64,000 nt of DNA from Tridacna crocea. Taxonomy: Eukaryota > Mollusca > Bivalvia > Cardiida > Cardiidae. The stretch spans positions 70,707,277-70,771,276 of the forward strand of contig OX031056.1 of NCBI GenBank assembly GCA_943736015.1, written 5' to 3'. The notes under the pieces were generated by a model. That model had not been told where the DNA came from. It made no database searches and saw only the letters and a list, made by a program, of their open reading frames with translations. Within the stretch, counting starts at the first letter, position 1. Each line of letters begins with the position of its first letter. Made by a program: the position numbers and the translations under genes. Positions 1 to 64,000 of the stretch are shown piece after piece.

Positions 1-1403
1 GTGTACAAGAACCATAATTCTATTCCAACTATTTTTTGAGTTATTGCCCTTTGTAAATTTTAACTTTGGATTTTTGTCCAGGTCATAACTTCCAATGTAT
101 TGAAGCTAGTTACTTCAAACTTCACACACAATTAAATCACATAAAGGAGAAGTGCAGTGTACAAGAATCATTACTCTGTACCAACTATTTTTTGAGTTAT
201 TGCCCTTTGTAAATTTTCACTCTGGTCTTTTGTCCAGGACATGACTTCCAATGTATTGAAGCTAGTAACTTCAAACTTCACACACAGTTAGATTCCCGAA
301 AGGCAAAGTGCAGTAAACAAGAACAGTAACTCTGTTCCAACTAATTTTTGGGTTATTGCCCTTTGAAAATTGTAACTCTTGATTTTTGTCAGGAGCATAA
401 CATCCAAAGTATTTAAGGTAGTAACTTCAAATTTCACACACAGCTAGATCACATTGAGGAGAGGTGCAGTGTACAAGAACCATTACCCTATACCAACTAA
501 TCTTTTGAGTTATTGCCCTTTGTAAATTTTAACTTGGGTTTTTTTGTCCAGGTCATAACTTCCAATGTATTGAAGCTAGTAACTTCAAACTTCACACACA
601 GTTAGATTATCAAAAGGCAAAGTGCAGTGGACAAGAATCGTAACTCTATTCCTACCATTTTTTGGGTTATTGCCCTTTGAAAATTTTAACTTTTGATTTT
701 TGTCCGGAGCATAACATCCAAGGTATTTAAGCTAGTAACTTCAAACTTCACACACAGTTAGATTACTGAAAGGCAAAGTGCAGTGTACAAGAACCGTAAC
801 TCTATTCCAACTTTTTTTTATTATTGCCCTTTGTAAATGTTAACATTTTATTTTTGTCCGTGGCATAATTTCCAAAGTAAAAAAGCTAGTAACTTCAAAC
901 TTCATATACATATAGGCCACATTAATAAGACATGCATGGTACAAAGACTATTAATCTATTTCCACTATTTTAAGACTTATCCCCCTTTATAAATTTTAAA
1001 TTTAGATTTTATCTTGGGTGTAACTTGTAAAGTACAGAAGCTAGTAACTTCAAACTTCATGTACAATTAGATCACATAAAGCAAAGTGCACGTTAGAAGA
1101 ACCATAACTCTATTTCCATTAATTTAAAAGTTATTTCCCTTTGTATATTGTAATTTTTTCTTTTTGTCTGGAGCATAACTTCCAAAGCATAAAAGCTAGT
1201 GACTACAAACTTCATATACAGATAGACCACATTAACATGAAGTGCATGCAGAGTACAATACAAGAACCAAAAGTCTATCCCTACTTGTTTGCTTTCTTTG
1301 AACTCTTTCTTTTGTACTAAACCATTCTACAATCTGTTACAAAGGGCACTTTTGTGATAAGGAGCTGGTGGTGGGTATGATCATGTTTAATGATAGCTCT
1401 AGT
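1..1403 (+). repeat. Tandem array of 156-bp units (Pearl-like) with element end
   Basis: Eight to nine units begin near 1, 157, 313, 469, 627, 783, 938, 1091 and 1243 with GTGTACAAGAACCATAAC-type starts, each with TTATTGCCCTTTG and TTTTTGTCC. Units diverge to the right. After 1300 comes a unique tail ending GATAGCTCTAGTTT, shared with 9993-10322. The internal tandem core plus unique flanks recalls the Pearl elements of bivalves (inference). No gene inside. Confidence 0.8.
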
Positions 1404-1418
1404 TTTGTTTTATTTCAG

Positions 1419-1552
1419 TGAAAATGCCTTGAGTAAAACATTTGTAGAAAGAGGGAACTATACTATATATGTAAGGAAGAAGAGTGATGAGGCAAATCAT
1501 GTGGAATGTGATGGACCAGTGCTGTTCAATGATCCTCCGGACAGTAATATAC
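1419..1552 (+). CDS. HGSNAT: HGSNAT exon 1 of window: end of lumenal domain
   Basis: Acceptor TTTTATTTCAG, donor GTAGGT; enters with one base of a split codon and leaves in phase 1 (C joins CA of the next exon to give Pro). It encodes 44 residues ending NDPPDSNI. The sequon NYT and a Cys in VECDG resemble the end of the human lumenal domain. A later GTAG at 1557 was rejected because only 1553 gives the conserved ProIle before the first membrane helix. Confidence 0.93.
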
Positions 1553-4500
1553 GTAGGTAGCCTTATTACTGGGTTAGATTTACAAAAAATTTGTATGTGT
1601 CATGCCCTATGAGTAAGGGGCTTAACCCAGTACCACACTATCCCTGCTTTTGACGACCCTGAGAAAGAAACCTCTGGAAAGCATTGTGGGAAAAGGAGAA
1701 AATGCTGGTAACCAGCATTTTCTCCTTTTCCCACAATGCTTTCTATCCTTCACAAAACAAATTTCAAATTTTCAGTGAGTTCTGTTTTGTTGTCAGCAAG
1801 TGCTTTCAATTTGGATTAGTTTAAGACATTGTCATGTGGTAAAGAGTTAATGCATTCGCAGATAGTACTAAACAAGAGGTCAGCCTACACACTCGGCTTA
1901 GGCTGACTTTCGGTTGGCACTTTTTGCTCTTGTTAAGTTTTCAGCACTTCTAAGGACCAGTGCAATCCATGACTAAGAAGGTTTTAGATTACATGGGTCT
2001 TACAGAGCCATGATAATGTGATAACTTACTTTGTTTAACCCTTTCCCAAACAATCCCTAGTTTTTACGGGTCTGGAATAGTAACCTTTTGAAAACATCGT
2101 GGGAAAAGGAGAAAATGCTGGTAACCAACATTTTCTCCTTTTCCCACAATGTTTTCTACCCTATCATAGACAGAAATCATCTTCTCAGCAAGAGTTGAAT
2201 TGTTATCTGCAAATGCTTTTAATTTGGTCTAGTCCAAAAGTTTGTCGTTTGGGAAAGGGTTAATCCATTAAACCCCTTTTTAGAAGAGCATGGCTCATGC
2301 ATACTTATCACAAAACCTTCCTTGTTTTTTAAATCCGTCCTTCTATCAAACAGTTCTTTTTTTTGAGGTAATGCTAACTTGACTTCTGATAGGACATGCC
2401 AAGGGGTCTCTCACCTAACTCCTTATATTCATCATGAATGAAAAACTGAGATTTTACTTAGGAAAGGTAGAAAACCTTTTGGTAAAAGGAGAAAATGCTG
2501 GTTACCAGCATTTTCTCCTTTTCCCAGAAAGTTTTCAAAAGTTATTGCCATTTTAGTTAAAAATCAAGACTTTGTGGTAATTGATTGAAGGGATATTTTA
2601 CTTGGGAATGCTAGAGAACCTTGAGGGAAAAGGAGAAAATAGTGGTTACCAGCATTTTCTCCTGTTTCCACAAGGTTTTCAAAAGTTTTTGTCATGTTTG
2701 TTAAACCCAAGATCACATAGGAAAAGATTAAACATATATTTTATAAGGTGTTTGCTGTGATTTTATCCCAAGAGGCTATGCAAGTGTGAAAATGATCATG
2801 AATTTTGTACTGTAAATGGAATGATTGAATCAATGAACAAACTGGTTTAAATTTGCAGCAATCTATGTTGCTATTGGATGCTTTGTTGGGGCTGCTATTC
2901 TGTGGATGATCCTGAAAAGATTCATGAGGTGAGATTTTAGCGCTGCTGGTTTTTAGCTCACCTGAGCACAACATGCTCAAGGGGAGCTTTTAGGGTCACT
3001 GGATGTCCGTCGTGCGTCGTCAACAATTCTTTAAACATCAACTGCTCCTAAACCACTGGGCCAATTTGGACCAAACTTGGCTGGAATGTTCCTTGGGAGA
3101 TCCTTTTTAAAAAGTGTTCACAGAATTTGATTCCGTCAAAAACTCTGGTTGCCATGGCAACGAAATGGAATTTTCTAGGAAATTCTTTGAAAATCTTCTT
3201 CTTTGAAACCGCTGGTCAGATTTTAAAATAATTTCACAGAGATGTTCCTTGGGTGACCCTTTTCAAAAACTGTTTGTTAAATTTTGATAGGTCAAGAAAC
3301 ATGGCTCTGGTGAATGGGGGCTTCTTGCACTATACAGAAATAAAGGAATTCTTAAAAATTCTTCCTCTCTGAAACGGCTGATCAGATTTTAAAATAATTT
3401 CACAGAGATGTTCCTTGGATGACCCTTTTCAAAAATTGTTCGTGAAATTTTGATCCGTCAAGAATCATGGCTCTGGTGAATGGGGGCTACTTGCACTATA
3501 CAGAAATTCTTTAAAATTCTTCTTCTCTGAAACCGCTGGTCAGAATTTGAAATAATTTCACAGAGATGTTCCTTGGATGACCCTTTTCAAAAATTGTTCG
3601 TGAAATTTTGATTCGTCAGAAAATGTGGCTCTGGTGAATGGGGGCTACTTGCACTATAGGGAAATGAAGAAATTCTTAAAAACTCTTCTTCTCTGAAACC
3701 GCAGGTCAGATTTTGAAATTATTTCACAGAGATGTTCCTTGGGTGACCCTTTTCAAAAGGTGTTCGTGAAATTTTGATTCATCAAGAAACATGGCTCAGG
3801 TGAATGGGGGCTACTTGCACTATATGGCCATGAAGAAATTTTTTAAAATTCTTCTCTGAAACTGCTGATCAGGTTCTGAAATAATTTCACAGAAATGTAT
3901 CTTAGTTGACCCTTTTCAAAAATTGCTCGAAATATTTTGATCCATCAAGAAACATGGCTCTGATGGCTGTGGGCTATTTACACTATACAGACATGAAGAT
4001 ATTCTTAAAAATTCTTCTTCTCTGAAATGGTTGTTTAGATTGTGAAAAAATTGGCTATGGTCCTCTCAAAAATTCAGGTGAGCGAACCAGGGCCATCTTG
4101 GCCCTCTTGTTTTTTTGTTAAATTTGAGGTAAAGTTATCGACCTGTCTTTTTCACGATCATCAATTTTGAGAGTGAGTTTTCGCACTGGAATTTTTGTGG
4201 GCAACATTCTAGAAAAGAGGCATATAAAGACAGCATGTAGACCAAATATGGCACTACTGTCTTATCTCACACATGTGTAAGACAAGAAAATTTGTAATGG
4301 CTGTTTCACATTGAAAACAAGTGGACTTACGCTTTAAATAATGGTTAACTCAGTATCAGATGACAATATTTTAGGCTTGTCCAAGTCAAAAGCATTTGAA
4401 AATGACATGATAAAAGTGACTGAAAATTTGAAATTTGTTTTGAGAAGGGTAGAAAATATTGTGGTAAAAAGGAGAAAATGCTGGTTACCAGCATTTTCTC

Positions 4501-7500
4501 CTTTTCCCACAATGTTTTGTAAAGGCTTCTTTCTCAAGATCGTCGAAAGTAGGGACTGCGTTGTAATTGGTTAAGAATAGGGGTTGGGTAGGGCTTAGAA
4601 AAACTCGTGAATTTGTTGATCGTAGATGTACTGTTATTTAAATGTTTCAGATCCCACTTTATCTATAGAGTCATATACAAGCTTTCCCCTCGGTCTGGCA
4701 GTTTTCTTGATCCGGTAAGTAGGAAATCACTACCATAATATGCACCATGCTCTGTGAAAAGGGGGCTTAATGCACTTGCAAAAAGTCTCGACCCATGTCA
4801 CCCTGTGCAATACGTGCAGGCTGACATGGGCCAAATCTTTTCACTATCTTAATATTTCCTGCATGTCAAAGAATAATTCTACCTTATGATTCAGTTTGTT
4901 ATTTAATCTGTTATTTAATTAACCCATTACCACACAATCCCGACTTTTAACGACCCCGAGAAAGAAGCCTTTTGAAAACATTTTAGGAAAAGAAGAAAAT
5001 GCTGGTAACCAGCATTTTCTCCTTTTCCCACAATGTTTTCCACCCTTCACAAAACAAATTTCTAATTTTCTGTCACTTTAATTTTGTCGTCCGCAAATGC
5101 TTTCAATCCAGACCAATGTAAAATTTTGTCGTTTGGTAATGAGTTAGGCGGATTTTATGGAGTTCTAGATATGAGATCTCTTACTTGGTACTTTACATTA
5201 GAGACACATTAAGCCCCTTTTTGCCAGAGCATGGCTCCTGTGTATATCTATGTATTTTAGACTGGTCCAAATTGAAAGCATTTGTAGACGACAAAATAAA
5301 AGTGACTGAAAATTTGAAATTTGTTTTGTGAAGGGTAGAAAACATTGTGGGAAAAGGAGAAAATGCTGGTTACCAGCATTTTCTCCTTTTGCCACAATGT
5401 TTTCAAAAGGCTTCTATCTCAGGGTCATAAAAACTAGGCATTGTCTGGTAAAGGGTTAAAGCATCTAGACATGTGAAAATGTTGTGGTAAAAGGAAAGAA
5501 AATTCTGGTCACAAGCAGTTTCCCTCGTTTTTAAAGATTAAAATCCTACCTACAAAAAAGCAACGTTTATAATTATGTAATTGTGTACTCAAACTAATGT
5601 ATGCATCCCTTTCATGTCATTATAGATTTATTCGCCTAATTCTATAGTACTTTTGTTATGTCTCAATACAATTTTCATCCATTTTAAGTGTTGAGAACTT
5701 GATTTTTCTTACACATGTCACTTTCTGTAGAGTTTATGTTGCATGCCATAGGTAATATTGCATACAGGTTTTTGTTCACAACCCCTTACCACACAATCCT
5801 GACTTTCAGCGACCATGACAGAGAAGGCCTTTGAAAACATGGTGGGAAAATGAGAAAATGCTGTAAACCCTTTTCCAAATGACAAAACTTTGGACTCCTT
5901 CAAATTGAGGGCATTTGCATGCGACCCAAAAAAAATGTAGCTCAAATGATGATTTTTGTCTCTGATAGGGTAGAAAAACATTGTGGGAAAAGGAGAAAAT
6001 ACTAGTTACCAGCATTTTCTCCTTTTCCCACAATGTTTTTTGCAAGAAATCTTCTTTCTAAGGGTCATTAAAAGTCGGGATTGTGTGGTATAGAGTTAGC
6101 CAGCATTTTCTTCTTTTTCCACAATGTTCTCCATCCTTTCAAGGACAAATTTTGTCATTTTAGCCACCATTCATTTGGTGTTGCATATTCTTTCAAGTTG
6201 GACTGATCTAAAATTTTGTTGCGCAATAAAGATATGAACCATCCTCTGTGAAAAGGGCATTTAAAACATCTACAAAAAGTAATGACCCACACCAGTCTGT
6301 TCAGTCTGACCTGGGTCAAGACTTAACTTTTAGTAAATTTTGTGTTTGTCAAAGGACCACTGTACCTTATGATTATGCCTGTCTTTATGAAAGATGGATC
6401 CTTATCATGGGGGCGACTTGTTTGGAATCATGCTCTGCAAAGATGCATTAACTCTTTACCAAACGACAAAATTTTAGACTGGTCCAAATTGAAAGGATTT
6501 GCAGACGACAAATTACATGTAACTGGATTGACGATTTTTTGTTTTGGATCGGGGTAGAAAACATTGCGGGAAAAGGAGAAAATGCTGGTTACCAGCATTT
6601 TCTCCTTTTCCCACAATGTTTTCAAAAGCCTTCTTTTATAGAGTCGTTTGAACTCAGGATTGTGTTGTAACGGGTTAAATCCCATTTTCCTGCTAATTTG
6701 GCCTATGTATATGCTGTCAAAGGTAAAGACATGATGGTAATTCTTGAGTCTTGAAGAATTATATTTCTTTAGATATTAATGAAGCAAATGTTGTTGGTAC
6801 TCACCAGAATTGGCTCAAGTAGCCACAGTATAGGACTACCTGGAGAAATAACCATTGATGATTTTTAAGTGTAGGATTGATGACCTCCCATCTTGTCTTG
6901 ACCCCTTCATTAGTTAATTTGGGCATGATGAAGACTTTATGAATTTGTTAGTGTGAGAATGTAAGGTTGCATGTGTCTTCTAAAAATAGATACAGTGCAG
7001 ACTATTTTTAGATCTGCTTAAAAGTAGTAGACAAAATTTTCTTTCCCAAACAATCCCTGGTTTTTACGACCCTGAGATAGAAGCCTTTTGAAAACATTGT
7101 GGGAAAAGGAGAAAATGCTGGTAATCAGCATTTTCTCCTTGTCCCACAATGTTTTCAAAAGCCTTTTTGAAAGGTCGGGATTGTGTGTTAAAGGGTTAAA
7201 TGTTATAAAAGTACAAGATAAAGAAGATAGTTAAAATATAGGTGTGCGCCAAATATTTGTATTTTGACCATTCATAGTTTGTTTCTATTTTTTAACAAAT
7301 ATTATTTTACATCAATTGAGAAACAAGTTCTAACAACTTATACTAATCTCTCTCAATTCTGCTTCCTGGGAACTACACCAGTACTCACGCCGAATGTGTG
7401 GGCCAATGAAAAATGCAACAGTTGGCACCCACTCCCGGGAATCGAACCCATTACCCCACAAGGCATTTCTATGGTATCTCTAATTGACCCTAAATAACAG

Positions 7501-10500
7501 CATAGATGAAGCCTTTTCTTATATGTTTATGACACCTTTTGATAGCATAGAAAACATTGTGACAAAAGGTGAAATTGCTTGTCATGAGCAATTTCACCTT
7601 TTTATACGCCCGAAGGGTCGTATTATGTTATACCCCTGGTTGTCCATCCGTCCGTTAGCAATTTCTTGTGTGTGCAACTCCTCCTACAGTTTTCATCGGA
7701 ATTATTTGAAACTTGCCACAATGAATCTCCATGATGTCTAGTTGTGCACCTGGGTCTTGGAATTTTGATGGCTGTTTGCGTTCTCAAATTATCTGCCCTT
7801 GATTTCTGAAAATAACCAACTTTTCACTTTGAATTTTTGTTGAGGCCTTAACTTCCAAACCATAAAAGGTATCAAATTGAAACTACATACACTGATAGAA
7901 CACATTATGGAGAAGTGCAGTGCACATGAACCATAACTCTGTGACCTTTATTTTTTGAGTTAGTGCCCTTTGTTAATTTTCAGTTTGAATTTTTGTCCAG
8001 GCCATAACTTCCAAATTATAAAAGCTATTAACCTGGAACTTCATATGCTGATATAACACATTATGGAGAGATGCAGTGCACATGAACCATAACTCTGCCC
8101 CCTTTATTTTTTGAGTTATTGCCCTTTGTTAATTTTCAGTTTGAATTTTTGTCCAGGCCATAACTTCCAAACTTTAAAAGCTATTAACTTGGAACTTCAT
8201 ACACTGATAGAACCCATAATGGAGAAGTGCAGTGCCAATGATATATAACTCTGCCACCTTTATTTTTTGAGTTATTGCCCTTGTTGATTTTTAGTTTCAA
8301 TTTTTGTCCAGGCCATAACTTCCACGCTATAAAAGGTATCAACTTGAAACTACATACACTGATAGAACACATAATGGAGAAGTGCAGTGCCAATGAACTC
8401 TAACTGTGTGACCTTTATTTTTTGAGTTAGTGCCCTTTGTTAATTTTTTTAGTTTAATTTTTGTCCAGGCCATAACTTCTAAACTTTAAAACCTATCATC
8501 TTGAAACTTCAAAGACTAATACAACACATTATGAAGAAGTGCACTGAAGAACCATAACTCTGTCATCCTTCTTTTTGAGTTATTGCCCTTTGTTAATTTT
8601 CTCTTTCAATTTATGTCTGGGCCATAATTTCTAAAATATAAAAGCTATGATCTTGAACCTTTCCAAGACTGATAGAACACCTTGTGGATAAGAGCAATTC
8701 ACAAAATTTGTAACTGTGCCACCCTTCTTTTTTTAGTTATTGCCCTTTAATATTTTTCACATATCATGGAGATTAACTACTCTTCATTCATGGCCCTTCC
8801 GTCATTTCAACTCATTTCACTGACAAGCCCCTTCGGGCGTATATGCGCCGCTTTGCGAAGCTCTTGTATCACAATGTTTTCCAAAGGCTCCTACAAGCAA
8901 TGCGTAAAAATGAGGATCTATGGAGTAAAGTGTTAAAAAAAGAGGAATTGGCTCACTCCTCCAGAATAATTATCATTCAGTTTGAGTAGTACTGAATTGG
9001 TGAATGCTGTAGGAATTTATAGTCAAAGCCTACCATATATTTGACGGATATCAAACTTTTAATTTCGTCTGTTTTGTAAGCATTTATAGAAAACTAATCA
9101 AATGTGACTCAGATGATGGAGTTTCTCTTAGATGGGATAGAAAGCATTTTCGGAAAAGGGAAAATTTGGTTAACAGTATTTTCTTCATTTCTCACAGTCT
9201 CATCAAATAATGTCCTTGGGATTGGCAAAAACTGAGTTCTTACTGTTTTTTGTTGGTTTTTATTCATCAACATTTGCCAACTCTCCTAACTTTAGTTCTC
9301 TTTTCTCAAAATGAAACATTCATAGCCTGTTGTCGATGATGAAATAACAGAACAATTTCCCCCTGCACAATAGTCATGCTGTATCATTTTATAGACAGCA
9401 TGGGCAATTGACTCTGCAAACATCAGGAAATGACACATAATATTATAATGATCCTGCCTGGAAATATCTGACTGAAAAAAAAAAAATATATATATATAAT
9501 GAATGAAAAAGTGTTTTATCAAAACTTTCTTTACCAAACAACAAAATTTTGGACTAGTCCAAATTGAAATCATTTGCAGACAACAAAATAAATTTGAATC
9601 AGAAATTGAAATGTGATTTGGAAATGGTAGACAACATTGTGGGAAAAGAAGAAAATGCTGGTTACTAGCATTTTTTCCTTTTCCCACAATGTTTTCAAAG
9701 GCTTTCTTTCCTGGGTTGTCAAAAATCGGTATTGTGTGGTAATGTGTTAGTGCTTGAACCAGCCGTTTTCAAGGAAAGCAAGAATACATGTGCATTTATT
9801 GTGATAGCTCTTTCCAGAAAGCAGCATTTTTTTTCCATTCTCCACAATGTATTTTGTTGTCTTGCTCTTTGGATGAGTCAAAAGTTTTGTTATTTGGTAA
9901 AGAATTGCACATATATTATAATAGTCACTGGAAAAGCAACTTCTGTCTAATGTCGGCATCAGCCTATAGTGTGCTTGTTTCTCTTTCTCTTTGTTATACC
10001 CCCCACAATGTAGTGGAGGGGTATACTGGAATCGCCATGGCTTTTTGTCTGCCGTCTGTCTGCTGGCCCACCTGTCCGTCGGTCTCTCTGTAGACACAAA
10101 TTTGTCCTCAGCAAATTTACACACAGGGTTCCTACATATATGAAGTTGTGCATGTGCGATTTTCATGACCCTTCTGCGATTGGTTATGGAATTATCTCCC
10201 TTTGAACTTTTTTCAACTCTTACATTTGTACTAAACCATACTGCATTCTGTGACAAAGACCTGTTTTTGTGACAAGGAGCTTGTGGGGGGGTATAATCAC
10301 GTTTAGTGATAGCTCTAGTTTCTTTCTGTCCTTGATCTTTATCAATTCTGGCCGTCAGGATAAGAAAGATGGAAAGGAGAGACAATTAGCCGCTGATTTC
10401 CCATCTGCAAAACAGCCAAATTTGAGAAAAAGAAGAATACAAGCAAAGTCTCCTCTGTCCGAAAAGGTAGGCTAATGTCTCTTCTTTCTGCACAAGGTCC

Positions 10501-13500
10501 TTGTCATTTGTACTGCCTTGACCTTCCCTGAACCCTCTAACTCTCTAACCTTGTGTGTTAAATCTTTACCACATAATCCCGATTTTTAATGACCCTGAGA
10601 AAGAAGCCTATAGAAAACATTGTGGAAAAAGGAGAAAATGCTGGTAACCAGCTTTTTCTCCTTTTCCCACAATGTTTTCTTCCCTTCCCAAAAGAAATTT
10701 CAAATTTTCTGTCACTTCTATTTTGTCGTGACAAACTTAATGTGACTGAAAAGTTGAAATGTGGGTTGGGAAGAGTAGAAAACATTGTGGAAAAAGGAGA
10801 AAATGCTGGTTACCACACAATCCCAAGTTTTAACGACTTGTGAATGAAGCTTTTGAAAACATTGTAGGAAAAGGAGAACCAACAATGTTTTCTACTCTTC
10901 CCAACCCACATTTCAACTTTTCAGTCACATTTATTTGTCACCTACAAATGCTTTCAATTTGGACTGGGCCAAAATTTTGGTGTTTGGTAAAGAGTTAACT
11001 CATTACCAAACGACAAAATTATAGACTTTTCCAAATTGAAAGCATTTGCAGACGACAGAATAAAAGTGACTGAAAATTTTAAATTTGTTTTGTGAAGGGT
11101 AGAAAACATTGTGGGAAAAGGAGAAAATGCTGGTTACCAGGCTTATTTCTCAGGGGCATCAAAAGTAGGGATTGTTTGGTAATGGGTTAAATGAAAAAAA
11201 GAGTGGTTGGTGAATTTGGACTGTAGTTACATTTTTCCTTTTCCCAACATGTTTTTCTACCATTTCACAAAGAAATCCCATCATTTGAGCAATATTTGAT
11301 GTGATGTCTGCAGATACTGTCTGCCTTGTTAACCATTTTTCCAAAAAATCTCTGGATTTTATGACTGTGAAAGAGAAGCTTTTTGAAAACATGGTGAGAA
11401 AAGGAGGAAATGTTGGTTACCAGCATTTTCTCCTTTTCCAAAATGTTTTTCATCCTATCAAAAGAGAAAAATCATCATTTTACCAACATTTGATATGTGG
11501 TCTGTAAATGCTTTCAGTGAGGACCATTCTTTAGTTATTTCCCTTGATTCTTCTCCAGCACTACATTTGTTCTGATAAGATAGTTACTTGGTTTTTATCC
11601 TTGATTTTGTTGCACTGAACAGCTATTTTTCCCGAGGCAATATTTTAAGTCAAAGTTGTTAAATTGATTTACATATCGATATATATGGAGTTCTTGGTGA
11701 TTCAGGACAGAATTTTATTTGAATTACATGTGGACCTTAAAGAGACATCATAAATCATTGTTGTAATTATGGCAACATCCTCAAAGGAAGCAAGGATAAA
11801 AACAAAGGTATACAGGTGAATGGACCACTGTGTTATTTGGTTAGCTTCAGTCTATATCTGGCAAGGGAGATAATTTAATTGACAGGAATGGCGGCCATTT
11901 GGTCCAGTTCAAAAATTTGTCGTTCAGTATAGAGATAAGTCTGTATTTCTCTTATCTGGTAAAAAATAAAAAAACATAGTTACTTTTACAAACATGTAGT
12001 TTGCATATATGTCGGTTGACTCAAGGTTCTTGACATCATAAAATTAACTCATTACAACACAATCCCAAGTTTAAAAATATCCCTAAGAAAGGAAAATATT
12101 GAAAAGATAGTGGGAAAATGAGAAAATGCTGATAATAAGCATTTTCTCCTTTTTCCCTCAATTTTTTCCAGCCTTTAATAGACAGGTCCTTTCATTTTAT
12201 TCATACTAAATCTATGGTCTCGGATTTATTCATTGCGCCTTATAACTCACAAAGTGGTTTATTTAACAATAAAACACAATAGAAAGATGATTTTGATTCT
12301 AACATGACCAATTCTTTATGAAAGGAAAATAAGTTCATCTTTAGAGTAAGAACACGGATGAAGATTATGTTCTGTTGAATAACTCACTAACTTACTTTAT
12401 ACAGAATGACGGCACTATGCATGGAATGTCGAAGATTTTGCCCAATTTCCCTGCACCGTGTTTATAGAGCTGAATTTGCATATCATGTTAGAATATATGA
12501 TTACTTACATGGTAAATGCATCCTAGAGATGTGTAAGTGAATGATAGAGATCCTGTGTTTATATTTTAAATTGTCAGACTGCGTATACTGCACAGGACCT
12601 GGGTATGCCCACAACTAACTCTTCGGGAGAAGCTGGTGGTCGACCGCAAACACAGAAAGAAAGGTTGAAATCTCTAGATACATTTAGAGGGTAAGTGAAT
12701 CTCTATTACCCCTTGTGTATACCATGTTCCTTGCAGTCATGCCAGCCCTGTTTGTAATGCTTTTATATTAGACGAGCCTAAAATGTTGTCTTCTGGTAAA
12801 GAGTTAACAATTTACCTCCCAATAATGACTTCTAATGACCCTTAGAAAGAAGTTTATAGAAAACAAGAAGCCTTTTGAAACTGTTGAAGGAAAAGGAGTA
12901 ATTGCTGGTGAACAGCAATTTTTCCATTTCCCAAATTGTTTTCTACTCTTCCAACAACAAGTGTCAATTTTTCAGCCACTTTTATTTTGTCATCTGCAAA
13001 TTCTTACAATTTGGACCAGTCTCAAATTTTGTAGTTTGGTATTGAGTTGACCCATTACCACACAATCCCTACTTTTGACCCCCTTGAGAAAGACCGCCTT
13101 CAGAAAACATTGTGGGAAAAGGAGAAAATGCTGGTTACCAGCATTTTCTCCTTTTCCCACAATGTTTTCTACCTTTCACAAATCAAATTTCACATATTCA
13201 GTCACTTATTTTGTCATCTGCAAATGCTTTCAATTTGGACCAGTCTAAAATTTTGTAGTTTGGTATAGAGTTAAACTAAGCAATTCATCATATATCTCTT
13301 AACTCTTTACCACACGAGAAAATATTTGACTGGTCCAAATTGAAAGCATTTGCAGTTGTCAAAATAAAAGTGACTAAACAATTAAAATTTGGGTTGAGAA
13401 GGGTAGAATACATTGTGGGAAAAGCAGAAAATGATGGTTAACAGCATTTTCTCCTTTTCCCACAATGTTTTCAAAAGGCTTCTTTCTCATGGGTCGTTAA

Positions 13501-16500
13501 AAGTCGGGATTGTGTGGTAAAGAGTTAACCCATAAAATTAATTTTGTCTTACAACGAACAGAATCATGAGGTACACCTTGGACATGATCCATGTATGTGC
13601 AGAAAATTTATAAAGTGCAATATCATGAGAGGCCTATCAGCCAGTGGGGACTTGGCAGCAGGGTCCAAAAAATTTCAGAATTCTTACTTGTCTTCCTGCA
13701 ATTTTGCACTTGTCCTACAGTTGGACAAAGAAGGCTAATCGTCTTGTCCTCACTAAATTTTTGTTCATAAGGACAAGCAGTTGATATTTTGAACCCTACT
13801 TGGCAGGTTGTTATTGTTTGGTACCTTTTACAAATGAAGTAAGCCCATTTTCTACAAAGCATGACTCACTTGCGTTTGAAAGGGTTGAAAACATTGGGGT
13901 TAACCCATTACCACACAATCCCTACTTTTGACGCCCCTGAGAAAGAAGCCTTTTGAAAACACTGTAGTAAAAGGAGACAATGCTGGTAACCAGCATTTTC
14001 TCCTTTTCCCACAGTGTTTTCTACCCTTCCCAGAACAAATTTCAATTTTTCAGTCACCTTTATTTTGTCGTCTGCAAATGCTTTCAATTTGAACCAGTCT
14101 AAAATGTTTGTCGTGTGGTAATGAGTCAAACACATTTTTTTCTTGTACAAACACTTGAACCTTTCATAAAAGGTTCGGGGCTAGGTTTTGATGTTACCTA
14201 TTTATTTACTTTCCAGAATCGCTATAGTTATAATGATATTTGTAAACTATAGAGGTGGGGATTACTGGTTCTTTAAACATGCCAGATGGAATGGCCTCAC
14301 TGTTGCAGACCTTGTGTTTCCATGGTGAGTGGAATGACCTTGACAGAGGCCGAAAGCATGTAGATTGGTATTATAGTTGATTGTTGCATGCATTGTACTA
14401 ACAAGGAAACTCTAACTGCTTGTTGTATTGCAAGTGTTTATTTATTTTTTGTTATTTCTTTATATTCCCCCACTTTTGATAGTTGTCAACCATTGTTAAA
14501 AAAAAAATTAGACCAGCTGTGTTTTCACAAATTACTCTGGTACAAGTAACTGCACTGGGGACACCATTGTTGGAAGAAAAGGAACAAATGGTTTTGATAA
14601 GCAACTGCTCCTTTTCCCAAATATTTTCCACAGCTGTCAATAGTAGGGGCATAGAAATGAACAACACTGGGTATACCCTTTACCACACACCCTAGAGATC
14701 TAAAGATCCTTAGAAAAGGCTTTTGAAAAAATTGTGGGAAAAGGAGAAAATGCTGGTAACCAACATTTTCCCCTTTACCAACAATGTTTTCGATCCTTTT
14801 GAAAACAATTGTAGCTTTCAGGTCACATTTCTTTTCTCGTCTGCAAATGCTGTCAGTTTGGACAAGTCTTAAATTTTACTGTGTGAAAGTGGGTTAACTC
14901 TTTACCAAACGACAAAATTTAAGGCTTGTCCAAATTGAAAGAATTTGCAGACAACAAAATAGATTTGACTTAAACATTGAAATTTGTTTTGGGAAGGATA
15001 GGAAACATTGTGGGAAAAGGAGAAAATGCTAGTTACCAGCATTTTCTCCTTTTCCCACAATGTATTCAGACGCTTTCTCAAGGTTGTTAACAGTTGAAAT
15101 TGTGTGGTAAGGAGTTAACCCTTTGCCACACAATCCCTACTTTTGATGACCCTGAGAAAAAAGGCTTTTGAAAACATTGTGGGAAAAGGAGAAAATGCTG
15201 GTAACCAGTATTTCCTCCTCATCCCACAATATTTTCTACTGTTCCAAAAACTAATTTCAATTTTCAGTCACAGTTTTGTCGTCTGCAAATGCTTTGAATT
15301 TGGACGAGTCTAAACTTTTGTGGTTTGGTGAAGAGTTAACCCTTTCCCAAACAATCCCTGGTTTTTGGGGGTCAGGAATAGAAGCCTTTTGAAAACATTG
15401 TGGGAAAAGGAGAAAATGCTGGTAACCAGCATTTTCTCCTTTTCCCACAATGTTTTCTACCCTATCATATAGAAAAATCATCTTTTTAGCAACGGTTAAG
15501 TTGTCATCTGCAGAATGTTTGGTGTGGTCCAAAATTTGCCGTTTGGGAAAGGTTTAAATAACTAATTAATCTACATGTATTTTTTCTCTATTTCTTGCTG
15601 TTGTGTGCATGTAGACTCAGCCTGGTCATCATGTGCTTTGTCAATTATGGTGGGGGAGGTTATTGGTTCTTTGACCATTCGGACTGGAATGGGATCACTG
15701 TAGCAGACTTGGTTATGCCTTGGTATTTCTATAAATGCTTACCCTGTTATGCTTGGGTACAAATGTATTTTTTTCCCTGTTTGCCTTGTTATATCTGGGT
15801 ATTTCTATGCATTCTTACCTTGTAATACCTAGATATTTATATATATGCTTATATATGCTTACCTTGTTAGAATGCCTTGGTACAAATGTATTTCTATCCT
15901 TGCATACTTTGCTATGCCTTGATATTTCATCACATGCTTACTCTGTTAAACTTTGATATTTCTACACATGCTTACCTTGTTAAACCATGATATTTCTATT
16001 ATGCTTACCTTTGAAAAACTTTGTATTTCTACACATGCTTACCTTGTTATGTCTTGGTATTTCTACACAATCAAACTTACCTTGTTTTACTTTGGTATTT
16101 CTATGTATGCTTATTTTTTATAGCCTGGTATATCTCTACATGGTTACCTTGTTATGCATTGGTATTTCTGTCCATACTTACCATGTTATACAATGGTATT
16201 TGGTATTTCTACTCATTCTTACCTTGTCATACCTTGGTAAAAATGTATTTCTATACATGCATACCTTGTTGTACATCAATATTTATATTCCTGATTACCT
16301 TATCATGCTTTGGTAGAAATATATGTCCTTGCTTACTGTATTATGACTGGGTATTTTTCATAGGAAAAAAAAATGTAGGTGTTTTTCATAGGAAAAAAAA
16401 ATGTATTTCTGACCCAGCCTACCTGCCATGTCTGTTTATATTTATACATGGTTACCTTATTATGCCATGGTACAAAATGTATTTCTGTCTGTACTCTTTG

Positions 16501-19500
16501 TACTTATTTACTAATGTTTACCATCTTTCGGTAAAGAAAATTTGTGTTCAATCACAATTTAACTGATTACAGCTAGTTATTAACATATACACTTTGTCCA
16601 GATTGAAAGACTTTGCAGGTGACATTTTAAATCTGACCCATAAATTAAAATTTGATTTTGAAGGATAAAAGCATTTTGGGAAAAGGAAAAAAATGCTGGT
16701 TACCATCATTAATTTTTCTCCTTTTCCACAATGTTTTTAAAAGTTTTCTTCTTTAGCGTCTATTAGACTCGGGATTATTTGCTTTTAAGTTTAACTCATT
16801 ACCAAACAACAATATTTCAGGCTTGTCCAAGTCAAACGAATTTGCAGACGACAAATTAAAAGTGACTTAAGATTTGGAATTTGTTTTGTGAAGGGTAAAA
16901 AACACTGTGGTAAATGGAGAAAATGCTGGTTACCAGCATTTTCTCCTTTTCCCACAGTGTTTTCTAAAGGCTTCTTTCTCAGGGGCGTCAAAAGTAGGGA
17001 TTGTGTGGTAATGGGTTAAAGATGTTGATGGCACTGTAATCTTAGTTTTATGCTGTTTTCAAACACTTCAGTTTACTAAACGTATTTTCCTTTTTTCCAA
17101 CCCTTAATTAAACAATCCCTGCTTTTTATGACCCAGAGGAATAAGCTTTTGAAAACGTTGTGGGTAAAGGAGAAAATGCTTCTCCTTTTCCCACAATGTT
17201 TTGTTCTCTTCCTAAGTCAAGTAAAATTTTTGAGTCATTTTTAGCTCCACTGGCCGAAGGCCAGCGAGCTATTGTCATGGCGTTGTGTCCGTCGTGCGTC
17301 CGTCCGTCCGTCCGTTCGTCCGTGCGTGCGTCCGTAAACTTTTTCTTTAAAAAACTTCTCCTCAGAAACTATTGACTGGATTTTTACCAAATTTCATAGG
17401 AATGTTTCTTAGGTGGTCCTCTTTCAAATTCCTTCAAATAATTCTGTTCCATGAATAATTCTGGTTGCCATGGCAACCAAAGTAAAAAACCTTTAAAAAT
17501 CTTCTCCTCCCAAACCGCTAATTGAATAGCATTGTTTTTTTGCAGGAATGTTCCTTAGGTAGAGGTCTACAGAATTCCTTAAAAAAAAAAAGATCCTTCA
17601 AAAAACATGGCTTTTATGGGAGACTCATTTTCCTTTTATGGTATAAAGTAAAATTTTTGAAAAATTCCTTCTCTCAAACTACTTGTTTTGATTTCATTGT
17701 TGTATTGAAGGTAAGTTCCAATGGTGGTAAGTCTTTACCATACAATCCTGACTTTTAAGGACCCTAAAAAAGAAGTCTTTGGAAAACACTCTTGGAAAAG
17801 GAGAAAATGCTGGTAATCAGCATTTTCTCCTTTTCCCTCAGTGTTTTCTACTCTATCAAAGAGAGAAATCATTTCATCAATGTTTAATTTGTTATCTGCA
17901 AATGCTTTCAGTTTGGTTACATCCCAAATTTTGTCGTTTGGTAAAGAGTTAAAGATGGTTGCTTTACATAATCTATAATCCTTTTCATATAAAACAAGGG
18001 AAACTCTGCACTTTGATAAGTTCTGGTAAAGGTTTGTTGACCTACTGGTGACCTGGTACAAAGAGGGACAGGGCTTTACTGTTGTGATAGGCATTTTGTT
18101 ATCAAATCAAACTGATCCCTGACAAAGAAGACTTTAGAAAACATTGTGGGAAAAAGAGAAAATGCTGGTAGCCTTTTCCCACAATGTTATCTACCCTTCA
18201 CAAAACAACTTTCAAATTTTCAGTAACTTTTATTTTTTCATCTACAAATGCTTTCCATTTGGACAACCCTAAAATGTTGTCATTTGGTAATGAGTTAACT
18301 ATAACCAGAAGACAAAATTTTTATAACTGGCCATAATTGAAAGATGTTGCAGACAACAGGATAAATCTTCAAATTAATAATACTATTAAAAAAGGGTAGA
18401 AATTATTGTGTAAAACTAAGAAAATGCAGGTAACTTTTATTTTCTTCTTTTCTCACAATGATTTTCATAGCTTTTTTTTCTTTAGTGACCTAAAATGCAG
18501 GAATGAATGGTAATTGTTAAAAACTTCTCTTCGCCGTTACAGAAAAATCAGGCCTGTGGAGCGATACAGGCGCTCAAGCGCCTCTAGTTTTGTTTGTCAT
18601 CTGCAAATGTTTTCAATTTTGACAAGTCTAAAATTTTGTTGTTTGGTAAAGAGTTCAAAAGAAAAAAAAAAAAAAAAAAACATAATGCATGTTTATGTAG
18701 CTGCATTTTTCCATCTGTCAACATGTATTTTTTCCTTAATCTAGGTTTGTCTGGATAATGGGAACAGCAATGGCCTATTCATTCCAGTCTTTGCTGAGAA
18801 AAGCCACTCCAAAATCTTACATATTTTGGAAAATTGTGAAAAGATCAGTCATCCTATTTGCCTTGGGTTTGCTCATTAATTCATCTGATGGTCTGAATCG
18901 TAAGTACGGTACTTATGTTCACCTGCAAATCTGTTTCCCTTAATCTTAATTCTGTACTACACAATCCCAACTTTTAAGGACCCTGAGAAAGAAGTCTTTC
19001 GGAAACATTGTGAGAAAAAGGAGAAAATGCTGGTAACCAGCATTTTCTTCTTTTCACACAGTGTTTTCCACCCTTCCCAAGCCAAATTTTATTCCAGTCA
19101 CATTGATTTTGTGGTTTGCTGAAGCTTTCAATTCGGACCAGTCTTTCATTTGTTGTAAGGTAAAAACTTAATTCTTTACCAAATAACAAACTTTTATTCT
19201 TGTCTTTATTGGAAGCAGTTGTCAACAATAAATTAAGTCAAACACGAAAAATAAGATTTGTTAATGAAATGGTCGAAAGGTCTCCACAGTGTTTTCAAAA
19301 GCTGACTTACAGGAGATGACATACTCAGTATAAGATAAAGAATTGGATTTGGCTATGAAATGGTGGAAAATATTGTTATAGAAAATGCTGGTTACCATGG
19401 TTTACCAATTCAGGATTGTTTGGTAAAGAGTTATTTCTTTACAAGATATATAGGGTCTGACATTAATTGGCTTTTGAGATAAGATTTTATTAAACTCGTC

Positions 19501-22500
19501 AAAAAAGAATATTACCTAAGTAAGCATGAGTCTAGGGAAATGTTATTAAATGAGCCAAAGGCTTGCTTAATAAAATTTTTCCTTGACAAGTTTAGTAAAA
19601 TATTATTTGAACTATTGTGATACTTTACTTTAGTATAGGGTGTATGGATAAGAGTATAGAAATGATATTTACCTTTTATTTCAGCTGTAAGAATGAGAGA
19701 GTTCAGGATACCAGGTGTACTACAGAGATTTGCAGGAACCTATCTCATCATTGCCACAATGCATTTAATTTTTGCCAAACCAAACACACCCCATCAGGTA
19801 AACAGACAGGTGACCAGTGTGTCAAGTTTTATTGTTGTGAAAAAGAAATTATTTTACAAAATCCCAAAAGTTTATAAAAAAACTTTGAACAAATAACCTT
19901 GCAAAACTTTTACAATGAGTTCATTGTTAATTGTGTACCACACAATCTTCACTTTAAATGACCCTGAGACAGAAAGCTATCAAAAAAAGTATGGCAGAAG
20001 GAGAAAATGCTTGTTACCAGCATTTTCTCCTTTTCCTACAATGTTTTCTACTCTTCCCATAACAAATTTCAATTTTTGAGTCACAATTATTTTGTTGTCT
20101 GCAAAGGCTTGCAATACTATGTTGTGCGGCAAGTTAAATTAACCTTTTCCTTGACATATCTTAGACTCTTCTTATTCAAAGCATCTGCAAAGACTTCCAA
20201 ATTCAAAGCATCTGCTTGGCTTTCAAATTCAAACTTAAGCATCTGCATAGACTCTTTCAAATACAAAGCATCTGTAAAGACTTCCAAATTTAAAGCATCT
20301 GCAAAGACTTCAAAATTCAAAGCATCTGCAGACTCTTTCAAATACAAAGCATCTGTAAAGACTTCCAAATTTAAAGCATCTGCAAAGACTTCAAAATTCA
20401 AAGCATCTGCAGAGACTCTTTCAAATACAAAGCATCTGCAAAGACTTTTAAATTTATAACATCTGCAAAGACTTCAAAAAAGAAAAAAAAAAAAGAGCAT
20501 CTGCAAAGACTTCAAAATTTATACCATCTGCAGTCTTCCAAATTCCAAGCATCTGCAAAGACTTCACATTCAAACCATCTGCAAATACTTCAAAATTCAT
20601 AACATCTGCAAAGACCCTTCAAATTCAAAGTATCTGTATAGACTTCCAGATTTAAAGCATCTGCAAAGGCTTCCAAATTCTAAGCATCTGCAAAGACTTC
20701 CAAATTCAAAGCATCTGCCAAGATGTCCAAATTCGAAACATCTGTAAATACTTCCAAATTTAAAGCATCTGTAAAACTTCCAAATTCAAATCATCTGCAA
20801 GGCTTCCAAATTCAAAGCATCTGCAGAGACTCTTTTAAATACAAAGCATCTGTAAAGACTTCCAAATTCAGAGCATCTGCAAAGACTTCCGAATTCAAAG
20901 CAACTGTATTTGGAAAGAAAGTTGTGTTAGTACAGGTATGAGAAAGCCAGGAAACACATGTGCATCACTGACCGCCATGATATGATCTCAGCTGTTAAAG
21001 TTGCATTAAACCCCAATACAACCAATCAAAGCAACGGCAAATACTCTTCAAATTCAAAGTATCTATAAAAACTGCCGAATTCAAAGCATCTGCAAAGACT
21101 TCAAAATTCATAACATCTGCAAAGACTTCCAAATTCCAAGCATCTGCAAAGACTTCACATTCAAACCATCTGCAAATACTTCAAAATTCATAACATCTGC
21201 AAAGACTTCCAAATTCCAAGCATCTGCAAAGACTTCCACATTCAAACCATCTGCAAAGACTTTCAAATTCAAAGCATCTGCAAAGACGTCCAAATTCAAA
21301 GCATCTGCAAAGACGTCCAAATTCAAAACATCTGCAAAGACTTCCAAATTCCAAGCATCTGCAAAGACTTCCACATTCAAACCATCTGCAAAGACTTTCA
21401 AATTTAAAGCATCTGCAAAGACGTCCAAATTCAAAGCATCTGCAAAGATGTCCAAATTCAAAACATCTGCAAAGACTTCCAAATTCAAAACATCTGCTAG
21501 GCTTCCAAATTCAAGGCATCAAAAGAGATTCTTTTAAATTCAAAGCATGTGTAAAGACTTCCAAATTCAGAGCATCTGCAAAGACTTCAAAAGATCTGCA
21601 GAGACTCTTTCAAATTCAAAGCATCTGCAGAGACTCTTCCAAATTCAAACAGTCTGCAAAGATGTCGGAATTCAAGACTTGATCTTCAAGTTCAAAGTAT
21701 CTGTAAATGAATGCATCTGCAGAGACTCTTCCAATTCAAACCATCTGCTAAGACTTCCAATTTCAAAGCATCTGCAGAGAATCTTAAAGTCCAAAGTATT
21801 TGGTAAGGCTTTCCGAATTCCAAGCATCAGCAAAGACTTTAAAATTAAAAGCATCTGCCAGGACTTCCATATTCAAAGCATTTGCAAAGACTCCAAAATT
21901 CAAAGCATGCAAAGACTTCCAAATTCAAAGCATCTGCAAAGACATCCAAACTCAAAGCATCTGCAAAGACGTCCAAATTCAAAACATCCGCTAGGCTTCC
22001 AAATTCAAGGCATCAGAAGAGACTCTTTTAAATTCAAAGCATGTGTAAAGACTTCCAAATTCAGAGCATCTGCAAAGACTTCCGAATTCATAGTATCTAT
22101 AAAGACTTTCAAATTCAAAGCATCTGCAAAGAGTTTCAAATTCAAAGCATCTGCGAAGACGTCCAAATTCAAAACATCCGCTAGGCTTCCAAATTCAAGG
22201 CATCAGAAGAGACTCTTTTAAATTCAAAGCATGTGTAAAGACTTCCAAATTCAGAGCATCTGCAAAGACTTCCGAATTCATAGAATCTATAAAGACTGCC
22301 AAATTCAAAGCATCTGCAAAGACTTCCAAATTCAAAGCATCTGCAAAGAGTTTCAAACTCAAAGAATCTCCAAAGACGTCCAAATTCAAAACATCTGCTA
22401 GGCTTCCAAATTCAAGGCATCAGAAGAGACTCTTTTGAATTCAAAGCATGTGTAAAGACTCCAAATTCAGAGCATCTGCAAAGACTTCCGAATTCATAGT

Positions 22501-25500
22501 ATCTATAAAGACTTTCAAATTCAAAGCATCTGCAAAGAGTTTCAAATTCAAAGCATCTGCGAAGACGTCCAAATTCAAAACATCCGCTAGGCTTCCAAAT
22601 TCAAGGCATCAGAAGAGACTCTTTTAAATTCAAAGCATGTGTAAAGACTTCCAAATTCAAAGCATCTGCAAAGACATCCAAACTCAAAGCATCTGCAAAG
22701 ACGTCCAAATTCAAAACATCCGCTAGGCTTCCAAATTCAAGGCATCAGAAGAGACTCTTTTAAATTCAAAGCATGTGTAAAGACTTCCAAATTCAGAGCA
22801 TCTGCAAAGACTTCCGAATTCATAGTATCTATAAAGACTTTCAAATTCAAAGCATCTGCAAAGAGTTTCAAATTCAAAGCATCTGCGAAGACGTCCAAAT
22901 TCAAAACATCCGCTAGGCTTCCAAATTCAAGGCATCAGAAGAGACTCTTTTAAATTCAAAGCATGTGTAAAGACTTCCAAATTCAGAGCATCTGCAAAGA
23001 CTTCCGAATTCATAGAATCTATAAAGACTGCCAAATTCAAAGCATCTGCAAAGACTTCCAAATTCAAAGCATCTGCAAAGAGTTTCAAACTCAAAGAATC
23101 TCCAAAGACGTCCAAATTCAAAACATCTGCTAGGCTTCCAAATTCAAGGCATCAGAAGAGACTCTTTTGAATTCAAAGCATGTGTAAAGACTCCAAATTC
23201 AGAGCATCTGCAAAGACTTCCGAATTCATAGTATCTATAAAGACTGCCAAATTCAAAGCATCTGCAAAGATTTCCATATTTAAAGAATCTATAAAGACTT
23301 CCAAATTCAAAGCATCCACAAATACTTCAAAATTCAAAAGATCTGCAGAGACTCTTTCAAATTCAAAGCATCTGCAGAGACTCTTCCAAATTCAAACCAT
23401 CTGGAAAGACTTCCGAATTCAAGAGCTTGATCTTCAAGTTCGAAGTATCTGTAAAGGCTTTCCAAATTCAAAGCATCTGCAGAGACTCTTCCAAATTCAG
23501 AGCATCTGCAAAGACTTCCGAATTCATAGAATCTATAAAGACTGCCAAATTCAAAGCATCTGCAAAGACTTCCAAATTCAAAGCATCTGCAAAGAGTTTC
23601 AAACTCAAAGAATCTCCAAAGACGTCCAAATTCAAAACATCTGCTAGGCTTCCAAATTCAAGGCATCAGAAGAGACTCTTTTGAATTCAAAGCATGTGTA
23701 AAGACTCCAAATTCAGAGCATCTGCAAAGACTTCCGAATTCATAGTATCTATAAAGACTGCCAAATTCAAAGCATCTGCAAAGATTTCCATATTTAAAGA
23801 ATCTATAAAGACTTCCAAATTCAAAGCATCCACAAATACTTCAAAATTCAAAAGATCTGCAGAGACTCTTTCAAATTCAAAGCATCTGCAGAGACTCTTC
23901 CAAATTCAAACCATCTGGAAAGACTTCCGAATTCAAGAGCTTGATCTTCAAGTTCGAAGTATCTGTAAAGGCTTTCCAAATTCAAAGCATCTGCAGAGAC
24001 TCCTCCAAATTCAAACCATCTGCAAAGACTTCCGAATTAAGAACCTGATCTTCATGTTGAAAGTATCTGGTGAGGCTTTCCAAATTCAAAGCATCTGCAG
24101 AGACTCTTCCAAATTCAAACCATCTGCTCAGACTTCCAATTTCAAAGCGTCTGCAGAGAATCTAAAAGTTCAAAGTATCTGGTAAGGCTTTCCAAATTCA
24201 AAGCATCTGCAAAGATTACCAAATTCAAAGCATCGGCAAAGATTTCAAAATTCAAAGCATCTGCAAGGACTTCCAAATTAAAAGCATCTAGGAGGACTTC
24301 AAAATTCAAAGCATCTGCAAAGACTTCCAAATTCAAAGCATCTGCAAAGACTTTCAAACTCAAAGCATCTGTAAAGACGTCCAAATTCAAAACATCTGCT
24401 TGGCTTCCAAATTCAAGGCATCAGAAGAGACTCTTTTAAATTCATAGCATCTGTAAAGACTTCCAAATTCGAGGCATTTGCAAAGACTTCCATATTTAAA
24501 GAATCTATAAAAACTTCCAAATTCAAAGCATCCACAGATACTTCAAAATTCAAAAGATCTACAGAGACTCTTTCAAATTCAACGCATCTGCAGAGACTCT
24601 TCCAAATTCAAACTGTCTGCAAAGATGTCCGAATTCAAGAGCTTGATCTTCAAGTTCGAAGTATCTGTAAAGGCTTTCCAAATTCAAAGCATCTGCAGAG
24701 ACTCTTCCAAATTCAAACCATCTGCTAAGACTTCCAATTTCAAAGCATCTGCAGAGAATCTTTAAGTTCAAAGTATCTGGTGAGGCTTTCCAAATTCAAA
24801 GCATCTGCAAAGATTACCAAATTCAAAGCATCAGTAAAGACTTTAAAATTCAAAGCATCTGCAAGGACTTCAAAATTCAAAGCATCTCTAAGGACTTCCA
24901 AATTCAAAGCATCTGGAAAGACTTCAAAATTCAAAGTGTTGTCTTAGGTTCCAAATTCATAGCATCTGCAAATACTCTCCAAGTTTAAAGCATCTGTAAA
25001 GAATTCCAAATTAAAAGCATCTGTAAAGACTTTCAAATTCAAAGCATCTGCTAGGCTGTCGAATATAAAGCATCTCCGGAGACTCTTTCAAATTCAAAGC
25101 ATCTGCAAAGACATTCAAATTCAAAGCATCTGCAAAGACTTCTAAATTCAAAGCATCTGCAAAGATTTTTGAATTCAAAGCATCTTCAAAGATGTCCAAA
25201 TTCAAAGCATCGTGTAGGCTTCCAAATTCAAAGCATCTGCAATTACTTCCGAACTTAAAAGATCTGTAAATGCTTCCAAATTAAAAACATCTGTAAAGAC
25301 TTCCAAATTCAAAGCATCTGCTATGCTTCCAAGTTCAAAGCATCTGCAGAGACTCTTGACAAATGTCAGCCGGCACAGGTTGACCTAGGTCAATTCTTTT
25401 GCTGGTGCATTAACCCTTTACCCCACAAGGCATTTCTATGGTATCTCTAATTGACCTTAAATAACAGCAAGGATGAAGCCATTTCTTATGTGTATATGAC

Positions 25501-28500
25501 AACTTTTAATAATGCAGAAAACATTGTGGCAAAAGGTGAAATTGCTCGTTACGAGCAATTTCACCTTTTTCCACAATGGTTTCCAAAGGCTCCTACAAGC
25601 AATGCATAGAAATGAGTATCTGTGGAGTAAAGGGTTACTCTCCTTTTTCACAGAGCATGGCTCACATAGGTTTAATCCTTTCCCAGATGACAAAATTTTA
25701 GCCTCCTCCAAATTGAAAGCATTTTCAGACAACCATTTCAATGTGGCTCAAATAGTGCAATCTTTCCTTGTTAGGGTAGAAAACAATGACTGTGGGAAAA
25801 GGAGAAAATGCTGGTTACCAGCATTGTCTCCATTTCCCACAAAGTTTCAAAAGGCTTGTTTCTGAGGGTTGTTAAAAATTGGGATTGTGTGGTAATGGTT
25901 TATGAGTACTCTTTTTGAGTTGATGTATTCAGTCTTTTGTCTGTTTATATATGCATGTGTTTTTGCTTTATAATTTCAGTTGACATGGTGGACCTGTATA
26001 CAGGATATTGTGATATATTGGCAAGAATGGTTGTTCAACTTTATTCTAGTGTTTATATGGTTAATGCTAACTTTCCTTTTACCAGTGCCTGGGTGCCCCA
26101 AGTAAGTCAGATTATTTGGACATGGCATTGTGATCATTTAACTCTGCCAAATGACAAAAATATGGAGTTGTCCAAATCAAAAGCAGTTCACGTGTGAGAT
26201 TGGTATTTTAATGTTGAAATTAGCCCGTGAAAGAGTAGACTCTCGGAAACCATTTTGGGAAAATGAGGAAATACTGATTACCATCATCTTCTCACTTTAT
26301 TCGCCCTGAGGGTCGTATTATGTTATGGCATTGGTCATCAGTCCGTCCGTTAGCAATTTCTTACATGCACAACTCCTCCTACAGTTTCCATGGGAATTAT
26401 TTGAAACTTACCACAATGAATCTTTATGATGTGTCTTAAAAATTTGGATCTCTGTAGGCGTTCTAGGTTTTAACCCATTTCACTCAAGAGCCCCTTCGGG
26501 TGTGTAAGCACTTGTCCCAATTGGTGTTTTCAAAAGCCATTTTTCCTCAAGATTGTAAGAAACTAGGGTTTGTGTGATAAGAAGTAAACAATACAGTTTT
26601 GGAGTGTTTGCAAAGTATTTAAAGAGAACTTGATCAATGTTGTTCCGGTGACAGGGTTTGTCTTTGATAGAGTAAAAAGAATTGTGGGAAAGTGCTTTTC
26701 ACAGTTCAAAATGCTTCTTATGTAAGGTCATCAAAACTCGGTATTATAATAAAAATTGTGGGAAATGCTTAAATTCAGTTGTTAATTTGGAGACTGCTTA
26801 GTTGCACTTTCCTTTTTAAAAAGTAATTCATTGTTAGTACAATCAGAAGTATTTCTGTTCATTTTCCATAAAGAATGAGGGAAACAGTGAAAATACTGGT
26901 CATGAGCATTTCCTCTTTTTCTCACAATATTGTCAAAAGCTGTCTCCCTATGGTTGTCAAAATTTGAATGTTCTAATACATGATTAACAACAAACAAACC
27001 TGATGTTCTAATAAATGATTAACAACAAACACACCACTGTAGATGGATGCATTTGAAATTGTCCCAAGCATTCCAATAGTCCTAGAGCTAATTTCTATCC
27101 TTCTAGGGGCTATCTGGGTCCAGGGGGCCTAGCAAATGATGACCCAGATCATCACAATGTTACCAACTGTACTGGTGGGGCAGCTTCTTACATAGACAGA
27201 AAATTATTTGGTGAAGGAAGAATATACCAGTCACCCACATGTAAGGTGAGTACAGTATTAGTGGATATTTTTGCGGGTTTAAATTTTCGGAAGGAAGCAA
27301 ATACTAACTTTACTTGCGTTTAATTTGCCGCAAAAATGCAACAAACAAATTTAACCCTTTCCCAAACAACAAATTTTGGACATGTCCAAATTGGCAGCAA
27401 CTACAGATGAAAAATTCAAACTTGGTACAAATTAGCTTTAAGTCACTGATAGGGAAAAAAACATTGTTGGAAAAGGAGAAAATGCTGGCAACCAGCATTT
27501 TATCCTTTACTTACAATGTTTGCAATCCTCAATTTAATAGATCTCAATTTTTATTTTCACGAAATGTTTTAAATTTGCAGAATTAAACGCCACTAGAGTA
27601 GTATTCTTGTTGCCTTTGATGAAAAAAGGCATTCATTTAGGTCAACATGGGTTTCAATAAATGTCAACAAGGGACCCAACAATTGCATGCTCCCACATAA
27701 ACCAGTGTCTGAGTGAAATTAAGAGTTATATAGGATCTGACATGAGTGGGCTTTTGAGAGAAGGTTTTTATTAAACAAGTCAAGGAAATGTTATTAAGTG
27801 AGCCTTTGGTGAGCTTATTAACAATTTTCCTTGACGAGTTTAATAAAATTTAATGAAAGGAAAACAAGTTCATACTAAGAGTAAAAATGTGGACATGGAT
27901 TATATTCCATTGAATAACTTACTTACTTTTAAACAGAATGACGTCACTGTAAAAACAGTGATGTCACTCTACATGAAATAACCTTGATTTTACCAGGCTT
28001 TTGTTGCACTGTGGTTATAGTGCTGAATTCATGTGTCATGCTAGGATCTACCATAATGCAGCTTTGATTAAAGCTGATTGACATCTTTGTGAAATCTATT
28101 GCTTAATTGATAAAATTTGAAAGTATAGAAAGTTTGAAAGTATAGAAAAACAATTGTGAGGGAAATGAGAAAATGCTGGTAACCAGCATTTCTTTTCTTA
28201 GAGTCGTATAAAGTCGAAATTGTGTTAGAAGGTTTATATGTCCTTTGACTGTAACTTTTTTATATTGATTGCAGGAAATTTACAGAAGTACAGTACCCCA
28301 TGATCCTGAGGGTCTTTTAGGAACTCTGACTTCTTGTTTTATGTGCTTCCTTGGTCTCCAGGTATTTCAACCTTTAACTGTTTACAAGACAAGAAAATTT
28401 TAGAATTGCCATTTCAATTGATAATAATCTAACTCTTTACCAAACGACAAAATTTTGGACTGGTCCAAATTGAAAGCATTTGCAGACAAAATAATGTGAC

Positions 28501-31500
28501 TCAAAAATTGAAACTTGACTTTAGAAGAGTAGAAAACATTGTGGGAAAAGGAGAAAATGCTGTTTACCAGCATTTTCTTCTTTTCCCACAATGTTTTCAT
28601 AAGGCTTCTTCCTCTAAGTAGAAGAAATCAGGTATTGTTTGGTAAAGGGTTGAAGAAGCTTGTGTAGTTTTTATGTAGTAATTCAGAATTTCATGTAAAA
28701 CACCTATTTATTAAATAAGATATATTTTTCCTTACAATAATAAAGACATTGTACCATTACATTCAGTGAAAACATACAATTTTGGGCATTTTATTAGTAG
28801 ATGGTCTGTTTTGCAGTTGGTAAGTCCATCTTTTTTTATAGCATCACATATGATGATATTGTTCTGATTTGAATATTAATCCTTGGAATCCACCCAGTGT
28901 AATTGATCATGTGACATTCCCAGAGGCCTTTGTAAAACACTGGCACAAAATCTAAAAATACATTGTGGGAATGTAGTCAATTCAGGAAATACTATTGAAT
29001 AATATTTTTTTTTTACTTCTTTATTCTGAGCTGATATTTAGCCAGCTATTGCCTTACTTAAAGCAGTAATTAATCATTGTAGAAGATTGAGAAGGTTTTA
29101 AAAATTTGAATCTCTTGTTTAAATGTGGTTAATAATAATATTGACTTTATTATTATTATTTCTGCAGGATTATTTTTGTTAATTGATTGTATTGTATATG
29201 TACATGTATGTTTTATTTCTGTTAAATAAAATATGTTCAAATTAATACGATGCCATTTTTTATCACACAGAATTAAAATCATTGGTCAAGAAGAAAATGC
29301 TAGCATTTCCTCCATTTCCAACAACATTTTCAAAAGTGTTTTTCCATGAGATTAGTAAAACATCATGATGCTTTGTCTCTCTTCTTTCAAAACCAAGTGT
29401 CCCCCTGGCTCCCCAGTTAAGGTGTTTGAGGTGTACATCTGAAAACCACTCCATTTGTTTCATTGTTTGTTTGATTGTCCTCCGATTCTCTTAACTCGTT
29501 AACAAATGACAAAATTTTAGTCTGGTCCAAATTGAAAGCATTTGCAGATGTCAAAATAAAAGAGACTGAACATTCGAAAATTTTACAGAAGAGGAGAGAA
29601 AACATTGTGGGAAAAGGAGAAAATACAGGTTTCCAGCATTTTCTCCTTTTCACACAATGTTTTCAAAAGGCTTCTTTCTCTTGGACGTCAAAAGGCGGCA
29701 TTATGTCGTAAAGGGTTAATAGAAGTTTATCTAAAAATTCTTTGGGGTAGTTCAATTGATTTTCATGTCAATATTGATGGGTTTTTTTGTTGCTTTTGTA
29801 GAATGTGTATATCAAAATTAGACATCTGTACAACCAAAATGAATTGCTCCTATCATTTTATTTATATATATTTTCAGGCTGGTAAAATTCTGTTGACTTT
29901 CCATGACTGGAGAGCTAGAGTCAAAAGATTTGTGCTATGGGGAATATGTCTGGTAAGTAGCTGTGTTCACTAGAACTAGTTTTTCATTACTTGCTTTCTC
30001 TTAGCACCATACTACAAGGCAATTTTTAGATGTTTTCATATCATTAGGGCTTGCATGTGCAAGTTTGTCACTTTGTATGATTTGTGCCATAGGCACTTGG
30101 TTTCCCTGTCTTTTACTTTTGTACCTTGCTTCTTCTATTTCTGTATATCATAATTACTAGAAGGTTTAGCAGAGGCCATGTTTTAAAGCAACGGAAGTCC
30201 TTGATTAGGTTTCGATTTACGCTGGCTTCCGGATTGTCATTAACATGCTGGCCAATTCGGTTACCATGATAATGTAAATAAGACAGACATTTACTGTCTG
30301 GTAGCTGTATTGGCCAGCGCCTTTGCGATGATTCGGGAGCCATGGTAAATGAAAACCTGATCAAGGAGTTTTGTTGCTTTAACCCTTTCCCAAGCAACAA
30401 ACTTTTGGACTTGACCAAATTGAAAGCATTTGCAGATGACAGTTCAACTCTTGCTGAAAAGATGATTTCTGTCTATGATAGGGTAGAAAACATTGTGGGA
30501 ATAGGAGAAAATGCTGGTTACCATCTAGATAAACCTTTTTCATTTTGTCATTTATCTTTTGTTATTTTGTAGCTATTACACATAAGTAACCCATCAATAT
30601 TCTGCGGTTTGTTATCTCTTTACCACACAATCCCGACTTTTGACGGCCCTGTGAAAGAGAGCCTCTCAAAACATTGTAGGAAAAGGAGAAAATGCTGGTA
30701 AGCAGCATTTTCTCCTTTTCCCACAATGTTTTCTATTGGTTCCAAATCAAATTTCTATTTTTTAATCACATTTATTTTGTCGTCTGCAAATGCTTTCAGT
30801 TTGGACTAATCCAAAATATTTTGTCGTTTGGTATGCAGTTATGACTACTAAGTTGCAAGAATAGTGATATTCTCTATGTTTTTTCTGTACATAGGGCATC
30901 ATTGCAGTCATTTTATGTGAAGGCAAAAAAGACGGAGGGTTTATTCCTATCAATAAGAACCTATGGTAAGTTTTTTTCAGGAATTTGCTTCAAATACTGA
31001 CCTTATACTGTGTAGGTGAACCCTTTACCATTTGATGAAATTTTGAAGAAAGGAACAAATGCTAGTAATCCTTCAGTAAACAAATTCCATCATTCGAGCT
31101 ACTGTATTCATCTTAGATGCTTTCAGAATGGCGTCACTCTAAATAAAATGATGTCACTCTATATGAAATAACCTTGATTTTACCAGGCTTTTGTTGCACT
31201 GCATTTACGTTGCTGAATTCGTGTATCATGTTAGAATATATCAGAGTGCAGCTTTGATTAAAGCTGATTGACATCTTTGTGAAATTTATCAAAACACAAA
31301 ACTTATGAAGATTTTCTAAACTTAACAAGAACATTTTCAGTATCACAGTTTATCCATGGTAAAAAAGTTTTAGTTCAAGTTGAAAGCTGTAGCAGATGAC
31401 GAATTTACTGTGGCTTAATTGATGAAATTTGCCTTTGAGAGTATAGAAAAACAATTGTGAGGGAAATTAGAAAGTGCTGGACACATTCCAACTTTTTTGT

Positions 31501-34500
31501 CTTGTAAAGAGTGAAGGTCAAAAATATCTCTTTTATTCTAGGCAAGTCATTACATAATTATGGGTCCTTAACCCTTTACCCCGTTAGGCATTTTTATGGT
31601 ATCTCTAATTTACCCTAAATAATAGCAAGGATGAAGCCATTTCTTATGTGTATATGACACCTTTTTATAGTACAGAAAACATTGTTACAAAAGGTGAAAT
31701 TGCTTGTCATGAGCAATTTCACCTTTTGCCGCAATGTTTTCCAAAGGCTCCTACAAGCAATGTGTAGAAATGAGTATCTATGGAGTAAAGAATTAAAATA
31801 TGTTTTGTCTGCCAACCATCTAAATCATGAAGTAAAATGGTCCTTTAAAATGCAGAAAACTTAATGGAACTTGGGTCACATTTTTGTGATCTAGCAAGTC
31901 ACATTGTATAAGTACAAGTACAAGTTAAGTTTGAATTCTGTCCAAAACAACAACATTCCCTAGATTAAAAGTGTTTGCAGATGACACAATAAATATTAGA
32001 CAAAAATGGAAATTTGCCATAGAAGGTTGATTGATTGATTGATTGTATGGTGTTTAATGTCATTTTCAACATTATTTCCGTTATATCGTGGCGGCCAGTG
32101 CACCTATCCATGTATTCCTGGAGTTTCTTTTACCAGTACTTCGCATAATTTTCTTTCCAATCCACTGGCTGCTTTCCTACATGATCAGGGGTGAAAGAGG
32201 AATGAATCCTGTCGCAGTGATTATCAACCAGCATTTTCTCCTTTTCCCACAATGTTTTCTATCCTATCAAACAAAAATCACATTACTGAACCACATTGGA
32301 ATTGTCTTCTACAAATGCTTTCAGTTTGGACATGTTAAGATTTTGTTGTGTGGTAAAGGGTTAAGCCCCCTTTTGTCAGAGCATGGCTCATATGTTTACT
32401 CAATTTCTATCTTTCAGGTCCTTGTCGTTTGTTATATGTCTGTCTTCGTTTGCATTTTTCCTGTTTGCCTTCTGTTACATTACCATAGATGTCTACAAAG
32501 TTTGGACTGGTGCTCCATTTTATTATCCAGGTAAAGCTTTTAATCTACTTTCTGTTATACTAAATATTGTGTTAACGATCTATGATAGAGATAAATTCCT
32601 AGGTATTATTTTAAACACCCCAGTATGTATAAATTCTTTGAATTACTCAATAGTAACAATAAAAGAACCTTGATACAGTTAACTTCATATTATATACATG
32701 CTTTTTAATCCAGAATGAATATTTCTTAGTCAAACAGTTGATTCCAGGATAAAAGGATTACTTTTTAGCCTCTCTCACTTGTGTAACTATATTTTATCAA
32801 TATGTTATTATTGTTAATATTATTTTCTTCATGAAACATGATTGTCATTTTCATAACATGCATATATGTACATGTATGTATTTGTGACTTTGATGCCTTT
32901 GTGGTAGAAGTCAAAATGAAATTTCTGTTCTGTTCTGTAATTTTTGTTACCAAACAACAAAATTGTGGACTAATTTAAAGCATTTGCAGACGACAAATTC
33001 AGTAAGACTCAAATGGCGAGATTTGTGTTTGAAAGGGTAAAGAATATGTTGGGAAAAGGAAAAAAATACTAGTGAGCAGCATTTTCTCCTTTTTCCAATA
33101 TGTTATCAAAAGTGTTCTCTCTCAGGTTTGTGAAATCATGGAATTGTTTGAAAAAGGGTTAACTTGCACCATTAAATGGCTGAATTGCGAAAAGCGGTGC
33201 GTGTATGACAAACAACTTATATCTATTAAAAGAACAAGTGGTGTCCAAAAGAATACAATGTGGGTGTTGTCATGCACTCAAATTTATATCAATTCAAAAG
33301 CATGGGAATTTACCTGAAAATAATAGTCTATTATTATACAGATGGCCCAAGGGTTAGGCTCTTGCAGAAAATGAAATTTCAAAAGTAGGTTAAAGGTTGC
33401 AAGGTTGGATATCTATTGTTTACTTCTTATCTACGATCAGAACTCATTTTTTTCCTTTTCAATTCAAAGCAAATTGATTCAATACCAGATAACAAAATCT
33501 TTAGACAGTTGCATTCTCAAAGTGATTAAAGATGACAATTTAGATGTCTGGCAAATTAATTAAAAAAAAAATCTTTTATAAAATAAATTTTGTTGGAAAT
33601 GGAGGAGATGCTAGTAATGAGCCTTTTTCCTTTTCCCACTATTTTTTTTTTTTTTTAAATCATCCTAATAATGGTGCATTTGGAAACTCGGGATTGTTTG
33701 GTAAAGATTGACTTTTCGGTATGTTTAATAATATTTGACTCTTTGCCACATAACAAAATTATAGACTGGTCCATGTTCAAAGTATTTGCAAAGAACTGAT
33801 TAAACGATACTCAAATGATGGGATTTACAATAGGGTAGAAGACTTTGTGAGAAAAGGAGAGAGTAAAGGTTACCAGCATTTTCTCCTTTTCCCACAAAGT
33901 TTTCAAACATCTTTTACACCAGCGTTGTTAAAACTCAGGATTCCTAGGTAAGGAGTTACACCCATTACTGCACAATCCCTACTTTTGACAAGCGTGAGAA
34001 AGAAGCCTTTTGAAAACATTGTGGGAAAAGGAGAAAATGCTGGTAACCAGCATTTTCTCCTTTTCCCACAATATTTTCTACCATTCACAAAACAAATTTC
34101 AAATTTTCAGTCACCTTTAAAGTTTATTTTGTCGTCTGCAAATGCTTTCGATTTGGACAAGCCAAAACTTTTTTAATTGGTAATGAGTTGAAATCCAAGA
34201 AAGTGCCACAAGCATCAGTCAGCAGAAAAAGATTATCCATAATCTGATGCTACTTACTCTGTTCACTTTGATTTTACTTTTCACAGGCATGAACTCCATT
34301 TTTATGTATGTCTGCCATCTTGTTTTTATGCCGTATTTCCCTGTCAGTTTCTACGTGGATGAAACATCACACTGGGCCCAGCTTGCCATGAATCTTTGGG
34401 GTCCAGTATTTTGGTGCCTTGTCACCTATAAAATGCATCTTGATAAGAGATACATTACAATTTAATTGGAATTTTAATAAAGAGGTAGTTTCATGCACAA

Positions 34501-37500
34501 CCAACATAATTAAATTTTGCCCTTGTATCTTACCCATAGAGTGCCAGAATGGACAGAATAAATCCTTACCAAATAACCAAATTTTACTGTAGTTTAAATT
34601 TAAAACATTTGCAGATGACAAATAGAAAGTGCCTGATCAGATGGTACACATATTTGTCTGTAAAAGAAATGACAACATTGTGGGAAAAGGAGAAAATGCT
34701 GGCTACCAGCGTTTTCTTCTTTGCCCACATTATTTTGTAAATACTCTCCATTTGGTTGTTAAGTGTCCTGATATTGTTTTGTAAAAGGATACAAGTACAT
34801 GTATGACGATGTCAAGGCCACATTTTTCCTGAATATCTTATCAAAGTGGACAGTGTTGATCAAAGATCTGGGCCCATATTCACCAACCATTCTTAAGAAG
34901 ATTCTTAGTCTTATTCTTCAAAATTTTGTCATTATGAAAGTAACAGATTTTCTAATTGGCTAAACCAAATGGTTTAGCCAATCAGAAGTTCTGTTGCTTT
35001 CAAGGTCAGGAAATCTTGAAGAATAAGATCAAGAACTTTCTTTTGAAAGTAACAGAACTTCTGATTGGCTAAACCATTTGGTTTAGCCAATCAGAAGTTC
35101 TGTTACTTTTACAGTCAGGATATCTTGAGGAATAAGACCAAGAACATTCTTAAGAATGGTTGGTGAATACAGACCCAGATAGCACAGTCTGGGAAATGCG
35201 ATATAAATCTACACTGACCACAAAAGCAAGCAAAGATGTGTAAGGCACTTTATAGGTATATACAGTTAAACCTGTGTTAGAGACCACCTGTATTAAGAGA
35301 CCACCTGCTTTAAGAGACCATTGTTCTGATAAAACAACCCTTCTTACATTAACCTAATATAACTTGTATTTAAAGACCACCTGCTGTAAGAGACCAATGT
35401 ACTTCCCTTGAGTGGTCTCTCAATACAGGTTGTACTGTATATGTAGGGAAATCTTCCCATTCAGAAACACATCGTCCCTGTTCCTTTGAACAATGTATTT
35501 GGTGTAGCCTTAGTTCAGGCAGTAGCAAATTTTGAATCACTTCTTATCACTGTCTCCTTTTTTGTAGCTTTTTACTTTTCAATAGCAATGAACCGATAAC
35601 CTGTTCCTTACCCCTTTACCCATTACCACACAATCCCTACTTATAACAACCCTGAGAAAGACGTCTTTGGAAAACATTGTGGAAAAAGGAGAAAATGCTG
35701 GTAACCAGCATTTTCTCCTTTTTCCACCATGTTTTCCACCCTTCACAAAATAAAATTTGAAATTTTCAGTCACTTTTATTTTGTTGTTTGCAAATGCTTT
35801 CGATTTGGACAAACCTAAGATTTTGTCGTTTGGTAATGAGTTAACGACCTTATGAAGGAAGCGTTTTGAAAACATTCTGGGAAAAAAAAGAAAATGCTGG
35901 TAACCAGCAAGTTTTAATTTTTCAGTCCCTTTTATTTTATCGTCTGCAAATGCTTCGTGGAACAGTCCATTTTATTCACCTGGTTTCGTCTAAATCACAC
36001 TTAATGAGACAAGGTGGGCATGGTCAGACAGTGAGACAAAATGATAAAACACCACCTTTTGATTAGAGTTTATCGTAGATGTTGAATTGTGCTTCAGTTC
36101 TTTGCAAAATTCTGGTGCAATATAAAAAGATACCTGAACTCATTATCAAACGACAAAATTTTTGGCTTGTCCAAATGGAAAGCATTTGCAGAGGAGAAAA
36201 TAAAAGTGAATGAAAATATGAAATTTATTTTGTGAAGGGTAGAAAACATTGTGGGAAAAGGAGAAGATGCTGGTTACCAGCATTTTCTCCTGTCCCACAG
36301 TGTTTTCTAAAGGCCTCTTTCTCAGGGTCACCAAAATTAGAGATTGTGTGGTAATGGGTTAAAAGGCAGCATTGAGGCTATACCTTGTATATTGCTCCTC
36401 AGAGGTTATATTATTTGCACATTGCTCTAAGATCCTTGACATTTACAATCCTATGTATTTGTATAATTTATATTCGTATATTGAAATTTATAGTAAAACA
36501 TCCTTTTCCCCTCTTTTTCCCCACCCTTTGATGTCCAAGATTTCCAAGCAATTACTATAGTCAAAAAGCACCCAATCTTGTCAGTCTCCTGTTGCAGTAA
36601 CCCCACCCACTCTATACCCAACCAGCAGTAAGGTATATTGGTAAACACATTAAAATATTCTTTGTTGACAATCATTGCATGCTCTTAACCCTTTCGCAAA
36701 CTGGCCCTTGTTTTTACGTGTCTGCAGCATAAGTCTTTTGAAAACACTGTGGGAAAAGGAGAAATTGCTCATAATGAGCAATTTCACCTTTTCCCAAAGT
36801 GTTTTATACCTGTTTGGAGAACTGTCTGCCATTTTCATCAAAGCTGAAATTGTCATCTGCAAAGTCTTTCAGTTTGAAAGAGTCTAAAATTTGTCGTTTG
36901 GGAAAGGGTTAAGGAAAATGAAATGTTGCAAATTCTCTATTGTAAGACAAAACCCAATATTCACAATAAAAGAACATTGTCAGTTAAGGTTGATAAGAAT
37001 TTCACAGTGACTTTTATGAAATTATTATGTTTATGTCAATAGTCTCCACGACAGTTATGCACCATCAAACCTGTATTCAGAGACAGCAAAAGGGAAAACA
37101 AAAAAGTTACAAATAGTGGTTTATTTATGCAAGTTAACTTAAGTGTATTGTAGAAGAGGCATGGAGTAAAAACATTGTAAAACTCATATTGAATAGTATA
37201 AGAACAATGGCTAGTTGATGCTTTAACCCATTACCACACAATCCCTACTTTTGATGCCCCTGAGAAAGAAGCCTTTTGAAAGCATTATGGGAAAAGGAGA
37301 AAATGCTGGTAACCAGCATTTTCTCCTTTTCCCACAGTGTTTTTTACCCTTCCCAGATCAAATTTCTGTTTTTTAGTCATCTTTATTTTGTTGTCTGCAG
37401 ATGCTTTCAATTTGGACCAGTCTAAAATTTTCTCATGTGGTAAAGAGTTAAGATCTTTGCATAAGCAGATTTATTTTCCACTGGCCAAACATCAGATGGC

Positions 37501-38117
37501 CTGTGTCCATCGTGCATCCAGCCAATGGTGCATTAAGTTTTATTTCGAACATCTCTGAAACTACCCATCTAGTTTTGATGCAACTTGACAGAAATGATCA
37601 TGCCATGGCCCTCTCTAGATTTTTTTGAAGAAATTTGATTTCAATAAAAGCTGATTCCTATTGCAACAAATGTGAAAAATATTTATAATACTTAAGAAAA
37701 CGTTTTGTTTCTTTTTCTTTTGATTTTTTTTTTCAAAGGAATTTGATTTCAATAAGAACTGATTCCTATTGCAACAAATGTGAAAAATATTTAAAATACT
37801 TAAAAAAAATCTTTTGTTTCTTTTTCTTTAGATTTTTTTCCAAAGGAATTTGATTTCAATAAGAAGTGATTCCTATTGCAACAAATGTGAAAAATATTTA
37901 AAATACTTAAAAACTCTTGTTTCTTTTGTATTTTACAGGTATGAATGCCATTGTTTTATACCTGGCCCATGAGATTTTTTACCAGCCTTTCAAGACATTC
38001 TGGGGTATAGTGCCAAACTCACACGGAGCCTATCTTGGAATTAACATCTGGGACACAACTGTTTGGATCCTGTTGTCATACTTTCTGTTCCATCACAACA
38101 TTTTTATTTCGGTTTGA
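1419..38117 (+). CDS. HGSNAT: HGSNAT gene, 5'-partial (15 coding positions, two of them with alternative exons)
   Basis: Heparan-alpha-glucosaminide N-acetyltransferase moves the acetyl group of cytosolic acetyl-CoA across the lysosomal membrane onto terminal glucosamine of heparan sulfate. Seen here: exons joined at GT-AG sites with compatible phases give 549 residues for any one choice of alternative exons. The order matches the animal family: end of the lumenal domain, first membrane helix, basic cytosolic loop, the VNY..G..YW motif with the catalytic-type His, [66 protein letters not shown] and GMN. N-glycosylation sequons lie in exons 1 and 10. The signal peptide and first lumenal exons must lie before position 1. 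Identity is very sure; use of the alternative exons is inferred. The two alternative positions should be annotated as choices, not as consecutive exons. Confidence 0.96.
1622..1850 (+). mobile_element. TTAA-hairpin MITE, complete (type A)
   Basis: Reference copy. It runs from TTAACCCAGTACCACAC to GGTAAAGAGTTAA. The two ends are inverted repeats of form TTAACYCWTTACCAMAC. The centre is a perfect hairpin, arm GGGAAAAGGAGAAAATGCTG, in the middle of 229 bp. No coding capacity; presumably mobilised by a TTAA-targeting (piggyBac-like) transposase elsewhere (inference). Confidence 0.85.
2035..2263 (+). mobile_element. TTAA-hairpin MITE, complete (type B ends)
   Basis: Ends are TTAACCCTTTCCCAAACAA and GTTTGGGAAAGGGTTAA, a variant terminal repeat; the core is the same hairpin as type A. 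Confidence 0.82.
2457..2735 (+). mobile_element. Two core-only MITE fragments
   Basis: Hairpin cores at about 2480-2530 and 2625-2680 with short arms (GTAGAAAACC ... GTTTTCAAAAG). They share flanking TTACTTAGGAAAG / TTACTTGGGAATG, suggesting a local duplication of one fragment. Confidence 0.6.
2859..2928 (+). CDS. HGSNAT: HGSNAT exon 2: first transmembrane helix
   Basis: Acceptor AATTTGCAG, donor GTGAGA. It reads [16 protein letters not shown] then MILKRFMR: one hydrophobic helix followed by basic residues, so the C-terminal side is cytosolic. It ends in phase 2 (AG plus A of exon 3 gives Arg). An AGCTCAC-type repeat starts only 25 nt after the donor. Confidence 0.93.
2954..4110 (+). mobile_element. 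AGCTCAC-type element with internal ~155-bp tandem units
   Basis: Starts TAGCTCACCTGAGCACAA and ends AGGTGAGCGAACCAGGGCC then ATCTTGGCCCTCTTG. Inside, units carry CACAGAGATGTTCCTTGG and GGGGGCTACTTGCACTATA about five times. Related elements lie at 17242 and 61757. Confidence 0.75.
4200..4344 (+). repeat. Repeat fragment related to 57940-58012
   Basis: Shares GTGTAAGACAAGAAAATT-like and CACATTGAAAACAAGTGG-like stretches with the right flank of the palindrome at 57646. Confidence 0.45.
4345..4574 (-). mobile_element. TTAA-hairpin MITE, complete
   Basis: Right end first: TTAACTCAGTATCAGATGAC to GTAATTGGTTAA, with core at about 4463-4510. It ends 77 nt before HGSNAT exon 3. Confidence 0.83.
4651..4714 (+). 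CDS. HGSNAT: HGSNAT exon 3: cytosolic loop
   Basis: Acceptor AAATGTTTCAG, donor GTAAGT. It encodes [20 protein letters not shown] plus P, matching the loop after helix 1 in length and basic character. It ends in phase 0. Confidence 0.85.
4765..4850. repeat. Short palindromic element (GACCCATGTCA arms)
   Basis: CGACCCATGTCACCCTG and CAGGCTGACATGGGCC pair around a short loop. A better copy is at 47520-47630, and a worn one at 6240-6330. Confidence 0.55.
4919..5146 (+). mobile_element. TTAA-hairpin MITE, nearly complete
   Basis: Left end TTAACCCATTACCACACAAT is intact; the right end is GTAATGAGTTAG, with the TTAA changed. Confidence 0.8.
5250..5459 (-). mobile_element. TTAA-hairpin MITE, truncated
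   Basis: Lacks the outer ~20 bp on the left (begins ATTTTAGACTGGTCC); the right end GGTAAAGGGTTAA is intact. Confidence 0.75.
5783..6232 (+). mobile_element. MITE nested in the hairpin of another MITE
   Basis: 5783-5866 is the left half and 6099-6232 the right half of one (+) copy. Between them, 5867-6098 is a complete (-) copy (TAAACCCTTTTCCAAATGAC ... TAGAGTTA). The insertion point is the exact centre of the host hairpin (GCTG | CCAGC). Confidence 0.8.
6448..6678 (-). mobile_element. TTAA-hairpin MITE, complete
   Basis: TTAACTCTTTACCAAACGAC to GTAACGGGTTAA; the segment between arm and core is diverged (GATTGACGATTTTTTG). Confidence 0.83.
7041..7199. mobile_element. Symmetric MITE derivative (two left halves)
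   Basis: Both arms are the ACAATCCC-type half: CCCAAACAATCCCTGG on the left and GGTCGGGATTGTGTG on the right. The 159-bp piece is almost wholly self-complementary and lacks the GTCTGCAAATGC half. Confidence 0.75.
7280..7447 (-). mobile_element. tRNA-derived SINE, truncated
   Basis: Closely matches 60425-60625 (TTTTACATCAATTGAGAAAC, GGGAACTACACCAGTACTC). On the minus strand it contains the B-box-like GGGTTCGATTCCCGGGAG. The head beyond the B box is replaced by the start of a MITE at 7448. Confidence 0.65.
7448..8940 (+). mobile_element. Type C MITE split by a 1.26-kb element
   Basis: Type C has the core GGTGAAATTGCTTGTCATGA and arms GGCATTTCTATGGTATCTC / CTCCTACAAGCAATG. Left part is 7448-7602, right part about 8866-8940. 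The insert lies in the right arm of the hairpin. Intact type C copies are at 25410 and 31568. Confidence 0.75.
7603..8865 (+). mobile_element. CGCCC-ended element with ~156-bp tandem core
   Basis: Starts ATACGCCCGAAGGGTCGTAT and ends CCCCTTCGGGCGTATATGCG then CCGCTTTGCGAAGCTCTTG. About six internal units carry AGAAGTGCAGTGCACATGAA, TTATTGCCCTTTGTTAA and TTTTTGTCCAGGCCATAACT, clearly the same unit as at 1-1260. Non-coding. Confidence 0.78.
9025..9230 (-). mobile_element. Degenerate MITE
   Basis: Recognisable by GATAGAAAGCATTTTCGG and a worn core GGTTAACAGTATTTTC. No gene in 8941-9524. Confidence 0.5.
9525..9750 (-). mobile_element. TTAA-hairpin MITE
   Basis: Left end CTTTACCAAACAAC, right end GTGGTAATGTGTTAG; core with one changed base at the centre (GGTTACTAGC). 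Confidence 0.78.
9835..9906 (+). mobile_element. MITE right-end fragment
   Basis: TCCACAATGTATTTTGT then GATGAGTCAAAAG and TTATTTGGTAAAGAATT. Confidence 0.5.
9993..10322 (+). mobile_element. GGGGTATA element
   Basis: Begins TTATACCCCCCACAATGTAG then TGGAGGGGTATACTGGAATC; ends GGGGGGGTATAATCACG then GATAGCTCTAGTTT. It lacks the tandem core of 1-1403 but shares its tail. The end lies 36 nt upstream of HGSNAT exon 4. Confidence 0.7.
10359..10466 (+). CDS. HGSNAT: HGSNAT exon 4: cytosolic loop
   Basis: Acceptor CTGGCCGTCAG, donor GTAGGC, 36 codons in phase 0-0. It encodes a Lys/Arg-rich hydrophilic segment starting DKKDGKERQ and ending SPLSEK. The loop is poorly conserved between animals, so support comes from splice sites, phase and position rather than from homology. 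The intron before it is 5.6 kb of repeats. Confidence 0.78.
10557..11188 (+). mobile_element. Mosaic of four partial MITEs
   Basis: 10557-10733 (+) lacks its right end; 10735-10815 is a (-) middle piece. From 10810 a (+) copy starts inside a hairpin centre (CTGGTTACCACACAATCCC) and has lost its own hairpin. 10995-11188 (-) keeps only half a hairpin. Junctions fall at hairpin centres and at TTAA. Confidence 0.72.
11225..11530 (+). mobile_element. Diverged MITE copy plus right-half fragment
   Basis: 11225-11325 resembles a right half; 11330-11530 has a left end CCATTTTTCCAAAAAATCTC and core GGAAATGTTGGTTACCAGC. 11531-12045 shows only a faint MITE end near 11900 (AAAAATTTGTCGTTCAG). Confidence 0.5.
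12046..12195 (+). mobile_element. MITE left part
   Basis: TTAACTCATTACAACACAAT, worn core GCTGATAATAAGC; the right third is missing. Confidence 0.6.
12236..12512 (+). repeat. Interspersed repeat, also at 27860 and 31130
   Basis: Shares ACAGAATGACG(G/T)CACT, GAAAGGAAAA(C/T)AAGTTCAT and GTGTATCATGTTAGAATATA-type stretches with the two other copies. Non-coding. Confidence 0.55.
12578..12690 (+). CDS. HGSNAT: HGSNAT exon 5: loop leading into [10 protein letters not shown]
   Basis: Acceptor AATTGTCAG, donor GTAAGT. It ends [11 protein letters not shown], the conserved entry to the acyltransferase membrane domain (human form ends CVDTFRG). A second AG at 12595 is in frame and would shorten the exon by 6 codons, so NAG-type variation is possible. 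It ends in phase 2. Confidence 0.92.
12755..13528 (+). mobile_element. Train of MITEs (right fragment, two +, one -)
   Basis: A fragment to 12809, (+) 12806-13050, (+) 13047-13274 and (-) 13299-13528. The first full copy and the second overlap at one shared TTGA/TTAA site. The first has an unusual core (GTAATTGCTGGTGAACAGC). Confidence 0.75.
13900..14128 (+). mobile_element. TTAA-hairpin MITE, complete
   Basis: TTAACCCATTACCACACAAT to GTAATGAGTCAA; ends 89 nt before HGSNAT exon 6a. The stretch 13529-13899 shows nothing recognisable beyond a worn GGGTTGAAAACATTG. Confidence 0.8.
14217..14324 (+). CDS. HGSNAT: HGSNAT exon 6a: catalytic loop, version A
   Basis: Acceptor ATTTACTTTCCAG, strong donor GTGAGT, 108 nt, phase 2-2. 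It encodes a membrane helix, then [20 protein letters not shown] and VADLVFPW. The His aligns with human His269, reported as the acetyl-accepting residue. The first Gly of the human GGG triplet is Arg here. Exon 6b is a second intact copy in the same phase. Confidence 0.95.
14553..14660 (-). mobile_element. Diverged MITE fragment
   Basis: Self-complementary AAAGGAACAAATGGTTTTGA / GCAACTGCTCCTTTTCCC core with one outer arm (TCAATAGTAGGGG). Confidence 0.45.
14681..15557 (+). mobile_element. Train of four abutting MITEs
   Basis: (+) 14681-14897, (-) 14894-15118, (+) 15115-15339 and (+, type B) 15336-15557. Each neighbour pair shares a single TTAA. The train fills nearly the whole intron between the alternative exons 6a and 6b. 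Confidence 0.82.
15615..15722 (+). CDS. HGSNAT: HGSNAT exon 6b: catalytic loop, version B (alternative exon)
   Basis: Acceptor TTGTGTGCATGTAG, donor GTATTT (weaker than that of 6a), again 108 nt and phase 2-2. It encodes [20 protein letters not shown] and VADLVMPW; 26 of 37 residues match exon 6a. The open frame, kept GGG motif and kept His argue against decay. Including both copies would stay in frame but double a membrane segment, so mutually exclusive use is the simplest reading. Confidence 0.9.
15708..16545 (+). repeat. 34-bp minisatellite seeded by the exon 6b splice donor
   Basis: About 24 imperfect units of form TTACCTTGTTATGCCTTGGT then ATTTCTACACATGC. The first unit is the last 15 nt of exon 6b with the start of its intron (TTGGTTATGCCTTG | GTATTTCT). 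Open frames across it (15987-16566) are repeat translation, not a gene. Confidence 0.85.
16589..17019 (-). mobile_element. Two (-) MITEs sharing one TTAA
   Basis: 16589-16794 is diverged with a broken core (TTACCATCATTAATTTTTC); 16791-17019 is complete, TTAACTCATTACCAAACAAC to GTAATGGGTTAA. Confidence 0.75.
17101..17241 (+). mobile_element. MITE cut by an AGCTCC-type element
   Basis: Left end and shortened hairpin (GAGAAAATGCTTCTCC); stops after GAGTCATTTT where the next element begins. Confidence 0.65.
17242..17726 (+). mobile_element. AGCTCC-type element
   Basis: Starts TAGCTCCACTGGCCGAAGGC, then GTGTCCGTCGTGCGTCCGTC and AACTTCTCCTCAGAAACTA; distant relative of 2954-4110 and 61757-64000. 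A worn piece is at 37478-37620. Confidence 0.65.
17727..17952 (+). mobile_element. TTAA-hairpin MITE
   Basis: Left end GTCTTTACCATACAATCC, right end GTTTGGTAAAGAGTTAA; a core centre of GGTAATCAGC breaks the perfect dyad. 17953-18110 shows nothing recognisable. Confidence 0.78.
18111..18520 (+). mobile_element. Two MITEs sharing one TTAA
   Basis: (+) 18111-18298 has lost one hairpin arm (GCTGGTAGCCTTTTCCC). (-) 18295-18520 is strongly diverged but ends GGTAATTGTTAA. A right-end scrap follows at 18590-18655. Confidence 0.65.
18745..18899 (+). CDS. HGSNAT: HGSNAT exon 7
   Basis: Acceptor TTCCTTAATCTAG, donor GTAAGT; phase 2 in, phase 1 out. It encodes [20 protein letters not shown], a basic loop, and a second helix [11 protein letters not shown]. 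It matches human WFVFIMGSSI and the following helix. Confidence 0.95.
18953..19433 (+). mobile_element. MITE (+) followed by a degenerate (-) copy
   Basis: 18953-19171 is (+) with core GGTAACCAGC. From 19168 a worn (-) copy runs to TTGTTTGGTAAAGAGTTA at 19433. Confidence 0.6.
19447..19612. mobile_element. Palindromic element, family of 57646
   Basis: GGGTCTGACATTAATTGGCT, GATAAGATTTTATTAAAC and GAGCCAAAGGCTTGCTTAAT; arms mutually complementary. Other copies at 27722 and 57646. Confidence 0.6.
19685..19797 (+). CDS. HGSNAT: HGSNAT exon 8: IPGVLQR segment
   Basis: Acceptor TTTTATTTCAG, donor GTAAAC. It encodes [20 protein letters not shown] and then a helix ending [18 protein letters not shown] is invariant in the family. 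It ends in phase 0. The next intron carries the 5.2-kb minisatellite. Confidence 0.96.
19930..20145 (+). mobile_element. MITE at the left edge of the 27-bp array
   Basis: GTGTACCACACAATCTTCAC to GTTGTGCGGCAAGTTAA. The 27-bp minisatellite starts about 30 nt further on. Confidence 0.72.
20174..25362 (+). repeat. 5.2-kb minisatellite of 27-bp units with higher-order repeats
   Basis: Unit GTCCAAATTCAAAGCATC then TGCAAAGAC, close to 190 units. 27 nt is nine codons, so long open frames arise on both strands (KASAKTSKF on +, DALNLEVFA on -). Identical translated frames at 22195 and 22927 (732 nt apart) and a shared 100-residue stretch at 23180 and 23694 (514 nt apart) show recent block duplication. 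The unit matches the MITE sub-terminal segment. No spacers and no gene. Confidence 0.92.
20909..21001 (+). mobile_element. SINE fragment inside the minisatellite
   Basis: TTTGGAAAGAAAGTTGTGTT as in the SINE at 45693, then AGAAAGCCAGGAAACACATG and the tail GACCGCCATGATATGATC ... GCATTAAACCCC. Confidence 0.65.
25410..25637 (+). mobile_element. Type C MITE, complete
   Basis: TTAACCCTTTACCCCACAAG to GTGGAGTAAAGGGTTA; perfect core GGTGAAATTGCTCGTTACGA. Reference for type C. Confidence 0.82.
25672..25902 (-). mobile_element. TTAA-hairpin MITE (type B end)
   Basis: TTTAATCCTTTCCCAGATGAC to GTGTGGTAATGGTTTA; core arms mismatch at GCATTGTCTCC. Confidence 0.75.
25980..26101 (+). CDS. HGSNAT: HGSNAT exon 9: ends LPVPGCP
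   Basis: Acceptor TATAATTTCAG, donor GTAAGT; phase 0 in, phase 2 out. It reads [18 protein letters not shown], a long hydrophobic helix and [10 protein letters not shown]. Exon 8 joins directly in phase, so no exon has to be sought in the minisatellite. Confidence 0.95.
26133..26588 (-). mobile_element. MITE split by a short CGCCC-ended element
   Basis: Left part 26133-26299 ends in the hairpin (ATCATCTTCTCAC); right part is about 26520-26588. The insert 26300-26512 begins TTATTCGCCCTGAGGGTCG and ends CCCCTTCGGGTGTGTAAGC; it is the same family as 7603-8865 but without the tandem core. Confidence 0.7.
26590..26990 (-). mobile_element. Degenerate MITE fragments
   Basis: Worn cores near 26680 (ATTGTGGGAAAGTGC) and 26880 (GGGAAACAGTGAAAATACTG). 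Nothing else seen before exon 10. Confidence 0.45.
27107..27245 (+). CDS. HGSNAT: HGSNAT exon 10: GYLGPGG and NCTGGAA
   Basis: Acceptor ATCCTTCTAG, donor GTGAGT. It encodes [20 protein letters not shown] then [18 protein letters not shown] and IYQSPTCK. This is the lumenal segment with conserved glycine motif and sequons NVT and NCT. It ends in phase 0. Confidence 0.96.
27352..27590 (-). mobile_element. TTAA-hairpin MITE, diverged
   Basis: TTAACCCTTTCCCAAACAAC, GGACATGTCCAAATTGG, and core GGCAACCAGC at 27487-27496. Confidence 0.65.
27722..27860. mobile_element. Palindromic element, family of 57646
   Basis: GATCTGACATGAGTGGGCTT on the left and TTCCTTGACGAGTTTAATAA on the right, centred on GAGCCTTTGGTGAGC. 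Confidence 0.62.
27861..28130 (+). repeat. Interspersed repeat, as at 12236 and 31120
   Basis: Shares TACATGAAATAACCTTGA then TTTTACCAGGCTTTTGTTGC with 31160-31200. A further MITE core scrap follows at 28140-28240. Confidence 0.6.
28275..28361 (+). CDS. HGSNAT: HGSNAT exon 11: DPEG motif
   Basis: Acceptor TTGATTGCAG, donor GTATTT, 29 codons in phase 0-0. It reads [20 protein letters not shown] then CFMCFLGLQ, matching human YDPEGILGTINS and FLGVQ. Confidence 0.95.
28429..28653 (-). mobile_element. TTAA-hairpin MITE, complete
   Basis: AACTCTTTACCAAACGAC to TTTGGTAAAGGGTTGA; core with one mismatch (GCTGTTTACCAGC). Confidence 0.8.
28654..29490. other. AT-rich intron without a gene
   Basis: Contains an ATT/AAT-rich stretch (29130-29160), AATAAA near 29225, a MITE core scrap (29285-29345) and no frame or homology I can support. 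Confidence 0.5.
29491..29719 (-). mobile_element. TTAA-hairpin MITE, complete
   Basis: TTAACTCGTTAACAAATGAC to GTCGTAAAGGGTTAA; the core carries paired changes (ATACAGGTTTCCAGC). Confidence 0.82.
29878..29952 (+). CDS. HGSNAT: HGSNAT exon 12
   Basis: Acceptor ATATATTTTCAG, donor GTAAGT, 25 codons in phase 0-0. [20 protein letters not shown] then WGICL matches the human AGKILL start and following helix. Confidence 0.93.
30379..30524 (-). mobile_element. MITE half, stops at hairpin centre
   Basis: Left end TTAACCCTTTCCCAAGCAAC through GGAGAAAATGCTGGTTACCA, then unrelated sequence. The missing half begins exactly at the dyad. Confidence 0.7.
30611..30841 (+). mobile_element. TTAA-hairpin MITE, complete
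   Basis: ATCTCTTTACCACACAATCC to CGTTTGGTATGCAGTTA; the core centre is GGTAAGCAGC. It ends 54 nt before exon 13. Confidence 0.8.
30895..30965 (+). CDS. HGSNAT: HGSNAT exon 13: [10 protein letters not shown]
   Basis: Acceptor TTCTGTACATAG, donor GTAAGT. It reads [20 protein letters not shown] then KNLW (Trp codon split, phase 2). The FIP.NKNLW motif is near-invariant. Confidence 0.96.
31120..31300 (+). repeat. Interspersed repeat, third copy
   Basis: Matches 27950-28110: TACCAGGCTTTTGTTGCACT and GCAGCTTTGATTAAAGCTG then ATTGACATCTTTGTG. Confidence 0.62.
31568..31796 (+). mobile_element. Type C MITE, complete
   Basis: TTAACCCTTTACCCCGTTAG to GGAGTAAAGAATTAA; perfect core GGTGAAATTGCTTGTCATGA. 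Confidence 0.82.
31945..32364 (+). mobile_element. MITE pieces flanking a minus-strand SINE
   Basis: 31945-32026 is a left scrap (GTGTTTGCAGATGACAC). 32227-32364 is a right half starting at the hairpin centre (AACCAGCATTTTCTCC) and ending GGTAAAGGGTTAA. Confidence 0.65.
32027..32226 (-). mobile_element. SINE, minus strand, with (ATTG)n end
   Basis: TTGATTGATTGATTG, then the complement of the shared tail: read on the minus strand GCCGCCACGATATAACGG and GAAAATGACATTAAACACC. Confidence 0.6.
32418..32530 (+). CDS. HGSNAT: HGSNAT exon 14: SSFAFF and [10 protein letters not shown]
   Basis: Acceptor TTCTATCTTTCAG, donor GTAAAG; ends in phase 1 (G). It encodes a membrane helix with [18 protein letters not shown] and then [11 protein letters not shown]. 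It splices equally well to either terminal exon, both starting in the phase that completes Gly. Confidence 0.95.
32947..33164 (-). mobile_element. TTAA-hairpin MITE, diverged
   Basis: TTACCAAACAACAAAATTG to TGAAAAAGGGTTAA; core altered to ACTAGTGAGCAGC. 33165-33477 shows nothing recognisable. Confidence 0.68.
33478..33711 (-). mobile_element. Degenerate MITE
   Basis: CAATACCAGATAACAAAATC to GGGATTGTTTGGTAAAGATT; core lost one arm and gained a T run. Confidence 0.55.
33737..34190 (-). mobile_element. Two MITEs end to end (- then +)
   Basis: (-) 33737-33959 and (+) 33959-34190; the second has a perfect hairpin and ends 97 nt before exon 15a. Confidence 0.75.
34287..34465 (+). CDS. HGSNAT: HGSNAT exon 15a: terminal exon, version A
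   Basis: Acceptor TTACTTTTCACAG, 179 nt to TAA. It starts (G)[18 protein letters not shown], has a second helix around [15 protein letters not shown] and ends DKRYITI. AATAAA follows 11 nt after the stop. Aligned without gaps to exon 15b, 18 of 59 residues are identical, so the duplication is old. Confidence 0.94.
34476..34481 (+). promoter_or_regulatory. Poly(A) signal candidate for exon 15a
   Basis: AATAAA 11 nt after the 15a stop. This would give a very short 3' UTR; later signals are also possible. Confidence 0.5.
34558..34790 (-). mobile_element. MITE downstream of exon 15a
   Basis: AATCCTTACCAAATAACC to TTTTGTAAAAGGATAC; core GGCTACCAGCG. It would lie in the 15a 3' UTR if the AATAAA at 34476 is skipped. 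Confidence 0.65.
34870..35180. mobile_element. 310-bp foldback element with inner palindromes
   Basis: Outer arms ATTCACCAACCATTCTTAAG and CTTAAGAATGGTTGGTGAAT. Inside, GGCTAAACCAAATGGTTTAG then CCAATCAGAAG occurs twice as separate palindromes. Confidence 0.78.
35262..35445. mobile_element. Short terminal-inverted-repeat element
   Basis: TATACAGTTAAACCTGT and ACAGGTTGTACTGTATA at the ends, with AGAGACCACCTG repeated inside. TA-flanked ends suggest a Tc1/mariner-type MITE (inference). Confidence 0.65.
35617..35952 (+). mobile_element. MITE (+) sharing TTAA with a deleted (+) copy
   Basis: 35617-35844 is complete. 35841-35952 is internally deleted (GGTAACCAGC then AAGTTTTAATTTTTCAG) and lacks its right end. 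Confidence 0.7.
36133..36362 (-). mobile_element. TTAA-hairpin MITE, complete
   Basis: CTCATTATCAAACGAC to GTAATGGGTTAA; right core arm lacks four bases (TTTCTCCTGTCCC). 36363-36684 shows nothing recognisable. Confidence 0.78.
36685..36912 (+). mobile_element. Hybrid MITE: type B arms, type C core
   Basis: Ends TTAACCCTTTCGCAAAC and GTTTGGGAAAGGGTTAA are type B, while the core GGAGAAATTGCTCATAATGA is type C. 36913-37222 shows nothing recognisable. Confidence 0.75.
37223..37451 (+). mobile_element. TTAA-hairpin MITE, complete
   Basis: TTAACCCATTACCACACAAT to GTGGTAAAGAGTTAA with perfect hairpin. Confidence 0.83.
37617..37938 (+). repeat. Three ~108-bp units containing the exon 15b acceptor
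   Basis: AATTTGATTTCAATAA starts units at 37632, 37740 and 37847. Each unit ends in a T/C tract (TTGTTTCTTTTTCTTT). The real acceptor AG is at 37937-37938 in unit 3; unit 2 has a decoy tract with AG at 37830-37831. Confidence 0.82.
37939..38117 (+). CDS. HGSNAT: HGSNAT exon 15b: terminal exon, version B (alternative last exon)
   Basis: Acceptor TTTGTATTTTACAG, again 179 nt to TGA and the same entry phase. It starts (G)[17 protein letters not shown], has NSH in the loop as in human, a helix [14 protein letters not shown], and ends NIFISV. HE-I/V-F and NSH make it closer to human than 15a. No other HGSNAT exon lies between the two, so this is an alternative last exon or the remnant of a partial gene duplication; the intact frame favours use. 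Confidence 0.9.
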
Positions 38118-38123
38118 GCTTTC

Positions 38124-38346
38124 CCCTATACCACCCAATTGTGAGTTTTTAAGACACAGAAAAAGATGGTTTTTGAAAACATTGTGAGAAATGGAGAAAA
38201 TGCTGGTAACCATCATTTTCCTCTTTTTACACAGTGTTTTGTACCTTGTCAAAGACAAATACGATCATTTTGCTTCATTTGATTTGTCATCTGCAATAAC
38301 TTTGGATTTAGAAAAGTCCAAGATTTTGTTGTTTGGTAAAGAGCTA
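38124..38346 (+). mobile_element. MITE forming the start of the exon 15b 3' UTR
   Basis: Begins 7 nt after the stop codon: CCCCTATACCACCCAATTG to TTTGGTAAAGAGCTAA, core GGTAACCATC (imperfect). Its insertion must predate or have set the present 3' UTR. Confidence 0.7.
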
Positions 38347-38451
38347 AACAAAAACTGTTTGACTATTTCTTGCCCTTTTTCAAGGCATTACAAGTTACAC
38401 TGATGAAAAGCAGTCTCAGTGGAAAGAAATTCCCTTCATTTTGTGTAGAAG

Positions 38452-38457
38452 AATAAA
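38452..38457 (+). promoter_or_regulatory. Poly(A) signal candidate for exon 15b (proximal)
   Basis: AATAAA in GAAGAATAAAAGAAACG, about 335 nt after the 15b stop and beyond the MITE that occupies the start of this 3' UTR. Confidence 0.4.
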
Positions 38458-38943
38458 AGAAACGAGTATTGTGTTTTTATAAGCAATTACCTACTTTTCT
38501 CCACAATATCTACAAAATCTGTTAACTTCAGAGGAATAGCAAGTTATATTTGTTAAGTATTAGGTCTATAAGGTCAAAAACAGTGCAATTACTTTCATAG
38601 ATTTTCTTTTATTTATCAATTAAAATGTCAGTTTATTTAGATTATTTAGAATTATTTTGTAGGCTTTGTAATCTGTGCCATTTCAGGTTATTCTGTTTTA
38701 TTTGTTAATTCGTTGTTTAATCGCCACTCTCACAATTCTGTTCAAGCCAAATTATAAGTGAAATTCTTGCTTGCTTTTTCTTACCTGTTGTGGAGGTTGT
38801 TTTGAAATTAATTGTGAAAAAGAATTTGAACTTCCAACTTTGTTAAAATCTTTTTGTTATTTCTTTAAAATGTGCTTGTACTGTTAAACTGATATTAGAC
38901 TGACTGTTAATGAAATTGATTATGAATCAATAGATTGAAAATT

Positions 38944-38949
38944 AATAAA
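38944..38949 (+). promoter_or_regulatory. Poly(A) signal candidate for exon 15b (distal)
   Basis: AATAAA in AATTAATAAATGTGC, followed after about 40 nt by TG-rich sequence (TATTTTGTGTGCTCG). Confidence 0.45.
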
Positions 38950-39011
38950 TGTGCATTTAGCTATTAAATAGCAACATTAGTATTTTGTGTGCTCGTTGAG
39001 CGAGTAATTGG

Positions 39012-39468
39012 TTAAACCTATTAACACACAATCCCTACCATTGACGACCCTGAGAAAGAAGCCTATAGAAAACATTGTGGGAAAAGCAGAAAATGCTGGT
39101 AACCAGCATTTTCTCCTTTTCCCACAATATTTTTTTTCCCCCTCATAAAACAAATTTCAAATTTTCAGTCACTTTTATTTTGCCACCTGCAAATGCTTTC
39201 AATTTAGAAAAACCCATGATTTTGTTGTTTGTTAATGAGCTAACTTTTCACCAAAAGACAAAATTTTAAACTTGACCAAATTGAAAGCATTTTCTGATGA
39301 CAAAATGAACGTAATTCAATAATTGAAATCTGTTTCAAGCCGGGTAGAAAACATTGTGGGAAAAGGAGAAAATAATGGTTACCAGCATTTTCTCCTTGTC
39401 GCACAATGTTTTAGAAAGGCTTCAATCTCAGAGTTGTAAAAACCAGGGGTTATTTGGTAAGGGGTTAA
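39012..39468 (+). mobile_element. Two MITEs sharing one end (+ then -)
   Basis: (+) 39012-39243 and (-) 39241-39468; the joint is GAGCTAACTTTTCACC. Confidence 0.75.
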
Positions 39469-39510
39469 TTATGTTCTTAAACATTAAAGTTCATACATGC
39501 ATCAAGCATT

Positions 39511-39809
39511 TTTATACCCCTGCAAAACAAATGTTTTTGGAGATATACTGGAATCAGCTTGTCTGTCCATGTGTCCGTCTGTGTGCAAAATACTAGTAAT
39601 TTTGTATTGCAAACTCCTACAGTTTTCCTTCAATTGTATTGAAAATTTGCACATATTATATTGATCATTTATTGAAGATTTACAACACGCAATTCTTCAA
39701 CTCGTTCTGATTGAGGAATTATCTCCCCTGGAACTTGACTCTTTTTTTTTTTTTTCTGTCGAAGCGCTCCTGAGGGTATTTAGTCACATTGAGTGACAGC
39801 TTTAGTCTA
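39511..39809 (+). mobile_element. GGGGTATA element, third copy
   Basis: TTTATACCCCTGCAAAAC ... GGAGATATACTGGAATCAGC ... ending TGAGTGACAGCTTTAGTCT; family of 9993-10322. A MITE right-end scrap with an internal duplication follows at 39854-39935. Confidence 0.6.
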
Positions 39810-40094
39810 TTTTTGCCCTATAAAAGAAAGAATTCATCATGTGTGCCACTTTCAGTTAGTCATCTGCAAATGCTTTTAAAGTTTGTCATCTGCAAATGCT
39901 TTTAAGTCTTTAAATTTTGTTGTTTGGGATACAGTTACAAGTTGTTTAGGTATTGCTAACACATGTCAATGTCAGAATTTTTTTGTTGTTGTTGTTAAAC
40001 ATATTCACAATCATTTCTATAGTTTAATTTTACATTGAAGTATTAATGAATGGTTAGTAATGAATATAGTTTATAAGCCTTGCTATGCCAAAAG

Positions 40095-40215
40095 GGATTT
40101 AACGCTTTGGTTCTAAGTGCAGACGGCACAGAATGTGAAGGATCAAGATCAGACTGCACAGAATGTGCAATCTGATCTTTTCATGGAGCATGGCAGATAT
40201 AAATGTTTTAGTTAT
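40095..40215. mobile_element. Short palindrome, family of 42548
   Basis: GGATCAAGATCAGACTGCAC / GTGCAATCTGATC arms. Confidence 0.55.
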
Positions 40216-40422
40216 AGTCTATTACTGGGCTTATGTATCTTGTTTTTCTGTGTAATGCGTAATTGTTGATGAAAGATCACAGGAATATTCATGGCTAATA
40301 TTGTGTGCGAATGCAGGTAAAGAACGGCCTACCCTTGGTGCACACATGTCTTACATATAGTTACTAACATGTAGGAAATCTACTTGTCCAGTAATAGACG
40401 CCCGAGGGCTTTAATTTGAGAA

Positions 40423-40640
40423 TTAACCTTTTACCAAACAATCCCTGGTTTTTATGACCCAAAGGAAAAAAACCTGATGAAAATATTGTGGGAAAAACGG
40501 AAAATGCTGGTAACCAGCATTTTCTCCTTTTCCCCCAACGTTTTCTACTCTTCTAAAGTAAAGTTTGAACTTTTGAGTCACATTTATTTTATCATCTACA
40601 AATGCTTTCAATTTGGACAAGTCATTTGGTAAAGAGTTAA
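40423..40640 (+). mobile_element. TTAA-hairpin MITE, nearly complete
   Basis: TTAACCTTTTACCAAACAAT to CATTTGGTAAAGAGTTAA; lacks ~10 bp of the right sub-terminal part. Confidence 0.78.
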
Positions 40641-40679
40641 GTGTAACAGTTTGAGCATGTATAAAGTTGTTCAAGTTAC

Positions 40680-42060
40680 TGCCCCGAGTCAGAAATTGGC
40701 CCCATTACTTTACAGACGTATGCAACCCATATATGACACTGATTAAATATTTGTTACCATACTTTACAGATGTATATTAATCTTGATGATACAAATTAAA
40801 TATTCGCCCCATATACTTCACTGACATAATATTTAACCTTGGAATGACACCTATTACATATTTGCTCCATACCTAACAGATGTATACAATATTGGGAAAA
40901 TATGGATTTGATACTAATTACATGTACCTATTTGCCCCCACACTTCTCAGATGTATATTATCATGGGATTAATCCAATAAGGTACTAACCCCATACTTCA
41001 CATGCATTCAATTCATAAACAATTCTGATTAAATATTGGTCCCATGCCTCACAGTTCTAAATAACCATGGAATAACATGGATTAAATATTGGTCCCTTAC
41101 TTTACAGTTGTATTCAACCATGGGATGATACAGATATGATATTGTGTACATACTTTAGAGATGTATATAATCTTGGGATGATACTAATTTCTTACTTACC
41201 CCACACTTCACAGGTATATAATCATCTTCGGATTAAGCCAATAAAGTGTTAGCCGCATAATGCACAGATGTGCGCAATTCATAGACAATACAGATGTTTG
41301 CCCCTTGTTTCACAGTTCGTAATAAGGATGGGATTATATGGATTAAATATTTGCCCCCATACTTCAGAGTTGTTATCAACCATGGGATGATGGATTAAAT
41401 GTTGGCCCTGAACTACATACATGTAATTGTGAATAATCATGGAATAATATGGATTAAATATTAGCCCTATTCCTCACTTTCGTAAATTAACCATGGGGTG
41501 ATATGGATTAAATATTGGCCACACACTTCAGAGTTGTTGTCAACCATGGGATGATGGATTAAATGTTGGCCCTGAACTACATAATTGTGAATAATCGTGG
41601 AATAATATGGATTAAATATTAGCCCTATTTCTCACTTTTGTAAATTAACCATGGGGTGATATGGATTAAATATTGGCCACATACTTCAGAGTTGTTGTCA
41701 ACCATGGGATGATGGATTAAATGTTGGCCCATACTACATGTATAATATGGATTAAATATTGTCCCTATTCCTTACTTTTGTAAATAACAATGGGGTGATA
41801 TGGATTAGATGTTGGCCACATTCTTCAGAGTTGTTATCAACCATGGGACGATGGATTAAATGTTGGCCCATACTACACACATATTATGGGTGAAATATTG
41901 GCCCTCTTCCTCACTTTTGTAAATAACCATGGGATGACACGGATTAAATATTGGCTACATTCTACACATTTGTTAATAATCGTGGGATGGTATGGACTTC
42001 ATCTTTGACCTATACCTCATGGTTGTTAATAACCAGTGAATTGTGTAAATCAAATACATG
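40680..42060 (+). repeat. Degenerate tandem array, ~58-62-bp units
   Basis: Units carry GGATTAAATATTGGCC, ATACTTCACAG and AACCATGGGATGATA. Between about 41380 and 41900 they form a three-unit block of ~175 bp repeated about three times (GTCAACCATGGGATGATGG, GTGAATAATCATGGAATAAT, TAAATTAACCATGGGGTG). Not coding. Confidence 0.75.
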
Positions 42061-42547
42061 TATTGGCCCCATATTTCATATACAAGTGTAACAACAGAAC
42101 AATACCAATCTTTATGCCTTCACTACTTAAAAGATCTATATAATCCCAGGATTGCACTGACCTAACGTTTGTCCACCACCTCAAAAGTGCATGTTATCAA
42201 ACGATGCTATGATATCAAAGGATGCTGTCATGTGGATCCCTCCACAAAGATATATAGAGGTTAATTTTTCTTTTCAGTAAAAGATAGAAATTTATTTCAT
42301 TGAGTGAACATTATCGGTAATATTTTCATGAGTGGCTAGATTCTAATGGTTACTATGTTTAGGATTATTTTTTTTTGTTATTTGTTACGTAGATTATTTT
42401 TATATACAATCAAAAGGTTGTATTGCATGGTAAATTTTCGAGATTTTTTTTCTTTTTTTAGATTCATTTTAACGAAACATTCAGTGGGCTGTTCTAAATT
42501 TACTCCCTGTTCTAAAATCGATGACCTATCCAATGTTTCTCGGTAAT

Positions 42548-42757
42548 TAACCCTTTGTCTGCTAAGCGCGACCTGCTGACCTTTTGCGGACAGTATAGAT
42601 CAAGATCAGACTGCACAAAACGTGCAGTCTGATCTTGGATCTACACTGTCCGATAAGGAGATATCATCACTCAAAACATAACTTTGTAACAACAATATTT
42701 GGGTTATAGATATTGAATTGAAAATTTACTTTTAGTTATTCAGCAGGAAAGGTGTTA
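42548..42757. mobile_element. Palindromic element (GATCAGACTGCAC arms)
   Basis: Ends TTAACCCTTTGTCTGC and GCAGGAAAGGTGTTAA; the centre pairs AGATCAGACTGCACAAAACG with its complement. It also uses TTAA, and shares its right TTAA with the next MITE. Confidence 0.7.
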
Positions 42758-43196
42758 ACTCTTTACCAGACGACAAAATTTTAGACTGTCCAAATTGAAA
42801 GCACTTGCAGACGACAAAATAAAGGTGGCTGAAAAATTGAAATTTATTATGGGAAGGGTAGAAAACACTGTGGGAAAAGGAGAAAATGCTGGTTACCAGC
42901 ATTTTCTTCTTTTCCTACAGTGTTTTCAAAAGGCTTCTTTCTCAGGGGCGTCAAAAGTAGGGATTGTGTGGTAATGGGTTAACCAAATGACTAAATTTTA
43001 GAATTGTGTAACTTAGAAGCATTTACATAGAAAAAAATATATGAGAGTGAAGAGGTTGAATTTTTTTAAGGGTAGGAAACCTTTGGGGAAAATCAGAAAA
43101 TGTTGGGAAGCAGCTTTTTCTGCTTTTCCTATAATGTTTTATTAACCTTTCTTTCTCGGGCTCGTTAAAAGTCAGGATTGTCTAGTAAAGGGTTAA
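42755..43196 (-). mobile_element. Two (-) MITEs sharing one TTAA
   Basis: 42755-42982 is complete; 42979-43196 is diverged (core ATGTTGGGAAGCAGC). Confidence 0.77.
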
Positions 43197-45169
43197 AGGT
43201 GCATATTTAGATTTTTCACATCTCACCAAATTAAAAAATATATATATCACTGAAATTAATATAAAAAACAATACAAATAATTAATAATTAAGAATCATAA
43301 AATTACAAAAAGAAATTTTTTTGGTGGTATTCTCTTAAAAGGCTACGTAATCTCTTATGCTATTTTTAGATTTCCCGCCAAAATCAACAAAGTATTGTGG
43401 GAATGTTATGTGACTACTGACTCTTAAATTCCATAACATAACAAACATGTAATCATTTTCCATAATGTCTAGAACTTGAGACGCCATGTTTGAAGCTTTG
43501 TCTGTATTTTTCCGGTATATAAATGAGCGAGTTGCTGATGTAAAAATAGATGGTGTTTCCCGTCAGTGTCGACCTGGGCTGTAGTAAATCTCTAATTTCT
43601 CATGTTGTTGGATGGTTTTCGACTAATTGCGTTTCATGAATGGAAATGTTAAGGCTTTGGGAGTATTAGGATGATTTTTCTGTATTTCTGTAAAATTTGG
43701 GTTTCAAATTCTGAAGGGCCACCTTTAAGAATGTTATGTGATAACAACAATTTGGATTGTCCGTGTTCAAATCAGTTGCAGATGAAAATTCAAATTTGGC
43801 ACAGTCTGCAATTTCTTCGTTTCCAACAGTCTTTTCAATAGCTTACTTTTCCAGGACCATTTAAACTTGCGATTGTGTGATTAAGGGTTAAAAACTGTTG
43901 ATAAGCACGGTCCCTGGTATTTGTAGGTTTTTATGCTATTTGTCGAAGACAATATCACAATGAGTTCAATATTGAATTTTGAAGACGATGAATTGTATTT
44001 TGTGCAAAGCCGAAGGAAATAAACCCAATTAAACTCAATTTTCTCAGACGAATAAATTTTTTGGTAGCGCTCAGATATATAATTGGAAATGCCATATTAA
44101 AAAACACTGGGTGAAGCCATCGATCACTCACTCATAACTTTCTGTTGGCACTATGATACAAATTTTGTCTACTGATGGTGTGGTCCTGGGCTTGTTCGTT
44201 CCAAAACCACTTCGTCCCATGCCTTGTTCATCTTATTATTGCGCACTATTACATTTGATTGGACATGAATATTCATAGACCGAAATAATTGATAGTAATA
44301 TTGGGAATAAATGTTAACGGCCAAAGATATTTCAAAATCATAGTTTCCAGGTACTGACTTAATTTTATTCAATATATTCACGTGGTTGCTCTCTCTATCC
44401 ATCATCCATCCTACTGCCAAGGAATGCTACTTTTGACTCCTCCTTATGATCAAAGGGAGACCACCAGTACACAAAAAGTCCTAACTTTGGCTTGAGTACT
44501 CTTCCTTCAACCAAAAAAAGTAGTCAATTGCTTAGTAGGTTGACTTTCAAGCCAATATTTGAATAACATTTCTCTTTTTCTTTCAAATTATTAATTCCAC
44601 ACAATGGCTTCCGCGACAAATACCACTTTAGCGATCTCAACGCTTTGATTAAGTAAGGTCTTGATATGTAAAAGTTGAAATATGGGGAAGATATTCTATT
44701 GAAATGTTAAAAAAAAAGATTTTTTTTCACTCATAGCCAACCGACTTTCAAAATGACGTAACTGAAACAGAAAGCAGAATTTATTCTTTTTTTGCATGAA
44801 TTAAAAGAAAAATGAAAATGAGTTTTCCTTTTTACCCAACCATTGATTCCAAGATAATTGGCCTGCAACATGGGAAATGGAGCTTTCTGACATTTGCGTA
44901 AAGTGTCGTCTCAGATCAGCCTGCGCAGGCTGATTCGAGACCGTGCTTTACGTCAACATTAGATTTTGTACTACAGTAGACCGGCATGAAATAGAAAATC
45001 AGATACGATCGGGAGGTGACGTCTCGGATCAGCCTGCAGGGACTGAGGAAGCTGATTCGAGAAGACACTTTACGGATATGCCCGAATTTCCCCTTTTTGT
45101 GCGTTGCAGGCCGTATTATGTAGTGTTTTTATCCCTCTTACCTAATTATTGATTCCATATTTCAGGCCT
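43197..45169. other. Intergenic stretch without a supported gene
   Basis: Holds a worn (-) MITE at 43747-43890, a TATAAA-like site in CCGGTATATAAATGAGCG (43514) with no gene following, and a pair of short palindromes at 44885-45075 (CAGATCAGCCTGCGCAGGCT then GATTCGAGA). The short open frames look random. Confidence 0.5.
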
Positions 45170-45624
45170 TTAACCCATTACCACACAATCCCTACTTTTG
45201 ACGCCCCTGAGAAAGACGCCTTTAGAAAACATTGTGGGAAAAGGAGAAAATGCTGGTAACCAGCATTTTCTTCTTTTCCCACAATGTTTTCTACCCTTCA
45301 CAAAACAAATTTCAAATTTTAGGTCACTTTTATTTTCTCGTCTGCAAATGCTATCAATTTGGACAAGTCTAAAATATTGTCGTCTGGTAACGAGTTAACT
45401 CATCACCAAAACAACATTATTTTAGGCTTGCCCAAATCGAAAGCATTTGCAGACGATACTGTAAAAGTGACTGAAAATTTGAAATTTGTTTTGTAAAGAG
45501 CAGAAAATATTGTGGGAAAAGGAGAAAATGCTGGTTACCAGCATTTTCTCATTTTCCCACAATGTTTTCTAAAGGCTTCTCTATCAGGGTCGTCAAAAGT
45601 AGGGATTGTGTGGTAATGGGTTAA
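45170..45624 (+). mobile_element. Two MITEs sharing one TTAA (+ then -)
   Basis: (+) 45170-45398 and (-) 45395-45624, both complete and little diverged. Confidence 0.83.
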
Positions 45625-45692
45625 GGGTCAAATGACAGAGGGCGCTGGGACTTTTTGAGGCCAACATACATGTAGGTCAAGATGAGGCAACA

Positions 45693-46535
45693 CCCGGCCG
45701 AGTAGCTCAGTTGTTAGCAGATAGGTCTCGTGACCTGAAGGTTCGATATCTGGCTGCTGCGAACTTTGCTTCGGCCGTTTTTTCGCCTCTCGCCTCTGAT
45801 GCATGTGAGAAAAGTAGTCAGTGGCTTTGGAAAGAAAGTTGTGTCAGTAAGCATTGACTGTATGTTTATCTCAAGCAGTTTTCACGGAACTAGCAATAAT
45901 TTGAGTACAATTGTGACAGTGTATGTTTAAATTATGGTTAAATTCGTATATCGAGAAAATAGTGCATGGTGTTGCTTATGACAGTCGCCATTTTGAATTA
46001 GTGCAAGCGCTAGCTACTTGGTAGTGGTCAATAGCAGTAAAACCGTTGTCTGCGCATGTCATATTCTTCGAAGATTCGACCTGCCTGCTATAACGCATTA
46101 CTCCCCCCAATTTTGGGGGGAATTGTAGTAGTACGCGCTGTAAAGTAACATGGAGAAAATGGCTTTTATCAATACGTTCGAGGAGAAATTAGGCCTGTTT
46201 TAGCCCCAGATTTCTCTAGACTGCTAATCATAGCTGAATGAATCCCATCAGGTAGTGTTTTATTGAATAAACGTTTATTTTAGTTTGGAATTCAAAGTAA
46301 CGTCTGTCGCGTAAAGAAGTAGTCCGGTTCTGTACCCAGACTGCCTAAATTAGATAGATTTGTATTTGTAGAATACCGTCTAACGGGAGATAATGGCGGT
46401 AAAACTCGCAACCAAGAGCTTGCGTCGAGCGCTGTCCTTATTGAACGCACGGCTAGGGTGAGAAAGCCAGGAAGCACATGGGTGCGTCACTGACCGCCAT
46501 GATATGACCTAAGCTGATAAAATGGCGTTAAACCT
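45693..46535 (+). mobile_element. tRNA-derived SINE split by a 600-bp insert
   Basis: Head GGCCGAGTAGCTCAGTTG (A box) and GAAGGTTCGATATC (B box), body to GAAAGAAAGTTGTGTCAGTA at about 45852. The tail resumes at about 46456 with GAGAAAGCCAGGAAGCAC and GACCGCCATGATATGACC then GGCGTTAAACC. The uninterrupted body-tail order is seen at 20909-21001. Not a functional tRNA: no acceptor stem closes. Confidence 0.65.
46018..46400 (+). repeat. 390-bp interspersed repeat, copy 1
   Basis: GTTGTCTGCGCATGTCATAT, GGAGAAAATGGCTTTTATCA, AACGTTTATTTTAGTTTGGA. It lies inside the SINE above. Frames on the minus strand (RYSTNT-) come from this repeat. Confidence 0.72.
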
Positions 46536-47036
46536 CACCCTATACCGTGTTTCATCGGTCAAGCCATTCGACAAAAATACTAAAGCGAGTGGATTTTCAA
46601 CAACATGCAAAAGGAAGGGGAAAACTTGAGAATGGGGGGAAAAGGCAAATGCTGGCGAGTTTTTTTTTTTTTTATTTTTCTTCACTTCGGGCCAGTGTTA
46701 AAAAGAGTTCAAATGTTCATAGTTTTAGCACTTCCTACGCCGTCCGTCTTTTTTAAAAACTATTTCTTGTTCATGAATTTTTTTTTTATCAACGCTAAGG
46801 TGGGAATCTCCGATTAACCGCCAATATTTCATAATCATTATATTCGACGCAGCTGACACGAAATTGTGGTATTGCGTGACTTGTTGGAATTATTCCTATT
46901 ATGACGAATTTGAAAGGAAGTACATAAAACGTTTTGTGTCCGCCATGGGAAAGCTAAATCTGTGAAGGCAAATTTATGATTGCGCGTAGCTTTATGGCCT
47001 TTTATTACAGTGATTTAATACTTGAGCCACGCTCTA

Positions 47037-47400
47037 GCAAATGGGGCGTTGTCTGCGCATGTCATATTTTTCGAAGATTCGACATGTCTTATATGATGCA
47101 TCACTCTTTCCGAAATTGGGGAGATTGTAGTAATACGCGCTATAAAGTAGCAATGGAGAAAATGGCTTTTATCAATACGTTTGAGGAAAAACCAGGCCTG
47201 TTTTAGCTCCAGATTTCTCTTAACTGCTGATCATAGCTGAATGAATCGCACCAGGTAGCGTTTTATTGAGTAAACGTTTATTTTGGTTTGAAATTCAAAG
47301 TAACGGTTGTCGTGTAGAAAGGTAGTCCTGTACTGTACCCAGGATACCCAAATTAGATGAGAATTCGTAGAATGCCATCTAGCGGGAGATAATGGCAAAA
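47037..47400 (+). repeat. 390-bp interspersed repeat, copy 2
   Basis: Same landmarks as copy 1, about 1.02 kb downstream; ends CTAGCGGGAGATAATGGC. The stretch 46536-47036 between them shows nothing recognisable. Confidence 0.72.
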
Positions 47401-47519
47401 GGGGGTTTAAGGCATTACCAGAGTACATAGTACCGAGCCTCAAGTCATTACATGATCTCGAATCCATGAAATCGATTTAAAATAGTCTGGCCATTGATTG
47501 AATCTGGAGGTAGGTAGGT

Positions 47520-47630
47520 CCTCGGACATACAGAAAATTGCCCCATGGCAAAAAATTTCGACCCATGTCAGCCTGCGCGGATTGCGCAGGCTGACATGGG
47601 TAGATGCTTTTTGCGAATGTATTAAGCCCC
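47520..47630. mobile_element. Short palindromic element (GACCCATGTCAGCCTG arms)
   Basis: CGACCCATGTCAGCCTGCGC pairs with GCGCAGGCTGACATGGGT across a short loop; outer arms CAAAAA / TTTTTG. Confidence 0.65.
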
Positions 47631-47703
47631 TCTTGCAGATAGCTTAGATCTTCATTGAAGAGATCCAATTCTTCTTTCACATTATTTCTCAAAAGTTCAA
47701 AAA

Positions 47704-47872
47704 TGCTTTACCTAACAATTCAGAGTTTCAAAGACCCAAGAAAAGAAAAAAATGTTTTTGAGAAAATCTGGGAAAATGCTCCTTTCCGCTACAATACTTT
47801 TCTATTCTTTCAAAGACAAGCTCCAATGTTTAAGTCACATTTAATTTGTCATCTGATTAGTATATTTGAATA
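47704..47872 (+). mobile_element. Degenerate MITE
   Basis: ATGCTTTACCTAACAATTC, GGGAAAATGCTCC and CATTTAATTTGTCATCTG; hairpin collapsed. 47873-48185 shows nothing recognisable. Confidence 0.5.
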
Positions 47873-48189
47873 AGGGCAGTTTTAAGGATAGATTCATGGG
47901 GGGAAAAGTTACATGGCGATCAAGACAATTTTGGTAGATGTTGGGTTAAATGAGAGTGCCTGGAGACACGCAAAAAAATAGCATAGATAATAAAGATTTA
48001 TGGAAGATAGTATCAACAATCTATTACGTTCATTCTGGGTGACGAAAACGAGTTTTCATGATAGCGTGACTTGATAAATTCTTACTTATTGCTCAGAAAA
48101 CGGCAATTTCTGGCAGAGTTGACATGGAAGATGGCCCATTTCAAAACTGTTCGTGACCACGTGTTTTTCCCCAATGTTCTCAAAAATAT

Positions 48190-49170
48190 GAATAGTGCAA
48201 GTGTCTTGTGTTGCCATTGTCCTGTGTTACTTGTGGCATGTGTTGCCATTGCCCTGTGTTGCTTGTGGCTGTGTTGCCATTGTCCTGTGATGCTTGTAGC
48301 TTATGTTGCCATTTCATGTGTTGCTTGTGGCTTGTGTTGCCACTGTCCGGTGTTGCTAGTGTCCTGCGTTGCCGTTGTTTTAAGTTATTAGTATTTTGTG
48401 TTGTCATTGGCCTGTGTTGCTTGTGTCCTGTGTTGCTATTGTTTCGAGTTGCCAGTGTACTGTGATACTAGTGTCCTGCGTGGCTAGTGTTCTGTAGTGC
48501 TGGTGTTTTGCATTGGCATTGTCCTGTGTTGCCAGTGTCATGTGTTGCTACTGTTATGTGTTACCAGTGTCTTGCGTTGCCAATGTCTGTATGGCTAGTG
48601 TCCTATATGTCTAGTGCTTTTAGTTGCCAATGTCCTGTGTTGCCAGTGCTTGGCGTTGCCATTGTCCTGTGTTACCAGTGTCTTGCGTTACCAGTATCTG
48701 TCGTTAGCCAGTATTTGTATAGCTAGTATTTGTATAGCTAGTGTCTGTATGGCTAGTGTTTTTAGTTTTCATTGTGATGTGTTGTCAGTGTCTTTCTTGC
48801 TTTACCAGTATCTGCTGTTGCCAGTATTTGTAAAGCTTTTGCCCAGTATTGGCTAGTGTCTTTAGTTGCCATTGTTCTGTGTTACCAGTGCTTTTAGTTG
48901 CCATTGTTCTGTGTTGCCTAGGTCCTATGTGGCTCATGGCCTTTGTTGCTGATGTCCTTTTATGCTAGTGACCTATATGGCTGATGTCCTATGTTCCTAG
49001 TGTCTCGACTGACTCATATGCGGTTTTTCGTATGCTGTATATGACTGTGGCTCAAGTCACATGTGGTTTATGGCTTTTGTGCCTAAAAGTATGTGTGGCT
49101 TGAGTTGCTGATTTTTTCTTGTGCTGGAAATATCTTGTATGGCTAATCCATTTTGTGTCTTAAGATCTGG
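48190..49170 (+). repeat. Degenerate TG-rich minisatellite
   Basis: Short units (about 15-30 nt) built on GTGTTGCCATTGTCCT and TGTGTTGCTTGTGGC, decaying to the right. Cys-rich frames on the plus strand (CCHCPVLLV) are repeat translation. Confidence 0.8.
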
Positions 49171-49239
49171 ACGGATAATGTATTGTATGGCTGATTGTTT
49201 TGTTTTCTTTGGGCCTTTTCCTGCAAAAAATTGCTTATT

Positions 49240-49390
49240 TTTCTGTTTAAACCAGCACTTTCTCCTTTAACCATCGTGTTTTGCATCGCCTCCGTGAAAA
49301 ATCTCATAAGTTAAGCCAGCTTTAATCTTTCGTTTGGAAATTCATTGCATTTGGACCAGTCTGAAATTTTGCCGCTTAGTAAAGAGTTAA
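49240..49390 (+). mobile_element. MITE right half
   Basis: AACCAGCACTTTCTCC to CGCTTAGTAAAGAGTTAA; starts near the hairpin centre. Confidence 0.6.
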
Positions 49391-49535
49391 ATCGTATGAA
49401 AAGGATCGCGAGGGCGAAGGGGAAATACACTGTAAATAGAAGTAGAAAATTCCAATTATTTTGATCGTCAATCAATTACTTGTAAAAAGGGAAAAAATGC
49501 GGCGGACCGGACATAGTGGAATAAGCATTGGAATC

Positions 49536-50790
49536 CTAATGAATTGGTTTGGCGGCGATATTGGTCCGATTATATCTTTACCACACCACACTACAAAATT
49601 TTAGGCTTGTCCGAATTGAAAGCATTTGAGACGACAATGTAAGTGTGGCGCAATCGATGGAGTTCGTTTTTGGTAGAATAGAAAACATTTTGGGAAAAGG
49701 AGAAAATAGAGGGAAGGCGAATTCTAGATAATGAATTAGAACAGCCACGAGAATGATGTGATTTTTGTTTTACCGCTCGAAAAAATCTTAGACTTGTCCA
49801 AATTGGCACTATTTGCAGAAACCTGATGAAGTGCTTTGGTAGCAAGATTCGTCTAATTATCTCTTTTACCACACAAAAAATATTAGACTTGTTCAAAATG
49901 ACAGCAGATGCAGACGTCAAATTGATTGTTGTGAAAATGGTGGAATTTGTTTTCGATGGAGTAGAAAACATTGTGGGAAAAAGGGAGAAAAAAAAAGGGA
50001 ATCCTAATGAATTTGTTGGCGAGATTGGTCTTATTTTCTATCTTATCACACGACAAAATTTTAGACTTGTCCAAATTGACGGAAATTGCAGACGACAGCT
50101 TTGCAGACGACAGTTTAGGTGTGGCTGAAATGGTGGCATTCGTTTTCATTATCTGATTATCTCTTTTACCACACAACAAAAAATTTTAGACTTATCCAGA
50201 TTGACAGTTTTGCAGAAGACAGCTTTGCAGACGACAGATTAATTGATGTTGAAATGGTGGGGTTCGTTTTTTGATTGAGTAGAAAACATGGTGGGAAAAA
50301 TAAGACAGAGTATCATTTTTTGAGCTACAATATTTTTGTGGTCTGCACGTGCTTTCGATTTGGTTGATTCCAAAATGTTACCATATAGTAAGGACTTAAC
50401 ATGTCAATTTAACTCTTCACCAAATGACAAAGTGTTACTGTATTAGAATTATTGCCCAAATTGAAAGTGTTATAGACGGAAAAGAAAACCATTCTCAAAA
50501 ATCGAAATTTGTTTTTATTATAGGTGGTCAACTTATTTGGCTACAAAAATGGAAGCATTTTGGGAAAAAGAGAAAAAAAAACGAGAAAAACAGAATCCTA
50601 AAGAATCGGTTTGGTGGCAAGTTTGGTCTCCGTTTTTTTCTTTCGCTCTACAATAAAATTCTTTACTTGTCCAAATTGACAGCATTTGGTCAGGCGGTAA
50701 AATCGGTCTCATTATCTCTTTTACCTCACAACAAAATTTTAGACTTGTCAAAATATCGACTATTTGAAGTCATCATCATCAATCCTTAGA
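49536..50790 (-). repeat. Serial half-MITE amplification
   Basis: Five to six pieces, each reading TTATCTCTTTTACCACACAA, AAAATTTTAGACTTGTCC, AAATTGACAGC, GTAGAAAACATTGTGGG and then an A-rich run plus GGAATCCTAATGAAT. The second half of the hairpin is missing in all. A duplicated AGCTTTGCAGACGACAG occurs twice. Confidence 0.68.
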
Positions 50791-50830
50791 AAGAAATTGA
50801 CCGAGAGCGGGATTCGAGGGAGCAGCCCCG

Positions 50831-51054
50831 CCCATTACCACACAATCCCTACTTTTGACGTCCCTGAGAAAGAAGCCTTTTGAAAACACTATGGGAAAAG
50901 GAGAAAATGCTGGTAACAGCATTTTCTCCTTTTCCCACAGTGTTTTCTACTCTTCCCAGAACAAATTTCTATTTTTTAGTCACCTTTCTTTTGTCGTCTG
51001 CAAATGCTTTCAATTTGAACCGGTCTAAAATTTTGTCGTCTGGTAGTTAAGTCA
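50831..51054 (+). mobile_element. TTAA-hairpin MITE, nearly complete
   Basis: CCCATTACCACACAATCCC to CGTCTGGTAGTTAA; one base missing at the dyad (GCTGGTAACAGC). Confidence 0.8.
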
Positions 51055-52455
51055 TGTATGCTACGGACTGTGCTATTATGGCTCGACTGTTAAAGAGGTA
51101 ACCTTGAAGAAAAGTACATGTTTCAGTATACACGTAATTATATGGACCCCTCCTATATCATCATCGTCATGAATGGAAAACTGTCTCAAATTGAATGACA
51201 AAGTCCTTAATAATATGGCCGCTCGTTCTTGGAAGAGGGGTCGTAATCAATCAAGACGCGAATAACGTCATGGCAGCGTATAAAACTATTTCCAGTTCTC
51301 TTTGCGGAAACCGATATCGCTGTCGTCCCGAGTTAATTACGCTATTTGGAGAAATAAAGATCTGTATGTGCAAATACTAGCACTAACAATCAAAATAATG
51401 ACTGCATATCGCGTAGAGAGACTTGTGGTGATTTGTTTTGGGCTTGTAGAAGTTCTTTGAAGTCAAACTACAAGAAATTTGACAGAGTGGAAGAAAAACA
51501 ACACCAAGGTTTTAGAATACCAGTGTTTACAACTGAAATTACTATTTATTCTTCTTGTTTCTGACGAGTTGTAAATAGGACCGTAAGTGTATCCTATACG
51601 TGTAACAAAACACACAAATACTGCTTTTTATGATGTTACACGGTGAAAAACTGTCTAAGACGTAAAATATTCTGTTAAAAAACAAGTTCTGCTTACTCTG
51701 TTGAAAAATTGACCGTGTAAAGGGGTGACTTAAAATTGAAATAAAAGTATGATAAACAGAACACGGAGAGTTAATTATGTATAGACTACTATCAATGACG
51801 TCAGTGCAATTGTGTGCATTCAATAAAAGCTGTTTAGGAGAAAATCTTCACAAAAATCGCTGATTGCACCACAGATTAGAATTTTCAATTACGGAAAATT
51901 TTCCATCTTCAGGCGTGAAATAAGGTTTACGTAGTTAATGAAACACTTAGATATCATCCAGATTGTGGTTGTTTTTTATTTTTTGTTTGTTTGCTGTTGT
52001 TGTTTGCTTCTATTGTTTTTCGGTTTTTGTTGTAGTTTGTTCAATTGGTTTTCTTTGCTTTGCTTCACAGCAAAGTGTGACAGAACTGGGCAAAACGTTT
52101 TATGTGAATTGAAAAGACGTAGCATGTTGCCCTGGAGTTTGACCTATTTCTTATTACTTAGATGGAATGGAAAGATACCTAAGGCCATTACTCATACCAT
52201 AATTCTAAATAATATGATGCTTTTCCTAACTACTTGTGAATTTTGTATTTTTATCAGCATAAACCAAGAACCCAATATTTTCTGTCTACACGTGATAAAT
52301 TCAACCTACCTTGTTAGGTTTCGAAATCGGCCGTATAAGTCAATGAGAGTCACTAAATATATGACTACTGAAAGGTGCACTGGCTGCCACAAATAATCAA
52401 CGCGTGAAGAGATGGTCCTGTCTAAATGGTCTAAAACTTTGTTTTGTGGTATAGG
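51055..52455. other. Stretch without a supported gene
   Basis: One 152-codon open frame (51938-52396) starts with a T-rich low-complexity run and shows no domain. Some AATAAA and TATAAA words occur, but nothing coherent. Confidence 0.45.
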
Positions 52456-52459
52456 GAAA

Positions 52460-52630
52460 ATAAATAGAAAATAATCAACTGGTTATTTTTGATATGAAAA
52501 ATATCTCACGAGGATGCGTTGTTAGGCGTTGAAAAAACGAGTGCGCAGCACGAGTTTTTTTAACGCCTTACGACGCGTCCGAGTGAGATATTTTTCATAT
52601 CAAAAACAACCAGTTGATTATTCTTTTTAT
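52460..52630. mobile_element. 170-bp palindromic element
   Basis: AATAATCAACTGGTTATTTT then GATATGAAAAATATCTCAC on the left; the right arm is its complement to CAGTTGATTATT, with centre GAGTGCGCAGCACGAG. Confidence 0.78.
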
Positions 52631-52959
52631 TATATACCTTATTAACATTATTTTTTTCTAATTTTTCGTTTGAAAGTCGAAATCAATACTTTAGAGAAAA
52701 GAAATCAGGGATATAGTGCGGATGAATACATAATTTAAAAGAACAAAACGAGACTGAGAAAAGTAGTTGGATTGTCTGGTTGAAAATATAGAACTTACAA
52801 CTAACACTATAAGTGCTTAATGAAAAAAAAGTAGTTCCTAAATTACGGCAGGAAGTGAAAGTGAAAGTTGATATCGTCACTAGTGATGATATCAAAATTT
52901 ATTACACTGGGAAATTCCAGGATTTCACTGCTAGGTATATAATAAAGATGTTTTCCTAC

Positions 52960-53125
52960 CTGGCTCTGTGGTAAAGTGTAGGGATCCTAAACTAGAGGTC
53001 CCGAGTTCAAGCCTTACTGTATGTACTGCCTTTTTCGTGGGAGTGTTCTTGTGCAAGACACTTGAGAGCCTTAGCCTACTGATGAAAACTAGAACATGCA
53101 TGGATATGTCAGCTGGTGGTGCTAT
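52960..53125 (+). mobile_element. tRNA-derived SINE
   Basis: A box TGGCTCTGTGGTAAAGTG, B box CCGAGTTCAAGCC, then GTGGGAGTGTTCTTGTGC. Different head from the SINE at 45693. Confidence 0.6.
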
Positions 53126-53209
53126 ATGACTGAATAAAACTGATTTTAGTTTTCTTCCTCTTTTACTTTGTTTTCGCACTGGTAATAATATTATGCAGGT
53201 TTAGTCTTT

Positions 53210-53583
53210 TTCACACAGTCCCAATTTTTAACAACCCTGAGGGCGTGTCTGTTTGAAAATGTGGTGGAAAAAAGAGAAATGCTGGTATTCAGTATGTTTT
53301 TCTCTTTCCTATTTACATTCCATTTTAGGAATAAATTTCAATTTCTGAGAAACTTTTTTCCCATCAGCAAATAGTTTCAATTTGGGCAATAATTCTAACA
53401 CAGTAACACTTTGTAGTTTGGTAAAGACTTAAATAGACGTGTTAACTCCTAACTAAATGGTAAACTTTTGAACTCAACTAAATTTTAAGCATGTGCAGGC
53501 AAAAAAATAAATATAGTTCAAGGGATGATTTCCGTCTTTGACAGGATGGAAAACATTGTGGAAAAAGGAGAAAATACTGGTAA
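53210..53583 (+). mobile_element. Diverged MITE (+) and partial (-) copy
   Basis: 53210-53432 ends TAGTTTGGTAAAGACTTAA; 53441-53583 starts TTAACTCCTAACTAAATGG and stops after the first hairpin arm. 53584-54160 shows only a GATA microsatellite near 53735 and GA-rich sequence near 54110. Confidence 0.6.
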
Positions 53584-54162
53584 ATATCTTTTTAAGCTTA
53601 ATTTCTGTAACATGGAGGTGACCAATGCACGTGTCCTTCAGTTTTTCCTGACCAACATTTTGTAGAAGATCCTTTAAAAACAATTAGAACCTGTCTGACA
53701 ATAGGGATGGGCATTTTAATTCTATATATAGATATAGATAGATAATACTTTTACGTTTAATTTTTTAAAAATACAATTTAAGTGTTTGTATGGTTTCAGA
53801 CACAGACAAGCGTATGTATTTTTTCTCTAAACGGTTGTTTAATTCAATCAGGTTGCTCTACCGAATAAAGACAAACTGAAGTGAAGTGAAATATTTATTA
53901 TAACTGAAAAACTGCTGAGGTATCGATGAACCCCTGTCTCATTTCAAAATGAAGGAACCCGTAAATTGTGAATATAACCTGCATATCTAGATACAAGCAA
54001 ACCTAACAAATAGCCGAAAGTTGAGCTTCACAAAAAGTTTCCATTCCTCTTTGACCAATTCCCCCCCACCCCCGCTCCGTCCCGAACCCTACCCACCCCT
54101 TGCCATCAGAGAGAGAGGGGAGGGAGAGAGACAGCCAGCCAGCCGTAGTTAGCATTTTTTTA

Positions 54163-54390
54163 AAACTCTTTACCACACGAGAAACTTTTAGACTGGTCCA
54201 AATTGAAAGCATTTGCAGACGACAAAATAAAGGTGACTAAAAAATAGAAATTTGTTCTGGAAAAGGTAGAAAACACTATGGGAAAAGGAGAAAATGCTGG
54301 TTACCAGCATTTTCTCCTTTTCCCATAGTGTTTTCAAAAGGCTTCTTTCTCAGGGGCGTCAAAAGTAGGGATTGAGTGGTAATGGGTTAA
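54163..54390 (-). mobile_element. TTAA-hairpin MITE, complete
   Basis: AACTCTTTACCACACGAG to GTAATGGGTTAA with perfect hairpin; arms extend to CACTATGGG / CCCATAGTG. Confidence 0.82.
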
Positions 54391-54439
54391 AGCAAAAGTA
54401 TATTTCATTTTGGAATTTCCGACACAGGTTTCTACTTTG

Positions 54440-54960
54440 AGAAGTAGTCCGATTCTGTACCCAGAATGCCAAGACCAGATAGGTATTTATTGAAAAAATT
54501 CTCCTAGCAGAAGGTAACGTACGACCTGTTCATGTTTTCCTCCGACATTCATGATTTGTATTTATTGGCAAACCTGAGATATCATGTAGAATCCCATTAT
54601 CTTCCGCTAGATGGCATTCTATAAATACTCATCTATCTAATTTGGGCATCCTGGGTACAGAGCCGAACCACTTTCCTACGCGACAACTGTTACTTTGAAT
54701 TTCAAACTAAATTAAACGTTTACTCAATAAAACACTACCTCGTGCAACTCACTCAGCTATGATCAGCAGTCTACAGAAATCTGAAGCTAAAGCAGGTCTC
54801 ATTTTTCCTCAAACATATTGATAAAAGCTTTTTTCTACATTACTACTTTATAGAGCGTGATATTACAGTCAGCCCGCTTTTGGGGCTAGTGATGCGTCAT
54901 ATAAGACAGTCGAATCTTCGAAGAACATGACATGCGCAGACAACGTGTAGAATCCAGTTT
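54440..54960 (-). repeat. 390-bp interspersed repeat, inverted copy 3
   Basis: 54580-54960 is the complement of 47037-47400 (GATGGCATTCTATAAATAC, AACGTTTACTCAATAAAAC, ACATGACATGCGCAGACAAC). A scrap of its end is repeated at 54440-54500. Confidence 0.72.
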
Positions 54961-55024
54961 AGACTACGTCATTAAGTATCTGGGACAGTAAATCAATGAC
55001 TTCTTTTCTTTTTTTCAATTTTCG

Positions 55025-57541
55025 AGTTTAGGACGAAATGGAAATTAACATGGGGGAGGGGGAATAAAATTTAAACTTCATGGACTGGAGTTCCCTGTCG
55101 ATCTAGACAAAATGATAAAATTAAATTTTGAAAGCAAATTCAAAAGCATTAATAACACTTTAAGTTATTGGGAAAAAAAAAAAAAGAAAACTAACACCGA
55201 TTGGAAAAATAACTGTAGTCAAAAGTCTTTTATTACCTTTACTCACACGTCTTGATAGATCTTGTACTTTACTTTATACTGCCAATCCATATAAAACTTT
55301 ATACTGCCAATCCATATAAGTTTTATTTTGTCGAAATTAACTTTCAAGCCAAAAATGTGTGAGAATTTTTCTAGTAATTCAAGAGTAATTTTAATCGATT
55401 TCTCAGAACCATCTAAAAAAGTGCCGAGTCATTAGCAAAGTGTGATATGATATATTCTTCTTTCTTTATTTTTAGTCCTGTTAAATTTCTATCGTGCTTT
55501 AATTTAATATTAAGAATTTCGGTGCAAAGGATGAAAATGTAAGCGGATATTGGATCACCTTGTCGACATCCCCTTCTGACTTTGAAATAATCTCAAAGAA
55601 AACCATTTATTTGAACGCATACTTCAGTATTATGTAGAAATAATTTAATCCATTCTTTGAACATTACACCGAAATTAAAATATTCAAGCGTTTTTTTTTT
55701 CAATAAAATTAAACGACAGGGAATCAAAAGCCTTTTCAAAATCTACTAACATTAAAAGTCCAAGTATTCTATGTTCTTCACAATATTGCATAATGTCATA
55801 GACTAGTCTTGTGTTTTCACCTATAAACCTGTCACTTAAGAACCCAGTTTGGTCGCTTGATATGATATGATCCAAAACATGATTCATCCTATTTGCGATA
55901 CTCCCAGATGCAAGCTTATAAAAGCATTTTAAAAACTTTTTTGATTTATTATCTTTTGATATGCAAGTTATAGCTCCTAATTTAACGTTCGGTGAAAAGG
56001 ATCTAGAAATAAATGCGTGATTTAATGCTCTTACAACAAAATGACCTATCTTATTCCAGAACACCTTATAAAAATTGGAAGTAAAACCATCCCCTCCTGG
56101 GCTTTTGTCATTTTTCATGTTTTTGAGTGTATGTGTTACCTCATTGTATTGTAATAGTCCTTCAAGTTCCTTCGTCTGCTTTTCGTCTAGCTTATTTGAA
56201 GTACAGTTTTTTAAGTCTTCCTCTAAACTGACGTCAATCAAATTGTTTGATTCATTGTATAAAGTTTCATAATAATGTTTTGCTTCTTTAAGGATTTCCT
56301 TTTGGTCAAATAAGTGATTGCCATCTTCTGTTTCTATAAAAGGAATAGTTTTTGATGCGATATTTTGTTTTTCCAAATTACAGAAATATTTCGTCACTTT
56401 TTCTCCATTGTCGACCCAGTTTGCTCTAGACCTAATAAAGGAGCCATGTAGCTTTTCCTTTCGTAAGTTTTCTAACTCTGATTGTAGTGAAGATAACCTG
56501 TCTTTATTTGTTTCATTTAAATTTGTGTCTAAAAAGGAAATTTCGTTTTCAATATGTTTTTATCTCTGTTTTTTTGCTTTCGTTTTATAACTTGAAAATG
56601 AGATTGTTTCCCCCTGTATTTCCATTAACAAAATTTCCATAAAAAGTTGATCATCTATTATGGATTGTCACTCTGAGTGATCAATATTGATAATATTTTC
56701 TTTATTATACACTGGTAAAGAGTATTGCAGGATAACATTATTTATTTTTTTATTAATGAGATTAACATATTCTATGTCATTTAATAATGAATTATTAAAT
56801 TTCCAGTATCCTTTCCCATGTTTTTCATTAGAAAACTGCAGTTCAACTATGATAGAGTGGTCCAATTTATAGCTTATGTATATATCACAATTTCTGAGGA
56901 AAGGAATTCAACTTTCTGTCGTCAAAAAGAAATCCATTCTCCCTCTCTGTAAAGATGAAAAGCGTTTCCAGGTATACTTCCGAGTCTCCTCATGCAGATG
57001 TCTAAATGGGTCCGTAAGTTCTCTCTCATTCATTATCTTAATTAAAAGTTTTCTCGAATTGATATTATGATAAGAATCTTTGTAGTTTTCATAGTCAACT
57101 GAGCTATCAAGAACAAGATTAAAGTCACCACATACAATGATATTATCCATCTTTCGAAAAGAATCAATATGACTAAAAGCATTTATAAAAAATCCAGGGT
57201 TATCAGTATTTGGTGCATATATATTTGCGAGTATAATTTGTTTGTCGTTGTAAGATATATTGAGAGCAATGAACTGTCCATTAGTATCTTTTCTGCAAGC
57301 CAAAACCTTAATATCTGTACCTTTTTTATTAAAACAGCTACCATTTTTGAATTTGACCTACCATGACTGAAGAAACAATTTCTTTCCCATTGTTGATAAA
57401 TTTTATTTTCAATTTCTTCAAAAAAGTGAGTCTCTTGTAAGCATAAAACGTCAACGTTCTTTTCTTTAAAGAGTGTAAATATATCAAATCGTTTTTTAGT
57501 GTTGTTCAGTCCACGACAATTGTAGGAACAAATGTTCAAAC
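55025..57541 (-). pseudogene. Dead L1/Tx1-like LINE ORF2 with an inverted segment
   Basis: On the minus strand, ORF2 starts MNICSYNCRGLNNTKKRFD at 57539. An AP-type endonuclease follows (LQETH, GDFNLVLD) across a frameshift near 57300. Then comes a linker (DHSIIVELQFSNEKHGKGYW, 56865) and reverse transcriptase with SPGGDGF, DQTGFL.DR.IGEN, DFEKAFDSL and RRGCRQGDP (about 55555-55580). The active-site box is FAND rather than YADD (about 55427-55441). About ten residues of the NWRPISLLN block are missing. The next domain piece, FKLHGLEFPVDL ... LTPIGKITVVKSLLLP, lies on the plus strand at about 55070-55262, so that segment is inverted. The C-terminal part is absent. A non-functional relic. Confidence 0.88.
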
Positions 57542-57645
57542 TACCTGTATTCGGTCATCAGAAGCATCAGTGTTATCAATATATCATCATTTTTAATTTC
57601 TCCATTGTAACCGGTATAGTTTACCGTTAAATGTACTGTATAGGT

Positions 57646-57812
57646 GGATATATAGGACCTGACATGAGTGGACTTTTGAGATAAGATTTTATTAAACGAG
57701 TCAAGGGAAATGTTATTAAGCGAGCCTTTGGCGAGCTTAATAACATTTTCCTTGACGAGTTTAATAAAATCTTATCTCAAAAGCCCACAAATGTCAGATT
57801 CTTTTTATCACA
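57646..57812. mobile_element. Palindromic element, reference copy
   Basis: Arms GACATGAGTGGACTTTTGAG then ATAAGATTTTATTAAACGAG on the left, complement on the right, centre GAGCCTTTGGCGAGC. Paired length is about 75 nt per arm. Confidence 0.78.
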
Positions 57813-58164
57813 TTACGATATTACACAAAATATAGATCAGATGATGCAAAAACATTCATAAATGCACCCGCGGTATTTTCCATTCACTTGCATGAAATGC
57901 GTACAAAATGACGTCAAAAATGACATCACGCAAATGTGATATTAAACGTGTGTGAGATAAGAAAATTCGTAATGGGTATATTACACTGAAAACAAGGGAG
58001 GTTATGTGATAAATTATTTTCTTGTGTTCTGAGTAATGTTTGTGTAGAAAATAAAAAAAGTGAAGTAGAATTTGTGTACATCGTGCGAGAGTAGATATTT
58101 CTGTATACACGTTTGTTTTTTTATACAATACATTATTAGCGGACCTCAGCGTACAGTATGTTCT

Positions 58165-58382
58165 TGATCTATACCGCCTGCGAATGCTGCGGGGACCTGG
58201 ATGACGAAGTGCTGCAGATGTAGGGTTCGTATTCCGTGCAGAACTCGATCCTTTTCTCGGGCACTTACTTTTTCGTAGAGTGTAGACCTGATGAAACCCT
58301 GTACTCGCATGAATCAATAATGAGCTGTCGCCGTGATACGTCTAAAATGATATTGAAAGCGGCGTACAACACCAATAAATTC
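58165..58382 (+). mobile_element. tRNA-related SINE with shared tail
   Basis: B-box-like GTAGGGTTCGTATTCCG and the tail GTCGCCGTGATACGTC then GAAAGCGGCGTACAACACC. The 153-codon minus-strand frame here (57856-58317) is not supported as a gene. Confidence 0.58.
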
Positions 58383-58450
58383 TAAATAAACAATCAATAA
58401 CCAAGTTGATGCTTCGTGATGTTGTCCCAATCAGTGTCAAGTTTAGAAAT

Positions 58451-58632
58451 TAACCCTTTATGACACGAAAAATTGTTGACATGTCAAGACTGAAAACAAA
58501 TGCAGAAAACAAATTAAATAGGCACTAATGATGTAACGTCTTTGACAGGACAGAAAACAATGTGGAAAAATGAGAAAATGCTGGTTCCAGCATAATCTTC
58601 TTTTCCCACCATGCTTTTGTTAATGACGTTTG
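58451..58632 (-). mobile_element. MITE, truncated
   Basis: TTAACCCTTTATGACACG, core ATGCTGGTTCCAGCAT; right end missing. 58633-58930 shows nothing recognisable. Confidence 0.6.
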
Positions 58633-58936
58633 GTATAAATGTTCACGCGCATCCATACAGCGCATGTGTATTTCTCACAGATAGTAAAACTATCAGCGGT
58701 AATGTGTATTTTTCGCATAAATGGCAATAGTAACAGCGGACAGACGGTGCACTTTTCCAAGTAGAACATTCTACGGATGGTACTAATACTGTTGCACCAT
58801 CCATGGTATTCTATGGTGGAAATAAAAAGGGGAAGTTTCCATCATAATGAACAGTTATTTGTCGTGAAAAAGGAAATGTTTTACGCAATGTCAGCCATCC
58901 AACGGAGAAAATGGTACAGCTTCTGACGTTTTCCTG

Positions 58937-59008
58937 ACACTGGCAGGCCAGTTGTCATGCTATCCTTTTAGGATGAAGGTGATAGCATCAAAACTGGCCT
59001 GCCAGTAT
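58937..59008. repeat. Hairpin (ACTGGCAGGCCAGTT arms)
   Basis: ACTGGCAGGCCAGTTGTCAT then GCTATCC pairs with GATAGCATCAAAACTGGCC then TGCCAGT; loop TTTTAGGATGAAGGT. Confidence 0.65.
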
Positions 59009-59099
59009 AAGGATGATATGACTGGTAAAGAACTAGCTGGAAAAAAAGTCTAGTTACACAGCAAACAATGAAACAGGCAGAAAATTGAAGTTGTTGAAG

Positions 59100-60290
59100 T
59101 ATACCTATTTCTTGAAGTATAGCTATTTCCTCTTTGAAAAATACTGTTGGAAAAGGAGAAACTTCTTCTACTGAATAATTTTTCCTTTTTCCATTATGTC
59201 CTCCGAGCTTTTATCCCATTTTTTTCCGCAGACATTTCTTTTTATTGTATTTCTATGAGCCGTATGGCCATAATCATGTATGCAAATTTATTAAAAAAAT
59301 AAAAGAACTACATGTAGATAATGAAGGGTTTGGTATGAATTTGAGGTATATAGGCTATGCTCATTTTTTGAAGGAGTATAGGATCCAAAATTAATGTGGG
59401 AAAAGATGAAATCGCTTTTAATGAGCATGAGCAATTTCTTCTTTCCCACTATGTCTGCTGAGCTTCTATTATATAGTTTTCCTTGGAAAAAAAAATAACT
59501 TCCAACGTGACCTTCATCCCTGTTTCCTTGGAAAAGAAGCACGGGTAGGTGCCATTTTTATTTTTTCTTACTGTCAATATTTATTAGTACTATGATTGTG
59601 GAAATTTAAAAAAAATCTGTCCGTTAGAAAGTATGTTTTTATTGAAGATTAACCCTTAACCCGGTCAAATTATCTCCCTTTTTAACTCAATGGTCTATAT
59701 ATAAAATGCATACTGGTACATTTACCATGCTCAGAACCAGGCTATTTTATGTTTTTTGTGCAAAACTGAATTATTTTTCTTTAAAGTGATGTATATTTGT
59801 ATATTCGTCCAGTAATTTTCCTGTTTAATTGACTATTATAGGAAAGTGTGTTAAATCCAGTATATGCTGAATTTCGGAACTGTATATACCTTTTTCAAAA
59901 GCGAATTTCTCAGAAACGAGCACGGGGACCCCCTTTTTTTCATTGTAATCTACAACAGACATGATGACTTTTGTATGTGCAATGTTTAAAAAAATCTGTC
60001 CGTTGGAAGAATTTGTCATAAACGTCCTTAAAAGTTGTCTTTGTCAGGGTCGTTTTTACTCCGGATTGTGTACTATAGGGTTAAAACAGGACACTATGCG
60101 TTGATTAGTTTTTAGTTGAAAGTCTTTGCAAAGCTTTTGCTCCTCCAGTTAATTTTCTTAAAGACAAAACACTTTTAGGCTTGTCCACATTGATTGCATT
60201 TGCAGACTACAAATCCAGTGTGTTCAAATTGTGGGAATTGTCCACGAAAGCGGAAAAAAACTTTGTTGGAAAAGGATTAAACGGTTTATA
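59100..60290. mobile_element. Cluster of worn MITE-like hairpins
   Basis: Hairpins at 59140-59200 and 59395-59455 (GATGAAATCGCTTTTAATGA, type C-like), a (-) end at 60030-60084 (GGATTGTGTACTATAGGGTT) and a (-) half at 60160-60290. AAAAAAATCTGTCCGTT occurs twice (59612 and 59990). No gene seen. Confidence 0.5.
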
Positions 60291-60304
60291 GACAACTCTC
60301 TATA

Positions 60305-60337
60305 TGTATCCCTCTCTTTCTCTCTCTCCCTCTTCCC

Positions 60338-60395
<58 letters not shown>

Positions 60396-60421
60396 CTTAG
60401 AGTGAGAGAGAGAGAGAGAGA
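60305..60421. repeat. (CT)n followed by (GA)n microsatellite
   Basis: A long TC run to about 60391, then CAGTCTTAGAGTGAG and a GA run: a self-complementary microsatellite. Confidence 0.9.
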
Positions 60422-60630
60422 AAATAATTATTTTACATCGATTGAGAAACAAGCTCTTTCAACTTATACTAAACTCTCTCGATTCTGCGTCATGGGAACT
60501 ACACCAGTACTCGCGCCGTGTGTGTGGACCAATGAAAACCCCAAAGTTGACACTTCCTCCCGGGTCTCGAATTCAGGACCTTCTGGTTGCGAGGCCGACG
60601 CTTCACCTCACAACCACTAACACCTCACGA
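60422..60630 (-). mobile_element. tRNA-derived SINE, minus strand
   Basis: Read on minus: GTGAGGTGAAGCGTCGGCCT (A-box region) and CTGAATTCGAGACCCGGG (B box), then body to TTTCTCAATCGATGTAAAAT. The GA microsatellite abuts its 3' end. The truncated copy is at 7280. Confidence 0.68.
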
Positions 60631-60769
60631 TCAAAAAAAAAAGAAATTGAGAAAAAAAGAAAGAGAGATAGAGAAATAGATGGTGGAGGGAGATGAATCT
60701 CTGTTTCTTGTAAATTTACCACAGCAAACAAAAGGAATAACATCTTGCAGATCTGGAAAAAATACATGG

Positions 60770-61167
60770 TTAGCTTTCCCTATCCGTCTTCTGAAGCAAA
60801 ACACCGCTGAATGTTGTACATGAGCCTGAGAACACTTTGCTCCAGCCACCACAATTTCCTAACGTAACCGAATCACCCTTCTGCAACAATAGGTTCACTG
60901 AAGCTGAGGCACTTGTGTGAGAGCTATCACTGTATGATCTGCCATACACTTTGCTGGTACCATTATGTCTAATCCAACAGTAGACTTCATGTTTTCCATC
61001 TGACGCCACAGTGAAGACAAACATGTACAATCCACCAACAGGACATGTAAATATACCGGTGTCGATGTCATATCCGTTTCCTATATTTGTGATCGCATCT
61101 GAGAAAATGGGCACTCCTTTGACTAACTTGTTAGTTGGTATTTTCACTGAAAAAGCGATAACCTCAT
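60770..61167 (-). CDS. C1q-domain protein, last exon
   Basis: Acceptor on the minus strand TTTTTTTTCACAG at 61168-61180, then EVIAFSVKIPTNKLVKGVPI, a compact C1q jelly roll. Landmarks in order: FSV near the start, GNGYDIDTGIFTCPVGGLYM, VFTVASDGKHEVYCWIRHNG, ASASVNLLLQKGDSVTLG and TTFSGVLLQ, with stop at 60770-60772. C1q-domain proteins are secreted recognition lectins in bivalves. The domain is whole; the exon(s) with signal peptide and any collagen or coiled-coil part are not found in 61181-64000, which is repeat, so they probably lie beyond the window. The Met inside the exon is not taken as the start because the conserved FSV strand precedes it. Confidence 0.86.
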
Positions 61168-61309
61168 CTGTGAAAAAAAAATGTTGTAGTTATGTCATAT
61201 AAAACATGATTTTATTCATATTACGACGACTATTGCACCTATTCATGCATTCATATCACCATGTATCTTTATATATCAGAACTAAACAGTGGTTGCTTTC
61301 CCTCTTCTA

Positions 61310-61545
61310 CGAATGCTGTACACTTTCATCGACCATCGAAAAGATTTCTGCCATACTGAAATTCTAACGCTGAACCCCTCACTTACTTATTCCTGTCTGT
61401 TACTGATTGTACCAATTGGGTCGTTGTAAATATCAATCACCGTAAAGATTTCTACCGATGTGAAACTCGAACTCTCAACCCCTGACTAACTAATCCCTAT
61501 GAGTTACCGACTCTACTAACAAGGCTCGGCTGCTTTTAGGTGGAT
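61310..61545 (-). repeat. Two tRNA-like SINE head copies in tandem
   Basis: Minus-strand B-box-like GAGAGTTCGAGTTTCAC at about 61465-61480 and an A-box-like TTGTTAGTAGAGTCGG; a second, more worn copy is at 61320-61425 (both share AAAGATTTCT(A/G)CC). Confidence 0.5.
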
Positions 61546-61614
61546 AATGATAATTTCTGTCTGAATCATGCACAGTGTATTTGTTTTAATTTGTGATATA
61601 TCAAACAAACATAT

Positions 61615-61756
61615 GTTTTAGCGACAGAAGAAAAAGGCATTTGAAAACATGCTTGCAACCAACATTTTCTGCTTTTCCCACGACGATTTCTATTCTCTTA
61701 GAGACAATTACCATCACTGGTAGCCAGTTTTTTTCTCATTTTCCTGTAATGTTCTT
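61615..61756 (+). mobile_element. Worn MITE pieces
   Basis: GCATTTGAAAACATGC, CAACCAACATTTTCTGC and CCAGTTTTTTTCTCATTTTC. Confidence 0.4.
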
Positions 61757-64000
61757 TTAGCTCACCTTAACACAAAGGGCTAAAGGTGAGCTATTGTGAT
61801 CGCCCTATGTCCGTCGTCCGTCGACGATTTCTTTAAACATCTTCTTCTTCTAAACCACTGGGCCAATCTTGACAAAACTTGGCAGGGATATTCCTTGGGT
61901 AAAGCTCTATCAAAATTGTTCAAAGAATTGAATTCCACCCATAACTCTGGTTTCCATGGCAACAGAAAGGAAAAAAAAAAAAACAAAATCTTTGAAAATC
62001 TTCTTCTCTGAAACTAGAAAGCGTAGATCTTTAAAATTTGGAATGTGGCATCTCCTAGTAGACCTCTACTGATTTTGTTCAAATTATGTCCCTGGGGTCA
62101 AAACTGGCTCCACCCCGGGGTCACAAGTTTGAGCATAGGAACAAAGAAGGAAAACTTTAAAAATCTTCTCCTCTGAAATTTGAAGGCGTAGAGCTTTGAT
62201 ATATGGTATGTACATGTAGCATCTCCTAGTGGACCTCTACCAAGTTTTTTCAAATGATGCCCCTGTGGTCAAAACTGGCCCCGCCCCGGGGGTCACAAGT
62301 TTGAGCATAGGAACAAAGGAGGAAAACTTTAAAAATCTTCTCCTCTGAAACTAGAAAACGTAAAGCTTTGATATTTGGTCTGTGGCATCTCCTAGTGGAC
62401 CTCTACCTAGTTTGTTCAAATGATGTCCCTGGGGTCAAAACTGGCTCCGCCCGGGGGGTCACAAGTTTGAGCATAGGAAAAAAAGAAGGAAAACTTTAAA
62501 AATTTTCTCCTTTGAAACTTGAAGGCGTAGAGCTTTGATATTTGATATGTAGCATCTCATAGTGGACCTCTAAAAAGTTTGTTTATATGATGCCCCTGGG
62601 TTCAAAACGGGCCCGGACCCGGGGGTTACAAGTTCAAACATAGGAACGAAAAATGAAAACCTTAATATTCTTCTTCTCAAAAACTAAAAGGCATAGAGTT
62701 TTGATATTTGGTATGTAGAATCTCGTAATGGACCTCTACCAAGTTTGTTCATATGATGCCCTTGGGGTCAGAACTGGCCCAGCCCCGGGGGTCAAAACCT
62801 GGAACACAGGAACAAAGAAGGAAAACTTTAGAAATCTTCTTCTCTGAAACTTGATGGTGTAGAGCTTTGATATTTGGTATGTAGCATCTTCTACTGGACC
62901 TCTACCAAGTTTGTTCATATGATGCCCCGAGGGTCACAAGTTTGAACATAGGAACAAAGAAAGAAAATTTTAAAATTCTTCTCCTCTGAAACTAGATGGC
63001 GTTGAGCTTTGATATTTGGTATGTGGCATCTTGTAGTGGGCCTCTACCAAGGTTTTTCAAATGATACCCCTGGGGTCAAAACTGGCCCAACCCCGGGGGA
63101 CACAAGTTTGAGCATAATTCAAACATAGGAACAAAGAATGAAAACTTTAATAATCTTCTTCTCTAAAAACTAAAAGGCATAGAGCTTTGATATTTGGTAT
63201 GTAGAATCTCGTAGTGGAGCACTACTAAATTTGTTCATATGATGCCCTTGGGGTCAAAACTGGCCCAGCCCCGGGGGTCATAAGTTCGAACACAGGAACA
63301 AAGAAGGAAAACTTGAAAAAATTTCTTCTCTGAAACTTGATGGCGTAGAGCTTTGATATTTGGTATGTGGCATCTTGTAGTGGACCTCTACCAAGTTTCT
63401 TCATAGGATGCCCTTGGGGTCAAAACTGGCCCAGCCCCGGGGGTCATAAGTTCGAACACAGGAACAAAGAAGGAAAACTTTAAAAAATTTCTTCTCTGAA
63501 ACTTGATGGCGTAGAGCTTTGATATTTGGTATGTGGCATCTTGTAGTGGACCTCTACCAAGTTTCTTCATAGGATGCTCCTGGGATCAAAACTGGCCCTG
63601 CCCCGTGGGTCACAATTTTAAACATAGGAACAAAGAAAGAAATTTTAAAAGTCTTCTTCTCTAAACTAGAAGGCATAGAGCTTTTATATTTGGCATGTAG
63701 CAATTCCTAGTGGACCTCTACCAAGTTTGTTCATGCCCTTGGGGTCAAAACTGGCCCTGCCTCGTGGTTCACAGGTTCGAACATAGCAACAAAGAAGGAA
63801 AACTTTAAAAATCTTCTTCTCATAAACTCGTAGGTGCAGAGCTTTGATATATTTAGTATGCAGAATCTTCTAGTGGACCTCTACCGAGTTTGGTCATATT
63901 ATGCCCTTAGGGTCAAAATTGGCCCCGAGGATCACAAGTTCGAAAATAGGAACAAAGAAGGAAAATTTAAAATTCTTCTTTGAAACTTGAAGGCGTAGAG
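61757..64000 (+). mobile_element. AGCTCAC-type element with ~168-bp tandem units, open at window end
   Basis: Starts TTAGCTCACCTTAACACAAA then GGTGAGCTATTGTGATCG and GTCCGTCGTCCGTCGACG. From about 62010 at least eleven units begin with GAAACTAGAAGGCGTAGAG and carry GACCTCTACCAAGTTTGTTC and GGGGTCAAAACTGGCCC. GC is clearly higher than in the rest of the window. Short frames in it are not genes. Confidence 0.82.

Follow-up and report, generated by a model that had tools for sequence, protein, structure and literature searches.

The plus strand of a 64-kb stretch of the Tridacna crocea genome (hereafter the window; C1:70707277-70771276 in a genome of 1.05 Gb and 31 contigs) carries most of one HGSNAT-like gene. 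The best explanation of its structure, to which we assign a probability of roughly 0.86, is that it is a functional molluscan HGSNAT with a tandem-duplicated exon 6, of which either 6a or 6b is used, and a separate duplication of the terminal exon (15A and 15B). Under this explanation, the exon that encodes TM2 together with the catalytic loop would have been duplicated in tandem, and transcripts would take 6a or 6b, with the inclusion of both being unproductive because of a TGA stop at the 6a/6b junction. A second, independent tandem duplication would have given rise to the alternative terminal exons, which code for TM10-TM11 and would contribute to the same acetyl-CoA pore. With two such exon pairs, the gene can code for up to four proteins, i.e., a constant frame with two exchangeable pocket modules.

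Structure of the HGSNAT-like gene

The exons were located with tblastn, using human HGSNAT and an intronless paralogue of the same genome as queries; the DNA itself then gave their borders and phases (Table 1). The name "exon 6" follows the numbering of an initial annotation made from the letters of the window and not that of the human gene, which has 18 exons, the first six encoding the luminal domain and TM1 (PMC11357348, available text). The first exons of the clam gene probably correspond to two weak matches (E 0.47 and 0.77) just upstream of the window. Further, one short exon is probably missing from our model between 2928 and 12596, because the exons beginning at 2859 and 12596 cannot be joined in frame and additional residues are present at this point in the intronless copy. 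Exon 5 has a second possible acceptor, with which it would start at 12578 and likewise be open.

Table 1. Exons and candidate regulatory elements of the HGSNAT-like gene (window coordinates)
Feature	Position	Strand	Basis and remarks
Upstream exon, part of the luminal domain	1419..1552	+	Weak tblastn match (intronless paralogue), E 0.010; order and AG/GT borders consistent
Exon with TM1	2859..2928	+	Weak tblastn match, E 0.46; order and AG/GT borders consistent; in frame with the 1419..1552 exon
Exon 5, ends ..LDTFRG, phase 2	12596..12690	+	tblastn and borders
Exon 6a, 108 nt, covers TM2 and the luminal loop that holds the catalytic His	14217..14324	+	tblastn and borders
TGCATG, candidate regulatory element	14385..14390	+	Begins 61 nt past the last base of 6a
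TGTTGTGTGCATG, candidate regulatory element	15599..15611	+	TG-rich stretch leading to a TGCATG that starts at 15606; lies immediately 5' of the 6b acceptor
Exon 6b, 108 nt, alternative TM2 and catalytic loop	15615..15722	+	tblastn and borders
Exon 7, first base G completes TGG	18745..18899	+	tblastn and borders
Exon 8	19685..19797	+	tblastn and borders
Exon 9	25980..26101	+	tblastn and borders
Exon 10	27107..27245	+	tblastn and borders
Exon 11	28275..28361	+	tblastn and borders
Exon 12	29878..29952	+	tblastn and borders
Exon 13	30895..30965	+	tblastn and borders
Exon 14, ends CCA-G, phase 1	32418..32530	+	tblastn and borders
Terminal exon 15A, TM10-TM11 region, stop TAA	34287..34465	+	tblastn and borders
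Terminal exon 15B, TM10-TM11 region, stop TGA	37939..38117	+	tblastn and borders

The spliced 418-residue product with 6b and 15B recovers human HGSNAT (8vkj) in a phmmer search with E 1.8e-122 over residues 19-416. The two products of the window, taken without their N-terminal part, matched no Pfam family at E 0.001. Among the relatives, the Ruditapes form with 6a and 15A scores 24.5 against the HGSNAT_cat profile (PF07786), above its cut-off of 22, and the form with 6b and 15B scores 21.4, just below it.

Two versions of exon 6 and the stop between them

The initial annotation had proposed that exon 6 is present as two phase-matched catalytic exons, and its description of them, coordinates included, proved accurate. 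Both are 108 nt long and in phase 2, with their own AG acceptor and GT donor, and either joins exons 5 and 7 in frame, such that the 5-6a-7 and 5-6b-7 products are both open. Their translations are identical at 26 of 37 residues, counting the completed split codons, and each includes the helix and the loop with the catalytic His, together with M282, N286 and D307 (human numbering). The pair thereby displays the structural hallmarks of mutually exclusive exons: adjacency, homology, equal length and phase, and separate splice sites.

At the DNA level, the two exons agree at 73 of 108 positions (68%), with the differences falling 11, 4 and 20 over the first, second and third codon positions (20 of 37 third positions and 4 of 37 second positions), a distribution suggesting that both are under constraint. 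The corresponding NG86 estimates (dN 0.26, dS 1.77) are only indicative, as dS is near saturation. In tblastn searches of a database comprising the window and two 40-kb paralogue regions, human HGSNAT matches 6a with E 3.8e-14 and 6b with E 1.6e-12. Since each exon on its own matches human HGSNAT and most of the differences are in third positions, chance is not a plausible source of the pair.

The borders of the two exons have a further consequence, one that the initial annotation did not note. Both begin with an A that completes a GG left by exon 5, and both end in a TG that is completed by the G of exon 7. In a 5-6a-6b-7 transcript, the codon split between 6a and 6b is hence TG-A, a stop, despite lengths divisible by three, and a transcript with both exons cannot yield the full-length enzyme. 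The 5-7 transcript, with both exons skipped, keeps the frame and loses the catalytic helix segment. The stop hangs on a single base at a four-fold degenerate site, where the codon is Gly whatever the base, and could be due to chance, at roughly one in four. Among the 15 modelled exons, only 6a and 6b have A as their first base; the 12578 start of exon 5 would add another. We also considered two other ways of keeping the exons apart: a frame-shift is ruled out by the 108-nt length of each exon, and steric exclusion by the 1,290 nt of the intron between them.

Both exon types occur in other molluscs

A first protein search gave 2,614 matches and a search scored on 6b gave 190, with 120 listed in each case; the comparison set comprised 229 database proteins, or 231 with the two window peptides. 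Among the matches listed, the 6b signature, HSDWNG preceded by D, A, N or E, is found in at least eight mollusc records: Ruditapes X5, Argopecten X3, Crassostrea angulata X5, Haliotis rubra X1, H. cracherodii and Lottia, along with partial records from Dreissena and Mytilus edulis (a count that leaves out P0148, P0154, P0156 and P0222). In Ruditapes philippinarum, a species other than that of the window, the isoforms X4 (6a-type) and X5 (6b-type) are database gene models that differ at 11 of 622 residues, all within exon 6. Ruditapes X2, X4 and X5 are all listed on a contig 276,821 bases long and have the remainder of the protein in common.

A similar exchange is seen in the Haliotis and oyster records; these pairs, like that of scallop, are formed by close relatives and not by one species. 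Haliotis cracherodii and H. rufescens X3 agree at only 25 of 37 residues in exon 6 and 20 of 58 in the last exon, as against 235 of 241 before exon 6 and 282 of 287 between the two. Likewise, C. angulata X5 and M. gigas X1 agree at 29 of 37 residues in exon 6, 254 of 261 before it and all 292 + 58 after it (292/292 and 58/58). On these comparative data, two enzyme variants made from one locus through 6a or 6b, as first proposed, is the best-supported reading.

The alternative that 6a and 6b are ordinary cassettes, whose double inclusion or double skipping is normal, finds a precedent for skipping in the Mercenaria isoform model X7, which is without exon 6 and in frame, as the product of the window gene would also be. 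Double inclusion runs into the junction TGA, and none of the 231 proteins has two exon-6 segments (a loose form of the motif occurs once in 226 and never in 5). Skipping, in turn, would remove TM2 and the reaction residues, presumably leaving no active enzyme of the known kind. We consider this alternative improbable.

Age and conservation of the exon-6 pair

We compared the two types over 35 whole codons in six lineages that have both (for scallop, oyster, mussel and Haliotis, the two types are taken from different records, which in scallop, oyster and Haliotis belong to two species). The mean identity is 30.9 of 35 among 6b sequences (15 pairs) and 27.1 among 6a sequences (15 pairs), and that between 6a and 6b is 25.2 within a lineage (6 pairs) and 24.6 between lineages (30 pairs). 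A 37-column comparison gives the same pattern. The observed labeling of the types is the best of 32, which is also the floor of this permutation test (1 in 32). In a small tree of the exon, the seven 6b sequences cluster as one clade (local support 0.876); the separation of 6a from everything else (6b, the C14 paralogue, the intronless copy and human) has local support of only 0.205, the exon being short. As the sequences group by type and not by lineage, the duplication probably predates the split of bivalves and gastropods. These two classes diverged more than 500 million years ago.

On these identities, 6b is the slower, more conserved copy: that of the window is identical to its Ruditapes counterpart at 36 of 37 residues and, by reading, to the Dreissena piece at 36 of 36. 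This bears on the possibility that 6b is no more than a fossil or cryptic copy, included in transcripts seldom if ever, with 6a alone in use. Such a fate would accord with its splice sites, as its donor (TTG/gtattt) agrees with the consensus at 5 of 9 positions, the lowest of 13 donors, compared to 8 of 9 for that of 6a (ATG/gtgagt), and its pyrimidine tract is poorer (10 of 17 compared to 14 of 17 for 6a; two other exons have 8 of 17). It would also accord with the kind of record in which 6b occurs: among the matches listed (120 of 2,614 and 120 of 190), every mollusc 6b record is a gene model on a long genomic contig, whereas the 6a+15B form also occurs on a transcript-sized one (P0005, 613 aa, 3,206 bases). 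Decay, however, does not fit an exon that is the better conserved of the two, lacks any stop or frameshift, differs from its partner mainly in third positions and is used in separate database isoform models. We rate a fossil 6b as low in probability as the cassette alternative.

Paralogues in the same genome

Two short DNA searches, from which the list of paralogues may be incomplete, revealed two further HGSNAT loci, one on C1 that lacks introns and one on C14 that has them. The former (C1:54262000-54301999, concatenated positions 13934-15805) is intact, codes for about 618 residues, is 93% identical to the database protein P0023 and 52-55% identical to the Dreissena and Mercenaria proteins, and is probably an old retrogene that has been kept intact. 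We considered whether it preserves a fossil of a spliced exon-6 choice; its one exon-6 segment matches 6a at 29 of 37 residues and 6b at 30 of 37, and cannot tell which was taken. In the C14 paralogue (C14:811000-850999, 40 kb), one exon 6 and one last exon were found.

While such additional loci could in principle supply duplicates through separate tandem gene copies or an assembly error, this origin is very improbable for 6a and 6b: a single set of exons 7-14 was found in the window, the same arrangement is implied for the Ruditapes models on their single contig, and a DNA identity of only 68% means that the two are not haplotypes of one exon.

A second pair: the terminal exons 15A and 15B

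The last coding exon is likewise present twice, a feature that the initial annotation overlooked. Both 15A and 15B run for 179 nt to their stop and follow CCA-G in the same phase; an AATAAA lies 11 nt past the stop of 15A and 335 nt past that of 15B. Ends of the 15A type were found in seven records (Ruditapes, Mercenaria, Saccostrea, Pecten, Mytilus edulis, Haliotis rufescens and Patella), and a search scored on 15A gave 4 matches. Here again, isoform models isolate the exchange: Saccostrea X1 and X2 are identical outside the last exon and agree at 22 of 58 residues within it, and Ruditapes X2 and X4 agree at 16 of 59 residues in the last exon and are identical elsewhere at aligned positions.

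Across seven lineages, the observed labeling of the exon-15 types is the best of 64 permutations. In the exon-15 tree, the eight 15A-type sequences form a clade (local support 0.913) and the 15B-type sequences do not; the last exon of the intronless paralogue groups with clam 15B (0.986).

As for the combination of the two pairs, each of the six mollusc 6b records whose tail could be read finishes with a non-A exon, and all seven 15A-type records carry a non-6b exon 6. These counts omit P0123 and P0125 (tails missing), P0066 (tail out of frame), P0148, P0154 and P0222 (6b signature, not taken as mollusc) and P0156 (below the length limit). That 6b comes only with 15B-type ends among the records seen is only a lead, since models built from short evidence cannot demonstrate coupling.

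A further difference among the models lies outside both pairs. Ruditapes X2 (P0008) and Mercenaria X2 (P0006) have at least 43 extra residues in the TM1-TM2 loop that are absent from Ruditapes X4/X5 and Mercenaria X7; in Ruditapes X2 the segment is 43 residues long and precedes exon 5. Going by these models, it is a third, cassette-like variation of the same gene.

Both exchangeable exons map to the acetyl-CoA pore

HGSNAT is a lysosomal enzyme, by definition one that transfers acetyl groups to the terminal glucosamine of heparan sulfate, whose loss in humans causes mucopolysaccharidosis IIIC, and its reaction residues are given as N286, H297 and D307 in the available part of PMC11199644. The same source and the accessible text of PMC11357348 describe a gate formed by M282, F310 and F313 with I608 and Y611 of TM10b, a helix parallel to TM2, and a luminal salt-bridge cluster of H586/E587 (614/615 in the other numbering) with the catalytic His. 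In our alignment to the human protein (8vkj), M282, N286, H297, D307 and F310 fall in exon 6, F313 is the first residue of exon 7, and the positions of I608, Y611 and H586/E587 fall in the last exon. Since exon 6 and the last exon carry these gate and reaction positions, and TM2 and TM10b are parallel, one pore is lined by both exchangeable exons.

Four columns separate 6a from 6b in all six lineages: 279 (I in 6a, L in 6b), 283 (I; C or N), 296 (K, R or H; D, N or A) and 299 (R, K or I; D). Position 310 is F in all six 6a sequences and is divided in 6b between M (three) and F (three). The state of 296 is not unique to 6b, with D also found in the C14 paralogue, a sponge and an annelid, and E or Q in vertebrate relatives. 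Among the columns that separate the last-exon types are 609 and 610, located between I608 and Y611; E615 is kept in seven of seven 15B-type and three of seven 15A-type sequences compared.

Judging by the placement of these type-specific residues, the 6b form, in which the mostly basic residues flanking the catalytic His are replaced by acidic or neutral ones, may differ in its acceptor preference or pH optimum. The fuller proposal that the 6b enzyme uses an acceptor other than heparan sulfate, or works at another pH, with 15A and 15B retuning the acetyl-CoA gate, is a tentative one that we regard as somewhat doubtful.

AlphaFold2 models were obtained for two Ruditapes forms. That with 6a and 15A (pLDDT 77.9, pTM 0.75) aligns to 8jkv with a TM-score of 0.93 (target length). 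The model with 6b and 15B (pLDDT 77.2, pTM 0.65) also has HGSNAT as its best match (E 2.3e-37), with TM-scores of 0.65-0.71 (target length) and rmsd values of 16.9-19.5 Å. The difference between the two may be a modelling effect.

How the choice between 6a and 6b may be made

The choice of exon may fall to splicing regulators, as suggested by the weak sites of 6b and by the presence of TGCATG both after 6a and before 6b, where the copy within TGTTGTGTGCATG begins 9 nt before the exon. TGCATG occurs 22 times on the plus strand of the 64 kb, and at this rate such proximity has P 0.03 within 100 nt and 0.01 within 40 nt, values that apply to a motif picked after seeing the sequence; the arguments from both the motif and the splice-site strength are post hoc. 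We take TGCATG to be an RBFOX-type motif. An RBFOX site 3' of an exon usually favours its inclusion, and one 5' of an exon usually represses it; by this rule, the two sites would favour 6a where RBFOX is present.

As a test for docking and selector sequences, we looked for exact complementary 13-mers that are unique in the window. Intron 5 and the 6a-6b intron share five, three of them overlapping, and all five are by inspection parts of the abundant intronic repeat with the 105-match core described below; the other two intron pairs yielded 0 and 0.

Relationship to known exclusive exons

Exclusive tandem exons are a known kind of system, and the HGSNAT isoforms are already public as gene models. 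We found no description of the HGSNAT exon pair among the matches listed in a search of literature titles and abstract openings, mostly open-access. With the isoforms already in databases, the new elements are the identification of the exons as a pair, how old it is likely to be, where it sits in the active site, and the finding of a second pair and of a stop at the junction. Human HGSNAT has, according to the initial annotation, a single such exon, whereas the clam gene has two, plus two terminal exons. The human enzyme (PDB 8vkj, 8jkv and 8tu9) belongs to the same family across the whole catalytic region, and M282, N286, H297 and D307 are kept in both 6a and 6b. To our knowledge, exclusive exons that swap the segment with an enzyme's own catalytic residues are uncommon.

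The closest parallel is COQ-2, in which a switch between exons 6a and 6e, found in helminths, annelids and molluscs, changes the substrate (eLife 2020; PMC7434440, available text). As in HGSNAT, exclusive exons remodel the core of a membrane enzyme and are present in molluscs and absent from vertebrates. The HGSNAT pair differs in belonging to a different enzyme and fold, in holding the catalytic residues and in being joined by a second exchangeable exon that lines the same pocket.

The junction stop is paralleled by the flip and flop exons of AMPA receptors, which are tandem, exclusive exons of 38 residues with 8-10 differences, whose double inclusion leads to a stop and whose joint product is expected to be degraded (PMC8257547, part of the text). 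There, the exons are 115 nt long and double inclusion shifts the frame; in HGSNAT, with 108 nt, the stop arises in the split codon TG-A. Decay of double-inclusion products is said, in the portion of PMC6071210 consulted, not to apply to exclusive exons of length 3n, and the split-codon stop shows how it can reach such exons.

With respect to regulation, the exons 7a and 7b of C. elegans unc-32 are chosen through intronic UGCAUG and UUGUUGUGUUGU stretches under RBFOX/CELF control (PMC3585155, accessible part). The 6a/6b pair resembles them in having TGCATG and a TG-rich stretch around the exons; the positions of the motifs differ, and the likeness here is one of motif presence alone.

In one paper on human duplicated exons, ion transporters are stressed (PMC9741552, available text). 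The HGSNAT pair adds a lysosomal enzyme that appears to keep two versions of its active site in bivalves and gastropods, with the weaker-spliced version being the more conserved. Such natural variants around H297 and the acetyl-CoA gate would help separate catalysis from substrate choice.

Other features of the window

The intron between exons 8 and 9 contains a minisatellite of about 5 kb (20174-25354) with a 27-nt unit in about 192 copies; the long ORFs that cross it on both strands are probably spurious. A very abundant palindromic repeat with the core GGGAAAAGGAGAAAATGCTGG has 105 matches in the window at up to 3 mismatches (58 on the plus and 47 on the minus strand). It is denser in the gene, with 81 matches in 1419-38117 compared to 24 in the 26 kb downstream, and may represent a small inverted-repeat element. 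Tandem arrays with a period of about 156-166 nt, which fall into two kinds by consensus, occupy 1-1232, 3179-4052, 7821-8759 and 61977-64000. On the minus strand, 55684-57539 contains LINE-type fragments with endonuclease and reverse transcriptase pieces, for which one of three matches passes the Pfam cut-off and the other two are just below it. Also on the minus strand, an ORF at 60770-61147 codes for a C1q domain (E 1.7e-17).
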